From Herbidospora cretacea (lineage in GTDB: Bacteria > Actinomycetota > Actinomycetes > Streptosporangiales > Streptosporangiaceae), in contig NZ_BBXG01000029.1 of assembly GCF_001570605.1 (NCBI RefSeq), positions 28,860-92,859 on the forward strand: a stretch of DNA of 64,000 bases, given 5' to 3'. Shown here piece after piece: positions 1 to 64,000 of this stretch (within the stretch, counting starts at the first letter, position 1; each line of letters starts with the position of its first letter). Below the pieces are notes generated by a model that saw only the letters and a program-made list of their open reading frames with translations, was not told the DNA's origin and searched no databases. A program made the translations under genes and the position numbers.

Positions 1-2
1 GG

Positions 3-263
3 CGGGCCTGGTCCCTGGTGGCCGCCGGAGTCGGGCTGGTCGGGGTGGTGGCCGGGGGGCTCGCGCTGGCCCGGGCCCGGCGGAGGGGGACCGTCGTCGC
101 CCTGGGGGCGGGCCTGGCCGGGGCGGTCGTCGGGGGGCTGGTGGTGGCCGCCGCGGAAGGCGGGCCCGGCACCGGCTACGGCATCGTCGGCGGCTACCTG
201 GCGGTGGTCGTGGGGCTGGTCGCGATGGCTCTCGGCGGCCTGGCCAGGGTCCGCACCCGTTAG
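3..263 (+). CDS. C-terminal part of a small membrane protein (5' end outside window)
   Basis: The reading frame is open to the window edge and ends at a TAG at 261-263, so the start probably lies upstream; a GTG at 18 is the first possible start inside. The visible 86 codons encode alternating Gly/Ala/Val/Leu-rich hydrophobic segments, about three membrane spans, separated by a short basic loop (ARARRRG) and ending in a basic tail. No functional motif is recognisable. Its stop codon overlaps the cysN stop on the opposite strand, so the two genes converge. Confidence 0.45.
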   Translation, partial: RAWSLVAAGVGLVGVVAGGLALARARRRGTVVALGAGLAGAVVGGLVVAAAEGGPGTGYGIVGGYLAVVVGLVAMALGGLARVRTR

Positions 264-1417
264 GCGACCGAGATCATCCCGGCCGAGCGGGTCGCGCCGT
301 CGGCGGGGTCGATCAGCAGGCAGGCGCCCGTGGTCCGGCTGTCGCCGTAGTCGTCGACGGCCAGGTCGGCGGCGGTGCGGACGACCACGTCGCCGATGTC
401 GTTGATGCCGAGCGAGTCTCCCGGCCCGATCGACGAGACGACCGCCTGGACCGTCCGGGTGGTGTGCTTCACCAGGATCTTCTCGCCGACGCGCAGGTCC
501 TTCTCGTGCAGGTGGCAGACGGTGGCGTGGAGTTCGCGGGTCGCCGGGGGCGCGGTGGCCGCCGGGGCGATCAGGCAGCCCCGGGAGACGTCGAGGTCGT
601 CGGCCAGGCGGACCGCGATCGACTGGGGCGCCCAGGCCGTCGCGACGGGGTCGCCGAGCACGTCGATGCCGGTCACCGTGGTCGTGTGGCCGCCGGGCTG
701 GACGGTGACCCGCTCGCCGACGCGCAGGATGCCGCCGGTGAGCTGGCCGGCGTAGGCGCGGCGGCCCCGGGTCTTGATGACGTACTGGACCGGAAGGCGG
801 GCGGGGAGCGCGGTGAGGTCCTCGGAGACCTCGACCGTCTCCAGGAACTCCATGACGGTCGGGCCGGTGTGCCAGTCCATGTGGGCCGAGGGCACGACCA
901 CGTTGTCGCCGGTCAGCGCGGAGATCGGGATGGCGGTGACCTCGCCGGGGTAGTCGAGGTCACCGGCGATCCGGGCGAAGACCTCCTCCGACCAGCCGAC
1001 CAGGTCCATCTTGTTGACGGCCAGCACCAGGTGGGGCACCCGCAGCAGCCCGGCGACGTCGGCGTGCCGCCGGGTCTGGTCGGTCACGCCGTGGCGGGCG
1101 TCCACCACCAGGACGACCAGCGAGGCCGTCGACGCGCCGGTCACCATGTTGCGGGTGTACTGCACGTGGCCCGGGGTGTCGGCCAGGATGAAGCGGCGGC
1201 GCGGGGTGGCGAAGTAGCGGTAGGCGACGTCGATGGTGATGCCCTGTTCCCGTTCGGCCCGCAGGCCGTCGGTCAGCAGGGCCAGGTCGCTGGGCGAGGC
1301 GATCTTCTCCAGTTGGTCGGACATGACCGACTTGGAGTCGTGCAGGAGACGTCCGACCAGAGTGGACTTGCCGTCGTCGACGGAGCCGGCGGTGGCCAGC
1401 CGGAGCAGCGTGGACAT
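260..1417 (-). CDS. cysN: Sulfate adenylyltransferase GTPase subunit CysN
   Basis: CysN is the GTP-hydrolysing regulatory subunit that, with CysD, makes adenosine 5'-phosphosulfate (APS) from ATP and sulfate. The 385-residue protein has the EF-Tu-like G1 motif GSVDDGKS (11-18), the G3 DTPGH motif, the G4 NKMD motif and two downstream beta-barrel domains. There is no fused APS kinase at the C-terminus, and no cysC is seen in the window, so the final step to PAPS must use an APS kinase elsewhere. The ATG overlaps the cysD stop by one base (TGATG). It is the last gene of the minus-strand operon that begins with the encapsulin, so it is probably a cluster-dedicated copy supplying the sulfotransferase. 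Confidence 0.93.
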   Translation of the reverse strand: MSTLLRLATAGSVDDGKSTLVGRLLHDSKSVMSDQLEKIASPSDLALLTDGLRAEREQGITIDVAYRYFATPRRRFILADTPGHVQYTRNMVTGASTASLVVLVVDARHGVTDQTRRHADVAGLLRVPHLVLAVNKMDLVGWSEEVFARIAGDLDYPGEVTAIPISALTGDNVVVPSAHMDWHTGPTVMEFLETVEVSEDLTALPARLPVQYVIKTRGRRAYAGQLTGGILRVGERVTVQPGGHTTTVTGIDVLGDPVATAWAPQSIAVRLADDLDVSRGCLIAPAATAPPATRELHATVCHLHEKDLRVGEKILVKHTTRTVQAVVSSIGPGDSLGINDIGDVVVRTAADLAVDDYGDSRTTGACLLIDPADGATRSAGMISVA

Positions 1418-2316
1418 CAGAAATACCCTTCTCGTTTGCGGTCCTCCATGGCGGCCTCGGCCAGCCGGTCGTCGGCCCGGGTCGCGCCGCGCTCGGTGAT
1501 CCGCGACGCCGCGATCTCCGCGATCACCTCCAGCGGGGTGCGGGCGGCCGACTCGACCGCGCCGGTGCAGGACATGTCGCCGACCGTCCGGTAGCGGACC
1601 GTCCGGCGGACCAGCCGTTCGTCGTGGCCGCCCCACGAACCGGGGCAGAGCCACATGCCGCGCCGGTCGAACACGTCGCGCTCGTGGGCGTAGTAGATCG
1701 GCGGCAAGGCGATGTCCTCGGCCGCGATGTACTGCCAGACGTCGAGTTCCGTCCAGTTGGACAGCGGGAAGACGCGCACGTGCTCGCCGGGCGTGTGGCG
1801 GCCGTTGTAGAGGTTCCACAGCTCGGGGCGCTGGCGGCGGGGGTCCCAGCCGCCGAACTCGTCGCGCAGCGAGAACACCCGCTCCTTGGCGCGGGCCTTC
1901 TCCTCGTCGCGCCGGCCGCCGCCGAAGACGGCGTCGTGGCCGCCCGACTCGATGGCGTCGAGCAGCGGCGTGGTCTGGAGCCCGTTCCGTTCCGGCACGT
2001 CCGGCAGCGCGCCCCGGTCGATGTAGTCCTGCACCGAGGCGACGTTCAGCCGCAGGCCCTCGGTGACCCGGTCGCGGAAGGCGATGACCTCGGGGAAGTT
2101 GTGGCCGGTGTCGACGTGCAGGAGGGGGAACGGCAGCGGCGCGGGGGTGAAGGCCTTCAGCGCCAGGTGCAGCATGACGATGGAGTCCTTGCCGCCCGAG
2201 AAGAGCAGCACGGGGCGTTCGAACTCGCCGGCGGTCTCGCGGATGATGTGGACGGCCTCGGCCTCCAGCGTCCGCAGGTGGGTGGTGGCGGCCATCTCCA
2301 GTGTCGGGGTCGGCAT
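1417..2316 (-). CDS. cysD: Sulfate adenylyltransferase catalytic subunit CysD
   Basis: CysD is the catalytic PP-loop subunit of ATP sulfurylase, partner of CysN. At 299 residues it is close to the family's usual 300. The pyrophosphate-binding SGGKDS motif lies at 40-45, followed by the family signatures RRDEEKARAKERVFS and PLSNWTELDVW. The start ATG at 2316 overlaps the stop of the LysZ-LysK gene (TGATG), and its own stop overlaps cysN, so the three are translationally coupled. The placement in a sulfotransferase operon, rather than beside cysH or cysI genes, points to sulfate activation for a secondary metabolite. Confidence 0.95.
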   Translation of the reverse strand: MPTPTLEMAATTHLRTLEAEAVHIIRETAGEFERPVLLFSGGKDSIVMLHLALKAFTPAPLPFPLLHVDTGHNFPEVIAFRDRVTEGLRLNVASVQDYIDRGALPDVPERNGLQTTPLLDAIESGGHDAVFGGGRRDEEKARAKERVFSLRDEFGGWDPRRQRPELWNLYNGRHTPGEHVRVFPLSNWTELDVWQYIAAEDIALPPIYYAHERDVFDRRGMWLCPGSWGGHDERLVRRTVRYRTVGDMSCTGAVESAARTPLEVIAEIAASRITERGATRADDRLAEAAMEDRKREGYF

Positions 2317-4199
2317 CAGGCGGCCCTCCTCATCGTCTGGGTCCCGGCGGCGATCCATTCGGCGACCGCCCGCGACAGGACCGCGCGGGCCCGCCGGTAC
2401 TCGCCCGCCTCCAGGTGCTCGTGGGGGGTGTGGTCGAGCTTGGCGTCGCCGGGGCCGTAGGCCACCATCGGCACCCCCTGCCAGGTCGTGGCCAGGGTGT
2501 TCATGTCGCTGGACCCCTTCTTGGCGAGGAACCGGTTGACCACGCCCTCGGCCCGGAAGGCCCGCGAGAAGGCCTTGACCAGCGGGCTGGTCCGGGCGGT
2601 CAGGTGACCGGGGGTGGCCCGGAGCACCTCGACCTCGACGGGATGGGCGACCTCCCGCAGGTGGCGGACGAGGTCGTCGAGCGACATCGTCGAGGGGACG
2701 CGGACGTCCACGACCGCCTCCCCGCGCTGCACGTCGCCGCCGTTGACGGCGTGGATCCCCAGCACGGCCAGCAGGGCGTCGGGGCCCTCCTCGGCCAGGC
2801 TCGCCCGCAGCCGGGCGAGCACGTCGACCATCTGGTCGGCGGCCGTGGTGACGCCCTGACCGGCGGTGTGCCCGACGGGGTCGGCGACGCCGATCCGGAC
2901 CTTCAGCAGGCCGTAGTAGCCGATGGTGAGCGCGCCCGCGCCCGACGGCTCCCCGATGATGACGGCGTCGGCCCGGTAGTGGTCGCGGACGAAGAACGCG
3001 CCCGCCGAGGTGATCTCCTCCTCGACCGCGCCGACCACCCTGACCTGGGTGTCCGGCGGGACGTCGAGGTCGTGCAGGGTCTCCAGGTAGGCGACCAGGC
3101 TGCCCTTGGCGTCGACGCAGCCACGCCCCGAGAGGGTGCCCCCGTCCCACCGGACCGGCCAGCGGTGGGGGACGGTGTCGAGGTGGCCGAGCATGAGGAG
3201 GCTGCGGCGGCCCGACCCCTTCCAGGCCACGAGGTTGCCGGCCTCGTCGACCTCGGCGTCGATGCCGCGTTCGTGGCACCATCCGGCCAGGTAGTCGGCC
3301 AGCTCGCGTTCGTCCCGCGACACCGAGGAGATCTCCACGGCGCGGGTGAGCAGGGTCAGGTCGTCGGCGGGCGGGTCGGCCCGCCAGAACCGGGTCCCGG
3401 CCTCCAGCGAGTGGGGCCCGGTGATGGCGACGTCGGCGGTCCCGTCGAGGGCGATCTCGGCCGCGCGGACCTTCTGCCGCATGCGGCCCCGGGCGAAGCG
3501 CAGGCCCTCGCCCCGGGCGACGTCGGGGATCCCCGACGTGTCGGCGGCGGGGTCGGCCAGCAGGCCCGGCGTGCCGGTGACCAGCCGCAGGTGGTCGGCG
3601 CCGAGCGCGTTGGCCAGCTCGGCGGCCAGCACGTCGGCGTCGACGTTCAGCGGCGGGCCTCCGTCCGCGGCGGCGGCCGGAGGGGCCACGCAGACGACGT
3701 CGAACGCGTCGAGCAGCTGGGCCAGGCACCCGGTCGCGACCTCGGACACGGTCCCGGCCCGGTGGTCCCTGACGATCACCGACCGGCCTCCCTCGACCGC
3801 TCGCAGCGGCGGGTTGGGCCGGGCCGTCACCAGCGAACCGGCGTGGGCGGTCGAGGTGAAGCAGGTCAGCCCGCGTGAGGTCAGCGCCTCGCGGACGCGG
3901 GGCAGGGTGACCCGCTCGTAGGCGGCCACGATGTGGTCCATCTCCTCGGGCGGGCAGTAGCGCGCCGTGGCGCCGTTCTTCAGGTCGAGGCTGCGGACCG
4001 GGCGTCCGATCGCCTCGTAGTGGGCCGCGATGCCGGCCGCGCCGCCCGCCACCAGGAGGATCTTCGCGCCGCGGCCGCGCAGGCGGGCCACTTCGTCGAA
4101 GACCGTCTCATGGGCGAGGCTCGCGCTGCCGATCTTGACAACGTAGAGGGCCGCCGTATGGGTGGTGGCGACCTCGCCGAGCACAGACACGAAATTCAC
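2316..4199 (-). CDS. LysZ-LysK fusion: AmCP-bound aminoacyl kinase plus releasing M20 peptidase
   Basis: One uninterrupted frame of 627 residues joins two enzymes that are usually separate. Residues 1-275 resemble LysZ/ArgB amino acid kinases: catalytic Lys in YVVKIG (about 22), a degenerate glycine loop VAGGAAG (50-56), PPLNVDAD (182-189) and the RMRQKVRAAE lysine (about 243). Residues 280-627 are an M20 metallopeptidase like LysK: GHLDTVP (His339, Asp341), Asp363, VEEE (392-395), GEPSG (416-420) and the C-terminal TPHEHLEAGEY (His593). In LysW systems LysZ phosphorylates the side carboxylate of the carrier-bound residue, and LysK cuts the finished amino acid off LysW. The GTG at 4199 overlaps the SDR stop (GTGA); a second GTG at 4190 has better spacing to AGAGGAG. 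No stop or frameshift separates the halves. Confidence 0.88.
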   Translation of the reverse strand: MNFVSVLGEVATTHTAALYVVKIGSASLAHETVFDEVARLRGRGAKILLVAGGAAGIAAHYEAIGRPVRSLDLKNGATARYCPPEEMDHIVAAYERVTLPRVREALTSRGLTCFTSTAHAGSLVTARPNPPLRAVEGGRSVIVRDHRAGTVSEVATGCLAQLLDAFDVVCVAPPAAAADGGPPLNVDADVLAAELANALGADHLRLVTGTPGLLADPAADTSGIPDVARGEGLRFARGRMRQKVRAAEIALDGTADVAITGPHSLEAGTRFWRADPPADDLTLLTRAVEISSVSRDERELADYLAGWCHERGIDAEVDEAGNLVAWKGSGRRSLLMLGHLDTVPHRWPVRWDGGTLSGRGCVDAKGSLVAYLETLHDLDVPPDTQVRVVGAVEEEITSAGAFFVRDHYRADAVIIGEPSGAGALTIGYYGLLKVRIGVADPVGHTAGQGVTTAADQMVDVLARLRASLAEEGPDALLAVLGIHAVNGGDVQRGEAVVDVRVPSTMSLDDLVRHLREVAHPVEVEVLRATPGHLTARTSPLVKAFSRAFRAEGVVNRFLAKKGSSDMNTLATTWQGVPMVAYGPGDAKLDHTPHEHLEAGEYRRARAVLSRAVAEWIAAGTQTMRRAA

Positions 4200-4963
4200 A
4201 CTCCTCTGGTGTTGCCGCCGTCGGCGACGAAGACCGTCCCGGTGACGTAGGAGGCCTGGTCGCTGACGAGGAAGGCGGCCAGGGCGCCGAAGTCGTCGAC
4301 GTCCCCGATCCGGCCCAGCGGGATCCGCCGGGCGACCTGGGCCAGCTCGTCCTCGACGGCGTCGCCGAACTGCTCGTCCAGGATCGGGGTCCGATGGAAG
4401 CCGGGGGCCAGCACGTTCACCGTCACCCCGCTCGCTCCCAGCGCGCCGACCAGGCCCTTCATGTAGCCGAGCAGGCCCAGCCGGGCCACCGACGACAGGC
4501 CGCTCTCGGGGTGGGGCTGCTTGACCGACTCGGAGGCGATCATCAGCACCCTGCCCCAGCCGCCCTTCTTGAGGTGGGGCAGCGCGGCCAGGGTCAGCGC
4601 GATGTGCGGGATCAGGTTGGCGTCGAGGGCGGCGCGGTAGTCGGCCACGCCGAACGCGTCGACCGGGCCGAACGGCACGCCGCCCGAGTTGGTCACGATG
4701 ATGTCGATGCCGCCCAGGGTGGCGGCGGTGTCGCGGACCCAGGCGGCGGCGGCGTTCTCGTCGCACAGGTCCACCGGGACGCTCAGCACGTCGCCGTCGC
4801 CCATCGCGCTCACCTCGACGTGGGCGCGGGCCAGCTTGCCGGGGTCGCGTCCGCAGATGGCGACGCTGGCCCCCTCGGCGGCCAGGGCCTTGGCGACGCC
4901 CAGGCCGAGGCCGCTGCTGGAGCAGGCCACCATGGCGACGCGCCCTTTGAGCCGCAGATCCAT
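4196..4963 (-). CDS. Atypical short-chain dehydrogenase/reductase of the AmCP operon
   Basis: This 255-residue SDR has the NAD(P)-binding Rossmann loop SSSGLGLG (15-22) and NSGG (92-95). It keeps the catalytic-position Ser144 (IASES), but the expected YxxxK is SxxxR (Ser157, Arg161). SDRs with this change form a known subgroup whose chemistry is poorly defined. Position between the sulfotransferase and LysZ-LysK makes it the best candidate to reduce the ketone created by the transketolase on the LysW-bound intermediate. The start ATG at 4963 follows GGGGAAAG. It could also be a non-catalytic partner or a dehydrogenase using another proton donor. Confidence 0.85.
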   Translation of the reverse strand: MDLRLKGRVAMVACSSSGLGLGVAKALAAEGASVAICGRDPGKLARAHVEVSAMGDGDVLSVPVDLCDENAAAAWVRDTAATLGGIDIIVTNSGGVPFGPVDAFGVADYRAALDANLIPHIALTLAALPHLKKGGWGRVLMIASESVKQPHPESGLSSVARLGLLGYMKGLVGALGASGVTVNVLAPGFHRTPILDEQFGDAVEDELAQVARRIPLGRIGDVDDFGALAAFLVSDQASYVTGTVFVADGGNTRGV

Positions 4964-4973
4964 GACTTTCCCC

Positions 4974-5888
4974 TCAGGTCAGAATCGGATAGCCGTACCG
5001 GCCGAGCAGCGGGAGCGCGGGGCCGGTGGCGGCGGCGCGGGCGTGGGCCGGCAGGCCCGTGCGCCAGCGCTCGTCGGCGCGGATGCGCGCCGGACCGGCC
5101 GACAGCCGGTCGGGGTTGCCGGTGACCGTGTGGTTCACGCTCAGCACGACGTTGCCGTCCGCGTCGGCGGGCGGCTCGTCGTCGAGACCGGCGAAGGAGA
5201 GCACCCGGGCGAGCGTCCCGCGCGGGTCGCGGCACAGGTCCTCGTGGCGGACCCGCAGGTAGCGGTCGGGCGCGGCGTGGCCGGACAGTTCGGAGGCCAG
5301 GTTGAAGCCGGTCCAGAAGCCGCTGCTGCGCGCGGGGCTCATCGGGTCGATGTAGTCCTTGGCCTTCGCGTAGGAGAAGGCGGTCGCGCGCGGGTCGCGG
5401 ACCATGTGCAGCACCTTCACGTCGAGGTCGGCGCGGCCCAGCAGGGCCGCCGCCTCGGCCGGGAACTTCGAGCCGTCGACGATGAGGCGCTCGCCGCCGT
5501 GCGCGGCGAGGGTCCGGTAGATCGCGGCGGTACGGCCGACCGCCTGCGCCACCCCCGGAGCCGTGGCGGTCCGGCCGGTCGACTCGGCGATCCGGTCGCG
5601 CGTGTGGCGGGTGCGGAGCAGCGCCCGCTGCTGGAGCGTCATCAGCCGCGCCTCGCCCAGCCGATCACCACCGGTGGAGGTGATCACCTTCGACCACAGG
5701 TCGCAGGCGGTGACGTCGGCGCCGCAGCCGCAGGTGGAGTTGGTGCCGGCCTTGAGGATGCCGTTCTGCCACAGGTAGTGCAGCTCGCCGACGTGCAGCA
5801 CGCCGGGCAGCTCGCCTAGGACGTTGCCGAGCATGGTGCTGCCGCTGCGCAGCCAGCCGGTGATGTAGAGGACGCGCGGCTCACCCAT
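4974..5888 (-). CDS. PAPS-dependent sulfotransferase
   Basis: This 304-residue protein has the 5'-phosphosulfate-binding loop TGWLRSGST (10-18) and the 3'-phosphate-binding segment VLHMVRDPRATAFS (about 159-172, with the usual Arg and Ser). It should transfer sulfate from PAPS to a hydroxyl. A small cysteine cluster (CGCG at 53-56 and Cys62) is unusual and could bind metal or form disulfides. The gene overlaps the encapsulin stop by 8 bases, and its operon carries cysD and cysN, which supply activated sulfate. By analogy with vazabitide and azinomycin pathways, where sulfate elimination drives aziridine formation, the sulfate may be a leaving group; that is inference. It is a prime cargo candidate for the shell. 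Confidence 0.9.
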   Translation of the reverse strand: MGEPRVLYITGWLRSGSTMLGNVLGELPGVLHVGELHYLWQNGILKAGTNSTCGCGADVTACDLWSKVITSTGGDRLGEARLMTLQQRALLRTRHTRDRIAESTGRTATAPGVAQAVGRTAAIYRTLAAHGGERLIVDGSKFPAEAAALLGRADLDVKVLHMVRDPRATAFSYAKAKDYIDPMSPARSSGFWTGFNLASELSGHAAPDRYLRVRHEDLCRDPRGTLARVLSFAGLDDEPPADADGNVVLSVNHTVTGNPDRLSAGPARIRADERWRTGLPAHARAAATGPALPLLGRYGYPILT

Positions 5889-6705
5889 GCCACTTCACCG
5901 CCATCAGGTGCTGCGGCAGGTGCACCGCCAGCCCGATCCGGGAGGTGGCCCTGACCGCGCCGGGAACCAGCTCGATCGAGGCGACGCCCGGCATGAGCAG
6001 CGTGCAGGCGGCCCGGAAGTCGCCCATGAGCAGGGTGTCCTTCGGCATCATGCGGGTCCGCGAGACGGTGATGCCGGAGTTCTGGAACCGGGCCAGCAGG
6101 TCGTCGCGGACCATCTTCCAGTACGTCTCGGGATGCGCCACCACGCCGTCGCAGGAGCCGCCGGTCTCCTCGATCTCCCCGGCGGCCCGGGTGACGGTGG
6201 TGGCCAGGTCGTCGTGGCTCTCCGCCGAGCGGCTGCCCGGCAGACCCAGCAGGCCGGTGATGGCCCCGTCGGCGGTGCCGTGCAGCAGGGACTCGTTCTC
6301 GACGACGGAGAGACGTACCAGAACGCGGTAGTCCACATAGGCGGCGAGCAGCGCGGGATCGGCGGCGACGCCGTCGGGGAGCGGGACCTCGACGGAGAGG
6401 TCGGTCAGCGGCGCTTTCATCAGCCGGGGCGCGAAAGCGGCCTCCGGGGTGGCGTCATAAGCGGTTCCGGCGCTCTCCAGCCGGCCTTTCGGCGGTTCGT
6501 GGACGTAGGCGACGGAATCGTCGGCGACGTCGGCCGTCTTCAGCAGGTGCCGGACGGTGTAGCGCGGCCGGGCCGCGAACAGCGGGAACGCGGCCGGAAG
6601 GTGCAGGTCGAACGGGACCGCGCGGGCCCCGGCGGCCACCTCGGCGGCGAACCGCTCCCCGGGCGACCCCAGAGCCGGGAGTTCTTGCAGGGCTGTCGCT
6701 CGCAT
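5881..6705 (-). CDS. HK97-fold shell protein, family 3 (natural-product) encapsulin-like
   Basis: The 274-residue protein matches encapsulin-type HK97 shell proteins by architecture. Hallmarks are the spine-helix start ENESLLHGTADGAITGLLGLPG region (136-157, compare EDEVIFRGCEKSGVKGLL of Thermotoga encapsulin), the A-domain HPETYWKMVRDDLL helix (191-204), and the closing block SRTRMMPKDTLLMGDF followed by ALP-type beta strands to the C-terminal LMAVKWHG. Length fits the 260-300 residue shell proteins. No phage genes (portal, protease, terminase) are nearby, arguing against a prophage capsid. It is first in an operon with sulfotransferase, SDR and LysZ-LysK and faces lysW, the context described for family 3 encapsulins. 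The ATG at 6705 has an AGGAGGG ribosome site. Expected role: a self-assembling compartment around one or more pathway enzymes. No cargo-loading peptide could be identified by eye. Confidence 0.85.
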   Translation of the reverse strand: MRATALQELPALGSPGERFAAEVAAGARAVPFDLHLPAAFPLFAARPRYTVRHLLKTADVADDSVAYVHEPPKGRLESAGTAYDATPEAAFAPRLMKAPLTDLSVEVPLPDGVAADPALLAAYVDYRVLVRLSVVENESLLHGTADGAITGLLGLPGSRSAESHDDLATTVTRAAGEIEETGGSCDGVVAHPETYWKMVRDDLLARFQNSGITVSRTRMMPKDTLLMGDFRAACTLLMPGVASIELVPGAVRATSRIGLAVHLPQHLMAVKWHG

Positions 6706-6930
6706 GAGCCCTCCTAATGGGATATACGACTCCAGCCGAGCTTAATAATTCACCGAATACATTTCTTCCGTCCGGCGAGTAGGAGCGCTTATGCTCTGAG
6801 GACGACGTGTTTATATGGCCCCCGATAAGCGCGGGAATTCACTTCGATCGGCAACCCTTATTGGCGATTCACCGCCGATTCTGGTTACGGTTGAAATGCC
6901 GAAATTCCCCCGACGACAGAGGGACGAGCC
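6706..6930. promoter_or_regulatory. Divergent promoter region between encapsulin and lysW operons
   Basis: This 225-bp gap is much more AT-rich than the flanking genes and separates two operons transcribed away from each other, so it must carry both promoters. A weak sigma70-like pair for the lysW side could be TTGGCG (6861-6866) with a TTACGG/TACGGT box near 6885-6891, but spacing is long and I do not trust it. No clear inverted repeat was seen, and the TTACC-N17-GGTAA operator found at 13937 and 15481 is absent. Confidence 0.6.
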
Positions 6931-7113
6931 ATGCAGAACGTTGTGAACGCCCCCGAGTGTCCCGAGTGCGCGGCACAGGTCTCCATCGACGCCGACGCCC
7001 GGGTGAGCGAGATCGTCGAATGCCTCGACTGCCGCAGTGAACTGGAGATCGCCTCCGTCACGCCGCCGTCCCTGACGATCGCCCCCGAGGTCGAGGAGGA
7101 CTGGGGAGAGTGA
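6931..7113 (+). CDS. lysW: LysW-type amino-group carrier protein (AmCP)
   Basis: This 60-residue acidic protein has two zinc-binding pairs, CPEC (Cys10, Cys13) and CLDC (Cys31, Cys34), and the diagnostic C-terminus EDWGE (56-60). In LysW systems the gamma-carboxyl of the final Glu forms an amide with the alpha-amino group of a substrate amino acid. This protects the amine and presents an acidic surface to the pathway enzymes. The ATG at 6931 has GAGGGACG upstream. Adjacent lysX and lysY homologues confirm the role. The clustering with transketolase and sulfotransferase rather than lysine or arginine genes indicates secondary metabolism. Confidence 0.95.
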   Translation: MQNVVNAPECPECAAQVSIDADARVSEIVECLDCRSELEIASVTPPSLTIAPEVEEDWGE

Positions 7114-7961
7114 TGAACTCCGACACCCGCCTCGCCGTGCTCGCGTCACGGGTGCGGTTCGAGGAGAAGCAGATCATGGCCGCGCTCGACCGGCGCGGCG
7201 TCTCGTTCGTCCACCTCGATCCCCGGTCGCTCGTCGTCAGCGACGACACGCGCCAGGACCTGACGGTGCTCAACCGCGAGATCGGGCACTACCGGGCCCT
7301 CTACGCCGCCAGTGCGCTGGAGTCGGCGGGGGCGGCGGTCCTCAACACCGCCGCCGCCACCCACGTCAGCGGCGACAAGTGGCTGACGACCTCGGCTCTC
7401 ATGGCCAAGGGCCTGCCGACCCCCCGCACGGCCCTGGCCATGACGCCGGAGGCGGCCCACGACGCCCTCGACCAGATCGGCTACCCGGCCGTGGTGAAAC
7501 CGCTGGTCGGCTCGTGGGGACGCCTGGTCACCGCGATCCCCGACCGGGCCACCGCCGTGGGGATCCTCGAACACGTCGCGGCGCTGCCCTCGCCCCAGCA
7601 GCACATCGTCTACGTGCAGGAACTCGTCGAGAAGGCCGACCGGGACATCCGGGTGCTGGTCGTCGGCGGGGAGGCGCTGGGCGCGACCTACCGGCGCGGC
7701 GACGAGTGGCGCACCAACGTCGCCCGCGGCGCCGTGTCCGTGAAGTGCGACCTGACCAACGTCCACGCGAAGCTCGCCGTGGCCGCCGCCGAGGCGGTGG
7801 GCGCCGAGATCGCTGGGGTCGACCTGCTGGAGGACGCCGACGGCCACCTGACGGTGCTGGAGGTCAACGACCGGGTCGAGTTCCGGGGCTTCCAGGACGC
7901 CCACGAGATCGACGTCGCCGACGTCATCGCCTCCTACGCGATCGCGAGGGCAGAGGCATGA
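7113..7961 (+). CDS. lysX: LysX-type ATP-grasp ligase loading LysW
   Basis: LysX enzymes ligate an amino acid (glutamate or alpha-aminoadipate) to the C-terminal Glu of LysW with ATP. The 282-residue protein shows ATP-grasp features: GDKWLT (87-92), the ATP-binding VVKPLVGSWGRL (127-138) and the metal-binding block near LEVNDRVEFRG at the C-terminus. The ATG at 7113 gives a TGATG overlap with lysW and has GGGGAGAG upstream; a GTG at 7110 is an alternative. In described AmCP metabolite pathways the substrate is glutamate, which I infer here from the pathway layout. Confidence 0.93.
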   Translation: MNSDTRLAVLASRVRFEEKQIMAALDRRGVSFVHLDPRSLVVSDDTRQDLTVLNREIGHYRALYAASALESAGAAVLNTAAATHVSGDKWLTTSALMAKGLPTPRTALAMTPEAAHDALDQIGYPAVVKPLVGSWGRLVTAIPDRATAVGILEHVAALPSPQQHIVYVQELVEKADRDIRVLVVGGEALGATYRRGDEWRTNVARGAVSVKCDLTNVHAKLAVAAAEAVGAEIAGVDLLEDADGHLTVLEVNDRVEFRGFQDAHEIDVADVIASYAIARAEA

Positions 7962-8992
7962 TCCGATGCGCCGTCGTGGGAGGCGCCGGCTACATCGGCG
8001 GCGAACTCCTGCGCATCCTCACCGGGCACCCCTCGGCCGAGCTGACGGCCGCCACCTCACGGCGGCTGCGCGGCCGGCTGATCGACGGGGCCCACCCCAA
8101 CCTGCGTGGCCGCACCCGGCTGTCCTTCGTCTCCGAGGAGGAGCTCGACCAGGACGGCCCCTACGACGTGCTGTTCCTGGCCACGCCCCACCGCGAGACC
8201 ATGCGGCGGATGCCCGAGTTCCTCGGGCTGGCCGCGACCGTGATCGACCTGTCCGGCGACTTCCGCCTGCACGACCCCAAGGTCTACGCCGACTATTACG
8301 GCGTCGACCACGTGGCCCCCGACCTGATCGGGACCTTCACCACGGGCGTGCCGGAGCTGCACCGCGAGGAGCTGCAGAAGTCGAGCCGCATCAGCGTGCC
8401 CGGGTGCATGGCCAACGCCGGCATCCTGGCGCTGACCCCGCTGGCCGAGGCCGGGCTCATCCACGGCGAGCTGTCCGTGGACGCCCGCACCGGGTCGAGC
8501 GGCGCCGGCGCGACCGCCGGGGCGGAGAACCTGCACGCCGAACGCAGCGGCGCCCTGCGCGTCTTCGCGCCCACCCGCCACCGCCACGAGGCGGAGATCT
8601 CCCAGGCCACCGGCCTGCCGGTCCGCATGCGGGCCACCGGGATCGAGGCGGTCCGCGGTGTGCAGCTCGTCTGCACGGCCCCGCTGACCGAGGGCACCGA
8701 GGAGCGCGCGATCCGGGCGGCCTACCGCGACCGGTACGCCGACGAGCACTTCGTGCGGGTCGTCGCCCACCGGCGCGGGCTGCACCGCTTCCCGGACGCC
8801 AAGATCCTCTCCGGCTCGAACTTCTGCGACGTCGGTTTCGCCCTCGACGCCGGGTCGACCACGGTCACCGTGATCGCGGCCCTGGACAACCTCGTCAAGG
8901 GCGGCGCCGGGAACGCCGTGCAGTGCATGAACATCCGCCACGGCCGTCCCGAACGCGAAGGCCTGGAGTTCGTGGGCCTGCACCCCAACTAG
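7958..8992 (+). CDS. lysY: LysY/ArgC-type LysW-glutamyl-phosphate reductase
   Basis: This 344-residue N-acetyl-gamma-glutamyl-phosphate reductase homologue has the NADP-binding GGAGYIGGELLR near the N-terminus (8-19), the catalytic cysteine in VPGCMANA and the family GSSGAGATAG segment. On LysW it should reduce the acyl phosphate made by the LysZ domain to an aldehyde. It overlaps lysX by four bases (ATGA). The next genes encode a transketolase, so the aldehyde is probably an acceptor for a two-carbon unit rather than an amination substrate. Confidence 0.93.
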   Translation: MIRCAVVGGAGYIGGELLRILTGHPSAELTAATSRRLRGRLIDGAHPNLRGRTRLSFVSEEELDQDGPYDVLFLATPHRETMRRMPEFLGLAATVIDLSGDFRLHDPKVYADYYGVDHVAPDLIGTFTTGVPELHREELQKSSRISVPGCMANAGILALTPLAEAGLIHGELSVDARTGSSGAGATAGAENLHAERSGALRVFAPTRHRHEAEISQATGLPVRMRATGIEAVRGVQLVCTAPLTEGTEERAIRAAYRDRYADEHFVRVVAHRRGLHRFPDAKILSGSNFCDVGFALDAGSTTVTVIAALDNLVKGGAGNAVQCMNIRHGRPEREGLEFVGLHPN

Positions 8993-9000
8993 GAGTCTCG

Positions 9001-9843
9001 ATGACCACCACCATCGGTGCCCCCCAGGACCTGGGCACGGCGGCCGGGACCGCCGCCCGGATCAGGGAGCACATCGTCAACCTGTGCGCCAGCCCCGAGG
9101 GCGGCCACCTGGGCGGCTCGATGTCGCTCGCGGAGATCCTCGCGACCCTCTACACGCGGGTGCTGCGGGTCGATCCGTCCCGGCCCGGGGCCGTCGAAAG
9201 GGACATCCTGCTGCTCAGCAAGGGGCACGGCGGCCTGGCGCTCTACGCGGCGCTGACCGAGGCCGGTTTCTTCCCGGCGACCCGGCTCAACGAGTACGCG
9301 CAGCCGGGCAGCGAGTTCATGGCCCACCCCCACGCCGAGATCCCCGGCGTCGAGATGCCCTCCGGGTCGCTCGGCCACGGGCTGGCGCTGGCGGTCGGGT
9401 TCGGGCTCGGGTTCCGGCTCGACGGCGCGGACCGGCGGTGCTTCGTCGTCATGGGTGACGGCGAGCTCCAGGAGGGCTCCGTCTGGGAGGCCGCCTCGGT
9501 GGCCGCCGCCCAGCGCCTCGACAGCGTCGTCGCGATCGTCGACCGCAACCGGCTCCAGATCACCGGCGGGACCGAGACGATCGACGCGCTCGAACCGCTG
9601 GCCGACCGGTGGTCGGCCTTCGGCTGGTCGGTACGCGAGGTCGACGGCCACTCGGTGGAGGAACTCGAGGCCGCGCTGACCGAGCCGCCGGTCCCCGGCC
9701 GCCCGACCGTCGTGATCGCCCGGACCGTGAAGGGCAAGGGCATCCCGTTCGTCGAGGACCAGCCGCGCAGCCACTACGCCAAGCTCGGCGAACGGCAGCA
9801 CGCCAAGGCCCTCGCCGCGCTCCGGAGAGGAGCCGTGTCATGA
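9001..9843 (+). CDS. Transketolase N-terminal (TPP-binding) subunit
   Basis: This 280-residue protein is the pyrophosphate-binding half of a split transketolase. It has the GDGELQEGSVWEAA motif with a downstream Asn in IVDRN for thiamine diphosphate-Mg binding, plus the LSKGHGGLALYA histidine segment. The start has AGGAGTCTCG upstream. With the downstream subunit it should transfer a ketol unit from a ketose phosphate to the LysW-bound semialdehyde, extending glutamate by two carbons as in DADH formation for vazabitide and azinomycin. Two-gene transketolases are typical of such clusters. Confidence 0.93.
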   Translation: MTTTIGAPQDLGTAAGTAARIREHIVNLCASPEGGHLGGSMSLAEILATLYTRVLRVDPSRPGAVERDILLLSKGHGGLALYAALTEAGFFPATRLNEYAQPGSEFMAHPHAEIPGVEMPSGSLGHGLALAVGFGLGFRLDGADRRCFVVMGDGELQEGSVWEAASVAAAQRLDSVVAIVDRNRLQITGGTETIDALEPLADRWSAFGWSVREVDGHSVEELEAALTEPPVPGRPTVVIARTVKGKGIPFVEDQPRSHYAKLGERQHAKALAALRRGAVS

Positions 9844-10766
9844 GCCCCTCCTCCCGTGAGGTCTACCGGGACGCCGTCCTGGACCTGCTCCCCCGCGACG
9901 ACCGGCTGGTCTGCCTCGACTCCGACACCGGCCTGTTCGACGCCGCGAAGTTCCCCGAGCGCTACGTCAACCTCGGCATCGCCGAGCACACGCTGATGGG
10001 CGCGGCGGCCGGGCTGGCCAAGTCGGGCCGGATCCCGCTGGTCAACACGATGGCGGCGTTCGCGTCGTCGCGCGCCAACGAGGCCGTGAAGATCGACATC
10101 GCCCTCAACAACCTGCCGGTGCGGATCGCCGGGACCCACTCGGGCGTGTCCGCCGGGCACCTCGGGCCGACCCACCACGCGCTGGAGGACCTGGCCGTGA
10201 TGCGGGCGCTGCCCAACATGACCGTGGTCGTGCCGGCCGACGGCCCGCAGACCGGGACCCTGTTCCGGCAGTCGCTGGGCGTCAACGGCCCCGTCTACCT
10301 GCGGCTCGGCCGCAACGCGACCCCGGAGATCCCCGACGCGCCGCCGGTCAGGCTCGGCCTGGCGCAGGTGCTCAGGGATGGCGCCGACGTGACGCTGGCG
10401 GCCTGCGGGCCCTACCCGGTGATCGCCGCCCTCGACGCCGCCGACCTCTTGGAGCAGGAGGGCGTCCGCGCGTCGGTGCTCAACGTCCACACCGTCAAGC
10501 CCCTGGACGTCGCCACGATCGCCGCCCACGCCCGGCGCTCCGGCGTGGTGGTCACCGTCGAGGAACACTGGCGCAACGCCGGGTTCGGGTCGGCCGTGGC
10601 CGAGTCGCTGGCGGAGATCACCCCCAGCCTGGTGCTCCGGGTTGCGATGCCGGACGCGTTCGTCCCCGTCGCCGGCGGGCAGCGGTATCTCGCCGAGCGC
10701 GGCGGCGTCACCGCCGCCTCGGTCGCGGCCAGGGCACGAGCGGCTCTTGGGAGGGATCCGCGATGA
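9840..10766 (+). CDS. Transketolase C-terminal (pyrimidine-binding) subunit
   Basis: This 308-residue partner subunit overlaps the N-terminal subunit by ATGA. It holds the pyrimidine-binding domain with the conserved glutamate in NLGIAEHTLMGAAAGLA, then the transketolase C-terminal domain with VTVEEHWRNAGFGSAV. The active site forms between the two subunits. Because the genes are translationally coupled, a fixed 1:1 assembly is expected. Confidence 0.93.
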   Translation: MSPSSREVYRDAVLDLLPRDDRLVCLDSDTGLFDAAKFPERYVNLGIAEHTLMGAAAGLAKSGRIPLVNTMAAFASSRANEAVKIDIALNNLPVRIAGTHSGVSAGHLGPTHHALEDLAVMRALPNMTVVVPADGPQTGTLFRQSLGVNGPVYLRLGRNATPEIPDAPPVRLGLAQVLRDGADVTLAACGPYPVIAALDAADLLEQEGVRASVLNVHTVKPLDVATIAAHARRSGVVVTVEEHWRNAGFGSAVAESLAEITPSLVLRVAMPDAFVPVAGGQRYLAERGGVTAASVAARARAALGRDPR

Positions 10767-12226
10767 CCGTCATGGACGACCTGCGCGGACACCCGCGCGG
10801 CAAGCTCGCCCTGGTCTGCTACCAGGACGGCACGGCCGTCGAACTGACCTACGGCGACCTGCTCGACCGAGTCGACCGCATGGCCACCCTGCTGCACCGC
10901 CTCGGTGTGGCCAAGGGCCAGGTCGTGACGCTCCAGCTGCCCAACTCGTGGCAGCTCGCGGCGCTGATCCTGGCGTGCTACCGGATCGGGGCGATCCCCG
11001 GCCCGGTCGTGCCGATCATGCGGCGGCGTGAGGTCCAGTTCATGCTGAACCTGACCGAGAGCCCCGTCTACATCGCGCGCCGCGAGTTCCGCGGCTTCTC
11101 GTACAAGGACATGATCGCCTCCGTGGACGCGCCGAAGCTGCGTCACACCCTGTTCGCCGAGGAGCTGTCCCTGCCGGAGAGCGACCTCGACGGCGTCACC
11201 GAGTCGGGCCCCGGCGACCCCGCCCAGGTGGCCTTCACCTCCGGGACGACCGGGGAGCCGAAGGGCGTCGTGCACAGCCACGACACCCTCCACGCGATGA
11301 ACCGGGCCCAGGCCGACGTGCTCCACCTGACCGCCGACGTCGTCACGGCCATGGGGTCGCCGACGACGCACCAGGCCGGGTTCACCTGGAACCTGATCAT
11401 GCCGCTGCTGCTCGGCGGCACCGCGGTCCACGTCGAGTCGTGGGACGCCGACCGGATGCTCGACATCCTCCAGGAGCGCCGGGTGACCTTCTTCATGGGC
11501 GCCCCGACCTTCCTGTCCGACCTCATCGAGACCCAGTCCGCCCGGCCGCGCGATCTGAGCGCCCTGGCGACGTTCGCGACCGGCAGCGCGCCCATCGCGC
11601 CCTACCTGGTCGAACGCGCCCGCGACGTGCTCGGCTGCCGCCTCTACGCCCTGTGGGGGATGACCGAGAACGGCTGCGTCACCATCACCCGTCCCGAGGA
11701 CCCGCCGATGCGGGCCGCCGAGAGCGACGGCACGGTCGTGCCCGGCATGGAGGTGCGGATCGCCGAGGGCGGCCGGCTCCAGGTCAGGGGCGCGTCCCAG
11801 TGCCTGGGCTACTTCCGGCGCGAGCACGTCTACCAGGCGTGCCTCACCGACGATGGCTGGTTCGACACCGGCGACCTGGCCCGCGACGACGGGCACGGCG
11901 GCATCCGGATCACCGGCCGCGTGAAGGACGTCATCATGCGCGGCGCGGAGAACATCCCCGTCGTCGAGGTCGAGAACGCGCTGCTCCGGCACGACGCGGT
12001 CCGCGACGTCGCGGTGGTCGGCTACCCCGATCCCCGGCTCGGCGAGCGGGCCTGCGCGGTGATGGTGGCCTCCCCCGCTCCGAGCCTCGACGACCTGCGG
12101 GTGCACCTGGCCGGGCTCGGGATGGCCAAGCAGTACTGGCCGGAACGGCTGGAGATCGTCGGTTCCCTGCCGCGCACGCCGTCCGGGAAGATCCAGAAGT
12201 TCGCGCTGCGGGAGGGGCTGCGATGA
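10763..12226 (+). CDS. Acyl-CoA/acyl-AMP ligase (cyclohexanecarboxylate-CoA ligase-like)
   Basis: This 487-residue ANL-superfamily ligase has the P-loop FTSGTTGEPKG, the adenylate motif YALWGMTENG, the FDTGDLARDD hinge region and the catalytic lysine in TPSGKIQKF. It overlaps the transketolase subunit (ATGA) and the following acyl-CoA dehydrogenase (ATGA), so the two probably act in sequence on one acyl thioester. The closest families I recognise are AliA-type carboxylate-CoA ligases, which also include the BomJ/NatL2-like ligases of benzoxazole clusters. It could therefore serve either the AmCP-derived acid or 3-hydroxyanthranilate. Confidence 0.85.
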   Translation: MTVMDDLRGHPRGKLALVCYQDGTAVELTYGDLLDRVDRMATLLHRLGVAKGQVVTLQLPNSWQLAALILACYRIGAIPGPVVPIMRRREVQFMLNLTESPVYIARREFRGFSYKDMIASVDAPKLRHTLFAEELSLPESDLDGVTESGPGDPAQVAFTSGTTGEPKGVVHSHDTLHAMNRAQADVLHLTADVVTAMGSPTTHQAGFTWNLIMPLLLGGTAVHVESWDADRMLDILQERRVTFFMGAPTFLSDLIETQSARPRDLSALATFATGSAPIAPYLVERARDVLGCRLYALWGMTENGCVTITRPEDPPMRAAESDGTVVPGMEVRIAEGGRLQVRGASQCLGYFRREHVYQACLTDDGWFDTGDLARDDGHGGIRITGRVKDVIMRGAENIPVVEVENALLRHDAVRDVAVVGYPDPRLGERACAVMVASPAPSLDDLRVHLAGLGMAKQYWPERLEIVGSLPRTPSGKIQKFALREGLR

Positions 12227-13362
12227 ACACCGACTTCACACCCCAGCAGGAGACGCTGGCCAAACGGGTCCGCGAGTTCGCCGCCGACCGCGTCGCGCCC
12301 TTCCGGGCCGAGAGCGACCGGCGGGCCGAATACCGTCCGGGCCTGCTGGCCGACATGGCGGCCGAGGGGCTGTTCTCCTTACGCGTCCCCGAGGAGTTCG
12401 GCGGCCAGGGCCTCGACGCGGTCAGCGCCGGCATCGTGCTGGAGGAGCTAGCGGCGGCCGACCTGTCGGTCTGCTACCCGGTGCTCAACGCGGCGCTGGT
12501 CGGCGGCGTGCTGGCCGCCAACGGGACCCCGGCCCAGCTGGCCCGGTGGCTGCCGGGCATCGCCGCCGGGACGTCCGTCGTCGCCCTCGGCCTGACCGAG
12601 GCCGGCCACGGGACCGACGCGGCGGCCATCGAGACCGCCGGGGAGCACTTCCCCGACGGCTGGCGGCTGACCGGCGAGAAGACCTCCATCATGGCCACCG
12701 CCTACGCCACCCACGCCCTGCTGTTCGCCCGCACGGGCGGCCCGGGGGCGCGCGGGATCAGCGCCTTCTACACCCCCCTCCACGGCGTCCGCCGGGAGCT
12801 CCACTCCGACCTGGGCTGCCGGGCGGGCGGGCGCGGCCGGTTCACCCTCGACGGCCTGCACGTCGCCAACGACGACCTCGTCGGACGGCCGGGCGCGGGA
12901 TTCGTCGAGGTCATGCGCGGCTTCGGGGTGTCCCGGGCGCTGATCTCCCTGATGGCCATCGCCGTCGGCCAGGCCGCGCTGGACGAGGCGATGGCCTACG
13001 CCGGACGGCGGGAGGCCTTCGGCCGGCCGATCGGGAAGTTCCAGTCGGTCGCGTTCCCCCTGGTCGAACACGCCACGATGCTGCACGCCGCGCGCCTGGT
13101 CTCCTACGAGGCCCTGGCCGCCGCCGACGCGGGGCGCGACCCGCGCCTGCCCGCGAACATGGCGAAGTGGTGGGCCCCCAAGGCCGCCATGGAGGCGGTC
13201 CACCAGTCGCTCCTCACGATGGGCCACGTCGGCTGGTCGGAGGACGGCCCGGTGGCCCAGCGCCTCCGCGACGTCATCGGCCTGCAACTGGCCGACGGCA
13301 CCGCCGCCGCGACCAAACTGGTCGTCGCCCGCCATCTGCTGGGACGGGAGGCGGCACCGTGA
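12223..13362 (+). CDS. Acyl-CoA dehydrogenase family flavoprotein
   Basis: This 379-residue protein has the three-domain acyl-CoA dehydrogenase layout. It carries LTEAGHGTDA in the FAD-binding middle region, the R-EAFGRPIGKFQSV helix segment, and a C-terminal LQLADGTAAATK block where most family members have YEGT. The catalytic-base position is thus Asp (about 358) instead of Glu. It should desaturate an acyl thioester made by the ligase encoded just upstream (ATGA overlap). It ends the plus-strand AmCP operon; the next gene is on the opposite strand. Confidence 0.88.
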   Translation: MNTDFTPQQETLAKRVREFAADRVAPFRAESDRRAEYRPGLLADMAAEGLFSLRVPEEFGGQGLDAVSAGIVLEELAAADLSVCYPVLNAALVGGVLAANGTPAQLARWLPGIAAGTSVVALGLTEAGHGTDAAAIETAGEHFPDGWRLTGEKTSIMATAYATHALLFARTGGPGARGISAFYTPLHGVRRELHSDLGCRAGGRGRFTLDGLHVANDDLVGRPGAGFVEVMRGFGVSRALISLMAIAVGQAALDEAMAYAGRREAFGRPIGKFQSVAFPLVEHATMLHAARLVSYEALAAADAGRDPRLPANMAKWWAPKAAMEAVHQSLLTMGHVGWSEDGPVAQRLRDVIGLQLADGTAAATKLVVARHLLGREAAP

Positions 13363-13379
13363 GGGGCGACGTCGAACCC

Positions 13380-13934
13380 TCAGCGCGCCGGCCGGTCGGC
13401 CGTGCCCCGGCGGTAGGTGCGCATCTTCGCGCGGGTGCCGCAGACGGCCATCGAGCACCAGCGGCTGCCCCGGTTCCGGGACCGGTCGTAGAAGGCCCAC
13501 TCGCACCGCTGCTCGCGGCAGGTCTTCAGCCGGGACCACGAACCGTCGGCCACGGCCGAGGCGACCGCGCCGAGGACCGTCGCGAAGACGCCGCGCAGAT
13601 CCTGCTGGGCCGGGCGCAGGCCGAGGGTCTCGCCCGACAGCACCAGCGGGCAGTCACGGGCGACGTGGCCGATCGTCAGCCGCGCCTCCCGGTCGGGGGC
13701 CGAGCCGTTGTTCTCGCGGAGCACGGCGCGCAGCGCCTCCCGCAGGGTGACGGCGTCGCGCCGGTCGAGCTCGCCTACAGCGGCCGAGAGGCCGTGGCGG
13801 GCGAGCCAGCGCTCCACCCCTTCGGCCGTGGCGAACTCGTCGGGCCCGAACTCCACATTGACGCTGTTCACGAACGACTGGACCAGCGCCAGCGGGCCCG
13901 GCGCGGTCTCCCTGTCTCCCGGCTGACCTTTCAC
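13380..13934 (-). CDS. CGNR zinc-finger transcriptional regulator
   Basis: This 184-residue regulator has an N-terminal ABATE-type ligand-sensing region and a C-terminal zinc finger with cysteines in LKTCREQRC and WCSMAVCGTR. The family name motif CGNR reads CGTR here. The GTG at 13934 is chosen because the frame upstream runs into the operator. It is transcribed divergently from the MFS exporter, and a perfect inverted repeat lies between them. It probably controls itself, the exporter and the biosynthetic operon at 15524, which has the same repeat. Confidence 0.85.
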   Translation of the reverse strand: MKGQPGDRETAPGPLALVQSFVNSVNVEFGPDEFATAEGVERWLARHGLSAAVGELDRRDAVTLREALRAVLRENNGSAPDREARLTIGHVARDCPLVLSGETLGLRPAQQDLRGVFATVLGAVASAVADGSWSRLKTCREQRCEWAFYDRSRNRGSRWCSMAVCGTRAKMRTYRRGTADRPAR

Positions 13935-13936
13935 GC

Positions 13937-13963
13937 TTACCAGTAAACGGATTTCACTGGTAA
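13937..13963. promoter_or_regulatory. Operator 1: TTACCAGT-N11-ACTGGTAA inverted repeat
   Basis: Perfect 8-bp arms TTACCAGT (13937-13944) and ACTGGTAA (13956-13963) flank an 11-base spacer, directly upstream of the CGNR regulator start and 25 bp before the exporter ATG. The outer TTACC-N17-GGTAA pattern has exactly the same geometry as the repeat at 15481-15507. The position fits autoregulation plus control of the exporter. Confidence 0.75.
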
Positions 13964-13988
13964 CAAACAAGTAAGAGGAGGAAAGACC

Positions 13989-15389
13989 ATGTCCCAGGAG
14001 AACCGCAAGCCGGCCCTGGCACTGCTGTGCATGGCCCAGTTCGTGCTGGTCCTGGACTTCGCGATCGTCAACGTCGCATTGCCCTCCATCCAGCGGGACC
14101 TCGGCTTCACCGACAGCGCCCTGCAGTGGGTCGTCGGCGCGTACGCGCTGTTCTTCGGCGGGTTCCTGCTGGTCGGCGGGCGGCTCGGCGACATCGTGGG
14201 ACGCAAGAGGATGTTCGTCGGCGGCCTGGCCGTCTTCACCGCCGCGTCCCTGGCGGGCGGGGTCGCGACCGAGCCCATCGTGCTCATCGTGGCCCGCGCG
14301 CTCCAGGGCCTCTCGGCGGCGATGGTGTCGCCGGCCGTGCTGGCGCTGATCGCGGGCGGCTACCCCGAAGGCAAGGAACGCGCGAAGGCCATGGGCATCT
14401 TCGGCGCGGTCGCCTCGGCCGGGTTCACCGGCGGGGTCCTCTTCGGCGGCGTGCTGACCGAGCTGTTCGGCTGGCGGGCGGTCATGTTCGTGAACGTCCC
14501 CGTCGGCGTCGCGCTGGTGCTCCGGGCGGTCAGGCGCCTGGACGCCGACCACGTCGCCCACCGCACCCAGCGGATCGACGTCCCCGGCGCCATCCTGGTC
14601 ACGGCCGGCATGTGCGCGCTGACCTACGCCCTCACCACCGCCACCGACCACGGCTGGTCGGCCCCCGGCGTCGTCTACCCGCTGATCGGGGCGGCGGTGC
14701 TGCTGGCCGCGTTCTTCGTGCTCCAGACCCGCTCGGCCAACCCGCTGGTGCCGCTGTCGATCTTCAAGATCCGCGGCGTGGTCGCCGGTGACTCCATCGC
14801 GTTCCTGTCGGGCGGCGTCATGTCGATCTCGACCTACTTCCTGACCCTCTACATGCAGCACGGCCTCGGCTACTCCGCCATCCAGACGGGCCTGGCGTTC
14901 TTCCCGCAGGCCGTCGTGACCGTGCTGGCCGCGAAGTTCGTGGCCGACCTGACCGGCCGCGTCGGGCCCCGGCCGGTGCTCATCGGCGGCGCGGCCTGTC
15001 TGACCGCCGGTTCGGCCTGGCTGCTCACCGTCCCCGTGAACGGGAGCTACTGGCTGCACGTGCTGCCCGGCGGCGTCCTGATCGGGCTCGGCGTGACGGT
15101 CATGATGATCTCCACCGCGGTGGCCGCCACGACCGGGGTCGACGGGCCGCGCATGGGCCTGGCCAGCGGTCTGTACAACTCGCTGCGCCAGCTCGGGGTG
15201 GGCCTGCTGCTGGCCATCGCCGTGACGGCGGCGGTGCCGACCACCGACCCGCAGAACATCGGCAGCTACCACGTCGCGTTCGGGATCAGCACGGTCCTGT
15301 CGGTGCTGATCGCGCTGATCGCGGCGGCCGTCCTGCGCCCTCGCGAGGCCGCGACGCCGGTCGCCGAGAAGGAGAGGGTCGACGCCTGA
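13989..15389 (+). CDS. MFS drug exporter (DHA2/EmrB-QacA type)
   Basis: This 466-residue membrane protein has about 14 predicted hydrophobic spans, motif A GGRLGDIVGRKRMF in the first cytoplasmic loop and an early Asp in the first helix (FVLVLDFAIVNVALP), as in proton-coupled multidrug exporters of the EmrB/QacA group. It has a strong AGAGGAGG ribosome site. Its divergent pairing with a regulator and shared operator with the biosynthetic operon suggest it exports the product and confers self-resistance. A strong terminator follows. Confidence 0.92.
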   Translation: MSQENRKPALALLCMAQFVLVLDFAIVNVALPSIQRDLGFTDSALQWVVGAYALFFGGFLLVGGRLGDIVGRKRMFVGGLAVFTAASLAGGVATEPIVLIVARALQGLSAAMVSPAVLALIAGGYPEGKERAKAMGIFGAVASAGFTGGVLFGGVLTELFGWRAVMFVNVPVGVALVLRAVRRLDADHVAHRTQRIDVPGAILVTAGMCALTYALTTATDHGWSAPGVVYPLIGAAVLLAAFFVLQTRSANPLVPLSIFKIRGVVAGDSIAFLSGGVMSISTYFLTLYMQHGLGYSAIQTGLAFFPQAVVTVLAAKFVADLTGRVGPRPVLIGGAACLTAGSAWLLTVPVNGSYWLHVLPGGVLIGLGVTVMMISTAVAATTGVDGPRMGLASGLYNSLRQLGVGLLLAIAVTAAVPTTDPQNIGSYHVAFGISTVLSVLIALIAAAVLRPREAATPVAEKERVDA

Positions 15390-15400
15390 GAAAAGCGCCG

Positions 15401-15438
15401 AAAAGGCCGGTCCCCGATAAGGGGTCCGGCCTTTTTTC
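15401..15438 (+). terminator. Rho-independent terminator after the exporter
   Basis: A 15-bp stem with one mismatch (AAAAGGCCGGTCCCC / GGGGTCCGGCCTTTT) closes a five-base GATAA loop and runs into CTTTTTTCTT. It lies 12 bases after the exporter stop and separates it from the monooxygenase operon. Confidence 0.88.
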
Positions 15439-15479
15439 TTCATAAACAGCGCTAATCGAGACGCCATTGTTTGCCCGTA

Positions 15480-15508
15480 GTTACCGCCATAGCGTGGAAA
15501 GCGGTAAC
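15480..15508. promoter_or_regulatory. Operator 2: GTTACCGC-N13-GCGGTAAC inverted repeat
   Basis: Perfect 8-bp arms GTTACCGC (15480-15487) and GCGGTAAC (15501-15508) lie 15 bp before the monooxygenase ATG. The TTACC (15481-15485) and GGTAA (15503-15507) cores span 27 bp, exactly as at 13937-13963. The CGNR regulator is the likely binder, giving joint control of exporter and biosynthetic operon. Confidence 0.75.
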
Positions 15509-15523
15509 AGCGAAAGGACGGAC

Positions 15524-16759
15524 ATGGCGAACACACTGATCGCCGGCGGCGGGATCGGCGGCCTGGCGGCCGCGCTCTCGATCGCCCGAGCAGGCACCAA
15601 TGATCCGCACCGCGTGACCGTGCTCGAACGCGGTGACCGGTTCGCCGAGCTCGGCGCCGGGATCCAGCTCGCGCCCAACGCGTTCCGCGCCCTCGACCTG
15701 CTGGGCGTCGGCGACCGGGTGCGCGAGCGCGCGGTCTTCATCGACGAACTGCGCCTCATGGACGGCACCACCGGCCGCCGCGTCACCGGCCTCCCCTTGA
15801 CGGGGACCTACCGGGAGCGCTTCGGCAACCCCTACGCGGTCGTCCACCGGGGCGACCTCTACCAGCCGCTCCTGGACGCCTGCCGCGCCGACGGCCGGAT
15901 CGAGCTCCTGCCGGGCCACGCGGTCACCGGCTACACGCAGACCGCGGACAAGGTCGTCGTGACGAGCCGGATCGCCGGCAAGGTGACCGCCGACGGCCGG
16001 ACCACCGGCTCAGGCACCGTGACCCGCTTCGAGGCCGACTACCTGATCGGCGCCGACGGGATCCGCTCCGCGGTCCGGGCGCAGCTGGTCGGCGACGGGC
16101 GGCCCCGGGTCTCCGGCCACACGATCCACCGCTCGGTCATCCCGATGGAGCGGGTCCCCGAGGAGCTGCGGTGGAACGTCGTCACCCTGTGGGCCGGGCC
16201 CAAGTGGCACTTCGTGCACTATCCGATCGGCGGCGGCGCGTTCCTCAACCTGGCCGCCACCGTCGACGACGGAGCCACCCGGGAGGTCGCGGGTGAGCCG
16301 GTCGCGCGGGAGGTCGTGCGGAACCGGTTTCCCGGTCTGAGCGACACGGCCAGAGCTCTGCTCGCCCTCGGCGACGAGTGGCGGACCTGGGTCCTGTGCG
16401 ACCGCGACCCCGTCTCGGCCTGGACCGACGGCCGGGTGGCCCTGCTGGGCGACGCGGCGCACCCGATGCTCCAGTACGCCGCCCAGGGCGCCTGCACCGC
16501 CCTTGAGGACGCGGTCGTGCTCGGCGACGTCTTCCCCGACCTCGACGCCTACGCCGCCCTGCGGCGGGAGCGCACCGCGGACGCGACGCGCGCCGCCCGG
16601 TGGCTGGGCGACCGGATCTACCACCCGGCCGGCGAGGCCGCCCGGGAGCGCAACGGCATGCTGGCCGCGCTGTCCGAGACGGACCTGCACGACCACGTGG
16701 CCTGGTTACACGCCTACAACCCCCGCACAGAAAGGATCCCGAGCGATGCGGTTCGATGA
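15524..16759 (+). CDS. FAD-dependent aromatic hydroxylase (salicylate/3-hydroxybenzoate hydroxylase-like)
   Basis: This 411-residue group A flavin monooxygenase has the dinucleotide fold GGGIGGLAAA near the N-terminus (8-17), the DG motif YLIGADGIRSAVR, and the GD motif GRVALLGDAAHPM. Such enzymes hydroxylate phenolic acids with NAD(P)H and O2. It is the first gene of the long operon behind operator 2. Plausible substrates are salicylate, 3-hydroxyanthranilate or the assembled benzoxazole; the sequence does not decide. Its 3' end overlaps the next gene by 14 bases. Confidence 0.9.
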   Translation: MANTLIAGGGIGGLAAALSIARAGTNDPHRVTVLERGDRFAELGAGIQLAPNAFRALDLLGVGDRVRERAVFIDELRLMDGTTGRRVTGLPLTGTYRERFGNPYAVVHRGDLYQPLLDACRADGRIELLPGHAVTGYTQTADKVVVTSRIAGKVTADGRTTGSGTVTRFEADYLIGADGIRSAVRAQLVGDGRPRVSGHTIHRSVIPMERVPEELRWNVVTLWAGPKWHFVHYPIGGGAFLNLAATVDDGATREVAGEPVAREVVRNRFPGLSDTARALLALGDEWRTWVLCDRDPVSAWTDGRVALLGDAAHPMLQYAAQGACTALEDAVVLGDVFPDLDAYAALRRERTADATRAARWLGDRIYHPAGEAARERNGMLAALSETDLHDHVAWLHAYNPRTERIPSDAVR

Positions 16760-17783
16760 CATATGGGTCGCCGGAACCGGCGGCACGCTCGGCGAAAGGG
16801 TCCCGGTCGAACGGGCCGTCGCCTCCGGCGACTACTCGGCCGAGGCCGCGAGGAGCACCGGGCAGGTCTCGGTCTCGATGTCGCGGCAGGCCCCGCCCGA
16901 GATGGCGGTCGCGGCCGGACGCCGCGCGGTCAAGACGGCCGAGGACACCGGCGCCCACGTCGGCCCGGACACCTTCCACCTGCACAGTCACAGCCACTTC
17001 CAGGGCGTCGACATGTGGCCGGCCGCCTGCTGGATCGCCGGGGAGCTCCTCGGCACCGATCTGCGCGGCATGCCGATGTCGGTCCAGGCGGCCTCCAACG
17101 GCTCGCTCGCCAGCCTGGAGATCGCGGCGAACACGCTCACCGCCCGGCCCGAGCTGCCCTCGGCGCTGATCACCGTCGCCGACCGGTTCGCGCCGCCCGC
17201 CGACCGGTGGTACCTGTCCCCCGGCATGGTGTTCGGGGACGGCGCGGCGGCGGCCGTGCTGACCAGGAACAGCGGCCTGCTCCGGCTCCGCAGCCTGGTG
17301 TCGGAGACCGACGCCGCGCTCGAGGGCCTGTCGCGGGGGGACGAACCGTTCCGCTCCGCGCCCCAGCCGGGAGCGGACATGCGCGGCCGGACCCGGGCGT
17401 TCCTCGCCCACAGCGGCCTGTCGCTGAAGGACGTGCGCCGGCGCTCGGCCGAGCGCACCCACAGCGTGGTCACCCGGGCGTGCGACGAGGCGGGCGTCCC
17501 GCTTGAGGACCTCGACTGGTTCGTCACGCCCTTCGTCGGGCGGGCCCTGCACCAGGACAGCTTCCTGCGGCCCTTCGACGGCTTCACGCCGCGCAACACC
17601 CTGCTGGAGCTCGGCCTGGCGACCGGGCACCTCGGCCCGGCCGACGGCCTCTACGCCCTGCACCACCTGGTCCGCGACGACCTGATCGCGCCGGGGGCCT
17701 CGGTGCTGGTGCTCGGCACCGGCATGGGCTTCACCTTCTCCGCCGCAGTGCTCACCAGGGAGGACACGACATGCGCACGGTGA
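16746..17783 (+). CDS. KAS III-like acyltransferase with Ser in place of catalytic Cys
   Basis: This 345-residue thiolase-fold protein resembles ketoacyl synthase III. The active-site segment reads VQAASNG, with Ser117 where FabH has its nucleophilic Cys. The usual His of the PHQAN motif is not conserved (VTPFVGR), and the Asn position carries His (TGHLGPAD). A decarboxylating ketosynthase reaction is therefore unlikely. Ser variants such as DpsC are still acylated and act as acyltransferases, and KAS III homologues (BomK of A33853) form amide bonds in benzoxazole pathways. The best guess is acyl transfer between aromatic units or a non-catalytic partner of the Cys-containing paralogue at 22328. 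Confidence 0.82.
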   Translation: MRFDDIWVAGTGGTLGERVPVERAVASGDYSAEAARSTGQVSVSMSRQAPPEMAVAAGRRAVKTAEDTGAHVGPDTFHLHSHSHFQGVDMWPAACWIAGELLGTDLRGMPMSVQAASNGSLASLEIAANTLTARPELPSALITVADRFAPPADRWYLSPGMVFGDGAAAAVLTRNSGLLRLRSLVSETDAALEGLSRGDEPFRSAPQPGADMRGRTRAFLAHSGLSLKDVRRRSAERTHSVVTRACDEAGVPLEDLDWFVTPFVGRALHQDSFLRPFDGFTPRNTLLELGLATGHLGPADGLYALHHLVRDDLIAPGASVLVLGTGMGFTFSAAVLTREDTTCAR

Positions 17784-18841
17784 ACCCCCGCATCGCCGCG
17801 GTCGAGCCGCTGCTCACCCCGGCCGAACTGCGCGCCACCATCCCGGTGGGCGACCTCGCCGCCGAGACCCTGCTCCGGGGCCGCGAGGAGATCGCCCGGA
17901 TCCTCGACGGCACCGACGACCGGCTGCTCGTCGTCACGGGCCCGTGCTCGGTGCACGACCCGGTCTCCTGCCTCGCCTACGCCGAGCGCCTGGCCCACCT
18001 GGCCGAGGAGGTCTCCGACACCCTGCTGCTCGTCATGCGGGTGTACGTGGAGAAGCCCCGCACCCGCCTCGGCTGGAAGGGCCTGGTCAGCGACCCGCAC
18101 CTGAACGGCTCCCACGACGTCAACGAGGGCCTGCGCCTCTCGCGCGAGCTGCTGACGAAGGTGCTGGAGCTCGGCCTGCCCACCGGGTGCGAGTTCCTCG
18201 ACCCGACCGTGGCCCGGTATCTGTCCGACGTGGTCTGCTGGGGCGCGATCGGCGCCCGGACCGTGCAGAGCCAGACGCACCGCGCGCTGACCAGCGGCCT
18301 GGCGATGCCGGTCGGCATGAAGAACACCACGACCGGCGCGGTCGGCGACGCCATCGACGCGATCGTCTGCGCCGCCCAGGGCCACGTGTTCCCCGGCATC
18401 GACGACGACGGCCTGGCCGCCGTCATCGAGACCAGCGGCAACCCCGACTGTCACATCGTGCTGCGCGGCGGCGCGGCCGGGCCGAACTACGGGCCGCTGG
18501 ACGTCGCCCGGACCCTCGACGCCCTCGGCGGCGCGGGGCTGCCGCAGCGGCTGGTGATCGACGCCAGCCACGGCAACAGCGGCAAGGACCACGAACGCCA
18601 GCCCGTCGTCGTCGCCGACGTCGCCCGCCGCATCGCGGCCGGTGAGGGCGGCATCGCCGGCCTGATGGTGGAGAGCTTCCTGGCCTCAGGCCGGCAGGAG
18701 CTCGTGCTGGGCGAACCCGAGCGGCTGACCTTCGGCCAGAGCGTGACCGACGCCTGCGTCGGCTGGGACCGCACGACCCGCATGGTCGCCCAGCTCGCCG
18801 ACGCCGTCGCCGCCGGCCGCGCCTCCACTGTGGCTGCCTGA
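17771..18841 (+). CDS. DAHP synthase, class I (AroG-type)
   Basis: This 356-residue 3-deoxy-D-arabino-heptulosonate 7-phosphate synthase condenses phosphoenolpyruvate and erythrose 4-phosphate, the first shikimate step. Class I signatures include VVTGPCSVHDP, MRVYVEKPRTRLGWKG, GARTVQSQTHR and IDASHGNSGKDH with metal-binding Cys, His, Glu and Asp positions. Actinomycetes usually rely on a class II enzyme for primary metabolism, so this is probably a pathway copy raising chorismate for the salicylate synthase and PhzE. It overlaps the preceding gene by 13 bases. Confidence 0.93.
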   Translation: MRTVNPRIAAVEPLLTPAELRATIPVGDLAAETLLRGREEIARILDGTDDRLLVVTGPCSVHDPVSCLAYAERLAHLAEEVSDTLLLVMRVYVEKPRTRLGWKGLVSDPHLNGSHDVNEGLRLSRELLTKVLELGLPTGCEFLDPTVARYLSDVVCWGAIGARTVQSQTHRALTSGLAMPVGMKNTTTGAVGDAIDAIVCAAQGHVFPGIDDDGLAAVIETSGNPDCHIVLRGGAAGPNYGPLDVARTLDALGGAGLPQRLVIDASHGNSGKDHERQPVVVADVARRIAAGEGGIAGLMVESFLASGRQELVLGEPERLTFGQSVTDACVGWDRTTRMVAQLADAVAAGRASTVAA

Positions 18842-18843
18842 AA

Positions 18844-18911
18844 GCGAGACGCGGACGGCCGAAGGCCGGCCGTGGCTCGCGCTGTGAACCTGCCCAATAG
18901 ACAGGACTTGA
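18844..18911 (+). repeat. Intra-operon hairpin leader, copy 1
   Basis: Begins two bases after the DAHP synthase stop. A 17-bp stem (18844-18860 with 18864-18880, GAA loop, two mismatches and one G-T pair) is followed by a conserved tail, CTGCCCAATAGACAGGA, whose ACAGGA serves as ribosome site for the next gene. The second copy at 27106-27173 shares most bases. Possible roles are attenuation, mRNA processing or stability control, or a translation-regulating leader. Confidence 0.75.
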
Positions 18912-18913
18912 TC

Positions 18914-21019
18914 ATGGAAACCGCACTGCCCCTGGCCCGTCCCGGCGGGGACCCGGCCGTCACGCACGAACGCGCCGTCGAGACGCCGGGCCGCGCCCTG
19001 GTGGCCCTGCTGCACCGCTACACCGGCGAGACCGAGATCGCGGGCACGCACGTCACCGGCGACATGACCGTCGGCGAGATCGACGCCACCCTGCCGATCA
19101 CCATCGGCCCGCTGTCCTTCGACGGGACCACGCTCCGCATGGACGGCGCGGAGTTCGACGCCGACGCGGCCGACCAGTACGCCACCCACCTGAGCCGCTG
19201 CACCGACCCCAACACGCGGGTCCGCGACATCGAGATCCTCACCCCCGAGGAGACCGGGCGCATGCTGGTGGCCTGGAACCAGACCGGCGAGCCGGTGCCC
19301 GCCCCCTACTTCCACGAGCGCGTCGCCGAGATCGCCGAGGCCACCCCGCACGCCCAGGCGATCGTCTGGCCGGGCGGCACGATGACCTTCCGCGAGCTCG
19401 ACGCCGACGCCAACCGGCTGGCCCACCGGCTGAGGAAGCTGGGCGTCCACCGCGGCGACCGCGTCGGGACCTGCTTCCCGCGCGGCCCGGAGAGCCTGAT
19501 CGCCCAGCTCGCCTGCTTCAAGGCCGGGGCCGCCGCGATCCTGCTCGACCCCGACTTCCCCGCCGACCGCGTCCAGTTCATGATCGTGGACGGCGAGGCG
19601 AAGCTCACCCTGACCATGAACGCCCACCGTGAGGTCGTCACCGGCCACGTCGTCACCCTCGACGGCGACGACTGGTGGCTGGAGCCGCCGACTCCGGTCA
19701 CCTCGGCCGTCGGCCCCGACGACCTGATCCACATCTGCTACACCAGCGGCTCCACCGGCAAGCCGAAGGCCGTCATGGTCCGCCACGGCGCGGCCCGCAA
19801 CCTGATCCACTCCATGCGGACGATCTGCGGCGTCACCCCCGCCTCGCGCGGGACGTGGTTGGCCGCGCCCGGCTACGGCATGGTCGAGGTCGAGTGCTTC
19901 TCCGTGCTGGCGGCGGGCGCGCCGGTCCACATCCCCGAACCGGCGGTCGTCACCTCGCCCGAGTGGCTGCGCGACTGGCTCGTGAAGAGCCGGATCACCC
20001 ACACGCTGCTCATGAAGGCGATGTGCGAACGGCTCTGGGGCCTGGAGTGGCCGTCCGACACCGTTCTGGAGAACATCCGCATCTGCGGCGAGCGGGTCCA
20101 GTCGTGGCCCCTCGGCCTCCCCTTCCACGTCTTCAACCTGTACGGCTCCGCCGAGGCCACCGTCGTCGCGACCTGCGACATCACCGACCTGGGGCAGGAG
20201 CTCGGCGAACGCGAGCGGGCCAGGAGACTCCCGCCCATCGGCCGGCCCACGCCCAACGTGCGGACCTACGTCCTGGACGAGCGCCTGAAGCCCGTCCCGC
20301 CGGGCGTCGTCGGCGAGCTGTGCGTCGCGGGCGAGAGCCTGTCGTCCGGCTACCTCAACCGGCCCGAGGCCACCGCCGAGAAGTGGGTCGAGCACGAGCT
20401 CGGCACCCTCTACCGGACCGGTGACCTGGCCCGTTTCTGGACCGACGGCAGCATCGAGATCGTCGGCCGGACCGACAACCAGGTGAAGGTGCGCGGCAAC
20501 CGGGTGCACCTCGGCGAGATCGAGGTGGCCATCGCGGCCCAGCCCGGCGTGCGGCAGGCGGCCGTCCTGGCCAAGAAGGACGCCGACGGGGACACCCGCC
20601 TGGTCGCCTACGTCGAGGGCGACCCCTCGATCCGGGACGTGCGGCGGACCCTGGCGAAACTGCTCCCCTCGTTCATGGTCCCCTCGGCCTACGTCGTCGG
20701 GCAGTTCCCGCTCACGACCAACGGGAAGATCGACCGCAACGCGCTGCCCGAGCCGCCCAAGGAGCGCCCCGACGTCGACAGCCCCTACCAGGAGCCGCGC
20801 ACCGACGTCGAGCACACGCTGCGCGACCTGTGGGCGACCACGCTCGACCTCGACGGCATCGGCGTGCGCGACAACTTCTTCGACCTCGGCGGCGACTCGA
20901 TGCGGGCCGCCGCGCTGACCGACCGGATCAGGGCGCGGTTCTCCGTGGACGCCGACATCGACGACCTCTTCGACGACCCGACGATCGAGCGCATGGCCGT
21001 GGCCATCGCCACGAAATGA
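18914..21019 (+). CDS. NRPS adenylation-carrier didomain (A-T), aryl-acid type
   Basis: This 701-residue protein has an N-terminal remnant of a condensation-domain C-terminus (about 65-108, ending ILTPEE), an adenylation domain (about 125-615), and a peptidyl carrier domain with phosphopantetheine Ser662 in DLGGDS. A-domain cores are YTSGSTGKPKAV (A3), NLYGSAEAT (A5), YRTGDLARF (A7) and the catalytic lysine in TTNGKIDR (A10). The site that normally holds Asp235, which binds the alpha-amino group, reads GYGMVEVE, so Asp is replaced by Gly. A substrate without an alpha-amine (3-hydroxyanthranilate, salicylate or the benzoxazole acid) is likely. No condensation or thioesterase domain is attached. 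The ATG at 18914 follows ACAGGA. Confidence 0.88.
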   Translation: METALPLARPGGDPAVTHERAVETPGRALVALLHRYTGETEIAGTHVTGDMTVGEIDATLPITIGPLSFDGTTLRMDGAEFDADAADQYATHLSRCTDPNTRVRDIEILTPEETGRMLVAWNQTGEPVPAPYFHERVAEIAEATPHAQAIVWPGGTMTFRELDADANRLAHRLRKLGVHRGDRVGTCFPRGPESLIAQLACFKAGAAAILLDPDFPADRVQFMIVDGEAKLTLTMNAHREVVTGHVVTLDGDDWWLEPPTPVTSAVGPDDLIHICYTSGSTGKPKAVMVRHGAARNLIHSMRTICGVTPASRGTWLAAPGYGMVEVECFSVLAAGAPVHIPEPAVVTSPEWLRDWLVKSRITHTLLMKAMCERLWGLEWPSDTVLENIRICGERVQSWPLGLPFHVFNLYGSAEATVVATCDITDLGQELGERERARRLPPIGRPTPNVRTYVLDERLKPVPPGVVGELCVAGESLSSGYLNRPEATAEKWVEHELGTLYRTGDLARFWTDGSIEIVGRTDNQVKVRGNRVHLGEIEVAIAAQPGVRQAAVLAKKDADGDTRLVAYVEGDPSIRDVRRTLAKLLPSFMVPSAYVVGQFPLTTNGKIDRNALPEPPKERPDVDSPYQEPRTDVEHTLRDLWATTLDLDGIGVRDNFFDLGGDSMRAAALTDRIRARFSVDADIDDLFDDPTIERMAVAIATK

Positions 21020-21026
21020 GGACGGC

Positions 21027-22331
21027 ATGCATTACTTCGAGACCCAGGTCCCCCTCACCGAGGACGCGGTCGAGGTCGCGGCCCGGCTCGCCGACTCGGG
21101 GCTGTTCGCCGACCACGTCGTCTACGAGAACGGCGGCGTCTGGTCCTACGCGGGCGGCGCCCGCGCCGAACTGACCCTCGACCGCGAGGGGGCGCTGCTC
21201 CGGCACGAGAACCGCGACGACGTCTTCGAGCCGTGGAACGGCGACCCGCTGCACCAGGTCGCCGGGCTGCTGGAGACGGTGTCGATCCCCGAATGGCGGG
21301 CCTACGGGTGGGCGGCGTTCGAGCTGTCCTACACCGAGGAGCACGTCGGCGACGGACGGCTGCTGCACCTGGTGGTCCCTCAGGCGGAGGCGCGCGTCTC
21401 CGCCGGCCACGCCCGGCTGCGCGCCGCCGACACCGCGACGCTCACCGCGCTGCTCGCCGCCGTCCAGGCCCCGTCCGCGCCGAAGAACCTCACGCCCACC
21501 CCCCTGGACGTCTGGGGCACCGGCGAGGACGCCTACCGCGAGGCCGTGAAGCTGGCCGTCGAGTCGATCAACGCCGGCGAGCTGCACAAGGTCATCCTGT
21601 CCCGCGTGGTCGAGGTCCCCGACGAGGTCGACCTGACCGCCACCTACCTGGCCGGGCGCAAGGGCAACAACCCGGCCCGCTCGTTCCTGCTCGACCTGGG
21701 CGGCCTGGCCGCGACCGGGTTCAGCCCCGAGATCGTCGTGCAGGTCTCCGAGGACGGGCACGTCGTGTCGCAGCCGCTCGCCGGGACCCGCGCGCTCACC
21801 CCCGACCAGGCGGTGAACGCGTCCCTGCGGGCCGACCTCTACGGCTCCGCCAAGGAGGTCTACGAGCACGCCATCTCCGTCAAGGTCGGCACCGACGAGC
21901 TGGTCGACGTGTGCGAGCCCGACTCGGTCGAGGTGCCGGAGTTCATGGCGATCCGCGAGCGCGGCAGCGTCCAGCACCTGGCCTCCCGCGTCTCCGGGCG
22001 GCTGTCCCAGGGGATGCGGGCCTGGGACGCCTTCGGCGCCGTCTTCCCGGCCGTCACCGCGTCGGGCGTGCCGAAGAAGGCCGCCTACGAGGCGATCCGG
22101 GCGCACGAGCCGGAGGCCCGCGGCCTCTACAGCGGCGCGGTCATGACCGTCGACCACACCGGCGCGATGGACGCCGCCCTGGTCCTGCGGTCGGCCTACC
22201 GCCGCGACGGCCGGACCTGGCTGCGCGCCGGGGCCGGGATCGTCGGCCAGTCGACCCCCGAGCGCGAGTTCGAGGAGACGTGCGAGAAGCTCGAAAGCGT
22301 CGCGCGTTACCTGGTGAGGAGCGCGGCATGA
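21027..22331 (+). CDS. Salicylate synthase (MbtI/Irp9 family)
   Basis: This 434-residue chorismate-utilising enzyme matches MbtI/Irp9 salicylate synthases in length and motifs: the general-base Lys188 in ELHKVILSR, ATGFSPEIVV, QPLAGTRAL, GTDELVDVCEPDSVEVPEF, VFPAVTASGVPKKAA and LYSGAVM. These enzymes isomerise chorismate to isochorismate and eliminate pyruvate to give salicylate. The neighbouring ligase at 23308 has salicylate-type pocket residues, which supports salicylate as the product. There is no Cy-domain siderophore NRPS nearby, so a mycobactin-like siderophore is unlikely. Confidence 0.93.
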   Translation: MHYFETQVPLTEDAVEVAARLADSGLFADHVVYENGGVWSYAGGARAELTLDREGALLRHENRDDVFEPWNGDPLHQVAGLLETVSIPEWRAYGWAAFELSYTEEHVGDGRLLHLVVPQAEARVSAGHARLRAADTATLTALLAAVQAPSAPKNLTPTPLDVWGTGEDAYREAVKLAVESINAGELHKVILSRVVEVPDEVDLTATYLAGRKGNNPARSFLLDLGGLAATGFSPEIVVQVSEDGHVVSQPLAGTRALTPDQAVNASLRADLYGSAKEVYEHAISVKVGTDELVDVCEPDSVEVPEFMAIRERGSVQHLASRVSGRLSQGMRAWDAFGAVFPAVTASGVPKKAAYEAIRAHEPEARGLYSGAVMTVDHTGAMDAALVLRSAYRRDGRTWLRAGAGIVGQSTPEREFEETCEKLESVARYLVRSAA

Positions 22332-23308
22332 GATTCGAGAACCTCTACCTGTCCGGCATCGGCTCCCATCTGCCCGAGATGGTCCCCGCGCCCGACGACG
22401 GCTCCGGCATGGTCAGCGTCATGGTCGCGGGCGGCACCCCCGCCGTCGACATGGCCGCCGACGCCGGAAACATCGCTGTCAAACGCTCTGGGCACGAGCC
22501 TGAGGACTTCGTCGCCCTGCTGCACAGCGGCAGCTACCACCAGGGCCCCGACGGCTGGTCCGCGCCCCACTACGTGCTGCGGAACACCGTCGACCGCCCG
22601 ATCACCGCGCTCGAAGTGCGGCAGGGCTGCCTCGGCATGCTGTCCGGCCTGCGCATCGCCGCCGGCCTGCTCGACGAGCCCGACGACGCCGTGCTGCTGA
22701 CCACCGGTGACAACTACGGCACCCCGCTGGTCGACCGGTGGAAGGCGTCGCGGATGTTCCTGCTGGCCGACGGCGGCGCGGCTGTCGTCGCGTCGCGGCG
22801 GGGCGGGTTCGCGAAGGTCCTGGCCGCCGGGGCGGTGTCGCACCCCGAGATGGAGGAGCTCCACCGGGGCGGCGAGACGCTGTTCCCGCCCGACCTGTCA
22901 CGCGGGCTCAACTTCGAGGACCGCGTCGCCTGGTGGCGGGACCAGTGGGCCGCCGGGATCACCCCGCCCATGGGCCACCTGGGCGAACTCGTGAGCGAGG
23001 TCGCCTTCAGGACGCTGGAGGAGGCCGGCAGCTCGATCGACCGCGTGAAGCGGGTCTGCCACGTCGGCTTCACCGAGGGCCCGCTGACCGACATCTACCT
23101 CGACCCGCTCGGCGTCGACGCCGCCAAGGGCACCTGGGAGTTCACCCGGACCACCGGCCACGCCGGCGCCGCCGACCCGTTCATCGGCCTGGAGTGGCTC
23201 TGGACGCGCGGCGACGTCGAACCCGGCGACCACGTGCTGCTCATCGGCACCGCGCCCGGCATGGAGTCGGGCTGCGCGGTCGTCGAGATCACCGAAAGGA
23301 GCCTGTGA
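22328..23308 (+). CDS. KAS III-like acyltransferase with catalytic Cys
   Basis: This 326-residue paralogue of the product at 16746 keeps the nucleophile Cys101 in VRQGCLGML. His245 (VCHVGF) and His278 (TGHAGAAD) stand at or near the usual His and Asn positions. It shares the MRF(E/D)xxxxxG start and the TGHxGxAD block with the Ser paralogue, so the two arose by duplication. BomK of A33853, annotated as a ketosynthase, forms an amide between aromatic acids; a similar acyl transfer from the ACP-bound salicyl group to 3-hydroxyanthranilate is my inference. It overlaps both neighbours (ATGA, TGATG). Confidence 0.86.
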   Translation: MRFENLYLSGIGSHLPEMVPAPDDGSGMVSVMVAGGTPAVDMAADAGNIAVKRSGHEPEDFVALLHSGSYHQGPDGWSAPHYVLRNTVDRPITALEVRQGCLGMLSGLRIAAGLLDEPDDAVLLTTGDNYGTPLVDRWKASRMFLLADGGAAVVASRRGGFAKVLAAGAVSHPEMEELHRGGETLFPPDLSRGLNFEDRVAWWRDQWAAGITPPMGHLGELVSEVAFRTLEEAGSSIDRVKRVCHVGFTEGPLTDIYLDPLGVDAAKGTWEFTRTTGHAGAADPFIGLEWLWTRGDVEPGDHVLLIGTAPGMESGCAVVEITERSL

Positions 23309-24840
23309 TGCTGCCCGGTTGCACGCCGTGGCCGGAGGACCTGGCCGCCCACTACCGGTCCCAGCACGTCTGGCAGGGCGTCGCCCTCGGCGACCTCCCG
23401 GCGGAGTGGGCGCGCGAACACGGCGACAGGACCGCCCTGGTCTGGCGCGACGAGCGCATCTTGTACCGGGACCTGGCGATCAGGGTGGCCCGGACGGCCG
23501 CCGGGTTCGCCCGGCACGGCATCGAGCCCGGTGACCGGGTGGTGCTCCAGCTGCCGAACACGCCCGACTTCGTGATCGTCGCCTTCGCGATGTTCAAGGC
23601 CGGGGTGAAGGCGGTCTTCTCGCTCGCCTCCCACCGGTCGAACGAGGTCGGCCACCTGTCCGACGTGTCCGGGGCCGTCGGGTACGTCGGCCCCAACCAC
23701 GACATCGCCCACGCGCTGCGGATCAAGCACGTCCTCTCGCCCGGGGACCTCGACGGCGCCCCGGTCGCCCACCCCGCCGCCGACCCGTCGGACGTCGCGT
23801 TCTTCCTGCTCTCCGGCGGGACGACCGCGCTGCCGAAGCTGATCCCGCGCACCCACGACGACTACGCCTACCAGACCAGGACCGTCGCCGACCTGTGCCA
23901 GGTGACCTCGGACGACGTCTACCTGGCCGCCCTCCCGGTCGAGTTCAACTTCACCTGGGGCTGCCCCGGCGTCGTCGGCACCCTGCACCGGGGCGGCACG
24001 GTCGTGCTGGCCGACGACCCCGGCGCCGACGACTGCTTCGCCCTGATCGCCCGGGAGAAGGTCACCGTCACCTCCGTCGTGCCGACGGTCGCGCACCTGT
24101 GGCTGGAGGCCCGCGAGTACCTCGACGACGACCTGTCGACGCTGCGGCTGGTGCAGATCGGCGGCGCCCGGCTCCAGCCGGAACTCGCCGCCCGGATCGA
24201 GCCCGAGCTCGGCTGCCGCCTCCAGCAGGTGTTCGGCATGGCCGAGGGGCTGCTGTCGATGTCCCGCCTCGACGACCCCGCCGAACGGGTGGTCGCGACC
24301 CAGGGACGGCCGGTCAGCCCGTTCGACGAGATCCAGATCGTCGACGGCGAACTGCTGGCGCGCGGCCCCTACACCCTGCGCGGCTACTACAACGCGCCCG
24401 AGCACAACGCGACGGCGTTCACCCCCGACGGCTTCTACAAGACCGGCGACCTGGCCTCGGTCACCCCCGACGGCGACCTGGTCATCGAGGGCCGGATCAA
24501 GGACGTCGTCATCCGGGGCGGCGACAAGATCGCCGCCGGTGAGGTGGAGGGCCACCTGCTGGCCCACCCCGACGTCGACCGGGCCGCGGTCGTGCCGGTG
24601 CCCGACGAGCTGCTCGGCGAGCGCATCTACGCGTTCCTGGTCAGCCGCCACGACCGGCCGACGCTGCCCGAGCTCAAGCGGGCGCTGCACGAACGCGGCC
24701 TGGCCGCCTTCAAGCTGCCCGACCGGGTCGAGTTCGTGGACGCCTTCCCGCTCACCCCCCTCGGCAAGGTCGACAAGAAGACCCTGGCCGCCGCGGCGGC
24801 CGACCCGCTGACGGCCCGCGATTGGAAGGAGCGGTCATGA
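23308..24840 (+). CDS. Salicyl-AMP ligase (DhbE/YbtE-like aryl acid adenylation enzyme)
   Basis: This 510-residue stand-alone aryl-acid activating enzyme has the family P-loop LLSGGTTALPKLIPRTHDDY and the adenylate-site segment VFGMAEGLLSMSRLDD. The substrate pocket aligns with DhbE: Asn214 matches Asn235, Cys219 matches Ser240, and Leu316 matches Val337. Cys and Leu at these two sites are the residues of salicylate-activating PchD/YbtE/MbtA, whereas Ser and Val favour 2,3-dihydroxybenzoate. It sits with a salicylate synthase and directly before an ACP (ATGA overlap), so salicyl-S-ACP is the expected product. Confidence 0.9.
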   Translation: MLPGCTPWPEDLAAHYRSQHVWQGVALGDLPAEWAREHGDRTALVWRDERILYRDLAIRVARTAAGFARHGIEPGDRVVLQLPNTPDFVIVAFAMFKAGVKAVFSLASHRSNEVGHLSDVSGAVGYVGPNHDIAHALRIKHVLSPGDLDGAPVAHPAADPSDVAFFLLSGGTTALPKLIPRTHDDYAYQTRTVADLCQVTSDDVYLAALPVEFNFTWGCPGVVGTLHRGGTVVLADDPGADDCFALIAREKVTVTSVVPTVAHLWLEAREYLDDDLSTLRLVQIGGARLQPELAARIEPELGCRLQQVFGMAEGLLSMSRLDDPAERVVATQGRPVSPFDEIQIVDGELLARGPYTLRGYYNAPEHNATAFTPDGFYKTGDLASVTPDGDLVIEGRIKDVVIRGGDKIAAGEVEGHLLAHPDVDRAAVVPVPDELLGERIYAFLVSRHDRPTLPELKRALHERGLAAFKLPDRVEFVDAFPLTPLGKVDKKTLAAAAADPLTARDWKERS

Positions 24841-25064
24841 CCGTCAAGGAGGAACTCCGCACCACCGTCGCCGGCATCGTCGGCGCCGACCCGGCGACCG
24901 TGGCCGACGACGACAACCTCGTCTTCCTCGGCCTCGGCTCGCTGGAGATGATGCGCCTGGTCACCAAGTGGCGGCGGTCCGGTCTGAAGGTCGAGTTCCG
25001 CGACCTCGCCGCCACGCCGACCATCTCGGCCTGGGCCGTCAGGCTGGAGGAGGCGAGGGCATGA
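24837..25064 (+). CDS. Acyl/aryl carrier protein
   Basis: This 75-residue stand-alone carrier protein carries the phosphopantetheine attachment serine in LGLGSLEMM (the Ser of GSL). The ATG at 24837 overlaps the ligase stop by ATGA and its own stop overlaps the amidohydrolase start, so all three are coupled. It should hold the salicyl (or 3-hydroxyanthraniloyl) thioester for transfer by a KAS III-like enzyme. Benzoxazole clusters described so far also carry a discrete ACP. Confidence 0.92.
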   Translation: MTVKEELRTTVAGIVGADPATVADDDNLVFLGLGSLEMMRLVTKWRRSGLKVEFRDLAATPTISAWAVRLEEARA

Positions 25065-26410
25065 GCCGCCTGCTGATCAAGGGCGGGACCGTTCACACCG
25101 CCGACGCCGCCCATCGGATGGTCTCCGACGTGCTGATCGAAGACGGTCTGATCGTCGGCTTCTCGCCCGACGCGCCCGACGCCGAGGTGATCGACGCCAC
25201 GGGCACGCTGGTGCTGCCCGGCTTCGTGAACCCCCACTGGCACGAGATGTTCGCGCTGCGCTACCCGTTCAAGGGCGCGCTGCGGCCCCCGTCCGACCGC
25301 GACGACAAACCGGCCTTCATGGCGCACGGCGGCGACATCCCAGCCATCTCGATGGCGTTCGACCGCTTCTACGGCCTCGTCGACGCCCTCACCGACGACG
25401 AGGCGCTGGCCGTCGCGCGGTATTCGCTGTGGACCCAGCTCCGCTCCGGCGTGACCACCCTCGGCGACGTCGGCTCGGTCAACAAGCCCGCCGCGCTGGC
25501 CCAGGCCGCGCGCGAGTTCGGCATGCGGCTGTCGGTGTCGGCCTGGGCCGGCGACACCGCCTGCGGCCGGCGCACCCGCGACACCGACGAGGTCCTCGCG
25601 CGGGTCGCCGCGCTCATGGATCTCCAGGACGCGTTCGTGCGGGTCAGGCCCACCGCCGTGTACGGCACCAACATGACCGACGAGCTCGGCTCCGGCCTGC
25701 GGGACCTGTGCGCCCGGCACGACCTGCCGTTCGCCGCCCACGTCGGCGCGCTGCGCAACGAGACCGAGGCCATGCGCGCCTGGTTCGGCACTTCTCCGGT
25801 ACGCCGGTTCGCCGACCTCGGGCTGCTCGACGAGCGGTTCACGGCGGTGCACTGCGCGTTCGCCGATCCGGAGGAGAGGGACCTGCTGGTCCGGGCGGGG
25901 GCGCACATCACCCACTCCCCCGCCAAATACGGGCCCGCCGGCGAGTCGACGCTGACCGAGACCCGGCAGATCCCGGCGCTGCGGGCGGCCGGGCTGGACG
26001 TGTCGCTGTCGACCGACGGCGCCTCGACGCCCGTGCCGGGGATGGCGGAGAACATGACGGCGGCCTGGCAGGCGTACACGGAGATGGCCGCCGACCCGAC
26101 CGCCCTGCTGCCCAGCGACGCCCTGGCCATGGCCACCCGGATCGCCGCCCGCGGCCTCGGGTTCGCCGACGTCGGGTCGCTGGAGGTCGGCAAGCGCGCC
26201 GACCTGGTGCTGATCCGCGCCGACGACTGGCGCTACCTGCTCAACCCCCGTCCGCTGGAGGCGTTCCTGACCCTCGGCGGGTCGGCCGACGTCGAGACGG
26301 TGATCGTGAACGGCCAGGTCGTCAAGGCCGACGAGAGCGCGCTGCGGGAGGACTACCTGGAGGCGCTCCGGTCGTTCTCGGTGCGCTGCCTGGGGGTGGA
26401 GCTGCCATGA
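25061..26410 (+). CDS. Amidohydrolase-superfamily benzoxazole cyclase candidate (NatAM/BomN-like)
   Basis: This 449-residue metal-dependent amidohydrolase (ATZ/TRZ-type fold) has the HxH zinc ligands His59 and His61 (NPHWHE), further ligands in FAAHVG and AVHCAF, and the conserved Asp in STDGAS. In nataxazole biosynthesis the zinc enzyme NatAM catalyses the reverse of hydrolysis, closing an aryl ester to the benzoxazole; BomN and the caboxamycin homologue are equivalents. Context here (salicylate and 3-hydroxyanthranilate genes, ligase, ACP, KAS III) matches those clusters. A generic deaminase or chlorohydrolase role would not fit the neighbours. Confidence 0.87.
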   Translation: MSRLLIKGGTVHTADAAHRMVSDVLIEDGLIVGFSPDAPDAEVIDATGTLVLPGFVNPHWHEMFALRYPFKGALRPPSDRDDKPAFMAHGGDIPAISMAFDRFYGLVDALTDDEALAVARYSLWTQLRSGVTTLGDVGSVNKPAALAQAAREFGMRLSVSAWAGDTACGRRTRDTDEVLARVAALMDLQDAFVRVRPTAVYGTNMTDELGSGLRDLCARHDLPFAAHVGALRNETEAMRAWFGTSPVRRFADLGLLDERFTAVHCAFADPEERDLLVRAGAHITHSPAKYGPAGESTLTETRQIPALRAAGLDVSLSTDGASTPVPGMAENMTAAWQAYTEMAADPTALLPSDALAMATRIAARGLGFADVGSLEVGKRADLVLIRADDWRYLLNPRPLEAFLTLGGSADVETVIVNGQVVKADESALREDYLEALRSFSVRCLGVELP

Positions 26411-27105
26411 TCGCCCTCGTCACCGGCGCGGCCGGCGGGATCGGCGCGGCGGTCTCCCGGCGGCTGACCGACGACGGCTTCACGGTCGTCGGCATGGACC
26501 TCCCCGACGTCGACGTGACCTCCTCCGAGCAGGTCGAGGCGTTCGTCGACCGGGTCGAGGCGGTTAGAGGACCGGTCGCCGCGCTGGTCAACGCGGCCGG
26601 GATCCTGCGGACCGGCCGCGCCGTGGAGCTGTCCGACGGCGACTGGGCCGCCACGCTGGCGGTCAACAGCTCGGGCGTCTTCCACGTGTCCCGGGCGGTC
26701 GCCCGGCGCATGATCCCCCGGCGCGCGGGGGCGATCGTGACGGTCGCCTCCAACGCCTCCCGCACCGCACGGCAGAACATGGCCGCCTACGCCGCCTCCA
26801 AGGCCGCCGCGACCGCGTTCACCAAGTGCCTCGGCCTGGAACTGGCCGAACACGGCATCCGGTGCAACGTCGTCGCGCCCGGCTCCACGGAGACGCCCAT
26901 GCTCACCGGCCTCTGGGACGGCTCCGACGCGCTGCGGACCTCGGTCGAGGGCGCGCCGGGGGCGTACAGAGTCGGCATCCCGCTGGGCCGGGTGGCCCAG
27001 CCCTCGGACGTCGCCGACGCGGTCGCCTTCCTGCTCTCCGAGCGGGCCGCCCACATCACGATGCAGGACCTCACGGTCGACGGAGGCGCCTCTTTGGGCG
27101 TCTGA
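26407..27105 (+). CDS. SDR, 2,3-dihydro-3-hydroxyanthranilate dehydrogenase (DhbA-like)
   Basis: This 232-residue classical SDR has TGAAGGIG (6-13), NAAG, a catalytic Ser in VASNAS and YAASK (YxxxK intact). Length and the acidic stretch after the first strand resemble DhbA/EntA, which oxidise dihydrodiols of benzoates. Next to PhzD and PhzE homologues it should oxidise 2,3-dihydro-3-hydroxyanthranilate to 3-hydroxyanthranilate. It overlaps the amidohydrolase by ATGA and is followed by the second hairpin leader. Confidence 0.9.
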
Positions 27106-27173
27106 GCGAGACGCGGACGGCCGGAGGCCGACCGCGTCTCGCGCCCCGAATCTGCCCGATAGACAGGAGCTGT
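27106..27173 (+). repeat. Intra-operon hairpin leader, copy 2
   Basis: Starts directly after the SDR stop. The 17-bp stem (27106-27122 with 27126-27142, GGA loop) has one mismatch. The following CTGCCCGATAGACAGGA differs by one base from copy 1 and supplies the ribosome site of the PhzD gene. Some stem differences between the copies keep pairing, which suggests the structure is selected. Confidence 0.75.
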
Positions 27174-27179
27174 TCAACC

Positions 27180-27803
27180 ATGGCGATCCCCGCGATCGAG
27201 CCCTACCCGATGCCGGCCGAGGCCGAGCTCCCCGACAACATCGCGCAGTGGCGCGTCGATCCCGCTCGCGCCGCGCTGCTCGTCCATGACATGCAGAACT
27301 ACTTCCTGAGCCCGTTCACCGACCCGTCGGCGCTGCTCGCGAACGTGGGCGCGCTGAAGGACCGGTTCTCGGCGGTGGGCGCGCCGGTCTACTACACCGC
27401 CCAGCCCGGCGGCATGAGCACCGAGGACCGGGGGCTCCTGATGGACTTCTGGGGCCCCGGCATGACCGCCGACCCCGCCCACCGGGCCATCGTCCCCCGG
27501 CTGGAGCCCTCGCCCGGCGACGTGGTGCTGACGAAGTGGCGGCCGAGCGCGTTCTGCCGCACCGACCTGCTGCGGCTGCTGCGCGAGCAGGGCCGCGACC
27601 AGCTCGTCATCTGCGGCGTGTACGCCCACGTGGGCATCCTGATGACCGCCCACGAGAGCTTCTCCCACGACATCCAGACCTTCGTCGTGGCCGACGCGGT
27701 CGCCGACTTCACCCCGGACTTCCACCGGCTGGCCCTCGACTACGCGGCCTCCCGCTGCGCGGTGACGATCTCGACCCGACGAGTTCTGGAGGCGACATGT
27801 TAG
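27180..27803 (+). CDS. phzD: Isochorismatase-family hydrolase, PhzD-like
   Basis: This 207-residue protein matches PhzD, which cleaves pyruvate from 2-amino-2-deoxyisochorismate to give trans-2,3-dihydro-3-hydroxyanthranilate. Asp37 (VHDMQNYF), Lys119 (TKWRPSAF) and GVYAHVG (146-152) correspond to the PhzD catalytic residues. There is no aryl carrier domain at the C-terminus, unlike EntB or DhbB. The ATG at 27180 lies 12 bases after ACAGGA. It overlaps the PhzE gene by 7 bases. Confidence 0.93.
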   Translation: MAIPAIEPYPMPAEAELPDNIAQWRVDPARAALLVHDMQNYFLSPFTDPSALLANVGALKDRFSAVGAPVYYTAQPGGMSTEDRGLLMDFWGPGMTADPAHRAIVPRLEPSPGDVVLTKWRPSAFCRTDLLRLLREQGRDQLVICGVYAHVGILMTAHESFSHDIQTFVVADAVADFTPDFHRLALDYAASRCAVTISTRRVLEATC

Positions 27804-29647
27804 ACCGGCTGCTGAGCCCGGACCCGCCCCCGTTCGCCCTGCTGCACCGCCCGGGATCGGGCGTCGCGGACATCGACGTGATCGTGGGCGACGTCTCGGC
27901 CCATGAGCGGATCGCCGACATCCCCCTGGACGAGGAGGGTCTCCCCGGGCACGAGACGCTCGTCCTGCTGCCCTACCGCCAGATCAGGGAGCGCGGCTAC
28001 GCCTGCCCCGACGACGCGGCCCCCCTGCTGGCGATGACCGTGACCGGCCAGGCGGCCCTGTCCGTCGACGACGCGCTGTCGGTCCTCCCCGACGAGCCGA
28101 TCTCGCTGGCGGACGCGTCGTTCGACACCACCGACGAGGAGTACGAAGCGGTCGTCCGCCGCGTCCTGGCCGAGGAGATCGGCGAGGGCACCGGCGCCAA
28201 CTTCGTCATCAAGCGGACCTTCAGCGCCTCGATCGAGGGCTGGTCCCACCGCACGGCCCTGTCGTACTTCCGCCGCCTGCTCGGCCGGGACCCCGGCTGC
28301 CACTGGACGTTCGTGATCTGGACCGGCACCCGCACGTTCGTCGGCTCGTCCCCCGAACGCCACATCACCCTCGACGCGGGCACCGTCGTGATGAACCCCA
28401 TCAGCGGCACCTACCGCTACCCGGGGACCGGCCCCGAACTGCCCGGCGTCCTCGACTTCCTGGACGACGAGAAGGAGGCCGGCGAGCTCTACATGGTCCT
28501 CGACGAGGAGCTCAAGATGATGGGCCGCGTCTGCGACCAGGGCGGCCGGGCCGTGGGCCCCCACCTGAAGCAGATGGCCCGCATCGCCCACACCGAGTAC
28601 CTGATCGAGGGCCGCAGCTCCCTGGACGTCCGCGACATCCTGCGCGAGACCCTGTTCGCCCCCACGGTGACCGGCGGCCCGCTGGAAAGCGCCTGCCGGG
28701 TGATCTCCAAGTTCGAGCCGGAGGGCCGCGACTACTACGCCGGGATGGTCGCCCTGATCGGCCGCGACTCCTCGGGCGCGCGCTCCCTGGACTCGGCGAT
28801 CCTCATCCGCACCGCCGACATCTCCTCCACCGGAGACATGCGCATCTCGGTCGGCGCGACCCTGGTCCGCGACAGCGACCCGGCCTCCGAGGCCGCCGAG
28901 ACCCGCGCCAAGGCGGCCGGCCTGCTGGAGGTGCTGAAGGGCGGCGCCTGCCGCGCCGCCCCCGCGGGCCTGGACGCCCACCCAGCCATCTACCAGGCGC
29001 TGATGTCGCGCAACGAACCCCTGGCGGGCTTCTGGTTCGAGGGCCCGGAGTGCCGCGACCGCCGGATCCCGGAGCTGTGCGGCCGGAAGGTCCTGGTCAT
29101 CGACGCGGAGGACACCTTCACCGCGATGGCCCGCCACATCATCCGCGCCCTGGGCTGCGAGGTGACGGTCAGCCGCTACGACGAGCCCTACGACGTCGGC
29201 GACCACGACCTGGTGATCGTCGGGCCGGGCCCCGGAGACCCCCGCGACGTCCACCACCCGAAGATCGCCCGCCTGCGCGAGACGACCCGCGAACTCCTCG
29301 ACCGGGGCATCCCCTTCCTGTCGGTCTGCCTCGGTCACCAGGTGCTCTGCACCCTGCTCGGCCTCCCCCTGAGGAAGATCCCGTTCCCCAACCAGGGCGT
29401 CCAGCGCACCATCCCGCTCTTCGGCCACAGGGAACAGGTCGGCTTCTACAACACCTTCGCCGCCCGGTGTTTAACCGACAATCTGGGTGAAATCGCCGTC
29501 TCCAGGGAAGAGGACGAGGTCCACGCCCTCATGGGCCCGGGTTTCGCGTCGGTCCAGTTCCACCCGGCGTCGGTCCTGACCAGGAACGGCGTGGAGATCC
29601 TGGCCGACCTGATGCTGCGACTGACCCGAGAGGAAGCGACATGCTGA
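27797..29647 (+). CDS. phzE: 2-Amino-2-deoxyisochorismate synthase, PhzE-like
   Basis: This 616-residue fusion joins a chorismate-binding MST domain (about 1-410; GSSPERHI, NPISGTYRYPG, TVTGGPLESACR) to a glutamine amidotransferase class I domain (about 425-616; nucleophile Cys511 in SVCLGHQ, His589). This is the PhzE arrangement, opposite in order to separate TrpE/TrpG. It aminates chorismate to ADIC without pyruvate loss, feeding PhzD. The Glu of the amidotransferase triad, normally two residues after His (FHPE), is Ala591 here, which may weaken glutamine use. It overlaps the next gene by 7 bases. Confidence 0.92.
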   Translation: MLDRLLSPDPPPFALLHRPGSGVADIDVIVGDVSAHERIADIPLDEEGLPGHETLVLLPYRQIRERGYACPDDAAPLLAMTVTGQAALSVDDALSVLPDEPISLADASFDTTDEEYEAVVRRVLAEEIGEGTGANFVIKRTFSASIEGWSHRTALSYFRRLLGRDPGCHWTFVIWTGTRTFVGSSPERHITLDAGTVVMNPISGTYRYPGTGPELPGVLDFLDDEKEAGELYMVLDEELKMMGRVCDQGGRAVGPHLKQMARIAHTEYLIEGRSSLDVRDILRETLFAPTVTGGPLESACRVISKFEPEGRDYYAGMVALIGRDSSGARSLDSAILIRTADISSTGDMRISVGATLVRDSDPASEAAETRAKAAGLLEVLKGGACRAAPAGLDAHPAIYQALMSRNEPLAGFWFEGPECRDRRIPELCGRKVLVIDAEDTFTAMARHIIRALGCEVTVSRYDEPYDVGDHDLVIVGPGPGDPRDVHHPKIARLRETTRELLDRGIPFLSVCLGHQVLCTLLGLPLRKIPFPNQGVQRTIPLFGHREQVGFYNTFAARCLTDNLGEIAVSREEDEVHALMGPGFASVQFHPASVLTRNGVEILADLMLRLTREEATC

Positions 29648-30303
29648 ACGTCCGCGAATGGGGCGGCGGCCCGAAGACGGCGGTGCTGATCCACGGCATC
29701 ATGTCCGACTCGGGCTGCTGGTGGCAGGTCGGCCCCGACCTGGCCGCCCGCGGCTACCACGTGCTGGCCGTCGACCTCCCCGGTCACGGCCGCAGCGCCC
29801 CCATGCACGACGCGACGGTCGAACGCATGGCGCTGGAGATCTTCCGGTCCGTCCCCTCGGACGTCGACCTGGCCATCGCCCACTCCATGGGCACCTTCAT
29901 CATGGGCACGTCCCTCGTGCCGCAACGCGTCGTCTACGTCGACGCCCCCACCGGCCCGAGCCACTCGATCGAGGAAGCCGCCCTGCGCGCGTCCTACGAG
30001 AAGGCCAAGGCCAAGCGGACCCTGGCCACCCTGACCGAGAGGCACCCCGACTGGCACGAGAACGACCGCGCGGCCGAGGCGGAGGCCGCGAAGCTCTTCG
30101 ACGTGGAGACGGCGGTGGCCCTGCTGCTGTCGTCCTCCGGCAAGGACTACACGCCACCCCACAAGGGCCTGGTGATCAGAGCGGAGAACAGCCGCTTCGT
30201 CCCGGAAGAGACCGAGGGAGCCATCACCATCAAGGGCGCCAGCCACCACGTCTGGTACGGCCACCACGACGAGTTCATGGACGCTGTCTGCGCAAAAAAA
30301 TAG
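29641..30303 (+). CDS. Alpha/beta hydrolase, last gene of the benzoxazole operon
   Basis: This 220-residue alpha/beta hydrolase has LIHGIMSDSGCWW forming the oxyanion region and the nucleophile Ser in AHSMG, with a late His in GASHHVW. It may release a carrier-bound product, hydrolyse a mis-loaded thioester or act on the finished compound. The sequence alone does not say which. It overlaps PhzE by 7 bases and ends the operon; its last codons (AAA AAA) double as the T-run of a minus-strand terminator. Confidence 0.85.
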   Translation: MLNVREWGGGPKTAVLIHGIMSDSGCWWQVGPDLAARGYHVLAVDLPGHGRSAPMHDATVERMALEIFRSVPSDVDLAIAHSMGTFIMGTSLVPQRVVYVDAPTGPSHSIEEAALRASYEKAKAKRTLATLTERHPDWHENDRAAEAEAAKLFDVETAVALLLSSSGKDYTPPHKGLVIRAENSRFVPEETEGAITIKGASHHVWYGHHDEFMDAVCAKK

Positions 30304-30329
30304 CCCCGCCAATCCAGTGGATGGCGGGG
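30294..30329 (-). terminator. Minus-strand Rho-independent terminator at the convergent junction
   Basis: An 8-bp perfect stem CCCCGCCA (30304-30311) / TGGCGGGG (30322-30329) is followed, on the minus strand, by CTA and seven T residues (complement of 30294-30300). It should end the NYN gene transcript. The hairpin may also slow plus-strand transcripts, although that side lacks a T-run. Confidence 0.72.
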
Positions 30330-30390
30330 AACAGTGCTTGAAGACTACCAGGCGTGACGGATTCGTCGCAACTCGTTCGCCGCCCTGACC

Positions 30391-31017
30391 CTAGAAGGGC
30401 ACCGCGTAGTTGGTCGGATCCCGGACCACGTCGTAACACGACCTGCCCAGCAGGTGGGACCAGATCTTCGGCTGATCGAGCGACAGGGCCCGCTGGGCGC
30501 CCGGCCCGTTCCAGGCGGCCGACTCGACCCGGGGCCCGCCCTGCGGCCTCATCGCGGCGACGATCTCAAGCGCGGGCTTGAGGTCGGTGTCGGTGGACAT
30601 GAGGATGCCGACGTCATATCGGCCTTCCAGAGCCAGCCTGACATAGTCGATGGCGAGGGCGACATCGACGCCCTTCTCCTGGGGCTTCACGCCGGGCGGG
30701 CAGCGGTCGGGCCATCCGCGCGGGTAGCGGAGGTCCCGGAAGACGCCCACGGTTCGGGGATCGCCCTCCCACGTCACCCGCTGCCGCATGAAAGCGGCAT
30801 GTCCTTTGGCGTCTCTCAACGGGTGAGGCTGCCCCCGGTAGACACGCACTTCGGTCAGCTCACGCTCGAAGCGGCTGTTCTCGACCAACCACGTCCCGAG
30901 GCGGAGAGGGTCGATCTGCCCATCTCGTCCGGGAGCCAGCGACGGCTCGTGGAACGTCTCGCGAGCGCCCTTGTAGACGTTCTGGTAGTCGATGAAAAGG
31001 ATCACGCGATCGGGCAC
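30391..31017 (-). CDS. NYN-domain (PIN-like) putative RNase
   Basis: This 208-residue protein is a NYN/LabA-type nuclease-fold protein with conserved acidic positions in FIDYQN, KGVDVALAID and STDTDLKP, as expected for a metal-dependent RNase. The start is a GTG at 31017 with GAGG upstream. It stands alone, without an obvious antitoxin or helper gene. It may process RNA or defend against foreign RNA, but nothing here settles that. Confidence 0.85.
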   Translation of the reverse strand: MPDRVILFIDYQNVYKGARETFHEPSLAPGRDGQIDPLRLGTWLVENSRFERELTEVRVYRGQPHPLRDAKGHAAFMRQRVTWEGDPRTVGVFRDLRYPRGWPDRCPPGVKPQEKGVDVALAIDYVRLALEGRYDVGILMSTDTDLKPALEIVAAMRPQGGPRVESAAWNGPGAQRALSLDQPKIWSHLLGRSCYDVVRDPTNYAVPF

Positions 31018-31384
31018 GGGGGATGCCTCACAGAATCAGTCGCCGATCCAGTGGCCGGACGACAGGGATCATTGACTCTTTTGGCGGAACGCTACCAGCA
31101 GTAGCTTCTCCATCGCACAAAGTCGCCGATGAGTCTTCGAACATACGTCGGGGCCGGTCGCAGTCCCCCAACTGCGGCCGACCCCGACTCCAAGCGGTGC
31201 CGCCGAGGCGTCCTCCCCCAAAGACGCCTGGACGGCTTCCCCCGCTCTCGGGCGCGGTTCCCCCTCCGCGCCCTTATGGGAAAAAGGCTTGTGTGGCGGC
31301 TTTCCAGCCCCCTTGACCTGCTTCCACGTTACTGAACCGACCTTAAGGACCACGCAATGCCACAGCCGGATGTTGGTCTAACTC
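31018..31384. other. Intergenic region without a recognised gene
   Basis: This gap upstream of the NYN gene contains its promoter and the region beyond the OsmC gene end. I found no convincing coding frame, RNA gene or strong inverted repeat in it. Confidence 0.5.
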
Positions 31385-31774
31385 TCAGGAGTGCGGCAGG
31401 TCGAGCTTGACCTCGGTCCCGGCTTCCAGGGATCGGCTCACGATGCAGTGCCTGTCGTGCACACGCTGGGCTATTTCGTGGAACTTCGCCATCGTCATGC
31501 CCTCGGGAAGCTCGATTTCGTAGCTGACCGTCACTTTGCCCAGGAGGGTCGGAGCAGACCTTTCGGAGCTGACCGTCACAGAGAGCTCGGGGAGCCGCAG
31601 GCCCCGCTGGGCCGTCAGAGGCTCGACGGTCATGGCGTTGCAGGCCCCGACGGCGACCTGGAGGAGCTCGACCGCGCCGAACTCGCCCTCCCCGTGGCCC
31701 AGGGCGACGGTGGCGCCCCGCTCATTGGTGGCGACGAAGCCGGCGGGGGTCCGCGTAACCCGTACATCTCCCAT
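31385..31774 (-). CDS. OsmC/Ohr-family peroxiredoxin-like protein
   Basis: This 129-residue OsmC-family protein has the two conserved cysteines in GACNAMTVE and RHCIVSRSL. Such proteins reduce organic hydroperoxides or are related redox proteins. The ATG at 31774 has GGGT 8 bases upstream; a GTG at 31783 is an alternative. It lies 10 bp downstream of the sensor kinase gene and may be transcribed with the two-component system. Confidence 0.88.
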   Translation of the reverse strand: MGDVRVTRTPAGFVATNERGATVALGHGEGEFGAVELLQVAVGACNAMTVEPLTAQRGLRLPELSVTVSSERSAPTLLGKVTVSYEIELPEGMTMAKFHEIAQRVHDRHCIVSRSLEAGTEVKLDLPHS

Positions 31775-31784
31775 GAAAAGCACC

Positions 31785-32825
31785 CTACGGGAACGCCAGT
31801 TTCACGAGCGTGCCGCCGCCGGGGGCGGGACCTGCGGAGACGGAGCCGCCGTGGCTGTCGACGACCTGGCGGACGATGGCCAGGCCGAGGCCTGAGCCGG
31901 GCTGGGAGCGGGCGCCGGAGGAGCGGTAGAAGCGGTCGAAGACGTGGGGGAGGTCGTCGACGGCGATGCCGGGGCCGTGGTCGCGGACGGTCAGGACGCC
32001 GTCGCGCAGCAGGACCTCCACGGCCGAGCCGGCCGGGCTGTACTTGGCGGCGTTGTCGAGGACGTTCCCGACCGCGCGCGACAGCCGGTCGGCCACGCCC
32101 TGGACGACCACCGGTTCCAGGTCCGAGGCATACCTGGTCAGGGGCCAGTGGGCCGAGGCGCGGGAGATCTCCCGCAGCACGATCTCGTCGAGGCGCAGCG
32201 GCTCGACCAGCGCCTGGGGCTCCTCGTCGCGGGCCAGTTCCACGATGTCGGAGACCAGGCCGGTCAGCTCCTCCAGGCCGCTGATCACCGCGGCGGCGAC
32301 CTCGGCGCGCTCGCCGGCGGGCAGCTTGCCGCGCTGGAGGAGTTCGGCGTTGGTGCGGACGGCGGTCAGCGGCGTGCGCAGCTCGTGGGAGGCGTCGGCG
32401 ACCAGGCGCTTCTGCGCCTTGGCCGAGCGTTCCAGGGCGTCGAGCATGGTGTTGAAGCTGCGGGCCAGGCTGCCGAGCTCGTCGTCGCCGGTCACGTCGA
32501 TCCGGGTGGTGAGGTCGCTGGTCGCGGCGACCCGCTGGGCGGCGACCTTGAACTTCCCGACCGGGCGCAGGCCCGTCCAGGCGGCGATCCAGCCGAGCGC
32601 GCCGGACAGGCACAGGCCGCCGAGGGCGATGGCGACGAACGGCCAGCCGAGGTCGGTCACCTCGGCCAGCCCGGCGAGCACGCCCGACGGCGGGCGGTAG
32701 CCGTAGCTGCCCATGGCCGACTCGACCCGGTTGCAGGTGATCCGCCAGGCGGCGTAGATGACGACGATCACGCTCACCGCCCCGGCCAGCGCCGAGGCCA
32801 GGGCCATCCGCCAGTGCAGTTTCAC
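31785..32825 (-). CDS. Sensor histidine kinase
   Basis: This 346-residue kinase has two membrane spans (about 10-30 and 60-85) enclosing a short extracytoplasmic loop, a HAMP domain, the phospho-acceptor His in [10 protein letters not shown], the N-box DNAAKYSP, and G-boxes DHGPGIA and GSGLGLAIV. The sensor loop is only about 30 residues, so it probably senses a membrane or envelope signal. The GTG at 32825 overlaps the regulator stop (GTGA), coupling the pair. Confidence 0.93.
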
Positions 32826-33520
32826 GAGCGCTCCCGCCCCGTGGACCGCAGGGCGTAGCCCAGGCCGTGGACGGTCTGGATGAGCCGGGTCTCCCCGTCG
32901 GCCTCGGTCTTGCGGCGCAGGTAGCGGATGTAGACCTCCAGGGAGTTCGAGCCGGGCGTGAACTCGTAGCCCCAGATCCTCTCCAGGATGACCTCCCGCG
33001 TCAGGACCTGGCCGCCGTTGCGGATCAGCAGCTCCAGCAGCGCGTACTCGGTGCGGGTCAGGTCGAAGACCCGGGTGCCGCGCCGGGCCTGGCGGCGGTC
33101 GGGCAGCAGGTGCAGGTCGGAGAAGGAGGTCTCGGGGGGCGGGGCCGCGCGCCGCAGCAGCGCCCGGACCCGGGCGAACAGCTCCTCCAGGGCGAACGGC
33201 TTGACCAGGTAGTCGTCGGCCCCGGCGTCGAGGCCGGCGACCCGGTCGCCCACGCCGTCGAGGGCGGTGAGCATGAGGACGGGGGTGCGGTCGCCGTTCT
33301 TGCGCAGGCGGCGGCAGACCTCCAGGCCGTCCATCTCCGGCATCATCACGTCCAGGACGACCACGTCGGGAGCGTTCCCGGCGATGGCCGCGAGGGCCGT
33401 GACGCCGTCGACGGCGCTGGCCACGCGGTGGCCCTCGACGCGGAGCGCGCGGGCGATGGCGGTCCGCACTTCGGGCTCGTCGTCCACGACGAGCACTCGG
33501 GTCTCTGGCACGTCGGCCAT
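32822..33520 (-). CDS. OmpR-family response regulator
   Basis: This 232-residue regulator has an N-terminal receiver with acidic pair DDE (about 14-16), phospho-acceptor Asp in [11 protein letters not shown] and Lys in LVKPF. Its C-terminal winged helix carries the [10 protein letters not shown] and YIRYLRRK segments. The layout resembles MprA-type actinobacterial regulators. It is encoded directly upstream of its kinase and diverges from the ApbE gene, which it may regulate. Confidence 0.95.
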
Positions 33521-33669
33521 TGTGGCCTCGGTTCATGAAAAGTCGCTGAGGAACGTAAAGAATCAGACATACCTCTTAAAAAGGACGAACGTGTTGAGAT
33601 TGAATCGTTATCGGGGTTGAACGCGTCCGTGCTCCGGCGCGTACCTCCCGTCGGAGACGAAGGAGTGCG

Positions 33670-34464
33670 ATGACTACCTCTACGGACACCACCACCCGCC
33701 GGATCGACCGCTTTCCCGGTGCTCACCGAGCTGAGGACCTCATGGGATCGCATGTCGGGATCGACATCCGCACGGCTCTCCCGCAGCGGGAGCTGCGGCC
33801 GCTCCTCGACGACGCGTTCGGGTGGCTGCGCTGGGTCGAGGAAACTTTCAGCACCCAGCGGCCCGACAGCGAGCTCAACCGGCTGGCGCGCGGGGAGATC
33901 ACGCCCGAGGAGGCGGCGCCCGAACTGACCGAGGTGCTCCAGCGGTGCGCGGAGCTCGGCAAGGCCACCGACGGGTTCTTCGGCGAGGCGGCCGGGGCCG
34001 GATACGTGCGCGACTGGGCCCTGGAACGCGTCTCGCGCGCGCTGGCCGCCGCCGGGGCGGTGGACCACTGCGTCAGCGCAGACGGCGACGTGCGGGTCCG
34101 GGGCTCCGCCCGGCCGGGGGTGCCGTGGCGGGTCGGGCTCAAGGATCCCCGTGAGGGGGCGGTGTCACGGGTCGTGTTCGCCCACGACCTGGCCGTCGCC
34201 ACCGCCGAGCGGCCGGGGGGCTCCGGCGGGCAGGGCGACCTGGCCTCCGTCACCGTCGTCGGGCCCGACCTGGCGACGGCGGGCGCGTACGCCACGGCGC
34301 TCTACGCCATGGGCTCGGTCCGGGCCCGCCGGTTCGCCCGGGAGATCGCGCTGCCGAAGGACGTCCAGACGACGCCCTACGACGTCATGCTCACCGGGCT
34401 CGACGGCCGGGTGACCAGCACGCCCGGGTTCCTCGTGCACGGGCCCGAGGTCAAGGCCAGCTAG
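33670..34464 (+). CDS. ApbE-like FAD:protein FMN transferase, divergent
   Basis: This 264-residue ApbE-family protein would attach FMN to a threonine of a membrane flavoprotein. It keeps ETFSTQRPDSELNRL near the N-terminus, VSADGDVRVRG, and the C-terminal AGAYATALYAMG block. In ApbE this last block is ADA-TA, whose Asp binds Mg; here that position is Gly205, so activity is doubtful. No target FMN-binding protein is encoded nearby. GGAG lies at a good distance before the ATG. It diverges from the two-component system. Confidence 0.75.
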   Translation: MTTSTDTTTRRIDRFPGAHRAEDLMGSHVGIDIRTALPQRELRPLLDDAFGWLRWVEETFSTQRPDSELNRLARGEITPEEAAPELTEVLQRCAELGKATDGFFGEAAGAGYVRDWALERVSRALAAAGAVDHCVSADGDVRVRGSARPGVPWRVGLKDPREGAVSRVVFAHDLAVATAERPGGSGGQGDLASVTVVGPDLATAGAYATALYAMGSVRARRFAREIALPKDVQTTPYDVMLTGLDGRVTSTPGFLVHGPEVKAS

Positions 34465-34745
34465 TCGTCGGGGTCGACGTCGTGTTTGGACAGATACTCG
34501 ATGTAGACCGGGCGGAGCGCCTCTCCCAGCGTGCCCTCACCGGCGGCCATCGCGTCGCTCAGCAGCGCGGAGACCCTGCTCAGGTCGTTGGCGGTCTCGT
34601 CCTCGCGCCCGCTGGCGCCCTGGGCCGCCGGGATGACCTTCAGCAGGTCCCAGAGGAACCCGAAGTCGCCATGCCTCACGGCATAGCGGACCGCGCGGTC
34701 GTGAAGTTCCTTCGCGGAGAGCTGTTCGAGCTGGTCGACGTTCAT
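34461..34745 (-). CDS. Conserved hypothetical protein, small helical
   Basis: This 94-residue acidic protein is predicted mostly alpha-helical and has no motif I recognise. The start at 34745 (MNVDQLEQLSAK) is preferred over an upstream ATG at 34790 because conservation-like sequence begins there, but the ribosome site is weak. Its 3' end overlaps the ApbE gene end by four bases. Confidence 0.6.
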   Translation of the reverse strand: MNVDQLEQLSAKELHDRAVRYAVRHGDFGFLWDLLKVIPAAQGASGREDETANDLSRVSALLSDAMAAGEGTLGEALRPVYIEYLSKHDVDPDD

Positions 34746-34861
34746 GATCTGGCCCACCCCCAAGCGGTGATTTCCCGGGACGATCACCACCTATGCCCAA
34801 CAACGGGTCAGAGTCACGCGACCTTCGCTCAGACGGGCCCGGACATGCGAGGATCACCCTC

Positions 34862-35236
34862 GTGAAAGTCATCGTCAAGATCATCGTGATCGCGGCGGCA
34901 CTGTGGGTCTCCACACGTGTCGTCGACGGCATCACGATCGGCGGCGATACGACCGCCAAAGAGATCGGCACACTGCTCGCCGTCGCGCTGATCTTCGGGG
35001 TGATCAACGCCCTCCTGAAGCCGATCATCAAAACGATCGGCTGCGCCTTCTATGTCCTCACGCTGGGCCTGTTCGCGCTGGTCGTGAACGCCGGTCTGCT
35101 CCTGCTCACGAGCTGGATCGCCGAACAGCTCAAGCTCCCGTTCGAGGTCGTCGGTTTCTGGGCCGCCTTCTGGGGCGCGCTCATCATCGGCGTGATCTCC
35201 TGGCTGCTCGACCTGATCCTCGGAATTGACGACTAA
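34862..35236 (+). CDS. Small membrane protein, phage holin family IV / YvlD-like
   Basis: This 124-residue protein has four hydrophobic spans with the family pattern VINALLKPIIK after the second span and GFWAAFWGALIIGVISW near the end. YvlD/holin-IV proteins are common in actinobacteria as chromosomal membrane proteins of unknown function. The GTG at 34862 has GAGG 9 bases upstream; a longer frame could begin at 34793. It overlaps the lyase gene by 11 bases. Confidence 0.85.
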   Translation: MKVIVKIIVIAAALWVSTRVVDGITIGGDTTAKEIGTLLAVALIFGVINALLKPIIKTIGCAFYVLTLGLFALVVNAGLLLLTSWIAEQLKLPFEVVGFWAAFWGALIIGVISWLLDLILGIDD

Positions 35237-36551
35237 GACCGTTCTGCTCGACGGCTCGACCCTGACCTGCGATCAGGTCAGGGCCGTCGCCCACGGCGCG
35301 GCGAAGGTCGTCCTCGGTTCGGTCACCCAGGCCGAGGAGGCCTTCGCGGCCGCCCGCGCGCAGACCGGCCCGGTCTACGGCCGCACCACCGGGGTGGGCG
35401 CGAACAAGGACGTCGAGGTCCACGAACCGGGCCTCGACCTGCTGCGCAGCCACGCCGGCGGCGCCGGGCCGCTGGTCGACCCGGCCAGCGCGACCGCCAT
35501 GCTCACCGTCCGGCTCAACCAGCTGCTCCGGGGCGGTTCCGGCATCGACCCGGCCGTGCTCGGCCCGCTGGCCGAGGCGGTCAACGGCCACGCCGTCCCC
35601 CCGATCAGGCGCTACGGCGCGATCGGCACCGGCGACCTCACCGCCCTGTCGACCACGGCGCTCTGCCTGCTCGGCGAGGTGCCCTGGAACGGTCCGCGCT
35701 TCGCGCTGAAGTCGGCCGACGCGCTCCCCTTCATCAGCTCCAACGCGCTGACCCTGGCCGAGGCCGCGCTGGCCTGCGCCGACCTGGCCCGGCTGCTGGA
35801 GGCGTCGGTCCGGGTCGCCGCCCGCACCTGGCGCGCCGCCGGGGCGTCGGTCGAACCTCTCGCGTACGAGGTCCAGCGCGCCCGCCGCCACCCGGGTCAG
35901 GCCAGGGTCGCCGCCGCGCTGAGCGCCCTGCTCGACGGCCACTCCCCCGCCGGACGCCTCCAGGACCCCTACGGCTACCGCGCGCTGCCGCAGGTCCACG
36001 GCGCGGCGTTCGACGCGCTCGACGTGGCCCGCCGGGCCGTCACCACCGACATCAACTCGGCGGCCGAGAACCCGCTGATCGCGGGCGAGGCTGCCTGGCA
36101 CAACGGCAACTTCCACACCGCCCCGGTCGCGCTGGCCCTCGACGCCCTGCGGGCCGCGCTCGTCCAGACGGCCTCGCTGTCCACCGCCCGCCTGGCCACC
36201 CTGATGGAACCGGCCTACACCGGCCTCCACCCGTTCCTGGCCGGTTCGCCGGGCGGCTCCGGCGCCCTGATCCTGGAGTACGTCGCCCACGACGCCCTCG
36301 CCTCACTGCGCCAGCTGGCCGCCCCGGTGACCCTGGGCGGCGCGGTCCTGTCCCGCAGCGTCGAGGACCACGCGGGCTTCGGCACCCAGGCCGCCCGCGC
36401 CTGCCTGGCGGCCCGCGAACCCTACGAGATCATCCTGGCCTGCGAGCTGGTGGCCGCCGACCGGGCGCTGGCGATCCGGAACGGCGACGCGCCGGAGGAC
36501 CGCTCACTGGAGGGCGACATCGAGGCGGCCCGGACGACACTGGCCTCCTAG
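35226..36551 (+). CDS. HAL/PAL-family aromatic amino acid lyase with altered MIO motif
   Basis: This 441-residue protein has the lyase fold signatures VYGRTTGVG (50-58, with the catalytic-loop Tyr), QDPYGYRALPQVHGA, and NSAAENPL. The MIO-forming triad normally reads GxVGASGDL; here it is GAIGTGDL (131-138), one residue shorter, with Thr-Gly instead of Ala-Ser-Gly. Standard MIO formation is therefore uncertain. The start appears to be TTG at 35226, coupled to the upstream membrane protein gene. Histidine or tyrosine ammonia-lyase is possible, but the substrate is unclear. Confidence 0.8.
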   Translation: MTTKTVLLDGSTLTCDQVRAVAHGAAKVVLGSVTQAEEAFAAARAQTGPVYGRTTGVGANKDVEVHEPGLDLLRSHAGGAGPLVDPASATAMLTVRLNQLLRGGSGIDPAVLGPLAEAVNGHAVPPIRRYGAIGTGDLTALSTTALCLLGEVPWNGPRFALKSADALPFISSNALTLAEAALACADLARLLEASVRVAARTWRAAGASVEPLAYEVQRARRHPGQARVAAALSALLDGHSPAGRLQDPYGYRALPQVHGAAFDALDVARRAVTTDINSAAENPLIAGEAAWHNGNFHTAPVALALDALRAALVQTASLSTARLATLMEPAYTGLHPFLAGSPGGSGALILEYVAHDALASLRQLAAPVTLGGAVLSRSVEDHAGFGTQAARACLAAREPYEIILACELVAADRALAIRNGDAPEDRSLEGDIEAARTTLAS

Positions 36552-36567
36552 CCGTCGTGGCGGCCGC

Positions 36568-37548
36568 TCAGCGCTGGCCGACTGAGCCCCGTTCGCGCAG
36601 CGTCGGGGCCTGGACCACCCGGCGGCGGCGCAGCGTCCCGTCGGCCGCGCCGAGCACGAGCCGGACCGCCGAACGGACGATCCCGTCGAGGTCCCAGCTC
36701 ACCGTGGTCAGGCCGAGCAGCTCCGACATCGGGTGGTCGTCGTAGCCCATGACCGACACGTCGCCGGGCACCGACAGGCCGAGCTCGCCGGCGGCCTTGA
36801 GCACGCCGTAGGCGATCGAGTCGGAGAAGCAGAACACCGCGCTCGGCCGCGACCGGAGCACCGCGCGGGCCGCCTCGGCGGCCGGGCCGAGGCCCTGCGG
36901 GCAGGTCGCCACGGTCACGTCGAGCCCCAGCCGGGCCGCCTCGGCGGTGACCAGGCGGTCGGCGGGCCGGTCGGGGGTCTCGGCCAGGGTCGGGGTCAGC
37001 ACCGCGACCCTCCGGTGGCCCTTGCCGGCCAGGTACTCCAGCGCCAGCGTCACCCCGCTGTGGTTGTCGAAGACGACCTCGGCGGCGGTGCGGGTCTCCT
37101 TCAGCGCGTCGCCGATGGTGACGAGCGGGACGTTCTCGGCGATCTCCGCCCAGAAAGGGGCGGCCGGGTCGACCGGCTGCACGATCAGCCCGTCGACCCC
37201 CCGGAGCTGCCGGGCCAGCGTGCGTTCCCGGTCGGGGTCGCCGGCGGCGTCGAGGATCAGCCCGTAGTGGTCCTTCTCCCGGAGGGAGCGGCCGAGGCCG
37301 ACGGCGAGCGACTGCTGCCAGAGGTCTTCGAGCGACCCGCAGAGCACCCCGATCATGCCGGTGCGCCCGCTCGCCAGCGCCCGCGCGTTGGGATCGGCCT
37401 CGTAGCCGAGCTCGGCCGCGGCGCGGCGGACCCGGTGCATGGTCTCCTCGGAGACCTGGAGTCCCCGAAGGGCGTAACTGACGGCCGCGGTGGACAGCCC
37501 GGTCGCCTGGGCCACCTCACGGATCGTCGCTCGCTTCCGTTGGGGCAT
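36568..37548 (-). CDS. LacI-family transcriptional regulator
   Basis: This 326-residue regulator has an N-terminal LacI helix-turn-helix (TIREVAQATGLSTAAVSYAL) and a periplasmic-binding-like sensor domain (about 62-326). Two near-identical palindromes lie in its upstream region at 37576-37615, so it probably represses itself and the divergent amidohydrolase-dioxygenase operon. The ligand is unknown. Confidence 0.94.
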   Translation of the reverse strand: MPQRKRATIREVAQATGLSTAAVSYALRGLQVSEETMHRVRRAAAELGYEADPNARALASGRTGMIGVLCGSLEDLWQQSLAVGLGRSLREKDHYGLILDAAGDPDRERTLARQLRGVDGLIVQPVDPAAPFWAEIAENVPLVTIGDALKETRTAAEVVFDNHSGVTLALEYLAGKGHRRVAVLTPTLAETPDRPADRLVTAEAARLGLDVTVATCPQGLGPAAEAARAVLRSRPSAVFCFSDSIAYGVLKAAGELGLSVPGDVSVMGYDDHPMSELLGLTTVSWDLDGIVRSAVRLVLGAADGTLRRRRVVQAPTLRERGSVGQR

Positions 37549-37575
37549 CGGTCCACACTACTTGACACATATGGG

Positions 37576-37615
37576 GTGAAACGGTTCACTGAAGCGAATC
37601 AGTGAAGCGGTTCAC
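37576..37615. promoter_or_regulatory. Tandem LacI operators
   Basis: Two palindromes, GTGAAACGGTTCAC (37576-37589) and GTGAAGCGGTTCAC (37602-37615), are spaced 26 bp centre to centre, with a partial copy (TGAAGCGAATCA) between them. They match the typical LacI-family TGAA-N-CG-N-TTCA style. The second abuts a likely plus-strand promoter whose -10 could be TATTAT at 37638-37643, consistent with repression of the operon at 37675. Confidence 0.82.
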
Positions 37616-37674
37616 TAGCCTCAGATCGATATACCTGTATTATGGGTAGGGAATTCGGGTTGGAGGAGGCGGAG

Positions 37675-38559
37675 ATGGCTGTGGACGTGCACCAGCACCT
37701 CTGGCCTGCGCCTTTCCTCGACGCCCTGCGTTCGAGGGCCGCCAATCCCCGCCTTGACGGGTGGACCCTGCTGCTCGACGGCGAACCGGTCTACGAGGTG
37801 AACCCGGCCGACCACGATCCGGCCGCGCGGGCCAAGCTGAACGGGGAACTCGACCTCGCTCTCGTCTCGCTGTCGAGCCCGCTGGGCATCGAGCACCTCC
37901 CGCCCGGCGAGGCGTGGCCGCTGATCGACGCCTTCCACGAGGGGGCCGCCGCGCTGCCGGAGCCCTTCGGGTTCTGGGCGTCGGCCCCGGTGACCGACAT
38001 CTCGGTGCCGAGGCTCGAAGAGGCCCTGAACGCGGGCGCGGTGGGGCTGCAGCTCCCGGCGACGGCCGTACAGGACCAGGAAGGCCTGGAGAAGGTGGCC
38101 CCGCTGCTGTCGGCCCTGGGAGACCGGCCCCTCTTCATCCACCCGGGCGCGGCCGCCGCGCCCGGCACCCCCGGCTGGTGGCCCGCCGTCGTGCCCTATG
38201 TGCAGCAGATGCACGCCGCCTGGTACGCCTTCCAGGCGTTCGGGCGGCCCCGGCACCCCCGGCTCAAAGTCTGCTTCGCGCTGCTGGCGGGCCTGGCCCC
38301 GCTGCACTCGGAGCGCCAGATCACCCGAGGCGGGCAGGGCCGCGGCCTTGTCGATCCCGGTCTGTTCGTGGAGACGTCGTCCTACGGCCGCCGCGCCGTC
38401 GACTCGATCGTCCGCGAGCTCGGCATCGACGTGGTCGTCAACGGCTCCGACCGCCCCTACGCCGAAGCGCCCGCCCTCGACTTCGGGGACGCCGCCCGGC
38501 ACGCCATCACCGTGGCGAACCCGGCCAGATTGCTGACACGAAAGGAGCCGTCCTCATGA
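37675..38559 (+). CDS. Amidohydrolase-family protein (metal-dependent hydrolase/decarboxylase type)
   Basis: This 294-residue TIM-barrel amidohydrolase has the HxH metal motif at its start (DVHQHLWP), FIHPG and a late Asp in GSDRPY. The family includes hydrolases and decarboxylases of carboxylated or aromatic substrates. The ATG at 37675 has GAGGAGGCGGAG upstream and places HxH near the N-terminus as usual. It overlaps the cupin gene by ATGA and lies behind the LacI operators. Confidence 0.85.
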   Translation: MAVDVHQHLWPAPFLDALRSRAANPRLDGWTLLLDGEPVYEVNPADHDPAARAKLNGELDLALVSLSSPLGIEHLPPGEAWPLIDAFHEGAAALPEPFGFWASAPVTDISVPRLEEALNAGAVGLQLPATAVQDQEGLEKVAPLLSALGDRPLFIHPGAAAAPGTPGWWPAVVPYVQQMHAAWYAFQAFGRPRHPRLKVCFALLAGLAPLHSERQITRGGQGRGLVDPGLFVETSSYGRRAVDSIVRELGIDVVVNGSDRPYAEAPALDFGDAARHAITVANPARLLTRKEPSS

Positions 38560-39095
38560 GCACGCCCACCCTCCCGGTGCCCTCGACCTGTCCCACGGCT
38601 CCTTTCGAAGCCCTGCCACCACGCTCCCTCGACCGTCGTGAGCTGCGCGAACTGGTCGACGACCTGGCCACCAAGCCCGATCTGTGGGAGGAGCACCTGT
38701 CGTTCGAGGGCGCCGAGGACGGCGGGCGCCACTACGCCTCGCTCTACCGCGACTCCTACGTCGACGTCTGGCTGCTGTGCTGGCGGCCGGAGGACGACAC
38801 GGGCTGGCACGACCACGACGTCTCGTCGGGCGCGGTCAACGTGGTCAGGGGCACGCTGGTGGAGGCCAACCCGCGCATCGGCGGCGAGCACCTGGAGACA
38901 AGCGTCAGCGCCGGGACCTCGTTCAGCTTCGGGCCCGACCACATCCACCGCCTCACAGGGGCGGAGCACGGCAGCGTGTCGATCCACGCCTACTCCCCGC
39001 CCCTGTGGCGGCTCGGCCAGTATTCGATCAGCGACGACGGCATGATGCGCCGCCAGTCGGTGAGCTACGCCGACGAGCTGCGCCCGCTCGACTGA
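38556..39095 (+). CDS. Cysteine dioxygenase-type cupin
   Basis: This 179-residue cupin has the iron-binding GWHDHD (HxH) motif and a second-motif His in PDHIHRL, matching the cysteine dioxygenase type I family (thiol oxidation to sulfinate). It is coupled to the amidohydrolase gene and under the same LacI operators. Cysteine or another small thiol or amino compound is the probable substrate. Confidence 0.87.
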   Translation: MSTPTLPVPSTCPTAPFEALPPRSLDRRELRELVDDLATKPDLWEEHLSFEGAEDGGRHYASLYRDSYVDVWLLCWRPEDDTGWHDHDVSSGAVNVVRGTLVEANPRIGGEHLETSVSAGTSFSFGPDHIHRLTGAEHGSVSIHAYSPPLWRLGQYSISDDGMMRRQSVSYADELRPLD

Positions 39096-39109
39096 CTCCG
39101 CTCGACTGT

Positions 39110-40192
39110 CTACTTGTCGGAGCTCAGCACGGCGCGGGGCATGGCGGGGTCGTCGGCGAAGATGCCGTCGATCTCCTGCTCGAACAGCAGCGCCGCGTAG
39201 CCCATCACGTCGCCCACCGCGCGCGGGAACACCGGGCTGGCCGGGTTGCCGCGCTGGAAGTCGGCCGGGAGCTGCGAGTTCTCGTTGCGCAGCGTCCACG
39301 CGTGGACGATCAGGTCCTCGCGGTGGGCGTCGTGCACCAGACGGGTCGGCGGCAGCGTGCGGTTGTCGGGGCCGACCGGGATGATCCGGCGGGTGTTGAC
39401 GCCGATGCCGTCGGCGTAGGCGCGGATCTCGCGCAGGCCCTCACGGGTGACCATCTGGTCGTAGGTGAGGGTCGCGGTGTCGAACGGCTTGCCGGCGGCG
39501 TCGATGAGCTGGGCCAGCTTGAGCTTGGTCTTCGGGCGCAGCGCCTTCAGGTTGCCGACCTCGAACGACTGGATGATGACCGGGTCGCCGGAGCGGGTCC
39601 AGCCGTACTGCGCCAGGGTGGCCAGCAGCGGCTCCTCCAGGGAGAGGCCGATGGAGTCGAAGTACGTGGGGTGCTTCGTCTCCGGGTAGATGCCGACCTC
39701 GTGGCGCTGCGCGAGCTGGATCACCTCTTCCAGCGTGGGGATCTCGGCCAGGCCGTTGAACGCGGCGTTGCCGGGGCGCAGGTCCGGGATGCGCTCGGTG
39801 GCCCGCAGGGTCTTGAGCTCGGCGAGGGTGAAGTCCTCGGTGAACCAGCCGGTGACCGGGCGGCCGTCGATCGTCTTGGTGACCCGGCGGCCCGCGAACT
39901 CGGCGCGGGTGGAGACGTCGGTGGTGCCGCCGATCTCGTTCTCGTGCCGGGCGACGAGCACGCCGTCCTTGGTGGAGACCAGGTCGGGCTCGATGTAGTC
40001 GGCCCCCAGGGCGATGGCCGCCTCGTAGGAGAGCAGGGTGTGCTCCGGACGGACGGCGCTGGCGCCCCGGTGGCCGATGACGGTGACGTCGCCGAATCGC
40101 TTCCTGGCGAGCGCGGGGGTGGTGCCCATCAGGGCGCCGGCGGCCGTTCCGGCCGCGAGCACGGTGATCGCGCCTCTGCGCGTGAGACTCAT
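39110..40192 (-). CDS. Secreted glycerophosphodiester phosphodiesterase (GlpQ-like)
   Basis: This 360-residue protein has an N-terminal signal of Tat type (SLTRRGAITVLAAG, Ala-rich cleavage region near residue 29) and the GDPD signatures IGHRGASAVRPEHT, YIEPDLVSTKDGVLVARHE and GIYPETKHP. It hydrolyses deacylated phospholipids outside the membrane to glycerol 3-phosphate and an alcohol. Length fits bacterial GlpQ. Confidence 0.93.
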   Translation of the reverse strand: MSLTRRGAITVLAAGTAAGALMGTTPALARKRFGDVTVIGHRGASAVRPEHTLLSYEAAIALGADYIEPDLVSTKDGVLVARHENEIGGTTDVSTRAEFAGRRVTKTIDGRPVTGWFTEDFTLAELKTLRATERIPDLRPGNAAFNGLAEIPTLEEVIQLAQRHEVGIYPETKHPTYFDSIGLSLEEPLLATLAQYGWTRSGDPVIIQSFEVGNLKALRPKTKLKLAQLIDAAGKPFDTATLTYDQMVTREGLREIRAYADGIGVNTRRIIPVGPDNRTLPPTRLVHDAHREDLIVHAWTLRNENSQLPADFQRGNPASPVFPRAVGDVMGYAALLFEQEIDGIFADDPAMPRAVLSSDK

Positions 40193-40222
40193 GGGCCGGA
40201 CGGTAGAAGGGTCAGATGAAGA

Positions 40223-41383
40223 TCAGGTGCCCTGGGGTTGACGTGCGGCGAGATAACCCAACACCAATTGGACTCCGCAGACCCCCAGGCCCACGACCAG
40301 CGGGACCGTCCAGTCTCCGCTGACCTGGTAGATCGCGCCGATCACGACCGGGCCGATGGCGGCCAGGGTGTAACCGGTCGACTGGGCGACCGCCGACAGG
40401 GCGGTGACCGAGCGGGGGTCGGGCGCGCGCAGCGTGATGATCAGCAGGGCGAGGGCGATGGAGGCACCCTGGCCCACACCCAGCACGATCATCCAGAGCC
40501 ACGGCAGGGTGGTCGGCCAGAACAGCACGCCGAGGTACCCCACGATGGTGATCAGGGCGGCGCCCACGACGTGCGGCACCTGGGATTTCGCCTTCCCCGC
40601 GTGAATCGGCACGGTCAGGGTGGCGGCGATCTGGGCCACGTTGGTGAGGCCCAGCAGGTATCCGGCGTCGTCGGCGCTGAGACCGGCGTCGGTGAAGATC
40701 GTCGGCAGCCACGCCAGCATGATGTAGAAGGTCATCGACTGGACGCCCATGTACGTGGCGACGTACCAGGTCACCCGGCGTCTCATCAGGGCGCGGAAGG
40801 GCCGGGGCGCCTGCGGCGCGGGCGGGACCGGCGGCTTCAGCACCTGGGGCAGCCAGACGATCGCGGAGACCAGGGCGAAGATCGCCGTGGTGGCGGCGGC
40901 CCACCGCCAGCCCATTTCCTGGGCCAGCGGCACCATCACGGCCGAGCCGAGGGCGGCGCCGCTGACCAGGCTGGTGACGTAGAGGCCGGTGAACAGGCCC
41001 ACGCGGTCGGGGAAGTGCTGCTTGACCAGGCCGGGCATGATCACGTTCATGAACGCGATGGCGGTGCCGGCCATCGCCGCGCCCAGGTAGAGCGTGAAGA
41101 CGCCCCCGGAGCTGCGGATGACGACTCCGGCGATGAGCAGCAGCATGCCCGCCATCAGGGTCCGGTCGAGACCGAGCCGGGAGGACAGGATCGGGCCCAG
41201 CGGGCCCAGCAGGCCGAGGCACAGCAACATGATCGTGGTGATGGCCCCGGCCGCCGCGGGGGAGAGGGACAGGTCGGACATGATCTCGCCGAGGAGCGGC
41301 GAGACTCCGGCAAGCGCCGGTCGCAGGTTGAGTGCCGCCAGGACGAACCCGGCGACCAGCAACAACCAGCCGTTCTTTCTCAT
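40223..41383 (-). CDS. CynX/NimT-type MFS transporter
   Basis: This 386-residue, roughly 12-span transporter has LNLRPALAGVSPLL in the first helix, typical of the CynX/NimT (cyanate/nitroimidazole) MFS branch. The ATG at 41383 gives a short basic N-terminus (MRKNGW) before the first span. No substrate can be deduced from context; it follows the aldehyde dehydrogenase gene with a gap of 23 bases. Confidence 0.88.
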   Translation of the reverse strand: MRKNGWLLLVAGFVLAALNLRPALAGVSPLLGEIMSDLSLSPAAAGAITTIMLLCLGLLGPLGPILSSRLGLDRTLMAGMLLLIAGVVIRSSGGVFTLYLGAAMAGTAIAFMNVIMPGLVKQHFPDRVGLFTGLYVTSLVSGAALGSAVMVPLAQEMGWRWAAATTAIFALVSAIVWLPQVLKPPVPPAPQAPRPFRALMRRRVTWYVATYMGVQSMTFYIMLAWLPTIFTDAGLSADDAGYLLGLTNVAQIAATLTVPIHAGKAKSQVPHVVGAALITIVGYLGVLFWPTTLPWLWMIVLGVGQGASIALALLIITLRAPDPRSVTALSAVAQSTGYTLAAIGPVVIGAIYQVSGDWTVPLVVGLGVCGVQLVLGYLAARQPQGT

Positions 41384-41406
41384 GACCCGCGAACCTACAA
41401 CATGGG

Positions 41407-42858
41407 TCAGAGCGGGTAAGCGGCGATGTCGCCCTGCATCGTCACCCACTGGGTGTGGGTGAACGCGTCGGCGTTGGCGCGGGCCCCGCCGAAGCGCGAT
41501 CCGGTGCCGGAGGCGCCCAGTCCGCCGAAGGGCGCGACCGCCTCGTCGTCGACGGTCTGGTCGTTGATGTGGACGATCCCGGTGGGGATCCGCTCGGCCA
41601 GGTGCATGGCCTTCATGACGTCGCGGGTGAGGATGCCCAGCGAGAGGCCGTACTCGGTGTCGCCCGCCAGGGCCACGGCCTCCTCGATCGTCGAGAAGGG
41701 CAGGACCGGGGCGACCGGGCCGAACACCTCGTCGTCGTAGGCGGGGCCTCCTCCGGCCAGCACCGTCGGGCGGTAGAAGAGGTCCTCGTACGTCCCGCCC
41801 GCCGCCAGCCGCGCGCCCGCCTCGACGCTGCCGGTGACCAGGGCGTGCACCTTGTCGAGCTGGCCCTGGGAGATCAGCGGCCCCAGGGCGACCTGCTGGG
41901 TGGCGGGGTCGCCCACGGGCAGGTGGTCGGCCTTGGCGGCGAGACGCTCGACGTACTCGTCGGCGAGGGAGGCGTGCACCAGGTGACGGCCGGTGGTCAT
42001 GCAGATCTGGCCCTGGTGCAGGAACGAGCCCCACGCCCCCGCCGAGACGGCCAGGTCGAGGTCGGCGTCGTCGAGCACGACCAGCGCCGAGTTGCCGCCG
42101 AGCTCCAGGTGGGCTCGCTTGAGGAGCCGTCCGCAGGCCTCGCCCACCTTGCGCCCGGCGGCGGTCGAGCCGGTGAACGAGATGACCGGCACCAGCGGGT
42201 CGGCGACCAGCGCCTCCCCCACGTCGGGCCCGCCGGGCAGCACGTGCAGCAGCCCCTCGGGCAGTCCGGCCTCCGCCAGCACCTGGGCGATCACCACGCC
42301 GCCGGAGACGGCGGTCCGGGGGTCGGGCTTGAGGACGACGGCGTTGCCGAGCGCGAGCGCGGGCGCCACCGAGCGGATGCCGAGGATGAGCGGCACGTTG
42401 AAGGGCGCGATCACGCCGACCACCCCGACCGGGATCCGCCGGGCCAGGCTCAGCCGCTTGCGGTTGGTGGGCAGGATCTCCCCGGTCGTCCCGGAGGCCA
42501 GGGCCGCCGCCTCGAAGCACTCCTGCGCGGCGACGTGGGTCTCCAGACCGGCTTTCGGCGGCACGGAGCCCGTCTCGCGGATGATCCAGTGGTGGATGTC
42601 CTCGGCGTACTGCTCGAAGAGGGCGCCCGCCCTCCGGAGCACGGCGGCGCGCTCCTCGAAGTTGGTCTCCGCCCACTCCCGCTGCGCGCGGGCGGCCTTG
42701 CGGACGGCGTCCCGCACGTCGGCGGCGTTCGCGATCCCGACCCGGCCGAGTTCGGCGCCGGTGGCGGGCTCGACCACGGCCGCGTCACCCGCCTGCGAGG
42801 TGATCCAGCCGCCGCTGCTGATGCGGCCGGTCCAGAGTTTGGGGTCCAGCAAAGACAT
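41407..42858 (-). CDS. Aldehyde dehydrogenase (benzaldehyde/vanillin dehydrogenase-like)
   Basis: This 483-residue NAD(P)-dependent aldehyde dehydrogenase has FTGSTAAGRKVGE, the catalytic Glu in LELGGNSAL and Cys in HQGQICMTTGR. The HQGQICM context resembles aromatic aldehyde dehydrogenases such as XylC and vanillin dehydrogenase. It is followed by the CynX-type transporter and may oxidise an aromatic aldehyde. Confidence 0.9.
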   Translation of the reverse strand: MSLLDPKLWTGRISSGGWITSQAGDAAVVEPATGAELGRVGIANAADVRDAVRKAARAQREWAETNFEERAAVLRRAGALFEQYAEDIHHWIIRETGSVPPKAGLETHVAAQECFEAAALASGTTGEILPTNRKRLSLARRIPVGVVGVIAPFNVPLILGIRSVAPALALGNAVVLKPDPRTAVSGGVVIAQVLAEAGLPEGLLHVLPGGPDVGEALVADPLVPVISFTGSTAAGRKVGEACGRLLKRAHLELGGNSALVVLDDADLDLAVSAGAWGSFLHQGQICMTTGRHLVHASLADEYVERLAAKADHLPVGDPATQQVALGPLISQGQLDKVHALVTGSVEAGARLAAGGTYEDLFYRPTVLAGGGPAYDDEVFGPVAPVLPFSTIEEAVALAGDTEYGLSLGILTRDVMKAMHLAERIPTGIVHINDQTVDDEAVAPFGGLGASGTGSRFGGARANADAFTHTQWVTMQGDIAAYPL

Positions 42859-42916
42859 GTGACCCTCCGAATATTTTTTGGGGTTCTGCCCGTTTTGTCA
42901 GGCCGAAATGGTCCCG

Positions 42917-44113
42917 TCAAGAGGGCCGGGCCAGCGGCCGCCACAGCAGCGCCCCCGCGAGGATCACCAGTCCGCCGCAGATCGCGATCGCGTAGTGGAC
43001 GTCGACGATCTCGGCCAGGCCACCGGCCACCACCCCGCCGAGCCCCTGGACGGTCATCATCCCCGACCCCTGGAGCCCGAACGCCAGCCCGCGCCGCGCC
43101 TCCGGCACCGCGTCCACGAACGGCCGCTGCAAAACGAGCTGGTAGGCCAGCCCGCACCCCGCCAGGAACGCCAGGATCCCGGCCCACCACGGCCCCGGCG
43201 CGGCTGCGAAGCCGATCAGCGGCACGCCCATCAGCGCCACCAGCGGCAGCCCGAGCCGGTTGCGGCGGACCGGCGACACGAACCGCCCGACGACGAACTC
43301 CCCGAAGCCCATCCCGCCCGCCGTCGCGGCCAGCACGAACCCGGCCGCCCCGGCCTGCCCCATGCCGGTCAGATAGGGGATGAAGACCGCCTCCGAGCCG
43401 ACCATGAACATCAGCGGCAGCCATCCGGCCAGCAGCAGCCCCCGGATGGTCCGGTCGCTGAGCAGCGCCCAGTTGCCGCGCAGGGTGGCGCGGACCGCGC
43501 CGGTGCCGTCGCCTGCCGCGCGCGGCGGCCGGTCGCTCAGGCCGAACCGGATGAGCGGCACCGCCACCAGCGAGAGCACGGCGGTGATCAGCAGCGCGCC
43601 CTCCGGCCCGGTCAGCGCGAGCATGGCCCCGCCGACCGCGAGCCCGGCGATCTGCGACCCCGCGCCGGTCATCGTGAACAGCGCCCGGCCGAGCACGAAC
43701 CGGTCGCCTTCGAGCACCTCGGGCAGCACCGCGTTGCGCGCCGCCATGAACACGGCGGTGGGCACCCCGGTGACCAGCACGACGGTGAACATCGCCCACA
43801 CCGGCAGCCCGGCGAACGCCAGGAGCAGGCACACCACGACCCGGACGAGCTCCCCGGCGACCATCAGCGACCGGGGCCTGATCCGGTCGGCCATCGACGA
43901 CAGGAACAGGCCGCCGAGCATCATCGGCAGGAAGCCGAGCATCCACGAGATCGCCGACAGCCCGGCCGACTGGGTCCGCTCGAAGACGATGACGGAGAAC
44001 GCCAGCATCTTGACCGACTCGCTCAGCGTCAGCAGCAACTGGCTGCCGAACAGCACCCGGAACTCACCGATCCGGAAGAGTTCCCCGAAGGTCGCGCCGC
44101 CCGCCACAGTCAT
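42917..44113 (-). CDS. MFS transporter
   Basis: This 398-residue protein has about 12 hydrophobic spans, an early MADRIRPRSLMV loop typical of MFS motif A, and no periplasmic-binding partner. It resembles efflux-type MFS proteins of the enterobactin-exporter/MFS_3 group. The start ATG at 44113 follows an A/T-rich stretch. Neighbours give no clue to the substrate. Confidence 0.88.
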   Translation of the reverse strand: MTVAGGATFGELFRIGEFRVLFGSQLLLTLSESVKMLAFSVIVFERTQSAGLSAISWMLGFLPMMLGGLFLSSMADRIRPRSLMVAGELVRVVVCLLLAFAGLPVWAMFTVVLVTGVPTAVFMAARNAVLPEVLEGDRFVLGRALFTMTGAGSQIAGLAVGGAMLALTGPEGALLITAVLSLVAVPLIRFGLSDRPPRAAGDGTGAVRATLRGNWALLSDRTIRGLLLAGWLPLMFMVGSEAVFIPYLTGMGQAGAAGFVLAATAGGMGFGEFVVGRFVSPVRRNRLGLPLVALMGVPLIGFAAAPGPWWAGILAFLAGCGLAYQLVLQRPFVDAVPEARRGLAFGLQGSGMMTVQGLGGVVAGGLAEIVDVHYAIAICGGLVILAGALLWRPLARPS

Positions 44114-44146
44114 CGGGCGATGCTATGACAAAGATGACAAAACGGT

Positions 44147-45418
44147 CTATTGACCACTGTTTTTCGCTGCCAGCACCAAAGCCCGCTGCAACTCCGCCAC
44201 GTCGGGGTTCTCGATGAAGATGCCGACCGCGTCGTTGATGGCCGCCCGCCAGCCGTCGTTGGCCACCACGCCGTGCTGGATCGACCCGGCGAGCTCGTCG
44301 CGGGACCACTCGTCGAGGTTCCAGGCCAGATAGTCCTGGTAGAGGGCCGTGTCGGCGTCGCGCCGGGCCGGGATCGAGCCCTTGAGCGGGTTGAACGCGT
44401 CCTGCCCCGCCTTGCTGGCGGCCACCTTGAGCCAGGCCAGCGCGCCCTCCCGGTTGGGGGCGCCGCGCGGCAGCGTGAAACTGTCCGAGAGCCACATGAA
44501 GGCGCCGGAGGTGCCCGGCGAGGCCGCCCAGTCGAAGTCGGTCTTCGAGGTCCTGCCGAGCCCGCCGTCGGGCGGGTTGTGGAAGTAGCTGTAGGCCCAG
44601 TCGCCCATGACGGTGAACGCGGCCTCGCCGTCGGCGACCTGCTTGGCGGCCGGCTGCCAGTCGGCCTGCGGCGGCCCGGTGAGCGCCAGGATCTCCGCGA
44701 AGTCGGTCAGCGCCCGCTTCATCGCCGGGCTGTTCCAGTCGGCGTCGGCGCTCCACAGCTTGTTGTACGCCCTGGTCCCCAGCGACCCCAGCAGCACGCT
44801 CTCGAAGAGGTGCACGACGGTCCACTGCGGCCCGATGGCCAGCGGGATCTTCCCGGTGTCGCGCACCTTGCCGAGCGCGGTGAGGAACTGCGGTACCGTC
44901 TGCGGCGGCCCCGGCAGCCCGGCCGCCGCCAGCACCTTCGGGTTGAACCACAGCACGTTCGACCGGTGGATGTTGACCGGGATCGAGTAGATGTCGCCGT
45001 GGACCGAGATCTGCTCGACGAGCTGGGGCGGGAAGGCGTCGCGCAGCTTCAGTTCGTCGTACAGGAAGTTGAGGGGTTCGAGCTTGCCGGCGGTGATGTA
45101 GCCCTGGAGCTCGGCGCCCGCGTGGCCCTGGAAGGTGTCGGGCGGCTGGTTGGCCTGGAGCTTGCTGGCTAACAGAGCGCGCGCCTGGTCGCCCGAGCCG
45201 CCTTCGACGGCCGCGTCGACGAACGTGAAACCGGGGTTCTGCTTCTCGAACAGGGAGCGCATCGCCTTGAGCCCGTCGGCCTCGCCCAGGCCTGTCCACC
45301 AGGAGAAGACCTCGACGCGCTCCTTCGCGGAGGGCTCCGGGACCTCAGCCGCCTCGCCCGAGCACGACGTCACCAATACGAGCAGCGCCGCGGCGACCGC
45401 GGTCCATCGTCGCCTCAT
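44147..45418 (-). CDS. ABC sugar-type solute-binding lipoprotein (orphan)
   Basis: This 423-residue extracellular binding protein has a lipoprotein signal (hydrophobic core then VTSC lipobox near residue 20) and the family-1 pattern EVFSWWTGLGEADGL followed by an FEKQNPGF start of the first lobe. It resembles binding proteins for sugars. The ATG at 45418 is chosen over an upstream start because it gives a normal signal peptide. No permease or ATPase gene is adjacent, so it must partner with components encoded elsewhere. Confidence 0.9.
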   Translation of the reverse strand: MRRRWTAVAAALLVLVTSCSGEAAEVPEPSAKERVEVFSWWTGLGEADGLKAMRSLFEKQNPGFTFVDAAVEGGSGDQARALLASKLQANQPPDTFQGHAGAELQGYITAGKLEPLNFLYDELKLRDAFPPQLVEQISVHGDIYSIPVNIHRSNVLWFNPKVLAAAGLPGPPQTVPQFLTALGKVRDTGKIPLAIGPQWTVVHLFESVLLGSLGTRAYNKLWSADADWNSPAMKRALTDFAEILALTGPPQADWQPAAKQVADGEAAFTVMGDWAYSYFHNPPDGGLGRTSKTDFDWAASPGTSGAFMWLSDSFTLPRGAPNREGALAWLKVAASKAGQDAFNPLKGSIPARRDADTALYQDYLAWNLDEWSRDELAGSIQHGVVANDGWRAAINDAVGIFIENPDVAELQRALVLAAKNSGQ

Positions 45419-45490
45419 CGCGGCCGACCTCCGGGTGTGAAATGGCAGCCCATCAACCCACCACCGGCGCCGCCCCGTCAAGCAACGTTT

Positions 45491-46204
45491 CTATATACGC
45501 CTGACGACGCGTTTCCCGCACTCGACGACCGCCGCCACCGTCACCCCCAGCTCCCGCCCGCCGCCCGTCACCACCAGCGCTCCCTTCGCGAACGCCAGCC
45601 CGGCCAGCACGGCGAGGTCGGCCGAGCCCGACGGCGGCCAGTCGACCAGCACGACGTCGCGTTCGCCGAGGAACAGATGGCCGTCGAGCAGCGCCATCGC
45701 CTCGGCGAACCCGTCGTGGCCGAGGTCGCCCTCCTCGGCGACGACCGCCAGGCCGCCCGCAGGGGGCAGCGGCAGCGGGTCGAGACCGAGCAGCGCCTCG
45801 AACTCGGTCGCGCCGTGGCCGCCGCCGAACGAGACGACCTGCCGCACCCGGGAGGCCTCGGCCGCCGCGACCGCCTCGGCCGCCCGCCTCTCGCCGGTGA
45901 ACATCAGCCGCACGTCGTGGGCGAGCAGCTCGGCCGGGTCGGGCACGGCCAGCGGCAGCGCCACCCCGCCCGCCGCGACGACCGCGAAGACGGCGGTGAG
46001 ATGACCGTGGACCCCGTCGGTGTAGACGGCGGCCGTCTGCCCGGGGCGGGTCCCCCTCCTGACCAGCCCCGAGGCGGCCCCGAGAACGGTCGACGCGAAC
46101 GTCTCGTGGCTGACGGCCCGGCCCTCGCCGAAATCGATCAGCGCCGGCCGGTCGGCCCACAGCGCGGATCGGCCGAACACCGCGCCGGTGACCCCTGACT
46201 CCAT
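45491..46204 (-). CDS. Truncated AMP-binding (ANL) domain protein
   Basis: This 237-residue protein resembles the N-terminal part of acyl-CoA synthetases (LIDFGEGRAVSHETF, AAVYTDGVHGHLTAVFAVVAAGGVALPL). It lacks the TSGTTGxPKG loop, the adenylate motif and the C-terminal catalytic lysine, and stops where the AMP-binding domain would normally continue. It may be a decayed gene or a degenerate protein. The ATG is at 46204. Confidence 0.6.
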   Translation of the reverse strand: MESGVTGAVFGRSALWADRPALIDFGEGRAVSHETFASTVLGAASGLVRRGTRPGQTAAVYTDGVHGHLTAVFAVVAAGGVALPLAVPDPAELLAHDVRLMFTGERRAAEAVAAAEASRVRQVVSFGGGHGATEFEALLGLDPLPLPPAGGLAVVAEEGDLGHDGFAEAMALLDGHLFLGERDVVLVDWPPSGSADLAVLAGLAFAKGALVVTGGGRELGVTVAAVVECGKRVVRRI

Positions 46205-46283
46205 GTCCGTGACCGTACGGGCCGGGCTCCCGCCCCGGAATCCGCATAAGTGTGTAGCCGCGTATGTAACAGCGAACGGGGTG

Positions 46284-46315
46284 GCGGGCCCGGGTCCTGC
46301 GCGACCCGGGCCCGC
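46284..46315. terminator. Perfect 13-bp GC hairpin in the luxR-AMP intergenic region
   Basis: GCGGGCCCGGGTC (46284-46296) and GACCCGGGCCCGC (46303-46315) form a perfect stem around the loop CTGCGC. It lies about 250 bp downstream of luxR and 80 bp upstream of the truncated AMP-binding gene. There is no T-run, so it may be a transcription block of the GC-hairpin type seen in actinomycetes. Confidence 0.5.
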
Positions 46316-46535
46316 GGGCCACCTGCCCCCGGTCTCGGTCTCCACCCCTCCGAGGTGACCTCGACCGGCGTGACGGGCACGCGGCCGTTTCCAGATGCCC
46401 CCCCTGACGTCCGGCTTCAGTAGGCATCCGCCCTCGCGGGCCGGATGACGGCCACGGAGTCGCCGCGCACCCGAACCACACAGCAACCGTAGATCGGCAC
46501 GGCCCGTCCTCACATCGGCTGAAGTGCGCATGTGG

Positions 46536-46569
46536 GTGTGTAGACGAGAGGCGCCCGCCGTCTACACAC
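46536..46569 (-). terminator. Inverted repeat spanning the luxR stop codon
   Basis: Perfect 10-bp arms GTGTGTAGAC (46536-46545) and GTCTACACAC (46560-46569) flank a 14-base spacer. The TAG stop of luxR is inside the arm. As a minus-strand transcript it would form a hairpin at the end of the message. The rest of the 46205-46561 gap holds only the GC hairpin at 46284 and no gene that I see. Confidence 0.55.
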
Positions 46570-48991
46570 CGTGCTCGACGACCCAGGTGGCGACCTGGGT
46601 GCGCGAGGTGAAACCGAGCTTGGCCAGGATGTTGGCGACGTGGCGGGCAACGGTGGCCTGGCTGATGACGAGCTCGTCGGCGATGGCCCGGTTGCTCAGC
46701 CCGCGCGCGACCAGTTCGGCGATCTCGCGTTCGCGGGCGGTCAGCGTGCTCTGCGGGGTGACCGCGACCGGCGCGACCACGGGCGCCGGGCTCCCCGCCG
46801 ACTCCTCCAGCGCGAGGGTGACGGCCGTGTCGAACGGCAGCGTGAGCCCCTCCGACCACAGCGCCGCCACGACGGGCTCGCCCAGTTCGTCGCGGGCGGG
46901 CGCCAGCACGCTCTCCACCCGGGCGCCCGGCCGGCCGCTGCGCAGCCCGGCGGACGCGGCGGCCAGCAGCACGGCCCGGCGAGCGTCGCCCTGCTTCAGG
47001 TAGAGCGACGCGAAGGCCTCCAGGCGGCGGGCCGACTGCATGCGCAGCCCGGCGTCCCGGCCGAGCCGCAGCGCCTCGCCCAGCCGGCGGCGCGCCTCGG
47101 GCAGGTCGCCCGCGTCGAGCGCCACCGACCCCAGCCCGGCCAGGCAGGAGATGAGCCACTGCCGGGCGTCGAACGTGCGGACGATGCGCAGCGCCCGGGT
47201 GAAGTGGTGGCGGGCGGCCTGGAGGTCGCCCCGGCGGCGGGCGGTCTGCCCCAGCCCCGACAGGCCGATGACCAGCGCCAGGTGGTTGTCGAGCGCGGTG
47301 GCCAGCGCGACCAGGCGTTCGGCCGACCGCTGCGCCTCGCGCAGCCGCCCCTGGGCCAGCGCGAGGAAGGCGCGGGTGCCGTGCCCCTCGGCCTCCAGGA
47401 TGCGCTCGCCACTGGCGCGGGCGATCGAGATGGACGCCTCCAGCCGCGTCTCGGCCGGTTCGGAGCCGTCGCTGATGGCGAGCACGAGCAGCGCCTGCCC
47501 CTCGCCGAGCCGGTCGCTGGCCTGACGGCACAGGTCGAGGGCCCGCCGGGCGCGGTCCCGCGCGCCGGCGAAGTCGGCGGTGTTCGACAGCAGGTTGGCG
47601 GTGAACGCCAGCGCCCGCCCGTGGGTGGCCGGGTCGATGCCGGGCTGGGCGAGCTCCACGAGCCGGTCGGCCCACCGGGTCAGCTCGGCCTGGAACCGGC
47701 CGCTGCCCAGCAGCATCCACCGCAGCCCGAGCAGCGCCTCCAGCATCGGCACGGCGTCGCCTCTGGTGAGCGACCACTCGACCGCCGCCCGCAGGTCGCT
47801 CTGGAGCCTCTCCAGTCGCTCGGTACGCCGGTGGACCGCCGGCCACGACCCCGCGTCGACCGCGATCTCCCAGTCGCGCGCGAACCGCACGAAGAAGTCG
47901 CGGTGCCGCCGCCGGGTCTCCTCCTCGTCGGGGCCGTCGAGCTGCTCGGCGGCGTACTGGCGGATGGTGTCGAGCAGCCGGTAGCGGGCCTCCCCCGCGA
48001 GCTCGCCGTCGACGACGACCAGCGACTTGTCGACCAGGGCGGTCAGGTGGCCCAGGACGTCGGCGGTCTCGACGGGACCGCCCGCGCAGACCTGTTCGGC
48101 CATCGGCAGGGTCCAGCCGGAGCGGAACACGGTGGCCCGGCGCAGCAGCACCCGCTCGGGCTCGGTGAGCAGGTCGTAGCTCCAGTCGACGGTGGCCCGG
48201 AGGGTCCGCTGCCGGGGCGGGGCGGTGCGGTCGCCCGCCGACAGCAGCCGGAACCGGTCGCCGAGCCGGGCCACGATCTGCGGGATCGACAGCACCCGGG
48301 TCATCCCGGCGGCCAGTTCGAGGGCCAGCGGCATCCCGTCGAGCGCGTGGCAGAGCCGCGACACGTCGGCCGCGTTGTCGCCGGTCAGCGTGAAGCCCGG
48401 CCGGACCGAGGCGGCGCGGTCCTGGAACAGCCGGACCGCCTCGTAGCCGCCGACGACGGCCGGGCCCGCGTTGTGGTCGGGGGGCAGCGCCAGCGGCGGC
48501 ACCCGCCAGACGGTCTCGCCGGGCACCCGCAGCGGCTCGCGGCTGGTGGCCAGCACCCGGACCTCCGGGCAGTGTTCGGCCAGCCGCCGGGTGAGCCGCG
48601 CGCACTCGTCGACCACCGTCTCGCAGTTGTCGAGAAGGATCACCGCCTTGCGCCCGGCGAACACCTCGGCGACGGCCAGATCGAGGTCGCGCCCCGGCTC
48701 GCCCTCCACGCCCAGCACCGACGCGATGCGGCGGATCGTCTCCTTGGGGCGGGTGCCCTCGGGGAACTCCACCAGCCACGCGCCGTCGGGCAGGTCGCGG
48801 GCCAGCTCGGCGGCGACCCGCAGGCCCAGCCTGCTCTTGCCGATGCCGCCCACGCCGCAGAGCGTGACGACCCGGGTGGCCGTCATCAGCTGGACGAGCT
48901 CCTCGACGTCGGCCCCGCGTCCGACGAAGGCGTTGGGTTCCAGCGGGAGGTTGCCCTCGACGGCGATCGAGTGGGAGATCTCAGTGGTCAT
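46562..48991 (-). CDS. Large ATPase-TPR-LuxR regulator (AfsR/MalT-like)
   Basis: This 809-residue regulator has an NB-ARC-like ATPase (Walker A GVGGIGKS at 46-53, Walker B in AVILLDNCE), TPR-like helical repeats in the middle, and a C-terminal LuxR helix-turn-helix (LTAREREIAELVARGLSNRAIA, about 745-809). Such proteins are signal-integrating activators. The hairpin at its stop probably ends transcription. It faces away from the ABC exporter gene and might regulate it, but no operator was seen. Confidence 0.92.
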   Translation of the reverse strand: MTTEISHSIAVEGNLPLEPNAFVGRGADVEELVQLMTATRVVTLCGVGGIGKSRLGLRVAAELARDLPDGAWLVEFPEGTRPKETIRRIASVLGVEGEPGRDLDLAVAEVFAGRKAVILLDNCETVVDECARLTRRLAEHCPEVRVLATSREPLRVPGETVWRVPPLALPPDHNAGPAVVGGYEAVRLFQDRAASVRPGFTLTGDNAADVSRLCHALDGMPLALELAAGMTRVLSIPQIVARLGDRFRLLSAGDRTAPPRQRTLRATVDWSYDLLTEPERVLLRRATVFRSGWTLPMAEQVCAGGPVETADVLGHLTALVDKSLVVVDGELAGEARYRLLDTIRQYAAEQLDGPDEEETRRRHRDFFVRFARDWEIAVDAGSWPAVHRRTERLERLQSDLRAAVEWSLTRGDAVPMLEALLGLRWMLLGSGRFQAELTRWADRLVELAQPGIDPATHGRALAFTANLLSNTADFAGARDRARRALDLCRQASDRLGEGQALLVLAISDGSEPAETRLEASISIARASGERILEAEGHGTRAFLALAQGRLREAQRSAERLVALATALDNHLALVIGLSGLGQTARRRGDLQAARHHFTRALRIVRTFDARQWLISCLAGLGSVALDAGDLPEARRRLGEALRLGRDAGLRMQSARRLEAFASLYLKQGDARRAVLLAAASAGLRSGRPGARVESVLAPARDELGEPVVAALWSEGLTLPFDTAVTLALEESAGSPAPVVAPVAVTPQSTLTAREREIAELVARGLSNRAIADELVISQATVARHVANILAKLGFTSRTQVATWVVEHGV

Positions 48992-49142
48992 CGGCCCTCA
49001 GGAGTCGCCTTATGTGTGCTTCGGGGGGTACGTCGTCACAGGAAGTGTCGCACCAATTCCGGAACGTGCCCAGCTCGCATTCCGGTTTGACCCGTCACAT
49101 CCCTGGTGCCGCTTTGTCGCCGGTCGAGCGCACACTGACGCC

Positions 49143-51044
49143 ATGACTGTCTCTCCCGTCGACACGGACGACCCAGCAGAAAGCGATGATCTTCCGGACT
49201 TCTCCGACCTCGCCACGCACAAGTGGCACGAACACGACGACCTGATGAGCAGCGTGGGCTTCTTCACCGTGGCCCGCCGCCTGCCCGCTCTCATCATGCG
49301 GTCGCTCCGCATGGCCTGGGAGGCCAGCCCCCGCGACACCGTCGCCACCATCTCCCTGAACCTGCTGAGCGGAGTGTTCACCGCGTTCGGCCTGCTGGCC
49401 ACCACGGGGGTGCTGGAGGCGCTGTTCGCCGCCGGCCCGACCCCCGAGCGGGTGCGGGACGCGCTGCCCGCCCTGCTGCTGGTCGGCCTCGCCGCCGTGC
49501 TGCGCACCACGTTCCAGGCGGGCGCGGGCTGGGCGCAGTCGCGCCTGCAGCCCCAGGTGCTCCGCATCGCCGAGAAGCGCCTCTACGGCCTCACCTCCAA
49601 GGTCGACCTGATCAGGTTCGACGACCCGGAGTTCCACGACGCGCTCCAGCGCGCCCGCAGCCGGGGGGTGAACTCCTCCGACGAGGTGGTCGGCTCGGCG
49701 ATCGACGTGCTGACGGCGGCGATCAGGCTGGTCGCGGCGGGCGGCGTGCTGGGCGTGCTCCATCCGGTGCTGCTGCCGCTGCTGCTCCTGGCGGTGCTGC
49801 CGGACGCGTGGGCGACCGTCCGGGCCGCGCGCATGCAGTACACGACGATGCTGTCGCTGCTGCCCACCTACCGGCGCAAGTGGATCGTCAGCGAACTGCT
49901 GGCCGACCGCGACACCGCCGCCGAGGTGCGGTCGTTCACGATGCGCGGCTTCCTGCTGCGCGTCTACGACATGGTGGCCCGCAAGGAGCAGGACGTCATG
50001 GTCGACCTGGCCCGCCGCCAGACCACGGCCCGGCTGGTCGGCGAGGCGCTCGGAGGCGTCGGCACCGCGCTCGTCTTCGTCGCCCTCGGCCTGCTGCTGG
50101 CGGGCGGCTCGGTCCCGCTCGCCGTCGCGGGCACCGCCGTGCTGGCCGTCCGCACGGGTCAGGGCGCTCTCCAGCAACTCCTGTACGCCGTCAACCGCAG
50201 CTACGAGAACGGCCTCTACTTCACCGACTTCATCGACTTCTGCGACGCGTCGGAGAAGTCGCCGGTCATGGCGGGCTCGGGAGCGCCGCCCGACGGCTTC
50301 ACCCGCATCACCGCCGAGGACGTCGTCTTCGGCTACCCCGGCAAGGACACCCCGGCGCTGAAGGGCGTCTCCATCCACATCAACCAGGGCGAGGTGGTCG
50401 CCCTGGTCGGCGAGAACGGGTCGGGCAAGACCACCCTCGCCAAGATCCTGGCCGGTCTCTACGAACCCCAGTCGGGCCGGGTCCGCTGGGACGACGTCGA
50501 CCTGGCCACCGTCGACGCCCACGCCCTGCGCGGCCGGATCGCGGTCATCGCCCAGGACCACACCCGCTGGCCGCTGTCGGCCCGGCACAACATCACGATG
50601 GGCCTGAACAAGGGCGAACCGGCCGTGGTGCGGGCGGCCGGGGTGGCCGGCGCCGACGAGGTCATCGACGAACTCCCCCACGGCTACCGCACCCTGCTCG
50701 ACCGCAGGTTCAAGGACGGCCAGGAGCTGTCCGGCGGCCAGTGGCAGCGCATCGCGGTGGCCCGCGGCTTCTACCGCGACGCCCCCCTGCTGATCTGCGA
50801 CGAGCCGACCGCCGCCCTCGACGCGCGGGCCGAGCACGCGCTGTTCGAACGCATCCGCCGGCACGCCGACGGCCGGACGGTCCTCCTCATCACCCACCGC
50901 CTGGCCAGCGTCCGCTACGCGGACCGCGTCTACGTCCTGGACCACGGCCGGGTCGTCGAGGAGGGCACCCACGACGAACTGATCGACCGCCAGGGCATCT
51001 ACGCCGACCTCTACGGCCTCCAGGCCAGGGCCTACCAGGCCTAG
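49143..51044 (+). CDS. ABC exporter half-transporter (fused TM-NBD)
   Basis: This 633-residue protein has an N-terminal membrane domain of about six spans (50-330) and a C-terminal nucleotide-binding domain: Walker A GENGSGKTT (from 424), signature LSGGQWQR (about 529), Walker B LLICDEPTAALD and H-loop LITHRL. It should act as a homodimer exporting lipid, peptide or a small molecule. The charged N-terminal 45 residues are extra to the usual fold. Its stop codon overlaps the penicillin-binding protein stop in convergent orientation. Confidence 0.93.
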   Translation: MTVSPVDTDDPAESDDLPDFSDLATHKWHEHDDLMSSVGFFTVARRLPALIMRSLRMAWEASPRDTVATISLNLLSGVFTAFGLLATTGVLEALFAAGPTPERVRDALPALLLVGLAAVLRTTFQAGAGWAQSRLQPQVLRIAEKRLYGLTSKVDLIRFDDPEFHDALQRARSRGVNSSDEVVGSAIDVLTAAIRLVAAGGVLGVLHPVLLPLLLLAVLPDAWATVRAARMQYTTMLSLLPTYRRKWIVSELLADRDTAAEVRSFTMRGFLLRVYDMVARKEQDVMVDLARRQTTARLVGEALGGVGTALVFVALGLLLAGGSVPLAVAGTAVLAVRTGQGALQQLLYAVNRSYENGLYFTDFIDFCDASEKSPVMAGSGAPPDGFTRITAEDVVFGYPGKDTPALKGVSIHINQGEVVALVGENGSGKTTLAKILAGLYEPQSGRVRWDDVDLATVDAHALRGRIAVIAQDHTRWPLSARHNITMGLNKGEPAVVRAAGVAGADEVIDELPHGYRTLLDRRFKDGQELSGGQWQRIAVARGFYRDAPLLICDEPTAALDARAEHALFERIRRHADGRTVLLITHRLASVRYADRVYVLDHGRVVEEGTHDELIDRQGIYADLYGLQARAYQA

Positions 51045-52486
51045 AGCAACGCCCGCATCACCGCTCGGGCGATCGGGGCTGCCACCTGGCCGCCGAAGCC
51101 GCCGTGTTCGACGAGCACGCCGACGGCCGCCACCGGGTCGTCGGCGGGCGCGAACGCGGTGAAGATGGCGTGGTCGGAGCCCTCGTTCTCGGCGGTGCCG
51201 GTCTTGGCGGCGACCTTCACGCCGGGGATCGCGGCGGCGGTGCCGGTGCCGCCGGGGCCGGTCACGGCGATCATCATCTCGGTCAGCCGGTCGGCCACGG
51301 CCGTCGGCATCGCGTCGCGGTATTCGGCCGGGTCGGTCGAGCGGACGATCGTGCCGTCGCGCAGCCGGACCTCGTCGACCAGGTAGGGGCGCATCAGGGT
51401 GCCCCCGTTGGCGACCGCCGCCGAGATCATCGCTATGTTCAGCGGGGTGGCGCGGTCGTCGTACTGGCCGATGGCGCTCATCGCGGTCTGGGCGCGGTCG
51501 AGGCCGGTGGGGTAGACGCTCTCGGCCACGGCCAGCGGCACCTTCAGGCCCGTGTCGCCGAAGCCGAAGGCGGCCGCCCAGCGGCTCAGCTCCGCCTCGC
51601 CGAGTTCGAGGCCGAGGTCGGCGAAGGCGGTGTTGCACGACATCACGAAGGCGTCCAGGAGCGCGGGGGTGCCGTCGCCGCACTCCTCGCCGCCCGAGTT
51701 GCGCAGCCACGTCTGGGTGCCGGGCAGCTTCATCCGGGCGGGGGCCCGGATCTCGGTCTCGGGGTCGTAGTCGCCGGAGGCCAGCGCCGCCGCCGCGGTG
51801 ATCACCTTGAAGGTCGAGCCGGGCGGGTAGTTCTCGCCGATCGCGCGGTTCAGCAGCGGCCGCGCGGGGTCGCGCTGGAGTTTCCGGTCGTACGCCGCCA
51901 GCTGGTCCGCGTCGAAGGTCGCGAACCCGTTGGGGTCGAACGAGGGCAGCGACACCATGGCGAGGATCGCGCCCGTGCGCGGGTCGAGGGCGACCACCGC
52001 GCCGCGCCTGCCGGTGGCGGCGAGCCCGTCGTAGGCGGCCTTCTGGGCGCGCGAGTCGAGCGTCAGCGTCACGGTCGCGCCGCGGTCGATGTCCTTGAGG
52101 AGCGCGCGGACGCGCACCCGGGGATCCTCACCGGTCAGGGAGCCGTCCTCGGCGCCCTCGATGCCGGTCGTGCGGTAGAGCGAGATGTAGCCGGTGGCGG
52201 GCGCGTAGACCGGGCCCTGCGGGTAGACGCGCCGGTAGGCGAAGCGCTGGCCGGCGATGGGTTCGCTGACCGCGACCACGGTGCCGTCGCGCAGCCTCAC
52301 CTGGCCCCGGGGCTCGTCGAACCGCAGGATCATCGTGCGGTTGTTGCGCGGGTCGGCCATCAGGTGGTCGTACCGGAACGCCTGAAGCCAGGTCACGTTG
52401 CCGAGCAGTGCGAACAGCATCAGCCCGGAGACCGCCGCGACGCCGCGCAGCGGCACGTTCATGCGCCCGGCGCGCGGACCCGCCAT
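51041..52486 (-). CDS. Class B penicillin-binding protein (PbpA-like transpeptidase)
   Basis: This 481-residue transpeptidase has one N-terminal membrane anchor (13-35), the SxxK motif S224TFK, SxN at 283-285 (SCN) and KTGTAEN near the C-terminus. It crosslinks peptidoglycan and resembles mycobacterial PbpA. The ATG at 52486 follows GAGAGGGGG. In many actinobacteria pbpA sits with FtsW and Ser/Thr kinase genes; here it stands alone, so it may be an accessory copy. Confidence 0.93.
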   Translation of the reverse strand: MAGPRAGRMNVPLRGVAAVSGLMLFALLGNVTWLQAFRYDHLMADPRNNRTMILRFDEPRGQVRLRDGTVVAVSEPIAGQRFAYRRVYPQGPVYAPATGYISLYRTTGIEGAEDGSLTGEDPRVRVRALLKDIDRGATVTLTLDSRAQKAAYDGLAATGRRGAVVALDPRTGAILAMVSLPSFDPNGFATFDADQLAAYDRKLQRDPARPLLNRAIGENYPPGSTFKVITAAAALASGDYDPETEIRAPARMKLPGTQTWLRNSGGEECGDGTPALLDAFVMSCNTAFADLGLELGEAELSRWAAAFGFGDTGLKVPLAVAESVYPTGLDRAQTAMSAIGQYDDRATPLNIAMISAAVANGGTLMRPYLVDEVRLRDGTIVRSTDPAEYRDAMPTAVADRLTEMMIAVTGPGGTGTAAAIPGVKVAAKTGTAENEGSDHAIFTAFAPADDPVAAVGVLVEHGGFGGQVAAPIARAVMRALL

Positions 52487-52562
52487 GATCGCCCCCTCTC
52501 CCGGACACCGGTCTAACAGCCGGACCGGAAAGAGGAGGCTCGGGAGGGGTAAAGCGGGGGAA

Positions 52563-52940
52563 CTAGATCGCCTCGGCGACGATCACGTGGTCCTTGTAGT
52601 AGTCGATCTTGCGCTGGATCGCGCCCTGTTTGTGGCGCAGGTCGGCGACCTGCTCCTCGACCTGTCTGTCGTGCGCCTCCAGCAGGCGGATGCGCTCGGG
52701 GATGGTGTGGTCGCCCGCGCGGGTCAGCTCGGCGAAGCGCAGCATCTCGGCGATCGGCATGCCGGTGTCGCGGAGACAGCGGATCATGCCGAGCCAGCCG
52801 ACGTCGCCGTCGGTGAACCTGCGCTGACCGGCCGAGTTGCGGCCGACGTTGCCGAGGAGCCCGATCCGTTCGTAGTACCTGAGCGTGTCGAGGCTGAACC
52901 CCGTCTCCTCGACGACCTGTCCGGGTGTGTAAACGGCCAT
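52563..52940 (-). CDS. MerR-family transcriptional regulator
   Basis: This 125-residue regulator has the MerR winged helix (YTPGQVVEETGFSLDTLRYYE) and a coiled-coil dimerisation helix (about 80-120). There are no effector cysteines, so it is probably a drug- or growth-responsive member. The ATG at 52940 is followed at once by the DNA-binding helix. It lies next to the TetR gene in the same direction. Confidence 0.92.
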   Translation of the reverse strand: MAVYTPGQVVEETGFSLDTLRYYERIGLLGNVGRNSAGQRRFTDGDVGWLGMIRCLRDTGMPIAEMLRFAELTRAGDHTIPERIRLLEAHDRQVEEQVADLRHKQGAIQRKIDYYKDHVIVAEAI

Positions 52941-52979
52941 GCACCGCATCATCACACCTGGAGTCGGCTCCAGGTCAAG

Positions 52980-53612
52980 CTAGCCGAGATGGTCGGACAG
53001 GTACCTGCGCACCAGCCGCTTGCACTCGGCGATGAGGTCGGGGTCGCCGTCGGGGCAGGCCCGGAAGGCCAGCTTGAGCACGGCGTCGGCGGCCTCGACG
53101 GCCACCACGAACGCGCGTGCCTGCTCGTCTCCGGCGGGCACGCCGATCAGGCCGATCAGCAGCCCGCGCAGCCGGTCGGCGACCACGAGGTTGTCTTCGA
53201 GCGCCTCGTCGAGCATCCGGGAGGTGCCGGGCGCGGCCAGCGCCACGCCGAAGTCGAAGACGTTGAAGCCCGGCATCGACCGCTTCATCCAGACGAACTC
53301 GTCGATGACGAGGTCGGTGGCCTCGGTCCAGTCGGAGATCCGGGTCGCCGCGAGCGTCGCGGTGACACGGGCCAGGAAGGCGTCGAGGTTGCGGAACGCG
53401 AGCGCCCGGACCAGTCCCTGCTTGTCGGGGAAGAACTGGTAGAAGGTGCCGATGGGGACCTCGGCCCGGCGGGCGACCTCTTTGGTGGTGAGCCCCTCGT
53501 AGCCCACCTCGTCGAGCAGCCGGGCGCACTCTTCGAGCATGCGCTCCACCCTCTCGGCGCTCCTGCGCTGGGCGGGTTTGCGGCGCAGGGTGCCGGTGGC
53601 CGTGTTTGTCAT
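52980..53612 (-). CDS. TetR-family transcriptional regulator
   Basis: This 210-residue regulator has an N-terminal TetR helix-turn-helix (TTKEVARRAEVPIGTFYQFF, about 42-61) and an all-helical ligand domain. It diverges from the beta-glucosidase gene across a 73-bp gap, so it may repress it. No clear palindrome was seen in the gap. Confidence 0.93.
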   Translation of the reverse strand: MTNTATGTLRRKPAQRRSAERVERMLEECARLLDEVGYEGLTTKEVARRAEVPIGTFYQFFPDKQGLVRALAFRNLDAFLARVTATLAATRISDWTEATDLVIDEFVWMKRSMPGFNVFDFGVALAAPGTSRMLDEALEDNLVVADRLRGLLIGLIGVPAGDEQARAFVVAVEAADAVLKLAFRACPDGDPDLIAECKRLVRRYLSDHLG

Positions 53613-53685
53613 GAACCCATTTTCTCCCGGTCCGATTGCGAACGAGTTAACCTGAGTCGCGCTCGCGTTCTAGGAGGGTCCGCTG

Positions 53686-54945
53686 ATGTTCCTGTGGGGT
53701 GCGGCGACGGCCGCGTTTCAGATCGAGGGGGCCCTCTCCGAGGACGGGCGGGGGCCGTCGATCTGGGACTCCTTCGGGCCCGTCCGCGACGGCCACACCG
53801 CCGAGGTCGCCTGCGACAGCTACCACCGCTGGGCCGACGACGTCGCGCTGCTGGCCGGCCTGGGCGTGAACGCCTACCGGTTCTCGGTGGCCTGGACCAG
53901 GATCCAGCCCGAGGGCGCCGGCCCCGCCAACGCGAAGGGGCTCGACCACTACGAGCTCCTCGTCGACGCCCTCCTGGCGGCCGGGATCACGCCCGCGCTC
54001 ACGCTCTTCCACTGGGACCTGCCCCAGGCCCTCCAGGACCGCGGCGGGTGGCTCGACCGCGAGACGGCCCACCGCTTCGCCGACTACGCGTCGCTGGTGG
54101 CCGGGCGGCTGGCCGACCGCGTGGGCTTGTGGATCACCCTGAACGAGCCGTTCGTGCACACCGTCTTCGGCCACGGGCTCGGGGTGCACGCCCCCGGCCA
54201 GGCCCTCTTCCTGGACGCCCTCCCCGCCGCCCACCACCAGCTCCTCGGCCACGGCCTGGCCGTCGGCGCGCTGCGGGCGGCGGGCGCGGAGACCGTGCTG
54301 ATCACCAACAACCTGAGCCCCGTCTGGCCGGCCTCCCCGTCGGCGGAGGACCGCGCCGCCGCCGACGCCTACGACGCCCTGCACAACCGGATGTTCAACG
54401 ACCCGGTGTTCCTGGGGACCTATCCCGACCTGACCGCCTTCGGCCTCGACGCGATGCCCGGCCTGCGCGACGGCGACCTCGCGGTCATCGGCGCCCCGAT
54501 CGACGGCCTGGGCGTCAACTACTACAACCCGACGCGGATCTCCGCCCCCGAGTCGCCCGAGCTCCCCTTCACCGACGCCGGCGTCGAGGGCTACCCGCTG
54601 ACCGCCTTCGGCTGGCCGGTCGTCCCCGACGGCCTCCGGGAGCTCCTCACCGGGCTGCACGAGCGCTACGGGGTCCCTCTCTACGTCACCGAGAACGGCT
54701 GCTCGTACGAGGGCCTCGACGACCACGACCGCATCGCCTACCTCGACGGCCACATCACCGCCGCCCTGGAGGCCAGGGCCGACGTGCGGGGCTACTTCGT
54801 CTGGTCGCTGCTGGACAACTTCGAGTGGGCCGAGGGCTACCACCAGCGGTTCGGGCTGGTCCACGTCGACTTCGAGACCGGGGCGCGCACGCCGAAGGCG
54901 TCGTACCGGTGGTTCAGGGAGCGGATTCAGAGCACCGACACGTGA
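53686..54945 (+). CDS. Family GH1 beta-glucosidase
   Basis: This 419-residue glycoside hydrolase family 1 enzyme has the acid/base Glu154 in TLNEPF and the nucleophile Glu336 in YVTENG, with FLWGAATAAFQIEG at its start as in the family. It is cytoplasmic (no signal peptide) and should hydrolyse beta-glucosides imported by another system. The 3' end overlaps the converging coiled-coil protein gene. Confidence 0.94.
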   Translation: MFLWGAATAAFQIEGALSEDGRGPSIWDSFGPVRDGHTAEVACDSYHRWADDVALLAGLGVNAYRFSVAWTRIQPEGAGPANAKGLDHYELLVDALLAAGITPALTLFHWDLPQALQDRGGWLDRETAHRFADYASLVAGRLADRVGLWITLNEPFVHTVFGHGLGVHAPGQALFLDALPAAHHQLLGHGLAVGALRAAGAETVLITNNLSPVWPASPSAEDRAAADAYDALHNRMFNDPVFLGTYPDLTAFGLDAMPGLRDGDLAVIGAPIDGLGVNYYNPTRISAPESPELPFTDAGVEGYPLTAFGWPVVPDGLRELLTGLHERYGVPLYVTENGCSYEGLDDHDRIAYLDGHITAALEARADVRGYFVWSLLDNFEWAEGYHQRFGLVHVDFETGARTPKASYRWFRERIQSTDT

Positions 54946-55805
54946 ACGTGGTCGTAGTGGTTGGCGGTCGCGCCGCCCCGGTCGGCCATCATCTTGCCGG
55001 GGGCGCCGGTGCGGATGTCGTAGTACTTCTGCTGCCAGATCACGTACATGATCCCTAGAGCCCGCCCGTTGGTGATGCACCACTGGAGCAGGGCGTCGCC
55101 GCGGGCCTTGTTGTTGCCGCTGGCCATGCTGCCGCCGCCGGACATCATGAAGTCGCAGGCGCGGCCCTTGCCGTGTTCGCCGAAGTCGCCGGGACGCAGG
55201 CACCCCACGCCGTAGGGCATCGGGAACTGGGCCTGGATCGCGTTGCGGATGCTGACCATGCGGGCGGTGAGGCCGGTGCCGGCGTCGGGGGTCTGGAAGC
55301 CGAACTTGGCCAGCAGCTTCTCGACGTCGGCCTGCTTGCCCTTCAGCTCCTTGATGTCCTTCTCCAGATCGGCGATCTTCTGGTCGGCCTCTTTGGCGGC
55401 CTGTTTCTGCCGGTCGATGAGGCGCCGCACGTTGCCGAGCCGCTCCACCTTCTCGCTCGACAGCCAGGCGAGGGTGGCCGCCTGGGCGGGGTCGGCGGCC
55501 ATCGTGAAGATGCTGACCGCGTCGACGCCGCCGCCCATGTAGGTGGTCTGGGCGAACTGGATCGCCCGGCGCTCGGCCGCGCCGAGGTCCCTCTTCAGCT
55601 TCTTGACCTTGGCGTCGGCCCGCTCGGCGGCCTTGCGGGTGTCGTCGAGGGTGGCGATCTCGCCCCGGTAGGCCTTGGCCAGGGCGGCGGCCTGTTTGGT
55701 CAGCTTGTTGAGCTTGGCCTGCTGGTCGGGCTCGGCCTCGGAGGGCGAGACGCACAAGACGAGCAGGAGACCGGAGACGAGCAGACACGCCAGCGATCGA
55801 CGCAT
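54927..55805 (-). CDS. Secreted coiled-coil protein with ARB_07466-like C-terminal domain
   Basis: This 292-residue protein has a signal peptide (MRRSLACLLVSG to about residue 25), a long coiled coil (about 30-195, Lys/Glu/Ala heptads), and a C-terminal globular region with GVGCLRPGDFGEHGKGRACDFM and NHYDHVHVS, matching the ARB_07466-like domain seen in secreted actinobacterial proteins. It probably acts in the cell envelope. Its 3' end overlaps the beta-glucosidase end. Confidence 0.8.
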   Translation of the reverse strand: MRRSLACLLVSGLLLVLCVSPSEAEPDQQAKLNKLTKQAAALAKAYRGEIATLDDTRKAAERADAKVKKLKRDLGAAERRAIQFAQTTYMGGGVDAVSIFTMAADPAQAATLAWLSSEKVERLGNVRRLIDRQKQAAKEADQKIADLEKDIKELKGKQADVEKLLAKFGFQTPDAGTGLTARMVSIRNAIQAQFPMPYGVGCLRPGDFGEHGKGRACDFMMSGGGSMASGNNKARGDALLQWCITNGRALGIMYVIWQQKYYDIRTGAPGKMMADRGGATANHYDHVHVSVL

Positions 55806-56002
55806 GCGCCCTCCCCTCCCAGTCGGACCGAAACTATAGAAGACGATCTTGGTGGTCGCCACCGGAACCAGGGAACCCATGCGCCTTTGGCGAAGATTCA
55901 TCCGTTTCGCATGGGACGAGATGATGCGCCGGGACTGTCCCGTCCTTGCCAAGGCCTCACAGAACATGATTCGGTCGGTGCACACGTATGGGAGGCGCAT
56001 CC

Positions 56003-57439
56003 ATGATCCAGCACGACACGCTCTTCATCGGCGGCGACTGGGTTTCCCCGGCGGGCACCGGCACGATCGACGTGGTCTCGCCGCACACGGAGGAGATCGT
56101 CGGCCGGGTCCCCGAGGGCACCCCCGCCGACCTCGACCGGGCCGTCGCCGCCGCGCGCGAGGCCTTCGACCACGGCCCCTGGCCCCGCCTGACGATGGCG
56201 GAGCGGGCCGAGGCCCTGGGCCGCCTGGCCGGGCTCTACGCGGCCCGCGCCGCCGAGCTCGCCGACCTGATCACCCTGGAGATGGGCTCGCCCATCACCT
56301 TCTCCCACTTCGGCCAGGTCGGCCCGCCGACCGGGGTCCTCCAGTGGTACGCCGAACTGGGCAAGACCTTCCAGGTCGAGGAGCAGCGGCCGGGCATGTT
56401 CGGCGCGGTCACCGTCCGCCGGGAGCCGGTGGGGGTGGTGGCGGCCGTGGTGCCGTGGAACGTCCCGCAGTTCGTCATCATGACCAAGCTGGCCCCCGCC
56501 CTGCTCGCGGGCTGCACGGTCGTGGTCAAGCCCGCCCCGGAGACCCCGCTCGACGGCTACGTCCTGGCCGAGGTGATCCGCGAGGCGGGGATCCCGGCCG
56601 GTGTGGTCAGCATCGTCGCGGCCGGGCGCGAGGCCGGCGAGCACCTGATCTCCCACCCGGGGATCGACAAGGTCGCCTTCACCGGCTCCACCGCCGCCGG
56701 GCGGCGCATCGCCTCGATCTGCGGCGAGCAGCTCAAGCGGGTCAGTCTGGAGCTCGGCGGCAAGTCGGCCGCGATCATCCTCGACGACTGCGACCTGCCC
56801 TCGGCGATGGGCATGTTCTCGATCGCCTCCCTGCTCAACAGCGGCCAGGCCTGCGTGGCGCAGACCCGCGTCCTGGCCAGCCGCAGCCGCTACGACGAGG
56901 TCGTGCAGGCGGTCGCCGAGATGGCCGCCGGGCAGCAGGTCGGCGACCCGGCCGACCCGGCCACCGGCATCGGCCCGATGGTGGCCAAGCGCCAGCAGGA
57001 GCGGGTGGAGGGCTACATCCGCCTCGGGCTGGAGGAGGGCGCCAAGGCCGTCGTCGGCGGCCTCGACCGCCCCCACGCAAAGGGCTGGTACGTCGCCCCG
57101 ACGGTCTTCGCGGGCGCGACCAACGACATGAGGATCGCCCGCGAGGAGATCTTCGGCCCGGTCCTCACGGTGATCCCCTACGACGACGAGGCCGACGCGA
57201 TCCGGATCGCCAACGACAGCGACTACGGCCTGTCGGGCAGCGTGTGGACCGCCGACGTCGACCACGGCATGGACATCGCCCGTCAGGTCCGCACCGGCAC
57301 CTACGGCGTCAACATGATGAACCCGCTGGAGAGCGGCACCCCGTTCGGCGGCTTCAAGGCCAGCGGCATCGGCCGCGAACTCGGGCCGGAGGGCCTGGCG
57401 GGCTACCTGGAGTACAAGAGCATCGCGCGTTTGGGCTGA
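56003..57439 (+). CDS. Aldehyde dehydrogenase (betaine/aminoaldehyde type)
   Basis: This 478-residue enzyme has FTGSTAAGRRIAS, Glu in LELGGKSAA and Cys in NSGQACVAQTR. The overall pattern resembles betaine-aldehyde and gamma-aminobutyraldehyde dehydrogenases. The start ATG at 56003 has GGGAGGCG upstream. No neighbouring choline or amine oxidase gene identifies the substrate. Confidence 0.9.
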   Translation: MIQHDTLFIGGDWVSPAGTGTIDVVSPHTEEIVGRVPEGTPADLDRAVAAAREAFDHGPWPRLTMAERAEALGRLAGLYAARAAELADLITLEMGSPITFSHFGQVGPPTGVLQWYAELGKTFQVEEQRPGMFGAVTVRREPVGVVAAVVPWNVPQFVIMTKLAPALLAGCTVVVKPAPETPLDGYVLAEVIREAGIPAGVVSIVAAGREAGEHLISHPGIDKVAFTGSTAAGRRIASICGEQLKRVSLELGGKSAAIILDDCDLPSAMGMFSIASLLNSGQACVAQTRVLASRSRYDEVVQAVAEMAAGQQVGDPADPATGIGPMVAKRQQERVEGYIRLGLEEGAKAVVGGLDRPHAKGWYVAPTVFAGATNDMRIAREEIFGPVLTVIPYDDEADAIRIANDSDYGLSGSVWTADVDHGMDIARQVRTGTYGVNMMNPLESGTPFGGFKASGIGRELGPEGLAGYLEYKSIARLG

Positions 57440-57452
57440 ACCCGGGACCCTC

Positions 57453-57494
57453 GGGAGGGTGCCCAACGCGCCCCCGCGACGCTGGGCCCCTCCC
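57453..57494. terminator. Hairpin between convergent genes
   Basis: GGGAGGGTGCCCA (from 57453) can pair with TGGGCCCCTCCC (to 57494) with one bulged base. It lies between the aldehyde dehydrogenase and the alpha/beta hydrolase ends, where both transcripts should stop. There is no strong T-run. Confidence 0.45.
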
Positions 57495-57500
57495 GCACTT

Positions 57501-58256
57501 TCATGTAGACGACGCTCGGGCCGATTTGGTTCGGACGAAAATCCAGTCTTCGATCCGCCGGATCAGATCGGGGCTCGCGGCGGCCTCGGCGTGCCCGAAT
57601 CCCGGCTCCACCCAGAGCTCCTTCGGCTCGTTCGCGCAGGCGTGGAGCTGCTCGGCGTGCTCCAGCGGGAAGAAGGCGTCGGCGTCGCCGTGCACGACCA
57701 GCAGCGGCTGCGGCGAGATCAGCGGCGCCGCCTCGAACGGCGCGAGCGGGACCGGGTCCCAGGCGCCCACTTTGATCCGGGTGCGCCGGCCCACTCTGGC
57801 CACCAGCCGGCCCAGGGGGCGCTCGATCGCCCAGTGGACGGTCCGCATCGGGCGGGTGCCCCGGTAGTACCACCGCGCCGGGCCGCTCACCGACACGACC
57901 GCGTCGACGCCCCGGTGGAGCGCGGCGTGCCGGACGGCCACCGCCGCGCCCATCGAGAACCCCACGGTCGCCACCTTCGCGTAGTGGGCGCGCGCATGGC
58001 GTACGGCCGAGTCGAGATCGAGGATCTCCAGGTCGCCCACAGTGCTCACCCCTGAGGACCGGCCGTGCCCCCGGAAGTCGAAGGCGATCACCCCGGCGCG
58101 CCGGGCGAACGCGGCGGCGATGCGCACATTGGCCGGGGAACGCCAGGTCCCGGTGAATCCGTGGGCCACCACGATGCCGAGATCACCGTCGCCGGGAAGG
58201 TGCGCCGCGTCGATCCGGACGCCGTCGGGAGTGCGCAGCATGGCCCCATAGATCAT
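57501..58256 (-). CDS. Alpha/beta hydrolase
   Basis: This 251-residue alpha/beta hydrolase has [12 protein letters not shown], the nucleophile Ser in [20 protein letters not shown] (Asp) and a late His in GFGHAEA. It resembles esterases or lysophospholipase-like hydrolases. Substrate unknown. Confidence 0.9.
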
Positions 58257-58364
58257 GGGCGCAACATTACGGCGCTGTGAATTGTCACCCTCTTGCGGGC
58301 GGCAGGCTCGGAGCGGTAATGGCGATCAACTAAACTTGGAACGCCGTGCCATGGCGCGGCCGAA

Positions 58365-58392
58365 CGCGTCTCCCGATCGGGAGCGAGACGCG
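58365..58392 (+). promoter_or_regulatory. Hairpin in the typA leader
   Basis: CGCGTCTC (58365-58372) and GAGACGCG (58385-58392) can pair around a central CCGATCGG. The stem lies 34 bp before the typA start. Part of it (GCGAGACGCGG) matches the 5' arm of the operon hairpins at 18844 and 27106, perhaps by chance. Confidence 0.4.
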
Positions 58393-58425
58393 GCACCGCC
58401 CCGACAACCAGAGCGAGACTCAACT

Positions 58426-60279
<1,854 letters not shown>

Positions 60280-60286
60280 ATAACGG

Positions 60287-60304
60287 GGCCGCTTCGGCCT
60301 TTCT
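60287..60304 (+). terminator. Terminator after typA
   Basis: A 5-bp GGCCG/CGGCC stem with a CTT loop is followed by TTTCT, 7 bases after the typA stop. The stem is short, but position and T-rich tail fit a terminator. Confidence 0.5.
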
Positions 60305-60371
60305 CCGTGCGAGCCTCCACCCTCTGTGCTTGCCTAGTCACGCAGAGTTGTGATCTGAGGGGGAGGCTCGC

Positions 60372-60998
60372 ATGCCGGGCAAGGTTCATCTCGCGCTCGC
60401 CGGAGCGCTGCTCACGGGTGTCGGCGTCATCGGGGCCACCACGGTCGCCGAGGCCGGGCCCTGGAGCCGGGGCCGCTCGATCGCGCTTCACGACGCCGCC
60501 GGAACCCGCGTCGGCACCGTCGTGGTGCAGCGCAGAGGCGTCACCAAAGTCAGGATCGGGGTCCAGGTCAGAGGCCTGGCCCCGGGGTTCCACGGGTTCC
60601 ACGTCCACACCGCGGGCGTCTGCGACCCCAAGTCGGTCGACCCGGCGACCAGCCAGGTCACGCCGTTCTTCTCGGCCGGGGGCCACCTCGACGTCGCCAA
60701 GCCGGCGGCCGAGCCCGACACGACCGTGCTGCCCGTCGCCCTCGCGCCGAAGAACCACGGCGACCACGCGGGCGACCTGCCGCCGCTGCTGGCGGGGGCC
60801 GACGGGGTGGCCGCCGCGTCGTTCACGACAGACCGGTTCAAGATCAGCAAGCTGACCGACGCCGACGGCGCGGCGTTCGTCGTCCACGCCCTGCCCGACA
60901 ACCTCGCCCACGTGCCCGACCGCTACGGCGCGGCCGACGCGGTGACCCTGCGCACCGGCGACGCGGGCGGACGGGTGGCCTGCGGCGTCCTTCGCTGA
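60372..60998 (+). CDS. sodC: Secreted Cu/Zn superoxide dismutase
   Basis: This 208-residue protein has a signal peptide ending near AEAG (about 31) and the Cu/Zn ligand motifs GFHVHTAG, SAGGHLD, NHGDHAGDL and VHALPDN. It removes superoxide outside the cytoplasm. It lies in its own unit between typA and the DUF2461 gene. Confidence 0.94.
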   Translation: MPGKVHLALAGALLTGVGVIGATTVAEAGPWSRGRSIALHDAAGTRVGTVVVQRRGVTKVRIGVQVRGLAPGFHGFHVHTAGVCDPKSVDPATSQVTPFFSAGGHLDVAKPAAEPDTTVLPVALAPKNHGDHAGDLPPLLAGADGVAAASFTTDRFKISKLTDADGAAFVVHALPDNLAHVPDRYGAADAVTLRTGDAGGRVACGVLR

Positions 60999-61043
60999 TT
61001 GAACTGCAAGTCAGTTCCAAGCTCCTGACGCCATGCTCGGAAC

Positions 61044-61127
61044 ATGAGAATCGTCAGCAGGGCCACCTACGCGGCACTCGCGGGCGCCTGGGCGCTGATC
61101 GCCCTGCTCGCCATCGTGATCGGCTAG
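61044..61127 (+). CDS. Possible 27-residue membrane peptide
   Basis: The frame MRIVSRATYAA... has a basic start then one hydrophobic helix (AGAWALIALLAIVIG). The TAG at 61125-61127 overlaps the DUF2461 stop. A GGAAC lies just upstream. Small membrane peptides of this kind are common, but conservation is needed to support it. Confidence 0.35.
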   Translation: MRIVSRATYAALAGAWALIALLAIVIG

Positions 61128-61747
61128 CTCAGCCGGACCCGCAGCCAGTCGACCAGCGGGGTGAGCTCGCGCCACGCGGCGCGCACCCGCTGGGTCACCT
61201 CGGCGGTGTGGAACCAGGGATCGGGCTCGAAGCGGTGACCCGCGTAGAGAGTCCGGTGCTTCATCAACTCGATCCGGGGGTGGTCGGGGGAGACGCCACG
61301 GGGGCGCGTCTTCACCCGGTCACCCTCGATCGCGTATCGGCCGGGCAGCTCGGCCACGATCTTCTCCAGCTCACCGCCGTGGTCGTCGGCGTCGACGGCC
61401 GCCCGGTAGCGGTGGGTCATCTCGCCCGGCGACCACCAGCCGCCGGCCACATAGAGGCCCTCGGCGTCGACCTGGACGTAGAACCCGACTCCGTCGAGCT
61501 TGGCGACATAGGCGCCCTGGTGGTCCTTGTAGGGCGTCTTGTCCTTGGAGAACCGGACGTCCCGGTAGGGGCGGAACACGTGGGGCTCGCCGAACTCGGG
61601 CTCCAGCTCGGCCATCAGCTCCAGCATCGGGGCCTTGACGGCGCTGTCGTAGCGCTCCTTGTTGGCGGTCCAGTAGGCCTTGCTGTTGTCGGCGATCAGG
61701 CCTTCGTAGAACAGCAGGGCCTCGTCGGGGAACCCGGTGAATGCCAT
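61124..61747 (-). CDS. DUF2461 family protein
   Basis: This 207-residue protein matches the DUF2461 (TIGR02453) family: FPDEALLFYEGLIADNSKAYW at the start, RDVRFSKDKTPYKDHQGAY in the middle and PRIELMKHRTLY towards the end. The function of the family is unknown. Start ATG at 61747. Confidence 0.92.
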   Translation of the reverse strand: MAFTGFPDEALLFYEGLIADNSKAYWTANKERYDSAVKAPMLELMAELEPEFGEPHVFRPYRDVRFSKDKTPYKDHQGAYVAKLDGVGFYVQVDAEGLYVAGGWWSPGEMTHRYRAAVDADDHGGELEKIVAELPGRYAIEGDRVKTRPRGVSPDHPRIELMKHRTLYAGHRFEPDPWFHTAEVTQRVRAAWRELTPLVDWLRVRLS

Positions 61748-61756
61748 TGACCCACT

Positions 61757-62530
61757 TTATTTGGGCGGCCGGTTGTCGAAGTACTTGCGCCCCGGGGTCA
61801 TCCGGCCGAAGAGCTCGCTGACGGTGACGTACACGAACCCCTTCTTGTCGAGCGCGTCGAGCAGGCGCGGCACCGACCGGACGGTCGACTCGTGGATGTC
61901 GTGGAGCAGGATCACCTCACCGGGCTTGGCCGAGGCCGACCGCCGGACGATGCGGTCGGGCTTGCGGACCAGCCAGTCCTGCGTGTCGACGCTCCAGATG
62001 ATCTGGGCCAGCCCGTGGACCTTGCTGACCTCGCCCACCATCTTGTTGGTGGCGCCGTAGGGCGGGCGCATGGTGATCATGCGCACCCCGGTCGTCTTCC
62101 GGACGACCTGCTGGGTGCGGGCGAGCTGCCGGTCGACGCCGTGGCGGGACAGGCCCGACAACATCGCGTGGTCCCACGAATGGTTGCCCAGCTCGTGGCC
62201 CTCGGCCACCATCCGCTTGAGCAGCGGCGCCGACTGGGGTGTGACCAGTTTGCCGAGCACGTAGAAGGTCGCCTTGGCCTGGTGGCGGGCCAGATGGTTG
62301 AGCACCTTGTCGGTCTCGGCGCCGGGCCCGTCGTCGAAGGTCAGCGCGACACACTTGGCCTTGGCGCAGTCGACCTGCCGGATCGGCGGGAACGGCTGGC
62401 GGGGGAAGTCGGGCTGCGCGAGGGTCAGCTTCCGGTTCAGCAGATCGGGATCGGGGGTCTGCGCGTGTACCGGTGGCGTGTTCACCATGACACAGACGGT
62501 GACCGCCAGCAGCCGCAGATATCCCCGCAT
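61757..62530 (-). CDS. Secreted polysaccharide deacetylase (CE4/NodB)
   Basis: This 257-residue protein has a signal peptide (cleavage near VHAQ, residue 23) and the NodB motifs TFDDGPG (64-70, catalytic Asp), HSWDH (117-121, metal His) and RPPYG. It should deacetylate peptidoglycan or chitin-like polymers. The ATG at 62530 yields a standard signal peptide. Confidence 0.93.
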   Translation of the reverse strand: MRGYLRLLAVTVCVMVNTPPVHAQTPDPDLLNRKLTLAQPDFPRQPFPPIRQVDCAKAKCVALTFDDGPGAETDKVLNHLARHQAKATFYVLGKLVTPQSAPLLKRMVAEGHELGNHSWDHAMLSGLSRHGVDRQLARTQQVVRKTTGVRMITMRPPYGATNKMVGEVSKVHGLAQIIWSVDTQDWLVRKPDRIVRRSASAKPGEVILLHDIHESTVRSVPRLLDALDKKGFVYVTVSELFGRMTPGRKYFDNRPPK

Positions 62531-62559
62531 ATATTCGTCCCCCCAGACGTCGAAGGGGG

Positions 62560-62865
62560 TTATGGATAGTCGTCCACGGTTTCCCCCCGCAGGACCTCGT
62601 TCTGGTCCTCCCACCAGGGCGGCACTTCCTTGATCAGACCGGCGTGCCGCCGGGCGACCCGGACGGCGCACCCCCTCGGATCATCTCCCGGGTGACGACA
62701 TCGGGACGCACCTTCCCACCAGCGGAAATAGCCATCCCGATAGACCACCACCAAGCTGATCCACACACAGAGCGTAGCGTCGTCGCCCAGCTCATAGGCG
62801 CCGTTCACGCCGAGTTCGATCAAGTCCGAATGCAGTTTTTGAATAGCTGCGCGAGACTCACTCAC
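62560..62865 (-). CDS. Conserved hypothetical protein
   Basis: This 101-residue protein has aromatic-rich middle (YRDGYFRWWEG) and C-terminal PPWWEDQNEV segments and no recognised domain. Similar small proteins occur widely in actinomycete genomes beside regulators. It starts 84 bp from the MEDS gene on the other strand. Confidence 0.65.
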   Translation of the reverse strand: MSESRAAIQKLHSDLIELGVNGAYELGDDATLCVWISLVVVYRDGYFRWWEGASRCRHPGDDPRGCAVRVARRHAGLIKEVPPWWEDQNEVLRGETVDDYP

Positions 62866-62948
62866 CGGGGCAACCTCCAGGACGAGACGCGCACATTGGT
62901 GGATGTACCCAAATTTGGGACACCGCGCTGCAACGGCATGGAGTAATC

Positions 62949-63998
62949 ATGAGACTCCAACCCGTCATCACGCAGCCTTTTTCACCGCAAGGTCTGCCGT
63001 CCCGGGAAGTTCCTGGTGTATTCGGTTTATTGTCGCTTCCTGACGCATTGTCACGACGCGGGCCGCTTGTTACGTTCATCCCCGTGCAGGCCCAACGGGG
63101 AAGTCGCGGTGCGGTGGCCTTCACGCACCTTGCTGTGCCATATGGGACGAGTGAGGAATACCTCCGGCTGGTGCTTCCGGCCCTCATCGACGGGCTGCGG
63201 CGGGGCGACCGCATCCTGTACGTGGCCCCGGAGGAGAACCTCGACCTGGTCCGGGCCCATCTGGGCCCCGACGCGTCCCGCATCCGCTCCATCCGCAGCC
63301 AGGACTGGTACGGCCACCCGGCCCGCGTCCTGGCCGAATACTTCGACTACGCCCGCCGGGGCGGCCCGTCGCTGCTGGTCGGCGAGCCGGTGTGGCAGAC
63401 CGCCCGCGACGCGGCCGAATGGGCCAGGATCGAGGCCATCGTCAACATCGTCTGCGCCTCGCTCCGGGGCGCCGCGCTGTGCGTGTACCGCCGCCCCGCC
63501 GAGGAGGCGCTGCGCACCCACCCGCGCTACCTCGACACGGCCGGCGAACACCGCAGCGGCCGATACGTGCCCCCGCAGCGGATGAACTGGGAGCCCCCGC
63601 CGTTCCCCGCCGCACCGGAGAGCGCCCGGGTGATGGAGTTCGACCTGGCCACCGTACGGAACATGCGCTCCTTCGTCCGCGCCACCGCCACCGAGCTGGG
63701 CCTCGACGACGACGCGGCCGACTCCCTGGTCCTGGCGGCGGCCGAGATCGCGGCGAACGCGGTCGAACACGGCGCCGGGCACGGCACGGTGACGATGTGG
63801 CGGTCGGGGCCCGACCTGGTGTGCGAGATCACCAACCCCGACGGGGGCGGCATCGAGGTCGAGTTCCCCGGCTACATCCCGCCGGAGCAGGAGTCGCTGC
63901 GCGGCTACGGCCTGTGGATCAGCCGCCAGCTCTGCGACCTGATGGAGGTCCAGACGACCGGCCGGGAGTCCCGGATCCGCCTCCACATGAGCGTCTAG
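62949..63998 (+). CDS. MEDS-HATPase anti-sigma regulatory protein
   Basis: This 349-residue protein combines an N-terminal MEDS domain (about 50-200, sensing-type) with a C-terminal HATPase_c anti-sigma kinase domain (about 230-345; N-box AAEIAANAVEHG, G-box RGYGLWIS). Such proteins regulate stress sigma factors in actinomycetes. The ATG at 62949 has GGAG 5 bases upstream; a GTG at 63084 is closer to the MEDS start. Confidence 0.85.
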   Translation: MRLQPVITQPFSPQGLPSREVPGVFGLLSLPDALSRRGPLVTFIPVQAQRGSRGAVAFTHLAVPYGTSEEYLRLVLPALIDGLRRGDRILYVAPEENLDLVRAHLGPDASRIRSIRSQDWYGHPARVLAEYFDYARRGGPSLLVGEPVWQTARDAAEWARIEAIVNIVCASLRGAALCVYRRPAEEALRTHPRYLDTAGEHRSGRYVPPQRMNWEPPPFPAAPESARVMEFDLATVRNMRSFVRATATELGLDDDAADSLVLAAAEIAANAVEHGAGHGTVTMWRSGPDLVCEITNPDGGGIEVEFPGYIPPEQESLRGYGLWISRQLCDLMEVQTTGRESRIRLHMSV

Positions 63999-64000
63999 TT

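Follow-up and report, generated by a model that had tools for sequence, protein, structure and literature searches.

A family 3 encapsulin gene at the head of an amino-group carrier operon in Herbidospora cretacea

Gene content and border of the cluster

The window, i.e. the whole stretch of 64,000 nucleotides of Herbidospora cretacea that was analysed, contains a natural-product gene cluster that extends from about 260 to 30303 (Table 1). Its minus-strand operon has the order ENC (the gene of the encapsulin shell protein), sulfotransferase, SDR, fused LysZ-LysK, CysD and CysN, which confirms the earlier note's observation of an encapsulin-like shell gene heading an amino-group carrier operon. 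The overlap between ENC and the sulfotransferase gene makes translational coupling of the two likely. A consensus promoter scan of positions 6600-7000 found no sigma-70-type consensus in the region between ENC and the divergent lysW gene.

Table 1. Features of the encapsulin cluster and their positions in the window
Feature	Position	Strand	Basis
CysN, sulfate adenylyltransferase large subunit, 385 aa, without APS-kinase domain	260..1417	-	TIGR02034 434.6 bits, cut-off 336.1
CysD, sulfate adenylyltransferase small subunit	1417..2316	-	TIGR02039 423.1 bits, cut-off 396.6
LysZ-like kinase and LysK-like hydrolase, fused, 627 aa	2316..4199	-	profile matches
SDR-fold protein, 255 aa; Ser157/Arg161 in place of catalytic Tyr/Lys; Glu145 next to Ser144	4196..4963	-	profiles, alignment
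Sulfotransferase (Sulfotransfer_3, PF13469), 304 aa	4974..5888	-	profile/sequence match
ENC/sulfotransferase stop/start overlap, 8 bp, ATGGGTGA	5881..5888	-	sequence
Family 3 encapsulin shell protein (ENC), 274 aa	5881..6705	-	curated HMM, HK97 fold by profile and model
ENC/lysW divergent intergenic region, 225 bp	6706..6930		sequence
AGGAGG ribosome-binding site of ENC, 4 nt ahead of ATG at 6705	6710..6715	-	sequence
LysW-like amino-group carrier protein, 60 aa, C-terminus EEDWGE	6931..7113	+	profiles
LysX-like ATP-grasp ligase	7110..7961	+	profiles
LysY/ArgC-like phosphate reductase, 344 aa	7958..8992	+	TIGR01850 argC 335.4 bits, cut-off 233.6
Transketolase N-terminal half	9001..9843	+	profiles
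Transketolase C-terminal half	9840..10766	+	profiles
Acyl-activating AMP ligase	10763..12226	+	nearest NCBIfam cyclohexanecarboxylate-CoA ligase, under cut-off
Acyl-CoA dehydrogenase-like flavoenzyme	12223..13362	+	nearest cyclohexanecarboxyl-CoA dehydrogenase, under cut-off
MFS transporter	13989..15389	+	profiles
Aromatic/peptide half: FAD monooxygenase, KAS III, DAHP synthase, A-PCP, salicylate synthase, AMP ligase, amidohydrolase, isochorismatase, PhzE-like, alpha/beta hydrolase	15524..30303	+	profiles

The LysW/X/Y/Z/K set of an amino-group carrier protein (AmCP) pathway is complete in the window, as judged from PF21344 (51.4 bits, cut-off 27), PF22626 (46.9 bits, cut-off 27), TIGR01850 (Table 1) and TIGR01902 (280.7 bits, cut-off 163.1). 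Three models stay below their cut-offs, namely TIGR01206 lysW (51.9 vs 53.2), TIGR02144 LysX (267.8 vs 275.6) and the [LysW]-aminoadipate kinase model (126.6 vs 223). The kinase and the hydrolase are fused here; in another ENC clade (e.g. L108) the LysK-type gene follows an AA-kinase gene of its own. The cysD-cysN pair is present without cysC, and the only APS-kinase match of the genome is on another contig (C15).

The salicylate synthase of the aromatic half matches TIGR03494 with 440.5 bits (cut-off 325.15). Together with a second chorismate enzyme (PhzE-like) and an isochorismatase it lies beside the AmCP half, and an aromatic cap joined to an azacycle would recall the layout of azinomycin. 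A second genus (genome G533) has both the ENC/AmCP block and, except for the hydrolase, the aromatic half side by side, at about 63-81% identity and in a slightly different order. The tested window genes from beyond 30.3 kb were not found in the next 5.2 kb of that genome, and for this reason the border of the cluster was set at about 30.3 kb. An aromatic amino acid lyase gene is located just beyond the border (35226-36551, plus strand).

The shell protein, its fold and its distribution

The curated equivalog HMM NF041188 matches ENC with 330.9 bits, far over its cut-off of 180, and the match covers model positions 1-266 of 266. The earlier note had proposed this HMM search along with a comparison of a predicted structure to the encapsulin fold, and the second check gave an answer in the same direction: the HK97 fold of ENC is predicted by profile comparison and by a single-chain structure model, and the model matches assembling capsids and encapsulins across at least 200 residues. 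Curated HMM, fold and gene context therefore agree on a family 3 encapsulin within a carrier-protein natural-product cluster. ENC is a member of the published family 3, which has published AmCP members; the account of Andreas & Giessen (2021, PMC8346489) gives 132 family 3 systems in six classes, some of them with carrier proteins.

ENC is about 20% identical to the HK97 major capsid protein and about 12% to family 1 encapsulins. In contrast to these proteins, no phage assembly genes were found near ENC, and the enzymes adjacent to the shell have no known cargo tag. The position at which structural matches begin was considered as a mark of encapsulins, as the aligned range starts from model residue 10-13 in the encapsulin matches and might reflect an N-terminal helix. 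This candidate was rejected because the phage chains 8fqk_D (14), 9osb_A (12) and 9lbm_A (10) start likewise, so that the start of the helix separates nothing.

Since sequence profiles of ENC resemble those of HK97-like capsids, it may be asked if the gene is a phage-derived capsid remnant, or part of a prophage that merely sits beside a cluster. We consider this extremely improbable. The score of the equivalog HMM argues against it, as does the absence of a PHROGs match, and Pfam, NCBIfam and PHROGs scans, which covered all but a few small ORFs of the window and upstream, found no phage structural or other phage genes near ENC. In addition, ENC is found above the cut-off in 70 out of 345 genomes of the order (up to 7 candidates per genome were scored), and from genus to genus it recurs beside biosynthetic genes, without phage genes. 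The corresponding figures are 2 out of 396 genomes drawn across the phylum, 9 out of 394 in the class and 20 out of 150 in the family of genome G204, these four genome sets being partly overlapping. Within Herbidospora, the gene is present in 6 of the 7 genomes searched; ENC is 92-95% identical to five Herbidospora records and is the only family 3 encapsulin in its own genome (G000, 8.28 Mb). No relatives were found in a plasmid collection at E 1e-5.

Two further observations concern phage-like sequences. An ORF at 34793-35236 (plus strand) belongs to PF04020, a family named after a mycobacterial phage holin; it has no PHROGs match and was not counted as prophage evidence. Other genomes of the phylum contain matches to NF041188 below the threshold (L004-L014, 19-69 bits), which are perhaps ordinary HK97-like capsids.

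A different question is whether the HK97 fold of ENC closes into a shell at all, or is kept in an open lattice, a scaffold or an enzyme-like platform that joins the sulfotransferase and the SDR. An alignment of 89 sequences reaching down to 26% identity (the window, 43 of 120 listed proteins out of 247 found, and 45 of 75 locus references) has 15 invariant columns, many of them charged, including R48, R52, E70, E88, R127, R131, E136, N137, E179, R216, R218 and D229. This pattern would suit a platform, and so would the lack of a loading peptide on the two enzymes. No solved family 3 structure appears among the sequence matches of ENC, which also leaves room for such a reading, even if absence from a fold list is in itself no evidence. 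On the other hand, the ENC family can be aligned with the HK97 capsid along most of its length, and the structural match to assembling capsids and encapsulins means that the invariant charged residues may be structural. On balance we regard the open arrangement as unlikely.

Constant and exchangeable neighbours of the shell

In all, 106 focal loci were scanned, of which L068 and L078 duplicate L015 and L017, leaving 104 distinct loci; the window comes in addition. A sulfotransferase is present in the stretch analysed, up to about 10 kb on either side of ENC, in 102 of these 104 actinobacterial loci, which are phylogenetically related, so that this and the following counts do not represent independent events. 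The two loci without it (L099 and L106) have ENC starting about 840 and 350 bases from the start of the contig, respectively. No sulfotransferase was found in 20 control loci, which were arbitrary 20-kb stretches of ENC-bearing genomes and not other biosynthetic gene clusters. The sulfotransferases are of two types, the one seen in the window (83 loci) and a PF19798 type (19 loci), never both in one locus (profiles, threshold 30 bits), and the two families do not detect each other. The gene is not always adjacent to ENC: by stop-to-stop ORF bounds the two lie as much as 4.5 kb apart, and 69 of the 104 loci that have a sulfotransferase, counting the two duplicates, show a gap of 1 kb or less.

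The association was also examined from the side of the enzyme. Matches of at least 204 bits to the sulfotransferase of the window numbered 72 in the 345 genomes of the order, with up to 6 candidates scored per genome, and 69 of them are at most 6.1 kb from an ENC. The remaining three lie close to a contig end (G650, 4.2 kb off; G633, 1.4 kb; G652, 5.4 kb), and in G652 an ENC is found at the edge of another contig. Consequently, in this order the sulfotransferase subfamily is not seen apart from the shell save at contig ends. The next best match scores 174 bits, and tblastn found no ENC in the 11 inspected loci of the lower-scoring group. This related but distinct group (L132-L142) is 35-39% identical and has cysD/cysN nearby in 7 of the 11 loci. 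By sequence, the sulfotransferase of the window has its closest solved relative in 4gox (E 2.9e-9), whose chain bears the name polyketide synthase. The sulfate added by that enzyme reportedly serves as a leaving group too.

Joint conservation is to be expected for the genes of a single cluster. In a mirror-tree comparison of 67 loci, the distances of ENC track those of the sulfotransferase (0.92) and the SDR (0.89). For 29 AmCP loci the values against ENC were 0.967 for the sulfotransferase, 0.969 for the SDR and 0.974 for LysZK, as compared with 0.871 for LysW, 0.785 for LysX, 0.695 for LysY, 0.767 for TktN and 0.719 for TktC. The contrast is kept within clade A (14 loci; sulfotransferase 0.972 vs LysX 0.763), but it is gone within clade B (15 loci; TktN 0.945 and LysY 0.928 vs sulfotransferase 0.902), and we therefore do not use it as support.

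The other neighbours of the shell are exchangeable. Exactly one supply module was found in 98 of the 104 loci, i.e. a DegT aminotransferase in 45, the LysW carrier set in 34 (33 of these with transketolase) and a carboxylate reductase plus aldo/keto reductase (CAR+AKR) in 19. Six loci have no module; five of them (L099, L101, L106, L107 and L152) are cut by contig ends and L100 is a real exception. We infer that each module yields an amine-bearing alcohol or a ketose, for which the shell and the sulfotransferase would be the shared next need. Of the 104 loci, 99 have an SDR or AKR; L083 and L110 have neither, though they are away from contig ends, and L076 has a distant SDR only. Some family 3 loci (L053, L058, L062 and relatives) carry a LanM-like protein (DUF4135 and LANC) and a DegT aminotransferase, and in some of them there is a glycyl-tRNA synthetase gene.

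The SDR partner deserves a separate comment. A classical SDR oxidoreductase has a catalytic Ser-Tyr-Lys set, of which the protein of the window keeps the serine only. The same substitution is found in 80 out of 81 partners (the window and 80 loci), with Ser144 kept; the sole exception is the distant match of L076, which may not be the partner. Tyr and Lys are kept in 5 out of 5 SDRs of the control loci. The nearest solved structures (5va8, 5vps and 5idx) have the same Ser/Arg pattern in alignments, which points to a wider SDR subfamily; Glu145, present beside Ser144 in 80 of the 81 partners, is replaced by Ser in these three. Given the loss of Tyr and Lys, the partner should not be assumed, or drawn, as a ketone reductase.

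The earlier note had named the sulfotransferase as the first cargo candidate. Its association with ENC lends weight to this proposal, but adjacency is not cargo, and when the termini were compared by clade, the sulfotransferase and SDR of the window clade ended within a few residues of the conserved folds, with no terminal extension that could serve as a loading peptide. Neither of the known loading modes is visible on the two enzymes of the window. The SDRs of L065, L070, L072, L102 and relatives have a conserved C-terminal tail, roughly 20 residues long and with KDTYT close to its end, which occurs mainly in the DegT-MT-DAO clade, in a few other loci as well, and not in the window clade. This tail is a candidate cargo-loading peptide.

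Sulfation and the possible role of the shell

It is useful to compare the window with the systems described before. It shares with the family 3 systems of PMC8346489 the curated family, the biosynthetic context, the sulfotransferase, the SDR and the LysW-type AmCP. The main text of that paper contains neither the names Herbidospora and Nonomuraea nor the stem Streptosporang. Its family 3 passages place sulfotransferase/SDR pairs in "many" clusters, whereas here the sulfotransferase accompanies nearly every locus, in two families, and the SDR is non-canonical. Measured against section 9 of PMC8346489 and those passages, the near-universal two-family link, the three exclusive modules and the SDR devoid of Tyr/Lys are new. 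The Mesorhizobium members are described there with SDRs and serine-pathway enzymes and no mention of a sulfotransferase; they are a possible counter-example to the link, and none of our 104 loci comes from that group. The only experimentally studied products named in these passages are the chloromyxamides, peptides with 6-chloromethyl-5-methoxypipecolate, and the role of the encapsulin in that one cluster is stated to be unknown. Our literature searches turned up no experimental work on family 3 shells after that paper.

The azinomycin/vazabitide AmCP pathway offers a second comparison. In that route the chain is sulfated, and an aziridine forms when the amine next to the sulfate takes its place (PMC9570651). 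As far as the transketolase, the modules of the window resemble this pathway as described there, with a glutamate-derived chain, a kinase, a reductase and a C2 extension by transketolase; the sulfation and the attack of an amine on the sulfate, the last steps in common, are proposed for the window. A difference is that the published route employs an aminotransferase to make a second amine after the transketolase step (PMC9570651), whereas none was detected among the scanned cluster genes of the window, though one may be encoded elsewhere in the genome, and that the window has an encapsulin.

As the sulfotransferase is the near-constant neighbour of ENC, we propose that ENC forms a shell around the sulfotransferase step of the amino-group carrier pathway, with sulfate as the leaving group for ring closure. 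We put this reading forward tentatively and give it a chance just short of even; by analogy with azinomycin, sulfate is probably the leaving group. The sulfate-eliminating enzyme of the azinomycin/vazabitide pathway is reportedly AziU3/U2, which Kurosawa is said to have described in 2022. In the window, LysW/X/Y/ZK would carry the glutamate-derived chain, and the split transketolase would lengthen it by two carbons, a step reported for azinomycin. PAPS would come from CysD/CysN together with the APS kinase of the other contig, and the sulfotransferase would then sulfate a hydroxyl of the chain. As no aminotransferase is among the scanned cluster genes, the reacting amine would be the alpha-amine that LysK sets free, and this amine would displace the sulfate and close the ring. 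The ring is probably of the six-membered pipecolate type, as in chloromyxamide, and a 6-hydroxymethyl pipecolate would result from attack on the sulfated C6; the nearest NCBIfam models of the AMP ligase and the dehydrogenase (both below cut-off, Table 1) are a cyclohexanecarboxylate pair, in keeping with an acid that has a six-membered ring. Inside the shell the electrophilic sulfate ester, or else a strained azacycle, would stay with its enzymes and be separated from the cytoplasm. The earlier note's idea that a compartment could trap a reactive sulfated intermediate is plausible, and the comparison of loci gives it a better motivation. With respect to a genotoxic product, AlkZ-family proteins (PF06224) occur in 28 out of 28 family 3 genomes searched, and among the matches listed for these genomes none lies within 70 kb of an ENC, so that this test of self-resistance lends a genotoxic product no support.

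The reading given in section 9 of PMC8346489 is different: the SDR and then the sulfotransferase would place a sulfate on a hydroxyl that is kept in the final product, and the shell would sequester reactive aldehyde or ketone intermediates. The AmCP route is indeed expected to make an aldehyde (the LysY product) and a hydroxyketone (the transketolase product), and CAR loci would likewise pass through an aldehyde. However, a partner that has lost Tyr and Lys is not evidently a carbonyl reductase, and what the loci have in common is the sulfotransferase, not one aldehyde-forming enzyme. We therefore find this explanation rather unlikely.

Our own proposal, a shell around a sulfate-leaving-group step, can be widened to the whole family. 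We speculate that family 3 encapsulins are dedicated reactors for ring closure with sulfate as the leaving group (a biological Wenker reaction), the shell holding the sulfotransferase whatever module supplies the amino alcohol; in the SDR clades, the SDR without Tyr/Lys would be a reductase turned cyclase, with Glu145 as the base and Arg161 gripping the sulfate. To this wider picture we assign a distinctly small chance. If it is true, family 3 shells would be the first compartments to have sulfate activation at their core.

A constant sulfotransferase next to three exchangeable supplies raises a concrete question, i.e. what a virus-derived shell does for sulfation, and it makes a role for a little-studied encapsulin family testable. 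If sulfate does act as a leaving group, a compartment would be connected with the azacycle warheads found in DNA-alkylating natural products, and also with the chloromethyl group that chloromyxamide carries.
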